DNA of 37,992 nt. It comes from Phormidesmis priestleyi Ana (GTDB lineage Bacteria; Cyanobacteriota; Cyanobacteriia; Phormidesmidales; Phormidesmidaceae). Under the pieces are notes generated by a model, which did not search any database, had not been told where the DNA came from, and saw only the letters and a program-made list of their open reading frames with translations. Positions within the stretch are counted from its first letter, which is position 1. Every line of letters starts with the position of its first letter. The DNA is taken from the NCBI GenBank assembly GCA_001314865.1, contig LJZR01000037.1, forward strand, positions 1 to 37,992, given 5' to 3'. Shown here one piece after another: positions 1 through 37,992 of the stretch. A program made the position numbers and the translations under genes.

Positions 1-1
1 T

Positions 2-151
2 AGCTGGGAGCAATGCTATACCCTGCTCACACGAAGGAATGCACCCTACAGCTCCAGCGATATAGAATGGGTCAGAGAGCAGCAGGCGATGATAAGCCGT
101 AGTGACTTTTTAGAAATCGATATATCTCACGACCAAGGGCCAAATGTTTGA
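2..151 (+). CDS. 3' end of an unknown gene entering from the left (partial)
   Basis: A frame is open from the window edge for 49 codons and stops with TGA at 149-151. The translated end contains DIEWVREQQAMISRSDFLEI, which has a normal protein-like composition. I do not recognise the family. The stop overlaps a strong Shine-Dalgarno-like GAGGAGG (150-156) that serves the next reading frame, so the two genes were probably coupled. An open stretch of this length could also be chance; without the upstream part it cannot be named. Confidence 0.3.
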   Translation, partial: SWEQCYTLLTRRNAPYSSSDIEWVREQQAMISRSDFLEIDISHDQGPNV

Positions 152-164
152 GGAGGCCTCTGAT

Positions 165-300
165 GTGCATTACCGAATTTATCTGGATGCCTGCTGTCTT
201 AATCGGCCCTTTGACGATCAAGTATTTCTCTTGAGACCCAGGCTGTTCTGACTATTGAAATCTATTCAACCGGACAACAATGGAAATGCCTAAAACTCAG
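165..300 (+). pseudogene. PIN-domain (VapC-type) toxin remnant, frameshifted
   Basis: A GTG at 165 follows GAGGAGG with 8 nt spacing and begins YRIYLDACCLNRPFDDQ. This is the characteristic N-terminus of a cyanobacterial VapC-type PIN toxin, including the first acidic residue of the active site. The frame then breaks near 222-240. A shifted frame continues with QAVLTIE and QQWKCLK, which resemble the following helix and strand of the same family. Most of the usual protein of roughly 140-150 residues is missing, so no functional RNase is expected. The remnant overlaps the start of the antitoxin-like frame at 280. Confidence 0.5.
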
Positions 301-417
301 CAAGAAGTTGTACGCCAGGGCTATCAAATTCTTGTTGAATCTCTAGGTGCCGTAGATGCGATTCGATTTATTCAACACTCCAATGAAGAGACTTCGCCAA
401 CGCTACTAGCTTGGTAG
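280..417 (+). pseudogene. Truncated antitoxin-like small protein (45 codons)
   Basis: ATG at 280 opens a 45-residue frame beginning MEMPKTQQEVVRQGYQILVE and continuing SLGAVDAIRFIQ. This matches the N-terminal half of a small cyanobacterial protein family usually found beside PIN toxins of the CLNRPFDDQ type. From memory the family is about twice this length; here it stops after TLLAW with TAG at 415-417. With the broken toxin just upstream, this looks like a dead toxin-antitoxin pair. A still-active short antitoxin is possible but unlikely. I see nothing further between 418 and 572. Confidence 0.45.
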
Positions 418-572
418 TCTACAGTAAAGCAAAGGCTATAGGCGCTTGGTCAACTAGAATCAATGAGGCTATGGGTGATTTATATGCCCTGTTAGTTTTG
501 ATTATCTGCCATTTCTGCATAAGCAATAAATAATAGAGGTCATAGATACTCAGTGAGGTAAGAGGCTCCTTT

Positions 573-2081
573 ATGAAAACGAACATTCTTGTAAGCATTG
601 CCTTTGTAATAGTGGCCATTGTTCTGGGATTTCTCAGTTACAAAAAGGTTTTAGGTGATGGTTGGCTAGATCGCGCTGATAAGGTTGCAAGCATCACTTC
701 ACTTCTTATTGCAATTGTTGCCTTCATTAATCCCTTTGGGGGTGAAGCTGCTGCCTCCCGTTCTCAGAACATAAATATTGGTGGTAACAGTGACGGTAGT
801 GCCATCACTCAAACAGGCGACAATAGCCCGGTTACGATTGGAGATACTACCACCACTGCTCAAAAACGCTCAATTGATGCGCTTGAACGAGTCAAGAGTG
901 AGCTGCTCGATAATTTTAATAATTTAGCCTTGCAGATTAGAACTATTGAGCAACAGCCACCTGAGTCATTCTGGGATATGCGTCGTCCTAATGAAACTGA
1001 GCTGGCCTATCAAGATCGGGCAAAAAATGAATTTCGTGACTATGAGCGTTTTGTTCAATTGCTCAACGCTCAGTTAAAATTCTCTGGCAACCTTACAGCG
1101 ACGTTCCAAAAGGACTTAGCTTTTGATCCTAAGGTTGCTAAGCGAGCAACGCAGACTTATGAACAGCAGCAAGAAACACGAGATAGCTTTGCCAGTCTCG
1201 AATCTGGATTACAGCACTTACTGAGCTTGAATCTTACGGACGGAGAGCGTACCGCTCAAGCAAAATCTTTGCATTTAGAAAAAATGGCAAATGCCAAAAT
1301 GTTGCTGGCAGATGCCGCTTCTTACTTTTGTCTAATCGCCGATGCTGACGATATAGGGTTAATGCTAGATTCGTTCTCAACGATGGGAATTGATGCCCAG
1401 TTGAAACCTGGAGAGAGCGGGTACAAAGCGGCCAAGCGCCTAGCGGCCAAATTTGCTCGTGAGAAAGCAGATGTCTTGAGAGCGAGTTTATCGGTACAGT
1501 CAACAGCCAGCCAGCGAGAAATCGACCGCCGAATAAATGATCCTTACTTGCTGATGTTAAGGAAGGCGGCAGGCTTGCCACCGACACTTACTGAGGCGGA
1601 AGTTAATAGCCTCAAGAACCGCCAAATAAATCAGGATGAAACTGATCCTGCCGAGCTGTTTAAGCTAGCTGCATTCTCTTATCTGGAATCTGATGGTCAT
1701 GCGGCAACTGTCTATTTTGAGCGTGCTTTGGCAACGGGTGAGCTTTCGGCTCGTCAGGCTCAATATGCACAAGCCTCGATAGACCGGTTGGAAAATCCAG
1801 ATCAGTATGGGGAAAGTTTAGGCGTCATGATTATTGACTTATCTGCTGGCGGTAGCTTTGAGCAGGCTGGCCTAAAAGTGGGAGATGTCATTGTTGCGCT
1901 GGAAAAAGAGGTCGCCAATGAACCTATGGATATCGCATCGGCATTAGCAAAGTCCGGAACTGTCAAGATTCCACTGACCATTGTGCGCGATGGGCAAAAG
2001 CAAATCGTGACCGTACAAGGCGACCAGCCTGCGGCTGCAAAACTTACTCAACTGATTGTGCTAAATGCCATTCAGCTCTAG
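573..2081 (+). CDS. Membrane-anchored protein with GDN-type beta motif and C-terminal PDZ domain
   Basis: The protein has 502 residues. A hydrophobic segment at about 4-22 and a second at about 39-56 anchor it in the membrane. Residues ~65-95 form a Gly/Asn/Thr-rich stretch (NINIGGNSDGSAITQTGDNS) that looks like short beta repeats. Next come long charged helices (~100-330) with coiled-coil character and a TPR/Sel1-like hairpin around 368-410 (ELFKLAAFSYL, ATVYFERALATG). The C-terminus, about 415-490, reads as a PDZ domain (SLGVMIIDLSAGGSFEQAGL, then KVGDVIVALE). I see no protease or nuclease motif. PDZ domains bind protein C-termini, so a sensing or scaffold role at the membrane is a reasonable inference. 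It lies just upstream of the defence operon with 285 bp between them and could be an unrelated neighbour. Confidence 0.75.
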   Translation: MKTNILVSIAFVIVAIVLGFLSYKKVLGDGWLDRADKVASITSLLIAIVAFINPFGGEAAASRSQNINIGGNSDGSAITQTGDNSPVTIGDTTTTAQKRSIDALERVKSELLDNFNNLALQIRTIEQQPPESFWDMRRPNETELAYQDRAKNEFRDYERFVQLLNAQLKFSGNLTATFQKDLAFDPKVAKRATQTYEQQQETRDSFASLESGLQHLLSLNLTDGERTAQAKSLHLEKMANAKMLLADAASYFCLIADADDIGLMLDSFSTMGIDAQLKPGESGYKAAKRLAAKFAREKADVLRASLSVQSTASQREIDRRINDPYLLMLRKAAGLPPTLTEAEVNSLKNRQINQDETDPAELFKLAAFSYLESDGHAATVYFERALATGELSARQAQYAQASIDRLENPDQYGESLGVMIIDLSAGGSFEQAGLKVGDVIVALEKEVANEPMDIASALAKSGTVKIPLTIVRDGQKQIVTVQGDQPAAAKLTQLIVLNAIQL

Positions 2082-2227
2082 ATCTGAATGAGGTAGTCGG
2101 ATACGAGATCGCACACCGAGGATGTATCTTTACCGCTTACTGCCGTAGAATCCTTGATGATCCATTGCTACCTATGAGTCGAAAATCAATCAAACTTCAT
2201 GCAACATTCTGATTCTAATCAGTCAGG

Positions 2228-2255
2228 TTGAAAAAATTAGAGTAGATTTTATAAC
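2228..2255 (+). promoter_or_regulatory. Candidate sigma70-type promoter of the DUF499 operon
   Basis: TTGAAA at 2228-2233 and TATAAC at 2250-2255 are separated by 16 nt, each one base from consensus. The predicted start of transcription is about 105 nt upstream of the DUF499 start. A HIP1 octamer at 2323-2330 lies in the resulting 5' leader. The rest of 2082-2366 shows no gene. Confidence 0.4.
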
Positions 2256-2366
2256 GTCGGATGAGGATTTAGTCGTTTTTCCAAAAGGAGCGACTGACTG
2301 ATCACGAGGCGTTTGATAGGGGGCGATCGCCTCTTAATTTAGGTTGAATATAGAGAACTCATATAT

Positions 2367-5300
2367 ATGTTAAAGACAGTCAAAGATGCCTGTACAATTC
2401 ACGCGTCAACCCTGGACTATCAGGTAGCGGGCGGCGTTGAGAGCCTGGCTCAGATGATTGACTCTCCAGACGAGGGTAAGTCCTTTTTTGAGAAAAGCTA
2501 CCTGACTAGAGGCATGGAGGAGCTGCTCCGTGAAGGATTACTGCGGCTGTCGGGGCAGACGGATCAGGCATTGTTTGAACTGGCTCAGGCGATGGGGGGC
2601 GGTAAAACCCACCTGATGTGTGCGTTAGGGCTGCTAGCAAAATATCCATCTGCGCGATCGCATGTTTTACCTTCAGATGTCATCGCGCGTCTAGACGACA
2701 CGCAGGCTCAGGTCGCTGTGTTCGACGGTCGAGATAGCCCAGACCATTATCTGTGGGGAGAAATTGCCCAGCAGCTCGGGGCAGAAGAGGCGATGCGTCC
2801 CTTTTGGCAAAATGGTCCTAAGGCACCTGGCAAAGAGCATTGGAAAGAAATGATTGGCGATCGCCCGACGCTGATCCTGTTTGATGAACTGCCGCCTTAC
2901 TTCCTCGAAGCCAGGACAATGACCGTGGGTAAAGGGTCTATGGTAGATGTGCTTACTCGGGCGCTCTCAAACCTGTTTGTGGCAGCGCTTGAGCTTCCGC
3001 GCTGCTGCGTAGTGCTAGCCAACCTGTCTGATAGCTATCGAGATCAAGTCAAGGAAGTGAATAAGCTCGTGGCCGATGTGCAGCGAGAAGCTTCGCGGCA
3101 AGCCAAGAAGATTACGCCCGTTTCCCTGGAAGGCAGCGAAGTCTATTCAATTTTGCGTAAGCGTCTATTTTCCTCACTGCCAACAGATGAGGAGATTGAT
3201 GAGGTTGCTGAAGCCTATGCCGAGCAAGTGAAGCTAGCGGAAGATAGCGGCTACTTAACCGCGCGGAGTTTAGAGCAAATTGCCGAGGAAATTCGGGCGA
3301 CCTATCCCTTTCATCCCTCGTTTAAGCATTTGGTTGCCCTGTTCAAGGACAACCCAGATTTTCGCGAGACGCGGGGGCTATTGCAATTTGCTGCAAGGGT
3401 CGTGAGATCGGTGTGGCAGCGAGATCATAATGATGTCTTTTTGGTGGGTACTCAGCACCTGGCCTTGAATGACTCTCAGGTGATGAATGAGGTGACGGAT
3501 ATTAACCGGGCGCTGCGACCGGCGATCACGATGGATATTGCCGATAATGGCAATGCCCATGCGGAAGATATTGACGCTAACTTGAACAGTGATGCGGCTT
3601 CGCAAGTGGCGGCGATGATTTTGTCAGCGTCGCTTTCTTTGGCGGTGAAGGGGCACATGGGGCTGCGCCGAGAGGAAGTGATTGAGTACCTCTCTGCGCC
3701 GAATCGGAAGCCGGAGGAGTTTGCTCAGGCGTTTGAGCGGTTGCGTAAGAGCGCTTGGTATCTTCACTCTGAAGGCGAGCTGTTTTACTTCAAAGATACT
3801 GAGAACCTGACGAAGCGAATTCAGCGCGAGGCGAAGGGTCTGCCTGAGGCCAAGGTATATAAGACGCTAAAAATTCGATTAGAGGGAGAGCTGGAGGCCA
3901 GGTCGCGCAAAGCCTACCAAGAAGTGATGGTGATGCCTGAAGTCGATGAAATCAAACTCGGCACACATCGCATTTTAGTGGTCGTACCGCCCGACAACCG
4001 GGTGCCGCCAGAGGATATCCAGCGGTTTTATCAATCTGTGTCGGAAAAAAACAACCTGCTGCTGCTCTCCGGCAATGACACCCATATGGCGAGCCGGGTA
4101 GAAGAAGCGCTACGGGAGCTATATGCCATTGAAAATATTGCCAAGGGTTTGAACACCAGCGATCCGCTGTATGTGCAGGCGCAAGATGCCAGAGAAGAAG
4201 CAGAGGGTTCGTTTATTCAGGCGTTGCAAGGCACCTATAACCGGCTGTTTTACCCTTCTGAAGAGGGGCTGCAACCGGCCACGATTGAGAATGGGCTGAA
4301 GTTTGGCCAAACCAGCGAAGACAGTGTGGAAAGCCAAATTGAGACGATGCTCTCTAGTATGCGCTGTGACGAAAAGTTGGCTGTAGATGCTGACGAAAAC
4401 CCCATCAAGTATTTTTCGATGGCAGAGGAAGATCTTTGGCCGCAGAGCGATCGCCGTACGCCTTGGCGCGACGTGCTGATGCGAGCTAAAAGTAATCCGG
4501 CTTGGCCTTGGCTGCCTGGCCTTAAGGGGTTAGACACGCTAAAGGTGAAGGCCATTTCCCAAGGGCGATGGCGCGAAGGGAATGACGGCTGGATTGAGAA
4601 AGGCCCTTTCCCTAAGGAAAAAACTGCCGTTAATATTTCTAGCCAAGAAGATACTCGCGCTGGAGAATCGGTGCTCTCGATTACGCCGAGTCATGCGGGG
4701 CCTAGTCCAAAGGTGCGCTACTCGACGACGGCGACGGTGAGTGAAGCCGATCCGGTCGTAGAGGATTTGGATGCTTTTCGAACTAAAGAACCAACGCTGT
4801 ATTTCCGAGCTTTTGATAGTACGGGCAATCATGCGTCTGGCGAGCCTAAGCGATGGGTGGCTAAGCTTAAGGTGCGCTATCAGGTACATGAGTATGCTGA
4901 CCATCGCAAGGTGGAGCTAGCGGTGACGCCCAAGGCTGAAATTCGCTATACGACCGATGCGACAAACCCGCGTGAAGGTCGAGTTTATGACGAGCCTTTC
5001 GCCATTTCAGATGATCGCACACTGCTTCAGGTCTATGCCAGTGCAGGCGAGGCGAAAGCGACTGAAACTTTTACGATTGCAGAGAAGGGCACCCAGCGAG
5101 CTGAGATTGATGAGGCGCTTCCGGCCAAATTAAAACGCCAGAAACCTCGCTTTGATACGACGAATGCGGTGTTTGGTTTAATTACGACATTTAAGGATCG
5201 TCAGGGTGTCGTATTTCATGGGGTTACCCTAAACGTAGGGGAAGGGGAGCAAGCGGTGCAGGTACGGTTTAACGATCGGGCTGTGACGCCGATCATTTTA

Positions 5301-5459
5301 GAAAAAGTGATCGCAGCACTCAGGGAAAATCTAGATGAGCCGGATGCTTTGGTACAGTTAACTATCCGAGATAGTGCTGCTTTTGATACAGGGTTTGACC
5401 TCAAAGCCTTTGCTGAACTCGCAGGCATTGAGCTCACACCGGATTCAGTGGAGCAGTGA
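2367..5459 (+). CDS. DUF499 AAA-type ATPase, anti-phage island core
   Basis: This 1030-residue ATPase has the DUF499 layout. A Walker A-like loop AMGGGKTH lies at residues 75-82 and Walker B LILFDEL at 169-175, followed by PPYFLEAR. A helical region follows. The C-terminal part (~850-930) resembles a chitobiase-type beta sandwich (ELAVTPKAEIRYTTDATNPR). DUF499 proteins occur in defence islands beside DUF1156 methylases and large helicases, and BREX has a similar large ATPase (BrxC/PglY). The ATPase probably powers or switches a complex on DNA; its exact reaction is unknown. It is the first gene of the operon, behind a good promoter, and its stop overlaps the GTG of the DUF3780 gene. The ATG at 2367 is the only early start, although its ribosome site is weak. 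Confidence 0.88.
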   Translation: MLKTVKDACTIHASTLDYQVAGGVESLAQMIDSPDEGKSFFEKSYLTRGMEELLREGLLRLSGQTDQALFELAQAMGGGKTHLMCALGLLAKYPSARSHVLPSDVIARLDDTQAQVAVFDGRDSPDHYLWGEIAQQLGAEEAMRPFWQNGPKAPGKEHWKEMIGDRPTLILFDELPPYFLEARTMTVGKGSMVDVLTRALSNLFVAALELPRCCVVLANLSDSYRDQVKEVNKLVADVQREASRQAKKITPVSLEGSEVYSILRKRLFSSLPTDEEIDEVAEAYAEQVKLAEDSGYLTARSLEQIAEEIRATYPFHPSFKHLVALFKDNPDFRETRGLLQFAARVVRSVWQRDHNDVFLVGTQHLALNDSQVMNEVTDINRALRPAITMDIADNGNAHAEDIDANLNSDAASQVAAMILSASLSLAVKGHMGLRREEVIEYLSAPNRKPEEFAQAFERLRKSAWYLHSEGELFYFKDTENLTKRIQREAKGLPEAKVYKTLKIRLEGELEARSRKAYQEVMVMPEVDEIKLGTHRILVVVPPDNRVPPEDIQRFYQSVSEKNNLLLLSGNDTHMASRVEEALRELYAIENIAKGLNTSDPLYVQAQDAREEAEGSFIQALQGTYNRLFYPSEEGLQPATIENGLKFGQTSEDSVESQIETMLSSMRCDEKLAVDADENPIKYFSMAEEDLWPQSDRRTPWRDVLMRAKSNPAWPWLPGLKGLDTLKVKAISQGRWREGNDGWIEKGPFPKEKTAVNISSQEDTRAGESVLSITPSHAGPSPKVRYSTTATVSEADPVVEDLDAFRTKEPTLYFRAFDSTGNHASGEPKRWVAKLKVRYQVHEYADHRKVELAVTPKAEIRYTTDATNPREGRVYDEPFAISDDRTLLQVYASAGEAKATETFTIAEKGTQRAEIDEALPAKLKRQKPRFDTTNAVFGLITTFKDRQGVVFHGVTLNVGEGEQAVQVRFNDRAVTPIILEKVIAALRENLDEPDALVQLTIRDSAAFDTGFDLKAFAELAGIELTPDSVEQ

Positions 5460-6130
5460 AACCTTACCCGATGACTATGGCTACTGATCTGAAAAAGACG
5501 ACGCCCAAAAAGACGCCCACAAAATCGGCCAACAAGGCCGACAAGGTTGCCCATGCGACTCAGGGGTTTGGCGTGCCTTTGACGGCTGCGCCTCATCATT
5601 TTGTGGTGGTGATTCCTCGGGGCAATCAGCAGCCGGTGCAGATTGTAGAAGATCTGGGGATGCATGTTCACAGTGATGAGAGTGAGGTACTAGATCGTGT
5701 GGTGCTGCCACGCTCTATATGGACGGAGATTGCGAGTCCGGTGAAGCGGATGTTTAATGAGCGGCTGAAGGCGCATGCGTTGAAGCCGGGGCAGTGGAAG
5801 GTGGGCAACAACCGGGTGGATCGGCTGTTGGGCAAGGAGCTATGTGTGTTGGCTTGGGCGGTTGAAGACCTAGAGGAGGAGAAGGTGGGGGCGGCGTTGC
5901 GAAACTGGCTATCGTTGCGTCCGGAGGAGCGCTGGTGGTTGTTTGGGATGACGGCTTCTACGGTGGGTGGCCTAAATGACAAAGGGAAAGGTTGGCGGAT
6001 GGCGCTTAAGTATGCGTTGGGCGATTCGCCGCAGGCGGTGATTTTGGAGACTCGGAAGGTGCAGACGCAGGCACCGAAAAAGAGCAAGCCGGATGATGGC
6101 TATGAAACACTGCCGTTATTTCAAAATTAG
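5456..6130 (+). CDS. DUF3780 protein, anti-phage island core
   Basis: The 224-residue soluble protein contains the DUF3780 signature GFGVPLTAAPHHFVVVIPRG at about 38-57. Conserved regions follow around VLPRSIWTEIASPVKRMFNERL and the tryptophan-rich LRPEERWWLFGMTA. The first 35 residues are Lys/Thr-rich and probably disordered. No enzyme motif is visible and the family has no assigned activity. It is strictly linked to DUF499 and DUF1156 genes in defence islands, so it is probably a structural or specificity subunit. The GTG start overlaps the DUF499 stop (GTGA), showing translational coupling; an ATG at 5471 is an alternative start that removes five residues. Confidence 0.82.
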   Translation: MKPYPMTMATDLKKTTPKKTPTKSANKADKVAHATQGFGVPLTAAPHHFVVVIPRGNQQPVQIVEDLGMHVHSDESEVLDRVVLPRSIWTEIASPVKRMFNERLKAHALKPGQWKVGNNRVDRLLGKELCVLAWAVEDLEEEKVGAALRNWLSLRPEERWWLFGMTASTVGGLNDKGKGWRMALKYALGDSPQAVILETRKVQTQAPKKSKPDDGYETLPLFQN

Positions 6131-6177
6131 GTTTAGCTTCTAAGCTGGTAAATGCGAAGACTTATTGAACCTGCAAA

Positions 6178-6408
6178 ATGGTAACCCTTATGGAAAATGC
6201 TACTGCTCTTGATATGTTGGAACGTCATCCTGACAAGGTGAGCGGTGCGTGGGTTTTTAAGGGAACCCGCGTGCCGGTGTCTGCGTTTTTTGAAAATCTT
6301 AAAGATGGCGCTTCTGTCGATCAGTTTTTGGAATGGTTTCCGGGGGTGGCGAGATCTCAGGTGGGGGCGCTGCTCGATTACGAACAACAAGCGGCGTTTG
6401 ACTTTTAA
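6178..6408 (+). CDS. DUF433 antitoxin-like protein, without its usual partner
   Basis: The 76-residue protein reads as DUF433: LERHPDKVSGAWVFKGTRVP, then a helix-turn-helix-like stretch AFFENLKDGASVDQFLEWFP, then LLDYEQQ near the end. DUF433 proteins are small DNA-binding antitoxins normally followed at once by a DUF5615 PIN-like toxin. Here the next genes belong to a different antitoxin/PIN pair, so this copy is an orphan. It may act in trans or serve as an anti-addiction copy. The start may be the ATG at 6178 or the one at 6190 (MENATALDML); neither has a strong ribosome site. Confidence 0.75.
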   Translation: MVTLMENATALDMLERHPDKVSGAWVFKGTRVPVSAFFENLKDGASVDQFLEWFPGVARSQVGALLDYEQQAAFDF

Positions 6409-6455
6409 TCTGAGAGACATAGAATTCTGTCAAATAACTAAGAGGTCCTTGCCAA

Positions 6456-6707
6456 ATGACTATTCAAGAATTATTGAGCGCGGCTCAAGAGTTGAGTTTG
6501 CCAGATCAACTGCAACTTGCCAGTCAGCTTATGCAGGCGGCTAGCCAAAGACTTCAGACGGCTTCCGAACCTACTTCACCGCTGTCGGATACAGAAGATC
6601 CTTTAATTGGTCTTTTTTCTGGCTCTGTGGATTTGGCTACGCGCTCTGAAGAAATCTTAAAGCAAGAAATCAATTCGGGTTCTGGGTTTACATGGAAAGA
6701 GTCTTAG
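6456..6707 (+). CDS. Antitoxin of a VapBC-type pair (DUF2281-like)
   Basis: The 83-residue protein begins MTIQELLSAAQELSLPDQLQ. Its distal part DPLIGLFSGSVDLATRSEEI is typical of cyanobacterial antitoxins that precede PIN toxins: an N-terminal dimerising helix pair, then a toxin-binding tail. AAGAGG lies about 9 nt upstream of the ATG. The gene overlaps the toxin gene by 16 nt, which ensures that the antitoxin is made first. Such antitoxins usually repress their own promoter; no clear operator was identified in the 47 nt upstream. Confidence 0.75.
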   Translation: MTIQELLSAAQELSLPDQLQLASQLMQAASQRLQTASEPTSPLSDTEDPLIGLFSGSVDLATRSEEILKQEINSGSGFTWKES

Positions 6708-7105
6708 CCGATAGTGGCTTTGTTGTCGCTTTAGCAAATCGTTCTGACCAAAGGCACGCTGATGTTGCCCCTATTTATAAACAGTATGCGCAAATTTTAT
6801 TGCCTCAGATGGTGTTAGTTGAAGTCGCATACTTAATCGGTCGTGATATAGGCATTTCTACAGTAGTTAAATTTCTGAAGGGGCTGTCGGCTAGTCGATT
6901 TGAAGTGATTGAAGCGTCAGATGAAGACCTTGATCGAACGGCTCAAATATTAGAGCAGTATGCTGATAGCAAAGTTGACTTTGTTGATGCAGTTGTTATG
7001 GCGATTGCAGAACGCTTCAACATCACAAAGATTCTGACTATTGATCAGCGTGATTTCAGGCTTTTCAGGCCGTCACATTGTGAAAGCTTTACGTTGCTTC
7101 CTTAA
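6692..7105 (+). CDS. PIN-domain toxin ribonuclease (VapC-like)
   Basis: The 137-residue protein is a complete PIN domain. The acidic active-site residues are visible: D7 in VLADSGF, E44 in LVEVAYL, D96/D99 in KVDFVDAVVMA and D118 in ILTIDQRDF. VapC-type toxins cut tRNA, rRNA or mRNA with Mg2+ when the antitoxin is lost. Together with the overlapping antitoxin gene it forms an intact addiction pair inside the restriction-like island, where such modules stabilise the island or act in abortive infection. The ATG at 6692 lies inside the antitoxin frame; no other start would keep D7 near the N-terminus. Confidence 0.85.
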   Translation: MERVLADSGFVVALANRSDQRHADVAPIYKQYAQILLPQMVLVEVAYLIGRDIGISTVVKFLKGLSASRFEVIEASDEDLDRTAQILEQYADSKVDFVDAVVMAIAERFNITKILTIDQRDFRLFRPSHCESFTLLP

Positions 7106-7175
7106 TGTTTTTAGATAGTCTGAGCGTACCTACGCTTAGCGATAGTAAAGTAATCACCCAATATATCAATTTCCT

Positions 7176-10100
7176 ATGCCAATCAATCCTTTAACGCCGT
7201 TAGCCCTACAAGATGCCCCCTCACTAATTGAGCGGGTGTTTCCGGCGCAGAAGGTTTCGGCGGAGGCGCAGAAGGAGCGCAAGGCGGGTGCGGGGCAAAC
7301 GCTGACGGCGTTGGGGTCGTATTGGAAGGGGCGCAAGCCGCTGATTATGGTGCGGGCGATCGTGCTGGGTTGTTTGTTGCCGGTGACGGATGATCTGGAG
7401 GCGGATCTACATATTTTTGAGAAGCTGATGGCGATGGATGATGCGGCTTTTGGGCGGCGGGAGCCGAAGCTGAAGGTGGCGGAGATTGCGCAGCGGATTA
7501 CGTTGGCGAATCCTTGGGATTTTTTTGAGTACAGCAACCAGTTTTATGACCAATCGGAGATTGAGGCGCTGCAATTTCCGTTGGATGCTGGGCAGTATCC
7601 AAAGTTGAAGTTGCGCTGGCAGCGGGGGCTACCGGATGAGAAGAAGCATCTGCTGCTGGCTCAAGCGCTGGTGGGGTTGCCCTATGAGGAAAAGGTAAGG
7701 TTGTGCCGTCGTCCGGAGGAGCTTGATCCGGAAATGTTGTATGGGTCAATTTGGGAGGATGTGAATGCGCATTTAGGAGAGTTTGGGGTAGAGGCGTATT
7801 CTCATGAGGCGTTGGTGGAGCAGTTGGGGATGCTGCGTTATGGGCATCGGCCTCGGGTGGGGGATACGTTTTGTGGGGGTGGATCGATTCCGTTTGAGGC
7901 GGCGCGGTTGGGATGTGATGTGTATGCGTCGGATTTGAATCCGGTGGCTTGTATGTTGACTTGGGGGGCGCTGAATATTATCGGGGCGAGTGCAGAAAAG
8001 AGAAAAGAGATTGAAAAGGCGCAGCGGGAAGTTGCAGAAGCGGTAGATCGAGAGATTACTGAATTAGGGATTGAGCACAACGAACGAGGAGATCGGGCGA
8101 AGGCGTTTTTGTATTGTTTAGAAACGCGGTGTCCCGAGACGGGGTGGATGGTGCCGATGGCACCGAGTTGGGTGATTTCTAAGAGTAGGCAAGTCTGTGC
8201 AAGGCTGACTCCTAATTTTGAGAATAAGCGATTTGACATAAATGTTTTGAGCAACGCTAGTGACTTGGAAATGAAGGCTGCCGCTCAGGGAACTGTGCAA
8301 GATGGCAGTTTAGTTTACGAACTAAAAGGCGAACTATATCGTCACTCAATTAAGACAATTAGAGGTGATTATAGAACTGAAAGTAGTGAAAACCGAAATC
8401 GCTTACGGCAGTGGGAATTACATGATTTTAAATCCCTACCAAACGATATTTTTCAAGAGAGATTATATTGCATTCAATGGATTACTCAAGAAACTTTGGG
8501 GCAATCTCGTCAGGAGACTTACTTTTCATCAGTGTCTGATACAGATATAGATCGAGAAAGACAAATTGAGCATATCGTTGAGAAGAATATAGAGACCTGG
8601 CAAAAGATAGGACTAGTTCCTGATATGGTGATTGAGCCGGGTTACAATACGGACCAGCCTATTCGTGAGCGAGGATGGCGATACTGGCATCATTTGTTCA
8701 ACCCACGGCAGATGAGTCTCTTCCAGATGTATTTCCGAAATATTACTCAGTCTGGTTTTGCAGAGTACCTTTCTGTTATCTTAGCAAAGTCTCTTGACTG
8801 GTCGAATCGATTAACGAAATGGGATAGTAGTCTAGGCAGTGATAAAGTTACAAATCTGTTTTTTAATCAGGCATTAAATACCAACTATAACTATGGATGT
8901 AGAGGTACAAAATATCTTGAAAACCATACTTTAGGTTCATTTAATAAAACGGCCATTGGAGATACGGTCAATGTCAATTCATTGATTAATGCCTGTAACG
9001 CCAGCGATCTTAGTCTCAATACGCCTTTAAATATCTGGATTACTGATCCACCCTACGCTGACGCTGTTAACTACGAAGAAATAACAGAATTCTTCATCGC
9101 ATGGCTCCGCAAAAATCCCCCTGCCCCCTTCGACCAATGGACTTGGGATTCCCGCCGTGCCCTAGCCATCAAAGGCGACGGCGAAGACTTCCGACGCGGT
9201 ATGGTCGAAGCCTATCGCGCCATGACTACTCACATGCCCGACAATGGCCTCCAGTGTGTCATGTTCACCCACCAAGACACCAGCGTGTGGGCTGACATGG
9301 TTTCCATCTTTTGGGCAGCAGGACTGCAAGTCGTCAGCGCCTGGTACATCGCCACTGAAACCACCTCCGAACTCAAACAAGGCGGCTACGTCCAAGGCAC
9401 CGTTACACTGCTACTGCGCAAACGACTCGCCACAGCATCCACCTTTAAGCAAAGACTGCTTCCTAAAATCCGCAAAGAAGTCACCGCCCAAATCGAAGAC
9501 ATGCTGAACCTTAACGACAAATCCCAACAGCATGGCGAAACCGTATTTAACGACTCCGACCTCCAAATGGCAGGCTACGCCGCCGCCCTAAAAGTCCTCA
9601 CCGAATACACCGAAGTCGATGGCCGCGACATGACCACCCTCGCCCTCCAACCTCGCCAAAAAGGCGAAACCACCGTCGTTGATGACATTGTGAAATATGC
9701 CTCCGAAGTCGCCAACAATCTACTCATTCCCGACCAACTCAGAGCCCTTAACCCCGACACCTGGAGCGAAATTACCGGCGTCGAGCGCTTTTACCTGCGC
9801 ATGGTCGCCATCGAACAAACCGGAGCCGCCAAGCTCGACAACTACCAAAACTTCTCTAAAGCCTTCAACGTTGCCTACCAGCCCCTCATGGCCTCGCTAG
9901 AAGCCAACAAAGCCAGACTAAAAGGCGCAAAAGAATTCAAACCCCGCGAGCTAACCGGCGGCGACCTAAGCGGAACGCTATTGAGCGAATTACTCATAGC
10001 CATTCAGGAACTGCTGAACGACAAAGATCCCAAAGTCGTACTGGGTCAAATTCGCAGCAGCCTGGATGCCAGCTACTTCCAAAAACGCCCTCATTTGATG

Positions 10101-10202
10101 GCAATGGCCCACTACCTAGCCAATATGTGGCGCGATCGGCGTCCTGAAGAAGCTCAAAAAGCTGAAATTATAGGCGATCGTATTCGCAACGAGGGTATTT
10201 AA
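7176..10202 (+). CDS. DUF1156 adenine-type DNA methylase, anti-phage island core
   Basis: The protein has 1008 residues. The N-terminus matches DUF1156 (LIERVFPAQKVS, then ALGSYWKGRKPLIMVR). The SAM-binding motif I lies at about 228-236 (GDTFCGGGSIPFEAARLG) and the catalytic motif DPPY at 624-627, followed by ADAVNYEE. This is the motif order of a beta-type amino-methyltransferase acting on adenine N6 or cytosine N4; DPPY favours adenine. About 390 residues separate the two motifs and probably hold the target-recognition region. The likely role is to mark host DNA so that the helicase/ATPase partners spare it. Base composition changes sharply within the gene: G-rich to about 8160, AT-rich to about 9050, C-rich after about 9090, which suggests recombination. 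It follows the VapC gene by 70 nt. Confidence 0.88.
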   Translation: MPINPLTPLALQDAPSLIERVFPAQKVSAEAQKERKAGAGQTLTALGSYWKGRKPLIMVRAIVLGCLLPVTDDLEADLHIFEKLMAMDDAAFGRREPKLKVAEIAQRITLANPWDFFEYSNQFYDQSEIEALQFPLDAGQYPKLKLRWQRGLPDEKKHLLLAQALVGLPYEEKVRLCRRPEELDPEMLYGSIWEDVNAHLGEFGVEAYSHEALVEQLGMLRYGHRPRVGDTFCGGGSIPFEAARLGCDVYASDLNPVACMLTWGALNIIGASAEKRKEIEKAQREVAEAVDREITELGIEHNERGDRAKAFLYCLETRCPETGWMVPMAPSWVISKSRQVCARLTPNFENKRFDINVLSNASDLEMKAAAQGTVQDGSLVYELKGELYRHSIKTIRGDYRTESSENRNRLRQWELHDFKSLPNDIFQERLYCIQWITQETLGQSRQETYFSSVSDTDIDRERQIEHIVEKNIETWQKIGLVPDMVIEPGYNTDQPIRERGWRYWHHLFNPRQMSLFQMYFRNITQSGFAEYLSVILAKSLDWSNRLTKWDSSLGSDKVTNLFFNQALNTNYNYGCRGTKYLENHTLGSFNKTAIGDTVNVNSLINACNASDLSLNTPLNIWITDPPYADAVNYEEITEFFIAWLRKNPPAPFDQWTWDSRRALAIKGDGEDFRRGMVEAYRAMTTHMPDNGLQCVMFTHQDTSVWADMVSIFWAAGLQVVSAWYIATETTSELKQGGYVQGTVTLLLRKRLATASTFKQRLLPKIRKEVTAQIEDMLNLNDKSQQHGETVFNDSDLQMAGYAAALKVLTEYTEVDGRDMTTLALQPRQKGETTVVDDIVKYASEVANNLLIPDQLRALNPDTWSEITGVERFYLRMVAIEQTGAAKLDNYQNFSKAFNVAYQPLMASLEANKARLKGAKEFKPRELTGGDLSGTLLSELLIAIQELLNDKDPKVVLGQIRSSLDASYFQKRPHLMAMAHYLANMWRDRRPEEAQKAEIIGDRIRNEGI

Positions 10203-10293
10203 TTCGGTTATGTAAGCACTGCCCTGATGCACTCGCAAACTTAAACCCCTTATGCAGATGAACAGATACAAACCTGAGACAGGAGAATAACTT

Positions 10294-11397
10294 TTGGACA
10301 ATTTACGAAGGCTGACCCTGCGCGGATTTAAGTCCATAAAATCTATTGACCTTGAGCTTCATGCTTTAAATATTCTGATTGGAGCCAACGGCGCAGGTAA
10401 GAGCAATTTTATTTCGTTCTTTAAAATGCTTAATGAAATGATGGCCGGACGCTTTCAGCAATATGTTGGCACCTCAGGACGTGCTCAGTCCCTTTTACAT
10501 TTTGGGCCAAAAGTAACGCCTCAGATAGAAGCAAAACTTGAGTTTGCCGTTGAAAGCGGAGTCGATAAATATGACATGAGACTGTTTCATGCTGCTAGCG
10601 ACACTTTAATCTTCGCAGAAGAATCGATGAGCTTTCAGGCCGAAGGGTGGGACTCTCCAAGAACTGATCAACTAGGTGCAGGACACCCAGAAGCTAAACT
10701 CCGTGAAGCCGCCAAGGAAGATGGACAAAATACAGCTAAAGCCCTCAAGTACTTGCTCGATCGCTGCCGGGTTTATCATTTTCATGACACTTCAGCGACA
10801 GCAGCGGTGCGGCAATCCTGTTACGTTGGCGATAGTCGATGGCTCATGCCGGATGCTGGCAACTTAGCCGCACTACTTTTGCGATTTCGAGAAGAAGACA
10901 TATCGGCCTATCGACAAATTGTCGGTACTATTCAACTGATCGCGCCCTTTTTTGAGGACTTTGTGCTTGAACCAGATGCTTCTCGCAATGTCATTTTGAA
11001 CTGGCAAGAAAAAGGCGCAGACCGGGTATTCGGGCCTCATCAGTTTTCAGATGGGACTTTGCGCGCCATCTGTCTCGCTACGCTGCTCTTGCAACCAGAA
11101 GACGAACTCCCAAAACTCATCGTCGTAGACGAACCTGAGCTAGGTCTTCACCCCTATGCTCTAAATGTACTGGCCGATTTATTTAGGAGAGCAGCGCTGC
11201 ATACTCAAATTCTAATCAGCACACAGTCTAGTTCTTTTTTAGATAACTTTGAGCCAGAAGACGTGATTGCGGTGAACCGAGAAGGTAAGGAATCGCAGTT
11301 TAGAAGACTAAGTCCTACGGAGCTAGATCCTTGGCTTGATGAATACAGCTTAGGAGAAGTTTGGGAGAAAAACATCATTGGCGGAGGGCCTCATTAA
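10294..11397 (+). CDS. AAA ATPase of the OLD/RloA-like class (AAA_21)
   Basis: The 367-residue ABC-type ATPase has N-terminal LRGFKSIKSIDLEL, Walker A GANGAGKS at 30-37, the signature-like FSDGTLRAICLA near 250, and Walker B LIVVDEPELGLHP around 276-288. STQSSSFLDNF follows as the H-loop region. Proteins of this build pair with a Toprim or other nuclease partner in OLD-, Gabija- or PARIS-like defence and usually act as the sensor. The start is TTG at 10294, decided by AGGAG at 10281-10285 with 8 nt spacing; no ATG precedes Walker A at a fitting distance. Its TAA overlaps the ATG of the DUF4276 gene (TAATG), so the two are translationally coupled. The exact trigger is unknown. Confidence 0.85.
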   Translation: MDNLRRLTLRGFKSIKSIDLELHALNILIGANGAGKSNFISFFKMLNEMMAGRFQQYVGTSGRAQSLLHFGPKVTPQIEAKLEFAVESGVDKYDMRLFHAASDTLIFAEESMSFQAEGWDSPRTDQLGAGHPEAKLREAAKEDGQNTAKALKYLLDRCRVYHFHDTSATAAVRQSCYVGDSRWLMPDAGNLAALLLRFREEDISAYRQIVGTIQLIAPFFEDFVLEPDASRNVILNWQEKGADRVFGPHQFSDGTLRAICLATLLLQPEDELPKLIVVDEPELGLHPYALNVLADLFRRAALHTQILISTQSSSFLDNFEPEDVIAVNREGKESQFRRLSPTELDPWLDEYSLGEVWEKNIIGGGPH

Positions 11398-12083
11398 TGG
11401 CTCGCCTTTACCTAATTGTTGAAGGACAAACCGAACAGACCTTTGCAGACACTCTTATAAAACCCCATCTAGCGCAACGTCAAGTATATATGAACAAGCC
11501 CGTACTTGTTGCTCACGCAAAAAAGAAAGGGAGAGTTCACAGAGGTGGTGGTCAAAACTATGCACCTATGAAAAACGACATCATACGATTTCTCAAACAG
11601 GACAAAGATCCAGATGCGTATTTCACAACCATGATTGATTTATACGCCCTTTACGCCGACTTTCCTGGCCTAACTGAAGCCCAGCAGATGCAACCAGACC
11701 CGTTTGAGAGGGTTAAATTCCTAGAGCAAAAATTCGCAGAAGACATTGACGACCCTCGATTCATTCCTTATCTCCAGCTGCACGAATATGAGGCATATCT
11801 TTTTTCTGACCCTACTTGCTTTGAATACCTTGATGCTGGAGGCATGCAAGCCGTAAAAACACTTCAATCTATTGCGAGTCAGTATGAGACACCCGAACTT
11901 ATTAACGATGGGTCGCAAACAGCACCAAGCAAACGCATTATTGCTTTGTTCCCCGACTATGAAAAAGCAAAAACTGCCTTTGGCCCTCAGCTAGCCGCAA
12001 AAATAGGACTCTCAGTCATTCGCGATCGCTGCTCACACTTCAATGACTGGCTATCAAAGCTTGAGTCTTTAAATAGCCAATAA
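11397..12083 (+). CDS. DUF4276 Toprim-like partner of the AAA ATPase
   Basis: The 228-residue protein starts MARLYLIVEGQTEQTFADTL. VEGQTE (8-13) is the glutamate-bearing first motif of Toprim-like nucleases, and MIDLYAL with DFPGL (about 80-95) supplies the next acidic motif. FIPYLQLHEYEAYLFSDP is typical of DUF4276. Such proteins lie beside AAA_21 ATPases in defence islands and probably act as metal-dependent nuclease effectors held in check by the ATPase. The ATG at 11397 overlaps the ATPase stop, and GGAGG at 11383-11387 lies 9 nt upstream. A longer frame from 11361 exists but has no such site. The substrate, DNA or RNA, cannot be told from the sequence. Confidence 0.8.
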   Translation: MARLYLIVEGQTEQTFADTLIKPHLAQRQVYMNKPVLVAHAKKKGRVHRGGGQNYAPMKNDIIRFLKQDKDPDAYFTTMIDLYALYADFPGLTEAQQMQPDPFERVKFLEQKFAEDIDDPRFIPYLQLHEYEAYLFSDPTCFEYLDAGGMQAVKTLQSIASQYETPELINDGSQTAPSKRIIALFPDYEKAKTAFGPQLAAKIGLSVIRDRCSHFNDWLSKLESLNSQ

Positions 12084-12129
12084 ACGAATGATAGCGTGAC
12101 ACAATAAATACACAGCAGAAACCCATCTC

Positions 12130-12714
12130 ATGATTGCCACACCCAGTCCACAGAAAATGACGGTTGAAGCCTACTTCGATTGGGAACCCCGTCAGGAACT
12201 TCGCTATGAATTTGTTGATGGCGAAGTTTTGGCCATGGCAGGAGGTACCCTCGCCCACAACGATATTGCCGTTAATCTCCTCACTGCCCTACGACCTTCC
12301 TTACAAAAACAAGGCTGTCGTATCAACATCGCCGATGCCAAAGTACAAGTCACCGCATCTCGCTACCGATATCCTGACCTAGTTGTCACCTGCGACGAGC
12401 GAGACAAAACCGCGCTCAATGCTATTCAATACCCTAAGCTCATCATTGAGGTGCTTTCTGTCGGAACCGAGGCACTCGATAGAGGCGAGAAACTTAAAGA
12501 ATATTGTCAGCTACCTAGCCTAGAAGAATATGTATTAATCAGCTCAACACAAATTAGCGTTGAAATTTATCGTCGCACTCAAGGGCGATTTTGGCTGTAT
12601 ACGGCTTATCAACCCGGAGACAGCATTGTACTTGAAAGTGTTGGCTTCGAGTTCCCTATCAACCTTCTCTACGACGGCATTGCGCAATTTTCGCCACCTA
12701 TCCCCACGGACTGA
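12130..12714 (+). CDS. Uma2 family endonuclease-like protein (DUF820)
   Basis: The 194-residue protein has the Uma2 layout: an early MTVEAYFDWE and LRYEFVDGEVLAMAGG, then the PD-(D/E)XK core with YRYPDLVVTC near 78-87 and LIIEVLS around 104-110. A conserved lysine, GEKLKEY, follows, then EEYVLIS. The fold is that of restriction-type nucleases. The family is hugely expanded in cyanobacteria and its natural substrate is mostly unknown, so I infer only a probable Mg2+-dependent nuclease. It is convergent with the PIN-like gene on the other strand (21 bp between the stops). Its link with the surrounding defence genes may be incidental. Confidence 0.85.
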   Translation: MIATPSPQKMTVEAYFDWEPRQELRYEFVDGEVLAMAGGTLAHNDIAVNLLTALRPSLQKQGCRINIADAKVQVTASRYRYPDLVVTCDERDKTALNAIQYPKLIIEVLSVGTEALDRGEKLKEYCQLPSLEEYVLISSTQISVEIYRRTQGRFWLYTAYQPGDSIVLESVGFEFPINLLYDGIAQFSPPIPTD

Positions 12715-12735
12715 CCCCAGGTAGCAGTTATTAAG

Positions 12736-13410
12736 CTAATCTCCATACTCATGTAGCAAATTGCCAGTTTCAGCCCTTAGCGTCTCAATGTAGGCCGCAA
12801 TAGCCGAAAGGACATTTTCTTCTGTAGACTGTGCGCCCGAACCAAAAACAGCTTTACAAGCCTTATCACAATCTCTCACGGGCACAATTTTGTCGCGCAC
12901 GACTTCAAAGCCATACTCACGAATGTCTCGCAATATGAGCTGTTCCAAACACCAGAATCTATTCGCAAACAGCGCTTGCAGCTCTGGTAATTCTGCCTGA
13001 GCCAACGCCCTCAAATATCTCTTGTCGCCAGTCAGTATAAACGCCTCACCCGTCTCATCTTTTTGAAGCACTTGGGCAACGTACGTCGTCAGAATGGCCT
13101 CACCCGCATCTATGCCCTCACAACCAGAAAGCTGCCCAAACAAATCGCTATTTACCTCAGCTTGGCTAATTTGGGGCAGTGTCTCAGCTAACTCAATGGT
13201 TCTCTTGTAATTTATTAGCTTGGCTTCGAGTCGTCGGCACTTGCCCTTATTTAACTGGGCTAAATCTCCTCGAAACTTATACTTCGCCGTAGCTAGCACT
13301 CTAATCTCAGTACGATCTGCCTCAAAAAGGTTGATCGTTTCATCGAACAGCTCAAAGGTCGCTAGCTTTTTGATAATGTCATTGTCAATGCAATAAAGGC
13401 AACCCGTCAA
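12736..13410 (-). CDS. PIN-like nuclease paired with the ImmA/IrrE protease
   Basis: The 224-residue protein starts with LYCIDNDIIKKLATF, whose D9 and D11 fit the first acidic motif of a PIN fold. GIDAGEAIL supplies D101 and E104, and ILTGDKRYL supplies D129. The C-terminal 90 residues are helical and unassigned. The start is TTG at 13410, supported by GGGAG inside the end of the protease gene at 7 nt spacing; no ATG lies close. The two genes are separated by 2 nt, so they are one unit. This pairing looks like a toxin-antitoxin or abortive-infection module in which the PIN-like protein would be the toxin. That assignment is inferred from fold and context. Confidence 0.7.
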   Translation of the reverse strand: MTGCLYCIDNDIIKKLATFELFDETINLFEADRTEIRVLATAKYKFRGDLAQLNKGKCRRLEAKLINYKRTIELAETLPQISQAEVNSDLFGQLSGCEGIDAGEAILTTYVAQVLQKDETGEAFILTGDKRYLRALAQAELPELQALFANRFWCLEQLILRDIREYGFEVVRDKIVPVRDCDKACKAVFGSGAQSTEENVLSAIAAYIETLRAETGNLLHEYGD

Positions 13411-13412
13411 AT

Positions 13413-14417
13413 CTACTCTCCCAGGATGCGCTCAAGATGATCTATCGTGTCATCGTTCAGATTTTCCCAATCCAAATTCTCTTCTAAAAATCTGTGAATC
13501 ATTGCCTCACCAGATTCCTCACAGCCTAGTTCTTGTACTGCTTTTTGTGCCAATCCAAACTTCTGAGGATCAATCTTCTTAGCGTGCCAACCGTAGTTAA
13601 AGGCTAAAATGCAGGCGTCCACAGTAGGGTCTGCTTCTATCTTCTCTTCTATCTTTCTCCTTAACTGCCCGTTGTTGTAAATAGATAAGCCTCGAAAGCA
13701 ATTATCGTACTGGTTTACAAGCAACTCAACTGCAAAACGATTCGCTGCCGTTTCCTCTACATCGTCAGATTCGTTGATTTCATCGTCTATCAAAATCCCC
13801 GTTTCTACATGACCCAGTGCTAAGTGACCTAGCTCATGTGCCAGATGAAAAGCTAACCAGGCCGGATGTGTCGTCTTATGGCTAAGCAAAATGACTGGGC
13901 GATCGCCTTGCCATTGAATCATGCCCGTTATTTTACGATTACCTGTCGGGTAATCATTGAAATATACAACGGCGATACCATGCTGCCAGCAATAGCTTAG
14001 CAAACTCTCCAGGTCTACTTTAGAACCGTGCATAAGAACGTCTTTGCGAACCTGATCAGCGGCTGTCGGAACAGGAGCGAAAGGCTGTGTCTTGAGACTA
14101 GTCGCCACTATCTCCGCCACCCGAGAAGCAAGCTGAGGAGAAACCTGTGGAACATCTGAGGCTTGCTGAGAATGATATTTGAACTTAGTGGGCAGTAAGG
14201 CTTTGAACCTAGCTTCCGAATCGTCTTGCAATAAGCTACTCAAATCCAAATGCAGCCGTTGCGCAATATGCGCCGATCCTTCGAGTACCGCAGATGGAAT
14301 TTCATTGAGCTCATCATCCCACCAGCTGGGCAACCCCGCCCTGCGCACGTAGCTTTCACTCAAGCCAACTGCCGACAGTTTCTTAAGTAAGCGAGCCATA
14401 GATAAAGATTGATTCAA
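13413..14417 (-). CDS. ImmA/IrrE-type metallopeptidase with N-terminal helical domain
   Basis: The zinc-peptidase motif HELGH lies at about residues 194-198 of the product from this start (HLAHELGHLALGH), with WLAFHLA before it and the later EETAANRFAVELLVN. This is the ImmA/IrrE (DUF955) pattern. ImmA proteases cut repressors in response to a signal, and many pair with an XRE-type regulator; here the first ~100 residues are helical and could hold a degenerate HTH. The start is uncertain. A GTG at 14438 gives 341 residues, but GGAGG lies exactly 8 nt before the TTG at 14417, which I prefer (334 residues). The protease may control the downstream PIN-like protein. It faces away from the DUF262 gene. 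Confidence 0.82.
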   Translation of the reverse strand: MNQSLSMARLLKKLSAVGLSESYVRRAGLPSWWDDELNEIPSAVLEGSAHIAQRLHLDLSSLLQDDSEARFKALLPTKFKYHSQQASDVPQVSPQLASRVAEIVATSLKTQPFAPVPTAADQVRKDVLMHGSKVDLESLLSYCWQHGIAVVYFNDYPTGNRKITGMIQWQGDRPVILLSHKTTHPAWLAFHLAHELGHLALGHVETGILIDDEINESDDVEETAANRFAVELLVNQYDNCFRGLSIYNNGQLRRKIEEKIEADPTVDACILAFNYGWHAKKIDPQKFGLAQKAVQELGCEESGEAMIHRFLEENLDWENLNDDTIDHLERILGE

Positions 14418-14953
14418 TGACTGTGCCTCCTGCTCCACCTTTTGAAAGGAATCGACCTTGTTTCTATCTTTGACGTTTGGGAATGCTGCTACCCCCTGAT
14501 TACCTACGGTTAATGATATCTATGCTACCAATATTCCAGCCTTTATAACCATCACCAATAGATGTGAGGCTCATTACCTAGTTGATATTTAGCGCGATCG
14601 CCGTTGTAAAGAAGCATAAAGAGCGGAAATGATGGGCGATTCTTCGGAGAGGTTCCGCCATCGCATCTGCAAGGAGGGTATTTAGATTCATCGTCGGATG
14701 CATTCGTACGACAGCAATCTACTCCTAAGAAACACAAGCTAATCAACCTTGAAAAACCTAAATTGTCGTCACTACGGCGACAATTTTGTTTCTTTCAGGT
14801 TTATCGAATAGCAAGCAGAGCTGTTCATGAGGGGCTCAGATGAAAATACATAACGGTTCTAGCGATCATTAATGTACTAAGCTAAGTGGTCAAAGCTATA
14901 GATACCGCTATTCTGCTCTGAATATATTGTGTTCTTTTTTATACGAAAATCCT
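14418..14953. other. Divergent intergenic region between ImmA/PIN and DUF262/helicase units
   Basis: About 535 bp lie between the divergent genes and should hold promoters for both. I see no gene with a plausible start. A plus-strand frame is open from about 14607 to 14842 but has no ATG and no recognisable family. One HIP1 site occurs near 14593. A strong hairpin lies at 14760-14786 (listed separately). No clear -35/-10 pair stood out by eye. Confidence 0.5.
14760..14795. terminator. Bidirectional hairpin resembling an intrinsic terminator
   Basis: AAATTGTCG (14760-14768) and CGACAATTT (14778-14786) form a perfect 9-bp stem, extendable by two pairs over a 5-nt loop. TGTTTCTTT follows on the plus strand. 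The opposite strand reads TTTAGGTTTTT after the stem, so it could work both ways. A terminator inside a divergent promoter region is odd and suggests a short transcript on one side. Confidence 0.4.
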
Positions 14954-16786
14954 ATGGCAACCTTTAGAAGCGATAACTGTGATTTGCCCGATATATTGAA
15001 GGAAATTGTATCTGGGAAAATCCAGCTTCCAGACTTTCAGCGAGGTTGGGTCTGGGACGATAGCCATATTCAAAGCTTGTTAGTCAGTATTGGTCGTTCG
15101 TTCCCCGTTGGAGCCGTTATGCTGCTAGAAACCGGCGGTGAAGTTCAGTTTCAGGTGAGACCGATTGAAAACGTACAGTTGCCACAGCCCTTACCCCAAG
15201 CAGCTCAGCTCATTCTTGACGGTCAGCAGCGGTTAACCACGCTAACTCAGGTGCTTTCTCTAAATGGCCCTGTCAAAACGCGCACCGCTAAAGGCAAAGC
15301 CATCAAACGCTACTACTACATCCATATCCCTACAGCCCTTGAAGCGCCAGAACGTTTGGAAGATGCGCTCATTGCAGTGGATGAAAGTCGGCAGGTAAAG
15401 TCAAACTTTGGTCGGCAAGTTGATTTGGATCTATCTTCCCGAGAACTAGAATGCCGACAGCTCTGCTTCCCCTGCAATCAAATTTTGAACTGGTCAGAAT
15501 GGTTGCAAGATCTCAACAAATTTAATGGTCAAGAGCTAGGACAGTTCTTGACTTTTCAAAGGCAAGTGTTGGATGTCTTCACGACCTACAAAGTTCCCAT
15601 CATTGCGCTAAAAAAAGAAACCTCCAAAGAGGCTGTTTGCTTGGTATTTGAGAAAGTCAATACAGGTGGCGTACAGCTATCTGTGTTTGAACTTATTACC
15701 GCTAGTTACGCAGCGGATGGCTATAACCTGCGGGACGATTGGTATGGCAGCAAGCTTCGTTCTGTGGAGTCTCGCCAAAAGCGTCTCGCTAAAGATGAAC
15801 CCCTTCTCTCCCAGGTCGAATCAACCGACTTTCTCCAGGCGATTACCCTACTACATACACTAGACAAACGCCGCGCCGATATGGCCGCAGGAAAGCAAGG
15901 CAAGCAAGTATCTCCAGTGAGTGCCAAGCGCAGCTCAGTGCTAGAGCTGCCGTTGTCTGCCTACGAAACATGGGCGGGCAAAGTAGAAGGCGGCTTTCGT
16001 CTTGCCGCCAAATTCCTCAAAAAGCAGTCATTTTACGCGGTTCGAGAACTGCCTTACCGCACCCAAATCGTACCGCTAGCTGCCGTTTTGACACAACTCC
16101 AAGAGCGATGGTTAGAGCCTCGCATTTATGACAAATTAGCCCAATGGTTTTGGTGTGGCATTTTAGGCGAACTCTATGGTGGAGCCGTTGAAACCCGCAT
16201 TGCCAACGATCTCGAAGAACTTCTCCTTTGGATTAACGACGATACTCATATTCCTCGCACCGTAGGAGATGCCTCTTTCCAACCAGAACGCCTAGACCGA
16301 CTAACCACACGACTGAGTGCGGCTTACAAGGGCATCAATGTGTTAGTCCTACGCGAAGGAGCCGCAGACTTCTTTTGGAAAGCCAGCATTAAAGAATTAG
16401 ATGCCCAAGAAATTGCTCTTGATATTCACCATATTTTTCCTCGTGCTTGGTGTGAAGAAAAGGGTATTCCTAAAAAACAGTACGATACGATTGTCAACAA
16501 AACTCCTATCTCCTACAAAGCCAATCGCATGATTGGTGGATCAGCGCCCTCCGCCTATCTTCAAAAGCTTCAAAGTCATGCTCAAGTCCAACTGACTGGC
16601 GTAGAGATGGACAAAATTCTGGCGAGTCACTGTATACCCCCAGAGAAACTGCGCATAGATGACTTCGATAGTTTCTACAGCGAACGAAAGCAGTCCTTAC
16701 TAAAGCTGATCTCGGTAGCAATGGGTAAGCAAGTTCTAAGCGAAGGCTTAGAAACGCAAGACGATGGTGACGAGGAAGAAGTATGA
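14954..16786 (+). CDS. DUF262 protein with HNH-like (DUF1524-type) C-terminus, GmrSD-like
   Basis: The 610-residue protein carries the DUF262 motifs LPDFQRGWVW (25-34) and LDGQQRLTTL (88-97). These form a ParB-like NTP-binding/hydrolysing fold in GmrSD-type enzymes. The C-terminal DIHHIFPRAW (490-499), followed by NKTPISYKANRMIGGSAPS, matches a DUF1524 HNH nuclease motif. Single-chain DUF262-DUF1524 proteins are type IV restriction enzymes that cut modified phage DNA, so this gene could add restriction of modified DNA to the island. The ATG at 14954 is preferred; a frame from TTG at 14927 adds nine residues. ATGA overlap with the next gene shows coupling to the PLD-helicase. Confidence 0.83.
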   Translation: MATFRSDNCDLPDILKEIVSGKIQLPDFQRGWVWDDSHIQSLLVSIGRSFPVGAVMLLETGGEVQFQVRPIENVQLPQPLPQAAQLILDGQQRLTTLTQVLSLNGPVKTRTAKGKAIKRYYYIHIPTALEAPERLEDALIAVDESRQVKSNFGRQVDLDLSSRELECRQLCFPCNQILNWSEWLQDLNKFNGQELGQFLTFQRQVLDVFTTYKVPIIALKKETSKEAVCLVFEKVNTGGVQLSVFELITASYAADGYNLRDDWYGSKLRSVESRQKRLAKDEPLLSQVESTDFLQAITLLHTLDKRRADMAAGKQGKQVSPVSAKRSSVLELPLSAYETWAGKVEGGFRLAAKFLKKQSFYAVRELPYRTQIVPLAAVLTQLQERWLEPRIYDKLAQWFWCGILGELYGGAVETRIANDLEELLLWINDDTHIPRTVGDASFQPERLDRLTTRLSAAYKGINVLVLREGAADFFWKASIKELDAQEIALDIHHIFPRAWCEEKGIPKKQYDTIVNKTPISYKANRMIGGSAPSAYLQKLQSHAQVQLTGVEMDKILASHCIPPEKLRIDDFDSFYSERKQSLLKLISVAMGKQVLSEGLETQDDGDEEEV

Positions 16787-19548
16787 ATCCGTCCTTCATT
16801 CAACGCTTTTCCTCTAGAACCGAGCGCCTAGACCAAACCGTCCTCACCCAGTATTTAAAACAGGCAAAACGCTACCATCGCATTGCGGGATACTTTACCT
16901 CGTCGCTGTTTGAAATTGCCGGAGAATATATTGACAATATTGACGAGGTTCGGATTGTTTGTAATTCCGACGTTCGCTCGGAAGATATCAAAGTCGCCAA
17001 GATTCAAGAATCTAAACTGTTAGGACGCTTAAATGAGTTGCCCGTAGAAGCAGAATCGCTGCTGAATAGACCCCGTTATAAATGGCTGTACGAATTTTTA
17101 AGCAATCATCCCAATGCAATTCAGGTCGCGCCTGACGACTTCTGCGGATTTGTACATGGCAAAGCAGGCGTGATTGAACTGCATGATGGTCGCCGAATTG
17201 GGTTCATGGGCTCTATGAACGAAACCAGAGCGGGCTGGCAAGCCCATTACGAAATCGTCTGGTCGGACGAAAGCCCGGAAGGTGTCGATTGGATACAAGC
17301 TGAGTTCGATGCACTGTGGAAAGCCTCAGTACCGCTCCCTAGAGCTGTCGTACAGGAAGTCGGTCGCCGTGCCCATCGCGTCGAAATTGAGTTAGGCGAA
17401 CAGCCTGATGACGATAGCCTAGCCCCGGCTGCGCTGGTTGAATCACCCATGTACCGGGAGGGACTATCTCTGTCGCCCTGGCAGCGGGCCTTTGTTTCAG
17501 AATGTATGAAGCATTTGCGTTGGCATGGCGTGGTCAGACTTTTGATCGCCGATGAAGTGGGCCTTGGGAAAACGCTTTCTTTGGCGACAGCAGCCCTAAC
17601 GCTCACCCTCATTAACGAGCAAGAAATTGCCCAGCGTGGCGCACGGGGCCGCCGTCGCCCCATTGTTATATTTGCCCCTGCTCCCCTTACTGAACAATGG
17701 CAAACAGAACTACTCGATAAGTTAGGGCTCCCTTGTGCCCGTTGGTCATCCAGGAAAAAGGTTTGGCTTGACTCTGAGGAGAGAGCTATCTCGCCGACTG
17801 GCGCTGAGAACGTGGTGCGGTGCCCATTACGCATTGGCATTATCTCAACCGGGCTAATTGTTCAACCGACTCGGGAGCGAGAACTGCTGAGCCAAGTGAA
17901 CTTTGAAATTCTCATTCAAGACGAATCTCATAAATCGCGTACTAAACAGGGAATGGGTAAGGATGCGGGCGAGCCCAATGCGTTGTTGCAGTTTATGATT
18001 GCTGCTGCTGGGCGCTCTAAGCATGTGCTGCTAGGCACCGCTACGCCGATGCAAACGCAAGCTGATGACCTTTGGGATCAGCTGAAAATTTTGCACCAGG
18101 GCGATGGTCGGTTCGTTTTGGGCAATGACTTTAGTCCTTGGCATCATCCCGAGCAGGTGGTGCCGGTGTTGACCGGCAAGGAGAAAATTAAGGATATAGA
18201 AATGGCTTGGCGGTATGTGCGATCGCCCCTACCGCCGCTAGAGTCCTCTAACGAAGGCGACTTTCGACGAGTCATGTACGGAGTTCGCGAAGAATTAGGA
18301 CTCAAGCCACGAGATTTTGATACATCTGCTTCAGTGGTCGCCCTATCCCGCGCTGTTAGCGAGGATCTAGAAGATTTGATGGATAGCGAAAGAGCAAATA
18401 TGAGCTTCTTTCAACGCCATAATCCGATTGTTCGTCATGTTGTTTTACGTAAGCGTAAGGTACTAGAAGAGGCCGGAATCCTTTCTCGGGTCGGCGTCGA
18501 TCTGCATCCAAATCAAGAAAAAAGCCGTGATCCAAACACATTTACTATCCTATTTGAGCAACGTGCGCTCAGAACTAGCGAAGCGTTTGAAAATGCCTAC
18601 GAAGCTGCCCAAGCCTTTGGCCTCGCCTATGGCAGACGAGTGGGCGGCGGTGGCTTTATGAAAAACTTGGTGACTCAGCGCCTTTGCTCTAGCTGTGTGG
18701 CTGGGTTGAACACAGCGCAAAAGTTGTTGGATCAGCAAGTGCTTGAAGACGAAAGTGAGCAAGAGGTTATGCAAGATATTGATCTTGCGATCGCTGAGCA
18801 AGAAGCACTCCACGACCTCATTAACGCACTGAAAGGAATGCAAGGAGAAGATCCAAAGCTTAAGGCTGTCAAGCACTATCTGGCTCAGGAAAACTGGGTT
18901 CAGCATGGCTGCATTATTTTTAGCCAGTATTATGACACCGCCGCCTGGGTTGCAGAAAACTTAGCTGCCTTGTTTCCTGATCAGCTCATTGGGCTTTATG
19001 CTGGCGCAGATAAGAGCGCTCTATTTCGCGGCCCTGAAAACCCCAACAGAGCTAAACGAGAGACGCTAAAGAAAATGGTAGAAGATCAATCTATCCGAAT
19101 TATGGTGGCCACTGATGCGGCCTGTGAAGGTCTTAACCTTCAACGCCTGGGCACCTTAATCAATGTTGATTTGCCCTGGAATCCCACTCGCCTAGAGCAG
19201 CGCATTGGTCGCATTAAACGCTTCGGCCAGACTCGACCTACGGTAGATATGCTCAACTTGGTCTACCAAAGCACCGTTGATGAAAACATCTACGAACGCC
19301 TTTCGGCTCGTATGAAAGACCGCTTTGACCTCTTTGGCTCTCTGCCAGATACTATTGAAGACTCGTGGATTGATAATGTTGAAACGCTTGACGAAAAGCT
19401 TGATGAGTACATTGACGCTCAAAAGCGCGTCAATGGATTTGACATTCGATATAACGAGAATCTAGACGCTGAAGAAGATGAGTGGCGCAACTGCGCTCAG
19501 GTACTTTCTCAAAGAAGTATTGATACACTAATGAGAAATGGCTGGTGA
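16783..19548 (+). CDS. PLD-nuclease/SNF2-type helicase fusion, anti-phage island core
   Basis: The 921-residue protein has an N-terminal phospholipase-D-like domain with the HxK motif FVHGKAGV (H125, K127) and GSMNET at 143-148. A superfamily 2 SNF2-like helicase follows: motif I DEVGLGKT (257-264), motif II DESH (380-383), motif III GTATPMQ (418-424), and C-terminal QRIGRIKRFGQ (about 807-817). PLD domains of this kind act as metal-independent nucleases when dimerised. A helicase/translocase fused to one fits the DNA-attacking arm of a restriction system, with the DUF1156 methylase as the marking arm. Similar helicases occur in DISARM and in helicase-methylase-ATPase islands. It ends the plus-strand defence block; no terminator is obvious after it. 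Confidence 0.88.
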   Translation: MNPSFIQRFSSRTERLDQTVLTQYLKQAKRYHRIAGYFTSSLFEIAGEYIDNIDEVRIVCNSDVRSEDIKVAKIQESKLLGRLNELPVEAESLLNRPRYKWLYEFLSNHPNAIQVAPDDFCGFVHGKAGVIELHDGRRIGFMGSMNETRAGWQAHYEIVWSDESPEGVDWIQAEFDALWKASVPLPRAVVQEVGRRAHRVEIELGEQPDDDSLAPAALVESPMYREGLSLSPWQRAFVSECMKHLRWHGVVRLLIADEVGLGKTLSLATAALTLTLINEQEIAQRGARGRRRPIVIFAPAPLTEQWQTELLDKLGLPCARWSSRKKVWLDSEERAISPTGAENVVRCPLRIGIISTGLIVQPTRERELLSQVNFEILIQDESHKSRTKQGMGKDAGEPNALLQFMIAAAGRSKHVLLGTATPMQTQADDLWDQLKILHQGDGRFVLGNDFSPWHHPEQVVPVLTGKEKIKDIEMAWRYVRSPLPPLESSNEGDFRRVMYGVREELGLKPRDFDTSASVVALSRAVSEDLEDLMDSERANMSFFQRHNPIVRHVVLRKRKVLEEAGILSRVGVDLHPNQEKSRDPNTFTILFEQRALRTSEAFENAYEAAQAFGLAYGRRVGGGGFMKNLVTQRLCSSCVAGLNTAQKLLDQQVLEDESEQEVMQDIDLAIAEQEALHDLINALKGMQGEDPKLKAVKHYLAQENWVQHGCIIFSQYYDTAAWVAENLAALFPDQLIGLYAGADKSALFRGPENPNRAKRETLKKMVEDQSIRIMVATDAACEGLNLQRLGTLINVDLPWNPTRLEQRIGRIKRFGQTRPTVDMLNLVYQSTVDENIYERLSARMKDRFDLFGSLPDTIEDSWIDNVETLDEKLDEYIDAQKRVNGFDIRYNENLDAEEDEWRNCAQVLSQRSIDTLMRNGW

Positions 19549-19696
19549 GGAACTGGGTTACTTCGTTAAGTGTGTTTATAGTTCTTGTTAAGGGGATCAT
19601 CTGAGATATTCGCATTCTTCTGCTTAAATTCAAAAAAATCGTCTAAGGGCGAGCAGCTGGTGCCTCTGATGAGCTGAGGGGGTGTTTCATGCGCAA

Positions 19697-19784
19697 GTTC
19701 GCGAGCTGGGAAAAAACAAATGGAAACTGCTGATGATGGGCAACGCTTAGGATGCTCCGCCTAAAGACTCCGACAGTTTCCATT
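19697..19784 (-). terminator. Inverted degenerate repeat pairing with the last repeat of array 1 (candidate array terminator)
   Basis: On the plus strand 19697-19727 reads GTTCGCGAGCTGGGAA, a short A-rich bridge, then ATGGAAAC. This is a 31-nt shortened copy of the CRISPR repeat in the opposite orientation to the array. In the minus-strand array transcript, AATGGAAACTG of the last repeat (19774-19784) can pair with CAGTTTCCATT (19719-19729), 11 bp. TGTTTTTT follows at once, and GCTGGGAA can also pair with TTCCCAGC. The 44-nt loop holds a smaller hairpin (CTTAGG/CCTAAAG). The layout fits a terminator for array 1. Confidence 0.45.
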
Positions 19785-20932
19785 CAATTGGGATTCCCAG
19801 CGCGTGGGAACGCTGAGCCCGTCGAAGCCTGCAACGCTTGAGATCCTAGTTTCCATTCAATTGGGATTCCCAGCGCGTGGGAACCTGGCCTATAGTCGCA
19901 CGATAAACGATGCGAGTAAGGCTGTTTCCATTCAATTGGGATTCCCAGCGCGTGGGAACTAACCGGCTCAAGAAAAGCTACGACGCTGGTCATTATGTTT
20001 CCATTCAATTGGGATTCCCAGCGCGTGGGAACCCTCAAGACCTGTTGAGATACACAGTAAATGTGACGAATTTGGTTTCCATTCAATTGGGATTCCCAGC
20101 GCGTGGGAACTCTCAGTGCCGAGAGTTGTTTATCAAAGAGGGTCTTAACGTTTCCATTCAATTGGGATTCCCAGCGCGTGGGAACTTGAAGTACTTCTAT
20201 AATCCAGTATCCTCTATTATTGGCGTTTCCATTCAATTGGGATTCCCAGCGCGTGGGAACACAAAACTTCACTAGGAAAATCAAAAAATGGCTAACTTGT
20301 TTCCATTCAATTGGGATTCCCAGCGCGTGGGAACGAAGCAGTCCCGTTTTTGCCATATAAGAACGCTGAGGCTGTTTCCATTCAATTGGGATTCCCAGCG
20401 CGTGGGAACCTAGCAGCTTCTCTGAACATGGATGCGTAGATTGCATCACGTTTCCATTCAATTGGGATTCCCAGCGCGTGGGAACTTCCACTATCGCTTT
20501 CTCCGTTGAGTTCCTACTCAACTGTTTCCATTCAATTGGGATTCCCAGCGCGTGGGAACTCTCTGCGAATGCATCCAGGGCGCTACGGTTACCCATTTCT
20601 GTTTCCATTCAATTGGGATTCCCAGCGCGTGGGAACTTGGTTTCTTGGCTGAGTTCCCAAGCAACTAAACAACTATTTGTTTCCATTCAATTGGGATTCC
20701 CAGCGCGTGGGAACTATGTGCATAACCTATGCACTAAACAGGAATTGATGGTTTCCATTCAATTGGGATTCCCAGCGCGTGGGAACTTGTATATACAGAT
20801 GAAGTAAGAGAGGACCACATGGCGTTTCCATTCAATTGGGATTCCCAGCGCGTGGGAACATCTTGTAGCTCAGTTTGGCTCATGACAGAGAGCTTAGTTT
20901 CCATTCAATTGGGATTCCCAGCGCGTGGGAAC
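19776..20932 (-). CRISPR. CRISPR array 1: 16 repeats, 15 spacers
   Basis: A 36-nt repeat occurs 16 times without visible variation. On the plus strand it begins GTTTCCATTC and ends GCGTGGGAAC. Spacers are 36-42 nt. On the minus strand the repeat ends ATGGAAAC, the usual form of a type III 5' handle, and contains a hairpin TTCCCA/TGGGAA with loop CGCGC. The array is therefore read on the minus strand with its leader to the right, next to cas2. Repeats start at 19776, 19849, 19924, 19997, 20075, 20150, 20225, 20299, 20374, 20450, 20524, 20601, 20679, 20751, 20824 and 20897. The oldest end, at 19776, shows no repeat decay. Confidence 0.97.
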
Positions 20933-21132
20933 CCCTTGTATTGAAACCTATTTGTAGCAAGCTGTCCAGCATCCATTTGCGAGCCTCATGCCATTTAATA
21001 GCTCCCCAGCCCTACCAACCCTCAAAATAATCCCTACAACCCAGGCCCCACAAGGCGTCGAGGCTGACAACGGCAGCATCAGCCTTTCCAGCTTTTCTCC
21101 CCACCCTCGCAACACCTTAAATAACATACCCC
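20933..21132 (-). promoter_or_regulatory. Leader of CRISPR array 1
   Basis: Exactly 200 bp separate the first repeat of array 1 from the cas2 stop codon. A copy with 14 differences and no gaps flanks array 2 at 37004-37203. The 59 bp at 20938-20996, next to the repeat, are identical in both, as expected for a Cas1-Cas2 recognition site. It should contain the array promoter; I could not place it with confidence. An open frame across the leader is judged non-coding. Confidence 0.8.
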
Positions 21133-21411
21133 TTACACAATCACCGAACCCGGCATCCCCGTCACCGGCGGATCGCCCCACACCAACACCTGCCCCAACG
21201 TATGACTCGACAACGGATAAAACCTCACACTGTCTTCACCCGCCTTGTACCTGGCCTTTAGCCGCTTTTGCAGCTCCTTAAACTTAGCCGCCGACAGCAC
21301 ACATTCAAAAACACTATACTGCACCCGCCGCCCATACCCCTCCAACAAATCCGACACCTTTTTGCGACGCTTATCACAAGACACATCGTAAGTAACCACA
21401 TACAGCAGCAT
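21133..21411 (-). CDS. cas2: CRISPR adaptation protein Cas2
   Basis: The 92-residue protein begins MLLYVVTYDVSCDKRRKKVS, with the conserved Asp9 of the ferredoxin-like fold. It continues VQYSVFECVLS and VRFYPLSS, all typical of Cas2. With Cas1 it forms the integration complex that inserts new spacers at the leader-repeat junction. It lies 6 nt after the cas1 stop, with GAGGG before the ATG. Its 3' end has been copied in decayed form next to array 2 (37204-37276). The leader begins right after its stop, so transcription of cas genes may run into array 1. Confidence 0.97.
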   Translation of the reverse strand: MLLYVVTYDVSCDKRRKKVSDLLEGYGRRVQYSVFECVLSAAKFKELQKRLKARYKAGEDSVRFYPLSSHTLGQVLVWGDPPVTGMPGSVIV

Positions 21412-21417
21412 AAGCCC

Positions 21418-22407
21418 TCACCTGATTACATGAGGCTTATAAACCCTCACAGGATCATACACAAATAGCTTATAAGCCCGAACCTGCTGATTGAGCAAAT
21501 CCCACCGAGGCTGCTCACCCACATCCGTTTGAATCCGTTCCTCCATCCGCTGCAAAAAAGCCCGCAAATACTTTTTACGCCCCAAATTACTCAAATAAAT
21601 ACCGCCCCCCTTCGGCTCAAAATCAGACTCAATATCCATCATTCGCCGATTGATTAAATACAACACCAAAGAATCCACAATCGGTGCGCGAAACTCTTCT
21701 AGCAAATCAGATGCCAACGCAGCATGTCGCTCCGAACCTTGATGCAAACAAGCATAATAAGGATCCAACCCCTGCAACTCAATCAAACTAAGCAGGTGAT
21801 TCCACAATACCTGATAGCCAAAACTCAGCATCGCATTGACCTCATTCCCCGGCGGACGACGCGATCGCGCTATAAAAACAAACCGCTCATCCGCCAAACA
21901 CTCGCTAAAAGCACCAAAATAACTCGCCGCCCCCGCCCCCTCAAAACCCATCAATCGCTCTGTAGACTCTGCCGTTGCCGCCTGCTGCACCAAATACTCT
22001 ATCGACTCAATAGCCAACGTAAGCGGCGCTGTCGCTTGCCGCCGCTGCTGCCGCAACAAAATCACCCGACTGTTTTTGAGCTTAGCCTGTACGATCGCTT
22101 GCGCCGTAATTAACCGCTCTACCGCTGAAAGCTGTTGCTGATAGCGTGCTAGCTGCCGATAGCCGCGCCCAATCGGCAACAGCCGCCCATAGCAAAATCC
22201 CATCCGAGACAAATACACAATCGGAATATCCCGTTGAAGACAAGCGCGAATCACCTGCGTTGTCACCTGGGACTGTCCAAATACCAAAATTTGCTCTAGC
22301 AAAGGCAATTGCACTTCATCTAGCACCTGCTGCCCCCGCTTGATTAGGATTTTTTCTTGCTGTAGCGAGAGGTAACACCCCTGCTGCGAAACATAAAGCG
22401 ATCGCAT
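21418..22407 (-). CDS. cas1: CRISPR integrase Cas1
   Basis: This is a 329-residue Cas1 of usual length. The N-terminal beta domain starts MRSLYVSQQGCYLSLQQEKI. The catalytic residues of the helical domain are visible: E156 in GFEGAGAASYF, H222 in ACLHQG and E237 in SDLLEEFRAP. Cas1 cuts and joins DNA to add spacers and requires Cas2. There is no reverse transcriptase or Cas6 domain fused to it, unlike some type III Cas1 proteins, so spacers are expected to come from DNA. It follows csx18 by 2 nt and precedes cas2 by 6 nt. Confidence 0.97.
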   Translation of the reverse strand: MRSLYVSQQGCYLSLQQEKILIKRGQQVLDEVQLPLLEQILVFGQSQVTTQVIRACLQRDIPIVYLSRMGFCYGRLLPIGRGYRQLARYQQQLSAVERLITAQAIVQAKLKNSRVILLRQQRRQATAPLTLAIESIEYLVQQAATAESTERLMGFEGAGAASYFGAFSECLADERFVFIARSRRPPGNEVNAMLSFGYQVLWNHLLSLIELQGLDPYYACLHQGSERHAALASDLLEEFRAPIVDSLVLYLINRRMMDIESDFEPKGGGIYLSNLGRKKYLRAFLQRMEERIQTDVGEQPRWDLLNQQVRAYKLFVYDPVRVYKPHVIR

Positions 22408-22409
22408 AG

Positions 22410-22688
22410 CTAGGGTCGATCTAGCTCATTAGACTCAATAGAGGGCTGATCGATAGATTGAATGCGCGATCGCTCTGCTGCACTAGACGCGCGATCGCCC
22501 TGCAAATATAAGATGATTCGATCAGAGGCGATCGCCGTGCCATAGGTCGCTGCGGCCACCAGCGCTGTATTGACAATCACCGCCATCAAACCCAGCGGTG
22601 CAATCAATAAAATAACCAACGTGATAGACCCGTTGGCGATCGCGATAAACAGATTGCGAACTTGAACAGAGCGAGGAGAAATATACAT
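22410..22688 (-). CDS. csx18: Csx18-like small membrane protein
   Basis: The 92-residue protein begins MYISPRSVQVRNLFIAIANG. One long or two short membrane segments follow at about 14-58 (ITLVILLIAPLGLMAVIVNT). The tail is charged and probably disordered. Sequence and position just before cas1 match Csx18, a small CRISPR-associated protein of cyanobacteria with no assigned function. Membrane location is inferred from hydrophobicity. A TTG at 22700 would add four residues, but the ATG at 22688 keeps the family start. It could link adaptation or cyclic-nucleotide signalling to the membrane; nothing in the sequence proves that. Confidence 0.75.
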   Translation of the reverse strand: MYISPRSVQVRNLFIAIANGSITLVILLIAPLGLMAVIVNTALVAAATYGTAIASDRIILYLQGDRASSAAERSRIQSIDQPSIESNELDRP

Positions 22689-22753
22689 AGGTATTACCAA
22701 AATAGTGATAAAAAGCTTGCCTCAATTAAACCAATTAAGAGAAAGTTATCAGA

Positions 22754-24265
22754 CTAGAGTTGATAGTCGGCAATCAACGTTTTTAGCGTATTGTGTATCT
22801 GTGGCATTAAGCTAGCTTGTTCTAGAGAATCAAACTCCTTGTGAGTAATACTATTCAAACAGCCCAAAACCCTAGACTGCCAACGCTCTTTATTGGGAGT
22901 TCCCCAAGCCTCAAAAACTTGCTCTTTTTTTAATCCCAATAATTTGTGAAAAGTGTTATTACGTTGTTTTCTCGCAGTATTAGCAAACTGTTGCCAATTT
23001 TCAGTTCTGCCAATTTCAGGATATGTTCTTAACAATAAGAAATCAAGCTGAGTGCCGTACAAATAAACAGATTTTCCATCTTTAGACTGAGAGGCATAGA
23101 ACCCAGGGAGTTTTTCATCAATGCTGGGTTTTAGCTCAGGAGCACGATAAGTTTGTTGAATATCATCAGGATAAGTAGCGATCGCCCAGTCGAATATTAA
23201 TCCTTCAACCGACCGGAAAGAATGAAACAAAGCTTCTATAGTGTGCCCCTGCTGAAAGCGCACAACACTCAAATAAGCGGACTCGTAAGAGAACCAATAC
23301 CACTCATCTAAACAAGAGAGATCCCAATCAATAGAATATTGAGTCGCATAATGTTTAAGCAGATTTCCACATTCTCTAAATTCGGCAATGTTCCATTTAA
23401 TTGCAACCTCTATTAAATCCTTGATCTGTAAGATCTGTGGATCGGGTGAGTTTTTCCAATAGCTCCGCAAAAGGCTATAAGCACCCGCATAATCATATCG
23501 ATCCAAAAGCGCGATCGCCTGCCTTTGGCTCAACTCCCATAAATAATGGGTGCCGCTAGATAGTTCGTGTGCCGAGAACTGCCCGCGTCGATTTTCTTCA
23601 ATATTTTCAGTAAAATCGCAAAACTGTAAAGACTGTTCCGTAAACCCTGTCAGCGCCGTCACACGCAACGCCTCTGAGCATTGGCTAACGCCACCTTTGG
23701 GAGAAACCAAAATTTTATCAATGATTTGATTACTAGGCTGATTTGCGATCGCCCCATGCACCACAGACCACACCGATTGCTTTGACCACCGAACCATTTC
23801 ATCAAAATCAGTCGGATTTTCGCCTGATTCCCCTACTAAAATGAGCTTGCAGGGAATGTGATAATACACTTCAATCCAGCGAGCAATAATTTCAGCCGCA
23901 TAGCGAGTGTCACTCTCTCGAAACCGCTCAATAGCTTTAGATTGGTCGGTTGCGATTAAATAAATTCCCTCTAATGCGGTCGCATTTTCTTTAATGACAC
24001 TACCTAGCATCACCGGCCTAAGACGATCTTTAAAATCCTCCCAATGTTGCAATAAAAACTGCGTTCTTGATCGAAAGCTATTGCCTGGATCGCCCTTGAC
24101 ACCTGGTTCTGTTGCGATAGCTTCATACACCTCTTGCGCCGGTGTGCTGTTGCTCCCAACCTTTGCCATTTTATCTCCAACATTGAGCCAATGATCTGGG
24201 TCAATGTTACAGATGAGATCGCGTGTGCCAACAGTCGCTACTAAAATTGTTTTTTTCTTGATCAT
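22754..24265 (-). CDS. CARF-HEPN ribonuclease of the Csm6/Csx1 class
   Basis: The 503-residue protein begins MIKKKTILVATVGTRDLI, the first strand and loop of a CARF domain. A second CARF loop, VSPKGGVSQCSEALRV, lies near 210. A helical middle follows. Near the C-terminus R435 and H440 (RNNTFH) form the RxxxxH motif of HEPN ribonucleases. Such proteins bind cyclic oligoadenylate made by Cas10 and then cut RNA non-specifically, causing dormancy or death of the infected cell. It sits between the effector genes and csx18-cas1-cas2, in the same direction, with gaps of 76 and 65 nt. The ATG at 24265 is preferred over an upstream in-frame start at 24322 that adds an uncharacteristic segment. Confidence 0.87.
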   Translation of the reverse strand: MIKKKTILVATVGTRDLICNIDPDHWLNVGDKMAKVGSNSTPAQEVYEAIATEPGVKGDPGNSFRSRTQFLLQHWEDFKDRLRPVMLGSVIKENATALEGIYLIATDQSKAIERFRESDTRYAAEIIARWIEVYYHIPCKLILVGESGENPTDFDEMVRWSKQSVWSVVHGAIANQPSNQIIDKILVSPKGGVSQCSEALRVTALTGFTEQSLQFCDFTENIEENRRGQFSAHELSSGTHYLWELSQRQAIALLDRYDYAGAYSLLRSYWKNSPDPQILQIKDLIEVAIKWNIAEFRECGNLLKHYATQYSIDWDLSCLDEWYWFSYESAYLSVVRFQQGHTIEALFHSFRSVEGLIFDWAIATYPDDIQQTYRAPELKPSIDEKLPGFYASQSKDGKSVYLYGTQLDFLLLRTYPEIGRTENWQQFANTARKQRNNTFHKLLGLKKEQVFEAWGTPNKERWQSRVLGCLNSITHKEFDSLEQASLMPQIHNTLKTLIADYQL

Positions 24266-24341
24266 CACACAGCTTTCTACCAAATGAAAATGAAATGAAC
24301 AGAGCAAAAATGAGCCAATCACAACCGTCGTTAAAACGTCA

Positions 24342-26090
24342 TTAAGGCGGCGTTACACCAAAGAGATGAGTACCTCCCTCTATATTTTCCAAATCTTGCA
24401 AAAACTGCGATCGCACATGCTTCGCACGCGGCGTCTGCCCGCCCATAAACAAACAAACAACCTCCTTGCACTCAGGCATCTTCCGCTCATTGAGCACCGT
24501 AATACCCTTCACACTCACCCAAGAACAATAAGCACCACCGCTGCCTGCATTCCCGCCTAGATCCGGATTGCGCTTATAGTTACGTGGCGGGTTGCCTTGC
24601 CGGGTACGATACACCAAATCCATCCCCTGCCCGCGAGTTTTAAAAGAATCCTTCTCCAACCATTTCATTTCTCTGCGATCAATCGGCTCCTTCGGTGGCC
24701 CCGGCAATACATACACCGCACAGCTCCTGGGCGAAAAAACTTCCGCCGCTGGATTGTTAAAGCCCTCAATCACCCGATTGGGCCACTGCGCTCTTACCGC
24801 AAGCCGCCAATCGTCATACAGGCTACTCCACTTGAGCGGAACTATCGGCAAGGAGTAAGGCACCGAAACCCAATCATTAGTCCCTTTCTTTTTATGCTTA
24901 TGCTTTAAGCGCAGCAAAGTTCCTCTGGACGCTGGTCTACCATTATTCATTACAAAAGTATGCAGTGGCCTTCGCCAGCCGCGCCCCACCCCGCCGACAT
25001 TTGCCGCAACCCGCACCACTGGCAACACAATAGAATTCAAAATTTCCTTTGGCGCACTGATTGTAATGTTTCCTACCCAACCGTAAAAAGGAGGATATTG
25101 GCAATCACTTTCTTCCAAAGGTTTGCCAATATTGGTTTGCAAGCGAATGCAGCCCTTACGGCTGAGCTTATCAACTGGCGACTCCAGCGTCCCCATCAAC
25201 TCGCCCAAGGTCGCTTCTGCATCGGGTCGCGACATTACCCCCAACAAAAAGCGCAGCATCCACGACCTAAGCCAACCGCGCCAGTGGGCAGCTCTTAGCT
25301 CCATGGTTTTCATGTCAGGCCCAGCACTACCTTGGCTATGCAACAGAAAGTCAAATTGCTTACTCCCATCTTGAGGATTGAAAAGACGCAAATCAGAGTG
25401 TGCCTTGAAGTCTGTCGGTGGCTTCATGTTACCGTAGCCTGATGCCGTGCGACTGCCAATGCCATGCCTACTTAAGGCGTGCTGTACCCATTGCCAAACC
25501 TCTTCCACCTCTTCAGCCTTTACTTGGCCAGGAATGCCGCGAATCGCAACTTTGAGGGCGATCGCCTCTGTTCCATCGCCCAAGGTATAAAGCGACAATG
25601 GCGTGCTTTGCCCCTCGTGGTAAACCTGAAAAGCCTGCTGCGGATTGACAATATCCAAAGAAAGCTTGGTAGGCGTTTCGGGCCATGCATCCAAAAACTC
25701 AATTTTGCCTGCTGTAATACCTTGATCATCTTGGTTGCCCAAAAGGTAGTACATTCTGGCGGCGATTTCTGGGCGCTGCTTTGCCCAAAGCCGAACAATC
25801 CCGCGAATAGAGGCCGCTGGAACGTAACCATGCAAAGGCAGCTCCTCAAAATCTTGCCAGTTGTCGCCCACCATTCGCTTATCTTCAGCTCTGCCCTGCG
25901 CTGGTCGCCAAGCACCGCAAGGCTCACCTGCCGAAACAATAGTTTCAACATCTGGATGGGGAAACGAACCCACCTTAGTTCGCCAAGAGAGAGTGAAGGT
26001 TCCTGATTTAAAGAGACCTGATTGAGATCGCGTATGGTGCTGTTTTTCCAATAATTCTATTAAGTGCAGCCCGCTGTATAGGTAAGTCAT
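24342..26090 (-). CDS. Fused RAMP protein: Cmr6-like N-half and Cmr1-like C-half
   Basis: The 582-residue protein contains two RAMP modules. In residues 1 to about 255, SIRGIVRLWA and the glycine loop GIGSRTASGYGNM fit Cmr6. In about 265-582, MELRAAHWRGWLRSWMLRFL and GGVGRGWRRPLHTFV fit Cmr1. Separate cmr1 and cmr6 genes are missing from the operon, which supports a fusion. Both proteins sit at the same end of the type III-B complex, so joining them is structurally sensible. The start is the ATG at 26090, overlapping the cmr5 stop (TAATG), with AGGAGG 5 nt upstream; a frame reaching 26156 lies inside cmr5 and is not used. Confidence 0.82.
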   Translation of the reverse strand: MTYLYSGLHLIELLEKQHHTRSQSGLFKSGTFTLSWRTKVGSFPHPDVETIVSAGEPCGAWRPAQGRAEDKRMVGDNWQDFEELPLHGYVPAASIRGIVRLWAKQRPEIAARMYYLLGNQDDQGITAGKIEFLDAWPETPTKLSLDIVNPQQAFQVYHEGQSTPLSLYTLGDGTEAIALKVAIRGIPGQVKAEEVEEVWQWVQHALSRHGIGSRTASGYGNMKPPTDFKAHSDLRLFNPQDGSKQFDFLLHSQGSAGPDMKTMELRAAHWRGWLRSWMLRFLLGVMSRPDAEATLGELMGTLESPVDKLSRKGCIRLQTNIGKPLEESDCQYPPFYGWVGNITISAPKEILNSIVLPVVRVAANVGGVGRGWRRPLHTFVMNNGRPASRGTLLRLKHKHKKKGTNDWVSVPYSLPIVPLKWSSLYDDWRLAVRAQWPNRVIEGFNNPAAEVFSPRSCAVYVLPGPPKEPIDRREMKWLEKDSFKTRGQGMDLVYRTRQGNPPRNYKRNPDLGGNAGSGGAYCSWVSVKGITVLNERKMPECKEVVCLFMGGQTPRAKHVRSQFLQDLENIEGGTHLFGVTPP

Positions 26091-26476
26091 TAGCCCTCCT
26101 GATAGGCTCTCGCCCAAAAATTCCAGTGGTTTGCCAACACAAGCGATCGCCGCCAAGTCTCCAAATATAAATCAGGATCAGTCTTGGCCATTTTCACGAC
26201 TGCTTCCATTAAGTCTTTTCGCTTGGGTGGGTTTTTCTCATCAATTAATTGACCCAAAAGCGATTCCCACACAGGGACAGTGCGTTCGCGAATCTTCCCA
26301 TTTTGGTCGTTGCTCTGATTTACATACCCTACCGCTGAGAGCAACCCAAATACCCGCAAATGCTGAGATAGCCGTAACACTGCTGTCAAATCATCTCCCT
26401 CCATAGCAGCTTTGCCTTTATAGCGTTGAATATGTCCATGGGCAGATAAACTGATTTGTTCAGATCGAATAGTCAT
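26090..26476 (-). CDS. cmr5: Cmr5, small subunit (Cas11) of the type III-B complex
   Basis: The 128-residue all-helical protein lies between cmr4 and the cmr6/cmr1 fusion, the usual place of cmr5. Segments such as LRLSQHLRVFGLLSAVGYV and LYLETWRRSLVLANHWNFWA fit the family of helical small subunits that line the target RNA. There is no catalytic motif, as expected. GGAGG stands 10 nt before the ATG. Its stop overlaps the following ATG, so subunit ratios are set by coupled translation. Sequence similarity in this family is low, so the assignment relies partly on position and size. Confidence 0.82.
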   Translation of the reverse strand: MTIRSEQISLSAHGHIQRYKGKAAMEGDDLTAVLRLSQHLRVFGLLSAVGYVNQSNDQNGKIRERTVPVWESLLGQLIDEKNPPKRKDLMEAVVKMAKTDPDLYLETWRRSLVLANHWNFWARAYQEG

Positions 26477-26481
26477 GTGTT

Positions 26482-27360
26482 TTAAGCCTCCGCAGCCGTA
26501 GATAGTTTTTCAATATTGCGAGGTGCTTCTGTCTGAGCAATCCAGCTCTGCAACCAGCCTCGGCCTATATTGGCCTGCCCGCCCACCTGCAAAAGGCCTT
26601 GCAATAAATCCAGCAGCACCGCATGGTCAGCGCCTGTAACAGCGTTTTCTTTTAGCAGGTTATAGCCCCAGGCATAGTAAAAAATAGTGTCTCGGGGAAT
26701 GCACACATCTGTCCAAAAAACTTCGGCACCGCCTGCGTCTTCTTGAATTTTGTTGCGTATCTGAGTCCAAAGAGAATGTTCCATTAAGACTTGAAAGTCG
26801 GCATCTGGTAAAATAATCCGGCTTTTATGCCAGGTCGTTTGTACCGAACCTTGTAAGTTTTCGTGCCATTGCCCTGCTAGATCAAGTGCCTTTTTTTGGG
26901 CTTCGCTCAAGGCACCCACTTGGATTTGGGCATCTGCAATGGTGTAGCTACCGGCGCGATCGCCCACTGCCTGATCGGGAAACATCACCGATGGTTGCCT
27001 TGAAATTAAAGCGTGATCTCGCAACAAAGAATGACAGCTCACCCAAGTAAAAATGTCTTTACCCTGGCGGGTCATTGTTCTCATGGGTACCCAAAGCAAT
27101 CGAGAATCACCAAACCAAACTTGGTGAACGCCCATCGTCTCGCCGTCTCCTAGCTCTTGGCCAAACAAGCGATCGCAAACCGTCTTGCCTCCCAGTTGCC
27201 TCACTTCTTCTCGCAGGCTACCCCGCAGCGATGAGCCAGGAATATAAGGAAAATGGGTATGAACCTCCCGCGCAATATCTAAAATGTTGCCTAAGTCGCC
27301 CTCACCACCGCAATGAATAGGTGAAAGACTATAAAGATAGCCCACTCGAAAATCAGTCAT
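26482..27360 (-). CDS. cmr4: Cmr4, Cas7-type backbone subunit and target-RNA nuclease
   Basis: The 292-residue RAMP protein reads LSPIHCGGEGDLGNILDIAR near its start, then PYIPGSSLRGSLRE. D28 in ILDIARE corresponds to the loop aspartate that cuts target RNA at 6-nt intervals in Cmr4 proteins. A glycine-rich RAMP loop (GGQANIGRGWLQSW) lies near the C-terminus. Several copies form the filament that holds the crRNA. The ATG at 27360 has AGAGGA just upstream. A 53-nt gap separates it from cmr3, the longest gap among the effector genes. Confidence 0.93.
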   Translation of the reverse strand: MTDFRVGYLYSLSPIHCGGEGDLGNILDIAREVHTHFPYIPGSSLRGSLREEVRQLGGKTVCDRLFGQELGDGETMGVHQVWFGDSRLLWVPMRTMTRQGKDIFTWVSCHSLLRDHALISRQPSVMFPDQAVGDRAGSYTIADAQIQVGALSEAQKKALDLAGQWHENLQGSVQTTWHKSRIILPDADFQVLMEHSLWTQIRNKIQEDAGGAEVFWTDVCIPRDTIFYYAWGYNLLKENAVTGADHAVLLDLLQGLLQVGGQANIGRGWLQSWIAQTEAPRNIEKLSTAAEA

Positions 27361-27413
27361 AATTCCTCTGTTGATTGAGTTAGTAGGTTATAGATGGGTA
27401 AGTGAAAGCTGTC

Positions 27414-31663
<4,250 letters not shown>

Positions 31664-31669
<6 letters not shown>

Positions 31670-31688
31670 TACCCGGTACCGAGTGAAC
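31664..31688. promoter_or_regulatory. Palindromic candidate operator over the cas10 start
   Basis: GTTCACT (31664-31670) and AGTGAAC (31682-31688) form a perfect 7-bp inverted repeat. Its centre contains the palindrome CGGTACCG (31674-31681). It covers the GTG start of cas10 in the 175-bp gap shared with the divergent WYL regulator, which makes it the best candidate site for that regulator. No convincing -35/-10 pair was found for either gene. Confidence 0.45.
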
Positions 31689-31844
31689 CTAAGATAGCGG
31701 GATTTTTAATAAAACTCTATAAGAACTCAGTATTGTGCATTTTTTACTTACCATGCCAGAATTGAGATTTGATAAAGCTTTCAGCGAAAGGTCTAAAGTT
31801 TTCAAATATTTTCTTTTTTATTTTCCAAACGGGAATTCAAGTTT

Positions 31845-32990
31845 ATGCCCTTCGCCTATAGTGAACAGTCCGCTTTTGAACGCTTACTGCTGCTGATTGC
31901 GACGTTTGTACAGTATCCAGGTATCGGTAGTGCTGAGTCAGGGGCACAAGATTCGGCTCGCGATGCCTTTGAGGTCATTCAGGAGAAAATGCAGGCGATC
32001 TCGCAGACCTGTGACATTGATCTCCCGCTATACTCGGCGCACACGCTGCGCAAAGATCTCAAGACCCTTCGACAATACGGTATCCTTGAGCGGCGGATGT
32101 ATCGGTGGGGTTATTACTTAGGCACCGGTGCGATGAGCCGGGATGAACTTCAAACCGCACTCCAATCGTTAGCCGCTCATGCTAAGTCTCAACGAGATCC
32201 CAATGTTCGGCGAGTTTTTCAAACCCTCGAACAGCGCTTGCGTGGGCTCAATCTCGAATCTGCTGGTCAGTTGTTTTATCCAGTTCGCACTCAGCTAGAT
32301 CGCGCTATTGTCTATGCTGATCCAGAAGAAATGATGAATAAAGGCCAGTATCGCCACACCTTATTTCATCAGCTTATAGGCCTAGAAACTGCAATTTTTC
32401 AAGGGCAAGTTGTAAAGCTTTATCGGCAGCGGGATCCTTACAGTCAGATCAACGTCGGCTATATACAGGTGTATCCTCTACAGCTTATCTATGTTGATAT
32501 TGCCTGGTATTTGTTGTATGAAGATCAATCTACCCAGCACTTAGAAGTAGAACGTGTTGATCGCTTTAGTGATTTTCTCACGGTAGTAGATCCCAATGGG
32601 CGAGGATTGCCTGCTCAGCAACAAAGTTTGCAAACTGCGCACAAGCTACTTAGCAATGGATGGGGCCTTTATTTAGGAAATGCTGCAGAACAGTCAAAAG
32701 AGCGCGCTGGGCAGCTTGACTATGTGGAGGTGTGGGTAAAATTCTTTCCGCCTGTTATGAATTTTATTTTAGAAGGCGATCGCCGCCATCCTAAGCAAAA
32801 AGTGCAAAAACGCACGAAGGGTCAAGAAACGCACGTAGATTACAAGATTAAACTGCCTGCGCGATCTCTTAATGAATTTTGTTATTGGGTACATCGGTTT
32901 ATGCAGTACGCCCAAATAATTTCGCCCCAGTCGTTGGTAGAACAACATCATCAAGCGGCCTTAGCTCTCGCCAAGCGATACGAAACTTGA
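31845..32990 (+). CDS. WYL-domain transcription regulator, divergent from the cas operon
   Basis: The 381-residue protein has an N-terminal winged-helix-like part (FERLLLLIATFVQYPG, then LRKDLKTLRQYGILERRMYR) and a central WYL-type domain (VKLYRQRDPYS, VYPLQLIYVDIAWYLLYED). The C-terminal extension is of the usual type. WYL proteins are ligand-sensing regulators often encoded beside CRISPR-Cas loci in cyanobacteria, where one has been shown to repress a cas operon. Its position, head to head with cas10 and 175 bp away, suggests that it controls the operon and itself. GGGAA lies upstream of the ATG at 31845. Whether it represses or activates cannot be seen. Confidence 0.87.
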   Translation: MPFAYSEQSAFERLLLLIATFVQYPGIGSAESGAQDSARDAFEVIQEKMQAISQTCDIDLPLYSAHTLRKDLKTLRQYGILERRMYRWGYYLGTGAMSRDELQTALQSLAAHAKSQRDPNVRRVFQTLEQRLRGLNLESAGQLFYPVRTQLDRAIVYADPEEMMNKGQYRHTLFHQLIGLETAIFQGQVVKLYRQRDPYSQINVGYIQVYPLQLIYVDIAWYLLYEDQSTQHLEVERVDRFSDFLTVVDPNGRGLPAQQQSLQTAHKLLSNGWGLYLGNAAEQSKERAGQLDYVEVWVKFFPPVMNFILEGDRRHPKQKVQKRTKGQETHVDYKIKLPARSLNEFCYWVHRFMQYAQIISPQSLVEQHHQAALALAKRYET

Positions 32991-33171
32991 CCGTAAAAAC
33001 ACAGCGTTTTGAGTGGTACCTAGAGCTTTTTTGACACCTTGGAGAGGAGCGGCAAGCCTCTTAAATATAATCCTAACGGTGCTAAGTCCATTCTTGCCTT
33101 GGCACTGACTAACATTCGCTTAAAGTTCTTGCTCAGATTCTTGCAACATTCAAGTGCTCAATCACCTCTCT

Positions 33172-33195
33172 CATTGGCCATGTCACCGGCCAATG
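33172..33195. terminator. Perfect 8-bp hairpin between the WYL gene and array 2
   Basis: CATTGGCC (33172-33179) and GGCCAATG (33188-33195) form a perfect stem with an 8-nt loop. There is no T-run, so it is not a classical intrinsic terminator. It lies about 180 bp after the WYL gene and just beyond the 3' end of the minus-strand small gene. The rest of 32991-33223 shows no supported gene. Confidence 0.3.
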
Positions 33196-33223
33196 TATGG
33201 TTCTCAGGATGGCTGTTGCAAAC

Positions 33224-33259
33224 GTTTCTATTCAATTAGGATTCCCAGTGCATCGTAAC
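33224..33259 (-). repeat. Isolated degenerate CRISPR repeat inside a gene end
   Basis: This 36-nt copy differs from the array repeat at six positions (6, 15, 26, 29, 31 and 33 on the plus strand). It lies 288 bp beyond the oldest end of array 2, in the same orientation. Read on the minus strand, it encodes the last residues of the small gene, YDALGILIE, and supplies its TAG stop. It is probably a relic of an older array end. Confidence 0.8.
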
Positions 33260-33473
33260 GTCGCTCTTGTTTTGATATAGCAGACTCAGACTGCATGTAC
33301 GTTCTAAAAATTTGCCTATCAAAGCTGTCAAATTCAACAATCTCAGCACTGACCGCTGATTGCTTAGCAGTGGGCAAACCTTCAGCATCCCTGTAATAAG
33401 CAATCGAATACTCTCCGCCATTGGGCGTAGGATGATCAATCCTTTCCTGTGTCTTTGCTGCGTTCAAGCTCAT
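33228..33473 (-). CDS. Small conserved-type hypothetical protein
   Basis: The 81-residue protein contains RIDHPTPNGGEYSIAYYRDA, then a mixed beta-rich stretch EIVEFDSFDRQIFRTY. It looks like a real small soluble protein, resembling short cyanobacterial hypotheticals with HPTPNGG, but I cannot assign a function. GGAG stands 7 nt before the ATG. The last ten residues and the stop codon are supplied by a degenerate CRISPR repeat, so the original C-terminus may have been replaced. It lies directly downstream of array 2 on the same strand and could be transcribed by read-through. Confidence 0.55.
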   Translation of the reverse strand: MSLNAAKTQERIDHPTPNGGEYSIAYYRDAEGLPTAKQSAVSAEIVEFDSFDRQIFRTYMQSESAISKQERRYDALGILIE

Positions 33474-33547
33474 TTAATTACTCCATCCTTTTTCAATCGG
33501 TTCTTCATTTTGCGGGGCTCACTTCACATATCTCTTAGGATACTTTT

Positions 33548-36500
33548 GTTCCCATTCAATTGGGATTCCCAGCGCGTGGGAACAGAGAGGATAAAAGACG
33601 GCGTAGAATAAAAAACTCTAAGACGTTTCCATTCAATTGGGATTCCCAGCGCGTGGGAACCGACCTTCTACAGTGGACAGGCTGGCGACTCACGTACATT
33701 CAAGTTTCCATTCAATTGGGATTCCCAGCGCGTGGGAACAATTCTCAATGAAGCTGTGGCTACGGGAAGTCCAACTCGTTTCCATTCAATTGGGATTCCC
33801 AGCGCGTGGGAACTGCTTATAGATCACGCTTATACAAAAAAGGTGATCAAGTTTCCATTCAATTGGGATTCCCAGCGCGTGGGAACGAATTGTCTATATG
33901 AGCATAGGGGATTCACTTATAGAAGTTTCCATTCAATTGGGATTCCCAGCGCGTGGGAACATGAACAGTACACAATTTCACCATAATAGTAACAAGGAAC
34001 GTTTCCATTCAATTGGGATTCCCAGCGCGTGGGAACTACGATTGCTAGGCTTGTTTTTGTAAAATTAGAAAAGTTTCCATTCAATTGGGATTCCCAGCGC
34101 GTGGGAACTCAGTGATGACCTAATATCAGGAGATGATGATTATTGTTGTTTCCATTCAATTGGGATTCCCAGCGCGTGGGAACTTAAGCCTAATGATCCT
34201 TTACTTTGTTTAATTCAATGAAAAGTTTCCATTCAATTGGGATTCCCAGCGCGTGGGAACAAGTAATGAGACAGTGATCGCCCACTATAACGATCTCTTA
34301 GGGTTTCCATTCAATTGGGATTCCCAGCGCGTGGGAACCAAGCTAGCGCCAATATGGGTAAGGTACTAACTAAGAAGTTTCCATTCAATTGGGATTCCCA
34401 GCGCGTGGGAACTTACATACTTTATAAAGCAATACCGATTACACCACGATTGTTTCCATTCAATTGGGATTCCCAGCGCGTGGGAACATTACCTGCCCGA
34501 CAGAGAAAACCATCCTAGTCAGTGGATGAGTTTCCATTCAATTGGGATTCCCAGCGCGTGGGAACGTGACGGGATGCCTGCCGACCAAACCGGATCGATG
34601 TTTCCATTCAATTGGGATTCCCAGCGCGTGGGAACCGGTAACAAAAATGATCCCAATAAACGGGGCTATTGGTTTCCATTCAATTGGGATTCCCAGCGCG
34701 TGGGAACGCTTTTTACCAGCTTGTTTTAACTACAATTTGAGAGACGTTTCCATTCAATTGGGATTCCCAGCGCGTGGGAACTAGCCGTCTTTATAAAGAA
34801 GGTAACCAAAAATATTGTTTTTTAATTGTTTCCATTCAATTGGGATTCCCAGCGCGTGGGAACTACAGTAGATGATTCAACGGTTATCAACTCTACGCTT
34901 AATAAGGTTTCCATTCAATTGGGATTCCCAGCGCGTGGGAACGTTGGTGTGCTAGGGGCTAGTAGGGGGCTTCGTAAAAGAAATGTTTCCATTCAATTGG
35001 GATTCCCAGCGCGTGGGAACTTTTGTCAGCTAGGTAATAACCCTTTAATTACTGTGGGACAGTTTCCATTCAATTGGGATTCCCAGCGCGTGGGAACTCC
35101 AAAATTATCCTTTATGACGGGTTAGAGTCGCAAAATGAAGGTTTCCATTCAATTGGGATTCCCAGCGCGTGGGAACGTGATATATTGGCTAGCCATTGAG
35201 CAACTGACCTAGAGTTTCCATTCAATTGGGATTCCCAGCGCGTGGGAACCAGGCCAATGCGAGTAATCATTCTCACAGAGTCTTCTAGCTTAGCTAGTTT
35301 CCATTCAATTGGGATTCCCAGCGCGTGGGAACTTTTATAACACTTCGGTCTACCTTCAAAGCCTTAGCCAGTTTCCATTCAATTGGGATTCCCAGCGCGT
35401 GGGAACCTTAAGGTCTTCATCGCTAGTTAGAAGACCTAAAAGTTTCCATTCAATTGGGATTCCCAGCGCGTGGGAACTTGAAGGGCCAAAGATTACTGCT
35501 GATGATGCTGTGTTTGGTTTCCATTCAATTGGGATTCCCAGCGCGTGGGAACCCTGAGCTTGTGGGGCCAGTACGAGAACAGCAATGAAGAGCACCAGGT
35601 TTCCATTCAATTGGGATTCCCAGCGCGTGGGAACCGTCTTTTAGAGTTAAGTTTGAAACTATAAAACTCTCTTAGTTTCCATTCAATTGGGATTCCCAGC
35701 GCGTGGGAACTGGCCGTCCTGTGGACTCATGGAACTGGAATTGGCATGACAGTTTCCATTCAATTGGGATTCCCAGCGCGTGGGAACCAGGCTCACCCGA
35801 TAGCCAAGCAGTTTCTTCCCAACTAAGCTCTGTGAGTTTCCATTCAATTGGGATTCCCAGCGCGTGGGAACCAGTGTGTACCCGACTTTTCTAAACTCTG
35901 CTTCAACGAGTTTCCATTCAATTGGGATTCCCAGCGCGTGGGAACCTCATCTGAAATCTGAGGAATACCGCCTCTAAGTTTCCATTCAATTGGGATTCCC
36001 AGCGCGTGGGAACCGTCTACGAATTTCAGCCTCCACAGCACCTTGACTTTCCCGTTTCCATTCAATTGGGATTCCCAGCGCGTGGGAACCTGTAACTGCC
36101 AACTCACCGGCAGGAGCCCGCTTGACTAAAGAGCCGGTTTCCATTCAATTGGGATTCCCAGCGCGTGGGAACATCACAAAAGCATTAGTGCCAGCAGCGC
36201 AAAGATGGAGTTGTTTCCATTCAATTGGGATTCCCAGCGCGTGGGAACTCTAACCCGTCTTTGGCCTTAAGTGCGAAGACATAGTTAGTTTCCATTCAAT
36301 TGGGATTCCCAGCGCGTGGGAACAGAGCTGCGAATAGGGGGGATGAAACATGTCTTTAGGTTTCCATTCAATTGGGATTCCCAGCGCGTGGGAACTCCCA
36401 ATTAGAAGAGAGACCTGGGCAATAAACCCAGAGGAGTTTCCATTCAATTGGGATTCCCAGCGCGTGGGAACGGTACTCTGTGACAAAAGACCTATCTTCT

Positions 36501-37003
36501 ATAAATTCAGAGTTTCCATTCAATTGGGATTCCCAGCGCGTGGGAACTTGCTCTAGCAATGAGTCGGCCCGCTCTTGGCGGTTGATCGCGCTCAGTTTCC
36601 ATTCAATTGGGATTCCCAGCGCGTGGGAACTTTAGTCCGACTTTTCCTTGGGGTTTCTGTCGGCTTCGTCGTTTCCATTCAATTGGGATTCCCAGCGCGT
36701 GGGAACTATAAGAGAGAGGTCATCAACGGGAAAACACAACTAGTTTCCATTCAATTGGGATTCCCAGCGCGTGGGAACCTAGACTCTATAGCTGATGTGT
36801 TTTCTCTATCGGCTAAAATGTTTCCATTCAATTGGGATTCCCAGCGCGTGGGAACCTGGAAGCTTTTTTGAGGGGGAGTCTAGTCCTCCCTCGTTTCCAT
36901 TCAATTGGGATTCCCAGCGCGTGGGAACAGATAACCGACTGATTATCACGCCCATGCGACCGGACTTGTTTCCATTCAATTGGGATTCCCAGCGCGTGGG
37001 AAC
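33548..37003 (-). CRISPR. CRISPR array 2: 46 repeats, 45 spacers
   Basis: The repeat is the same 36-nt sequence as in array 1. By eye 45 copies are identical; the one at 33548-33583 has T to C at position 4, as expected for the oldest end. Spacers run from 32 to 48 nt, a wider range than in array 1. The leader lies to the right (37004-37203), so transcription is on the minus strand, as for array 1. The Cmr genes lie between the arrays and presumably serve both. No spacer was seen in both arrays and none was seen to match this window, by eye only. Long frames across the array are produced by the repeat and are not genes. Confidence 0.97.
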
Positions 37004-37203
37004 CCCTCGTATTGAAACCTATTTGTAGCAAGCTGTCCAGCATCCATTTGCGAGCCTCATGCCATTTGACAGTTCTCCAGCCCTACTGAGCCTTAAAATA
37101 ATCCCTACAACCCAGTCCTCACAAGGCGTCGAGGCTGACAACGGTAGCATCAGCCTTTCCAGCTTTTCTCCCCACCCTCGCAACACCTTCAAAAACATAC
37201 CCC
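37004..37203 (-). promoter_or_regulatory. Leader of array 2, duplicate of the array 1 leader
   Basis: This 200-bp segment aligns without gaps to 20933-21132 with 14 differences (93 % identity, counted by eye). The 59 bp at 37009-37067 nearest the array are identical. It is followed by a decayed cas2 end, which shows that it arose by copying from the cas2-array 1 junction. It should support spacer uptake and transcription of array 2. Confidence 0.82.
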
Positions 37204-37276
37204 TTACACAATCACCGAACCCGTCACCGGCGGATCGCCGCCGACAGCACACATTCAAAAACACTATACTGCACCC
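37204..37276 (-). pseudogene. cas2: Fragment of cas2 copied with the leader
   Basis: The segment matches the 3' end of cas2 (21133-21326) with two deletions: 9 bp in frame and about 112 bp out of frame, joined at GCC. Similarity ends at GCACCC near 37276, where rhodanese sequence begins. It cannot encode Cas2. It marks the edge of the duplication that created the leader of array 2. Confidence 0.82.
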
Positions 37277-37633
37277 AGCCAGATCACTCCGTACTCCCCG
37301 ACGACAGTAAATCAGGTAAGCTTTCTCTCGATCCAGCTGATTGATATCCTGGCGAAAGGTCTCCGCATAAAAGTCAATATTGATAGCATTTTCCAAATGA
37401 CCTTGAGAAAACTCTCTCGGAGTACGCACATCTAAAATAACCAAGTGAGGATTGGTGCGGTTGGTTTGAATGAGATCATGGGCTTCTTGAGGCGTCAGGT
37501 GAATTGCCGTCTCGGCTTTTTGAGATGGGATATACCTTGTTTCAGCGGTGAGCGACTGCTCTATGCCCACCGAGATGGCTAATGCAGAACCGGTCAAAAA
37601 TCCGAGAAGCAGAGCAATGCCTAATTTCCTCAT
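37277..37633 (-). pseudogene. Rhodanese-like protein truncated by the CRISPR leader duplication
   Basis: The first 119 residues form a secreted or lipid-free periplasmic rhodanese: signal peptide MRKLGIALLLGFLTGSALAI, then LVILDVRTPREFSQGHLENA and the active-site loop CRRGVRS with C110. Rhodanese domains move sulfane sulfur through this cysteine. After residue 119 the frame enters the cas2 fragment out of frame and then the leader, ending only at 37019 (204 residues in all). The last helices of the fold, about 25 residues, are lost, so activity is doubtful. The ATG has AAAGGA upstream. The gene was probably intact before the leader was inserted. Confidence 0.75.
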
Positions 37634-37755
37634 AGTCTGATTCCTTTGTTCTTGGTCTATCTTGAGCTACTGAGGCTGGCGCATCGACTAATTAGAAGGC
37701 GGATCTCAGCCCCCCTTCCTCCATCAAATCTTTGTGCTCTGCGAAAGATAGGACA

Positions 37756-37971
37756 TCAGTGATTGAGATATTCTTTCAAAATATCTCTAGCTTTGCCCTT
37801 TTCCTTGAGTAAGTCCGCAATTAGAATTCGAGCGGTCACAGAAGGGCGAAGATTGCACTCAGCGGCCAAGCTCTTGAGCGCATCTTTCTCATGCTTCTTA
37901 AGGCGAACGCCAATAGGCTTGCCTAAGCTGTCAGTTTGCTCAACGAATTTACCCAGGTCATCTCTATCCAT
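37756..37971 (-). CDS. Small ribbon-helix-helix-like protein
   Basis: The 71-residue protein contains PIGVRLKKHEKDALKSLA followed by RPSVTARILIADLL. This is the strand-helix-helix pattern of CopG/Arc-type DNA-binding proteins, often antitoxins or plasmid regulators. The tail is lysine-rich. AAAGGA stands before the ATG at 37971. No partner gene is visible in the window, since the next gene to the right lies outside it. The family assignment rests on pattern only. The 122 bp between it and the rhodanese gene (37634-37755) show nothing further. Confidence 0.6.
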   Translation of the reverse strand: MDRDDLGKFVEQTDSLGKPIGVRLKKHEKDALKSLAAECNLRPSVTARILIADLLKEKGKARDILKEYLNH

Positions 37972-37992
37972 AAAGGTTTTCCTTTGTCAGTG

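Follow-up and report, generated by a model that had tools for sequence, protein, structure and literature searches.

The closest described relative of the locus studied here is the Type-2 BREX-related (BR) system, which comprises a DUF499 ATPase with an Fn3-like region, DUF3780, a DUF1156 methyltransferase with a nested target-recognition domain (TRD) and an HKD-SNF2 helicase (PMC12839542). The main text of that paper uses none of the terms “recombination,” “skew” and “GC content.” For RM genes, the abstract on domain movement (DOMO) reports that specificity domains move by recombination at conserved flanking DNA, in Helicobacter and other species from one TRD position to another via flanking repeats; strand-skewed arms do not feature in that abstract (PMC3077401).

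Our window, the whole stretch of 37,992 nucleotides from the cyanobacterium Phormidesmis priestleyi Ana that was analysed, holds the sequence hallmarks of a Type-2 BR system: the DUF499 ATPase, a stand-alone DUF3780 gene, an HKD domain at the helicase N terminus and a DUF1156 methyltransferase with its TRD before DPPY (Table 1). In contrast to the published description (PMC12839542), accessory genes separate the methyltransferase from the helicase, and a PIN gene precedes the methyltransferase. Unlike in DOMO, a single TRD is nested here as an insert, and the conserved arms are long stretches of coding DNA.

Table 1. Coordinates of the features of the defence locus in the window
Feature	Position	Strand	Basis
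DUF499 AAA+ ATPase of Type-2 BR system	2367..5459	+	Pfam DUF499 2.3e-21; PADLOC DUF499 1176 bits over residues 2-1030
DUF3780 gene, stand-alone	5456..6130	+	Pfam DUF3780 1e-71
PIN-domain gene, between DUF3780 gene and methyltransferase	6692..7105	+	Pfam PIN 1.8e-12
DUF1156 DNA methyltransferase, BR-type, TRD nested in catalytic domain	7176..10202	+	Pfam DUF1156 9.5e-20; PADLOC DUF1156_MTase 1356 bits
Left arm: N-terminal part and SAM motif I	7176..8189	+	segmentation; third positions G.57 C.05
AT-rich block (TRD insert, exchange supported)	8190..9047	+	segmentation; third positions G.20 C.15 A.26 T.40
Right arm: DPPY motif and C-terminal part	9048..10202	+	segmentation; third positions C.48 G.12
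Accessory genes between methyltransferase and helicase	10294..16786	.	Pfam/PADLOC
HKD/PLD-SNF2 helicase effector of Type-2 BR system	16783..19548	+	Pfam PLDc_2, SNF2-rel_dom, Helicase_C; PADLOC PLD_Helicase 1234 bits

Results

Judged by its domains, the methyltransferase ORF (1008 aa) is a predicted N6-adenine-type methyltransferase of a DUF499-centred Type-2 BR defence system, for which N6-adenine methylation and phage restriction are further predicted traits. Its DUF1156 domain covers residues 21–83, SAM motif I lies at residue 230 and DPPY at residue 624 (nt 9045); a hypervariable block, by sequence the nested TRD, reaches from about residue 331 to 624–630, between the two motifs. A search of solved structures with this protein gave no match. 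The DUF499 ATPase has Fn3_assoc/CHB_HEX_C_1 matches at residues 842–902 (Pfam), and the helicase combines an N-terminal HKD (PLD) nuclease domain (PLDc_2, residues 21–179) with SNF2 and Helicase_C domains. The accessory region consists of a HEC-01A/B-like pair, Uma2, GmrSD_N and two minus-strand ORFs, one of them with an IrrE-like domain.

The original prediction described the gene as three blocks of different base composition, and these blocks are real. Per 100 codons, third-position G/C runs.63/.07,.56/.07,.52/.01,.31/.13,.23/.10,.19/.17,.11/.45,.14/.47,.07/.61 and.17/.37, in agreement with a three-segment maximum-likelihood fit that places the breaks at codons 338 and 624 (nt 8190 and 9048). 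The three segments improve the log-likelihood by 171, compared to at most 21.7 in 12 synonymous-codon shuffles. At fourfold sites the arms are even more extreme (G.69 and C.05 at residues 1–330; C.61 and G.08 at residues 616–1008). With motif I at residue 230 and DPPY at residue 624, the middle block falls between them, also as predicted. The predicted shift from G-rich to C-rich codons exists as well, but it is a strand asymmetry, in which the sign of the G/C skew flips, and not merely a change in GC content. Of the 389 ORFs with 300 aa or more in 1.04 Mb sampled from this genome, the methyltransferase gene has the widest internal range of G3-C3 (1.18), and the next is 0.64. Upstream, the DUF3780 gene has G-rich third positions (G/C.46/.12, then.64/.10) and so extends the left arm, the PIN gene is neutral (G3/C3.18/.14) and the DUF499 gene is mildly G-rich. 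The accessory genes are neutral to mildly C-rich (Uma2 G3/C3.10/.37).

A second claim, that the specificity region in the middle block has been exchanged, is borne out by alignment to relatives. Identity to the same-genus orthologue L002 is 88/47/91% in the N-terminal part, the TRD and the C-terminal part; at residue 331 it falls from 1.00 to 0.40, and at residue 631 it recovers from 0.47 to 0.97. These sharp edges, which coincide with the composition breaks and with the edges of the hypervariable block, make the exchange of the TRD well supported. In four orthologues (L002, L032, L033 and L034) the TRD is 41–54% identical and the arms are 82–91% identical. The relationships of the TRD are also discordant with those of the arms. 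The TRD of the window is 0.47 identical to that of L002 (arms 0.90) and 0.53 identical to that of Marinobacter (arms 0.64); the best cyanobacterial match (L032/L003) also reaches just 0.53, with arms at 0.86. Divergence is likewise uneven in a related genus, where the species pair L225/L022 has arms with 93–99% DNA identity and TRD-core windows with 43–55%; the remaining same-genus pairs in the list of the 22 closest resemble it. L216, L219 and L226, three related species that have much of the TRD in common, are a counter-example.

Across the species of one genus the arms are mostly 94–95% identical and the TRD cores near 50%. A 600-base piece of the right arm compared among ten of these species is 94–95% identical in seven of nine comparisons (92% and 86% in the others), and a dehydrogenase control gene in the same ten species is 75–77% identical in eight of nine, with no match in one; since the dehydrogenase gene shares its 158-kb contig, a plasmid, with the query and paralogues are possible in other genomes, this contrast may include transfer of the plasmid or of the whole system.

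The order of G-rich, AT-rich and C-rich blocks is found in most of the cyanobacterial orthologues examined, down to about 48–55% identity. It is also found in other DUF1156/HmaB methyltransferases, in BREX PglX methyltransferases and over separate genes around type I hsdS. A DUF1156 gene on plasmid pAQ6 of Picosynechococcus sp. PCC 7002, a naturally transformable laboratory strain, has the signature as well. The original prediction took the blocks for a mosaic of sources, and this recurrence across orthologues and other methyltransferase families leaves that reading unsupported. Similar blocks in all homologues had been named as evidence against a mosaic; within cyanobacteria they are largely present, with L006, L007 and L100 as orthologues that lack them, and outside cyanobacteria they are nearly always absent.

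To quantify the flip we started from 11 Type-2 BR loci, 20 loci of a second DUF1156 group, 19 of 30 PglX and 30 HmaB, and retained each locus whose middle is covered by one ORF of 600 codons or more (10, 20, 18 and 25, together 73), a rule by which broken or partial genes and L100, a cyanobacterial orthologue without a flip, dropped out. The median skew difference across the GC3 minimum is 0.87 in these 73 cyanobacterial methyltransferases, and the mean is -0.01 (sd 0.21, max 0.53) in 71 control ORFs from the genome of the window (p 1.7e-20, a value that ignores kinship, since same-genus relatives are not independent). The predicted signs of the skew occur in 62 of the 73 methyltransferases and in 12 of the 71 controls. 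They are missing in L006, L007, L011, L265–L268, L272, L185, L206 and L207. A distant Nostoc homologue has a left-arm skew of 0.00. A flip in long genes in general is ruled out, because the control ORFs centre on zero. A scan of genome G000 (1,585,467 bases, 27% of the genome) found no place beyond the top four peaks at D 0.6 and no divergent peak beyond -0.56; three of the four peaks were to be expected, as contigs C65, C81 and C92 had been chosen for RM hits.

Outside cyanobacteria the picture differs. In 73 non-cyanobacterial homologues the median skew difference is 0.02, only one value exceeds 0.5 and 16 homologues have the predicted signs, which rejects the skew as a feature of the protein family everywhere. 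Three non-cyanobacterial plasmid homologues from another DUF1156 group give -0.16, 0.01 and -0.09.

The skew follows the DNA strand and the position rather than the gene. Within 3 kb of hsdS, 33 of 36 plus-strand neighbours upstream are G-skewed and 17 of 20 downstream are not; around the methyltransferases the corresponding counts are 69 of 98 and 102 of 125. Opposite-strand neighbours agree with the DNA strand upstream of methyltransferases (26/30) and on both sides of hsdS (2/2 upstream, 5/5 downstream), but only in 7 of 11 cases downstream of methyltransferases and in 5 of 16 far upstream. Around hsdS the polarity spans genes as diverse as N6 methylase, YhcG, Schlafen, Fic, HsdR and DUF4145. 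One YhcG-family gene upstream of an hsdS has fourfold G.74/C.08, and another downstream of hsdS has G.06/C.75.

The mean profile of 27 loci is antisymmetric and decays over several kb. The helicase N terminus, which is C-rich beyond neutral accessory genes, is not what such a decay with distance would predict. In the profile GC3 is.60–.66 about 1 kb from the centre and about.5 several kb off; the profile is centred on the GC3 minimum, hence GC3 at the centre is low by construction. In 55 pooled genes (hand-picked, mostly showing the pattern) the arms are approximately mirror images as DNA. Fourfold G+C is.55 and.61 in the arms, compared to.57 in the genome of the window, with G and C strongly unequal in the arms; A and T are.20 and.25 in the left arm,.19 and.20 in the right arm, and.19 and.24 in the genome. 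Classical GC-biased gene conversion is strand-symmetric and would raise G and C alike in recombining DNA; the higher GC3 near the centre would fit it, the inequality of G and C in the arms would not. Fourfold identity to L103 is close to what composition alone predicts (.43 vs.40 and.41 vs.37), which means that the pattern outlives synonymous saturation.

Discussion

We somewhat favour a model in which recurrent TRD exchange by homologous recombination is coupled to preferential fixation of G on the strand that has its 3′ end towards the TRD. The middle block is, by sequence, the specificity region, and its alignments carry the marks of exchange; it is plausible that the exchange gave the system a new target sequence. 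The comparisons show both the exchange and the skew; homologous recombination in the conserved arms probably mediates the exchange, and we infer that it makes the skew too. Under this model the nested TRD would be replaced repeatedly through its flanking arms. In each arm the G-rich strand is the one whose 3′ end faces the non-homologous TRD, which would match a pair of 3′ ends that invade or anneal on both sides of a break or heterology, as the symmetry suggests. Biased mismatch resolution in the heteroduplex would then retain G on the 3′-facing strand at synonymous sites, and the TRD, unable to pair, would escape the bias and remain AT-rich. Rare variants at biallelic fourfold sites point the same way: the favoured base is the major allele at 21 sites and the minor allele at 4 (p 0.0009; 25 sites, ten related sequences). 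Rare variants that mostly replace the favoured base suggest a fixation bias rather than a mutation bias.

A comparable bias has been described at breaks in mouse cells undergoing single-strand annealing, where break geometry sets the winning strand in the heteroduplex (the longest 3′ flap), mismatch type has little influence and such bias can shape composition (PMC9001825). In contrast, the preference of G over C proposed here concerns bacteria and comes from sequence alone. In a literature search of a library with few subscription journals, judged from listings, abstracts and passages, we found no description of a mirror skew. “GC skew” denotes a track on a plasmid map in the passages of PMC5587805.

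Several other explanations have to be weighed. Three donors, each leaving a block with the composition of its own genome, would account for three sharply limited blocks of which the middle one was exchanged. This is hardly credible, since cyanobacterial orthologues from two or more families (f1; f23 for L010) share the blocks, some of them at synonymous saturation, as do unrelated specificity loci, a recurrence that refutes a three-donor origin of the G-rich and C-rich arms. One could also argue that codon choice is tuned to protein domains or translation speed, as the breaks in the window gene fall at domain edges. We consider this extremely improbable, because the polarity spans separate and diverse genes around hsdS, YhcG homologues have opposite codon preferences on opposite sides, and the two pooled arms nearly mirror each other at the DNA level. 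Strand-biased mutation, such as deamination of cytosines while a strand is single during transcription or repair, would fit a skew that is strand-level and distance-dependent. It is nevertheless improbable. A large G/C skew with little A/T skew at pooled fourfold sites is not what simple deamination leaves, the rare variants point away from the favoured base, and neighbours on both strands mostly track the same DNA strand, so that transcription direction is not the driver.

A more serious competitor, though still an unlikely one, reverses cause and consequence: the arms were selected as good recombination substrates (RecA-preferred, or with a Chi-like pause), and skewed lineages exchange their TRDs more and spread. 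Chi sites have a defined polarity relative to the break at which RecBCD acts, and the arms are oriented as Chi sites would be if they faced a break within the TRD. The fixation bias suggested by the rare variants fits such selection too. In 39 genes, hand-picked like the pooled set, short G-rich words are moderately more frequent than in synonymous shuffles (GGTGG 235 vs 190.6, sd 11.5; GGCGG 275 vs 197.4; GGGGCG 103 vs 60.1). RecA itself prefers TGG repeats that resemble Chi (PMC3763553), and the G-rich strand polarity toward the place of exchange is shared with our arms. Unlike Chi, however, the arms show a diffuse third-position bias, and no single motif explains it: GCTGGTGG occurs 4 times (2.8 expected from shuffles), 4-G runs 661 times (660.4) and 5-G runs 196 times (227). 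A single Chi-like motif, G-quadruplexes and long G runs show no clear excess over synonymous shuffles. The most strongly enriched words in the arms of these 39 genes belong to the palindromic HIP1 (GCGATCGC). Selection acting on many synonymous sites per arm would also need to be strong.

One could tentatively go a step further, to a reading that we hold with less than even confidence. In cyanobacteria, recurrent exchange of specificity DNA would drive a break-polarised, strand-specific conversion toward G and so create a mirror skew over at least 1 kb on both sides of RM, BREX and BR loci. The skew would therefore be a sequence-only detector of exchange hot spots and a record of strand-invasion polarity.

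Our results also carry a warning, that composition blocks within a gene are no evidence of a foreign origin for each block. Neither the way in which defence systems change their specificity in nature nor a possible strand bias of bacterial gene conversion is easy to observe. A signature that is legible in one genome and points at the exchanged DNA from either side would open both questions to testing, as it would predict the sites of exchange, the invading strand and the synonymous variants that win. In many cyanobacteria the mirror bias around swapped specificity DNA, G-rich before and C-rich after, may be an enduring trace left by the swapping itself.

Results

The neighbours of the DUF1156 methyltransferase gene, namely DUF499, DUF3780 and a PLD-SNF2 helicase, correspond to those of the BREX-related Type-2 BR system described in PMC12839542. 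According to the same source, the target-recognition domain (TRD) of the Type-2 BR methyltransferase is inserted inside the catalytic domain, past core strand 2. In the window, the operon is interrupted by a PIN gene and accessory genes.

Features of the window and their coordinates
Feature	Position (nt)	Remark
DUF499 gene	2367-5459	upstream of methyltransferase
DUF3780 gene	5456-6130	upstream of methyltransferase
DUF1156 methyltransferase	7176-10202	ORF, 1008 residues
Accessory genes	10294-16786	between methyltransferase and helicase
PLD-SNF2 helicase	16783-19548	farther downstream
ORF, 274 aa	19784-20608	minus strand
Cas1 gene	21418-22407	right of CRISPR array; about 20600-20950 also cited
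Cmr2, Cmr3, RAMP genes	24342-31669	after Cas1

Some individual loci deserve mention. One relative of the methyltransferase (G070:C1:45702-50044) is broken into two pieces that cover residues 2-290 and 286-1008 and are separated by some 1.3 kb; the N-terminal piece carries a single TGA, and an insertion has probably occurred close to residue 288. The helicase of a same-genus relative (G005:C417:32043-34809) consists of two overlapping ORFs of 602 and 355 codons, which suggests a frameshift or an assembly error. The 274-aa ORF is probably spurious: its upper end runs into CRISPR repeats and its Pfam match is weak and implausible.

The three composition blocks noticed in the original prediction are real. 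At third codon positions block 1 has G.57/C.05, block 2 is A+T-rich and block 3 has C.48/G.12. Likelihood segmentation sets the limits at codon 338 (nt 8190) and codon 624 (nt 9048); its gain of 171 compares with no more than 21.7 across 12 synonymous shuffles. Among 389 long ORFs sampled from 1.04 Mb of this genome, no other has as wide a range of skew as this gene.

It had also been proposed that the middle block is an exchanged specificity region, and this proposal holds. In the alignment with L002, a same-genus orthologue, divergence is concentrated in the middle block: protein identity is 88% before it, 47% within it and 91% past it. Across 30-residue windows the drop in identity, from 1.00 to 0.40, comes at residue 331 and the recovery, from 0.47 to 0.97, at residue 631. 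The window TRD is no nearer to that of L002 (0.47) than to one from Marinobacter (0.53), whose arms (the conserved coding DNA flanking the TRD) reach just 0.64; the top cyanobacterial TRD match (L032/L003) is 0.53 too.

In a second DUF1156 group we compared 28 genes. Among the 22 closest pairs, those from one genus have arm DNA identities of mostly.85-.99, peaking next to the TRD, and the majority of their TRD-core windows lie at.37-.68. For the pair L225/L022, the values are.93-.99 in the arms and.43-.55 in the TRD core. L216, L219 and L226, which form three pairs in another group, share much of their TRD (windows.55-.93). Of the nine other genomes of the L225/L022-type genus, seven match a 600-base stretch of the right arm at 94-95% identity and the remaining two at 92% and 86%. 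Two control genes gave 75-77% in eight of these nine genomes with no match in one (dehydrogenase), and 73-75% in two, the only matches (oxidase); both share the contig of the query, which the named record gives as a plasmid, and are therefore imperfect controls. TRDs have nonetheless been replaced between arms that barely diverged.

The blocks do not mark three sources, as the original prediction had supposed. The same order occurs in the orthologues L002, L003, L004, L033, L103 and L010 and in other methyltransferase groups; L011 has the right-arm signature alone, and the cyanobacterial orthologues L006, L007 and L100 lack the order. Fourfold-site agreement with the window gene is.43 and.41 for L103 (composition alone predicts.40 and.37) and.44 and.49 for L010 (.33 and.46 expected); it exceeds expectation more in nearer relatives such as L002 (.70 and.72 vs.53 and.54). 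Distant pairs have thus lost most of their synonymous history and still keep the blocks, and therefore something maintains them. A three-source mosaic is rejected on these grounds.

How widespread is the pattern? Our common statistic, the skew difference across the GC3 minimum, has a median of 0.87 in 73 cyanobacterial methyltransferases; in 71 control ORFs the mean is -0.01 (sd 0.21, maximum 0.53). The predicted signs, G-skew on the left and C-skew on the right, occur in 62 of the 73 vs 12 of the 71 controls. By group, they occur in 7/10 Type-2 BR genes, 20/20 loci of the second DUF1156 group, 13/18 PglX genes and 22/25 HmaB genes. The blocks themselves are present in all 20 loci examined of the second DUF1156 group, in most HmaB genes and in most intact BREX PglX genes. 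Named plasmids of Allocoleopsis PCC 7113, Nostoc commune SO-36, Nostoc linckia, Nostoc ATCC 53789, Pseudanabaena and Picosynechococcus PCC 7002 give 0.94-1.27. Leptolyngbya boryana (1.21) and BL0902 (1.11) have profiles identical to those of L227 and L214, respectively. A distant Nostoc homologue reaches 0.50 and has no left skew, and plasmid homologues from Rhodococcus (two) and Sinorhizobium (one) are near 0. Outside cyanobacteria, 73 homologues of the window gene were scored: a single one is above 0.5, and 16 show the predicted signs. The five highest (L043, L044, L045, L050, L057) come from Methylococcaceae (three), Methylovulum and Methylomicrobium, names of one family that may be another lineage carrying the signature.

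The skew is a property of the DNA and is centred on specificity DNA. Plus-strand neighbours within 3 kb of hsdS, the separate specificity gene of type I systems, are G-skewed upstream in 33/36 cases and not G-skewed downstream in 17/20; around methyltransferases the counts are 69/98 and 102/125. The hsdS neighbours are of many kinds (N6 methylase, YhcG, Schlafen, HsdR, DUF4145, Fic). A natural swap, a single pair 31% identical with both genes on the hsdS strand, is provided by YhcG-family genes: upstream of hsdS in the window's genome, fourfold sites have G.74/C.08, and downstream of a different hsdS G.06/C.75. Opposite-strand genes agree with the DNA strand in 26/30 cases upstream of methyltransferases (many of the 30 homologous to one another) but in just 7/11 downstream; around hsdS they do so in 2/2 upstream and 5/5 downstream. 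Beyond 4.5 kb the counts are 5/16 upstream and 19/25 downstream. Over 27 loci the mean skew is antisymmetric, with +0.34 some 1 kb upstream, about 0 at the centre and -0.39 some 1 kb downstream, where no locus is positive (0/27), decaying across about 6 kb on either side. The type I loci L228, L233, L234, L238, L240 and L247 show little of the pattern.

In L214, L215, L221 and L225 the first 200 codons of the SNF2 helicase are very C-rich (L215:.17/.64,.11/.71). Neutral accessory genes separate this patch from the methyltransferase, and distance alone does not explain it.

In 1.585 Mb of the window's genome D exceeds 0.6 at just four places (the window gene, one hsdS and two PglX-like genes), three of them on contigs picked for RM hits. 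Weaker convergent centres include a CHAT-TPS gene, TPR-CHAT and LRR-Roc genes, a glycosyltransferase cluster, an Eco57I methylase and others. Divergent peaks go down to -0.56, among other places at the TPR-CHAT gene; two of them flank a PglX locus on its outer sides. Skewed CHAT-TPS, TPR-CHAT, LRR-Roc-COR-TIR and glycosyltransferase/asparagine-synthase loci (L314:12515-18052, L298:3-3632, L325:9213-12757, L316:8206-11205), repeat-rich or cassette-type, may also recombine often. The coding (minus) strand of Cas1 is strongly G-skewed (G3 about.5, C3 about.05) and hence C-rich on the plus strand. This is the polarity of a right arm beside hypervariable DNA; the left side, the 3' end of the helicase gene, is without G-richness.

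Discussion

Our comparisons, made at the level of sequence, establish the blocks and their fit to the TRD edges; they also show TRDs discordant with their arms, and a skew that recurs at many cyanobacterial specificity loci and depends on strand and position. In the literature searched we found no account of such a mirror pattern.

Cytosine deamination is disfavoured as a source of the skew because G replaces C with scant A/T polarity. At pooled fourfold sites of 55 genes, left arms have G.40, C.15, A.20 and T.25, and right arms G.10, C.51, A.19 and T.20; the window's genome has G.27, C.30, A.19 and T.24. GCTGGTGG, long G runs and quadruplex patterns are in no clear excess over synonymous shuffles. 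Enrichment is moderate for GGCGG (275 vs 197.4), GGTGG (235 vs 190.6) and GGGGCG (103 vs 60.1), and the strongest enriched words are part of the palindromic HIP1. Ten sequences of one genus offer biallelic fourfold sites whose second variant is rare; there the favoured base, G on the left and C on the right, is the majority base at 21 sites and the minority base at 4 (p 0.0009), as would be expected if mutation leaves the favoured base and fixation restores it.

In both arms the 3' end of the G-rich strand points towards the TRD, a geometry matched if two 3' ends invade from both flanks of a break or heterology. Together with the rare-variant pattern, this favours recombination with a strand-specific fixation bias. 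At meiotic break hot spots, strand-asymmetric mutation patterns with a change of sign are known. The bias could be biased mismatch resolution or preferential use of G-rich strands. Strand-biased resolution is described for single-strand annealing in mouse (PMC9001825), and a RecA preference for TGG repeats in PMC3763553. We infer that recombination causes the skew, and by this route: recombination and a strand-specific fixation bias would together shape the arms around cyanobacterial specificity DNA.
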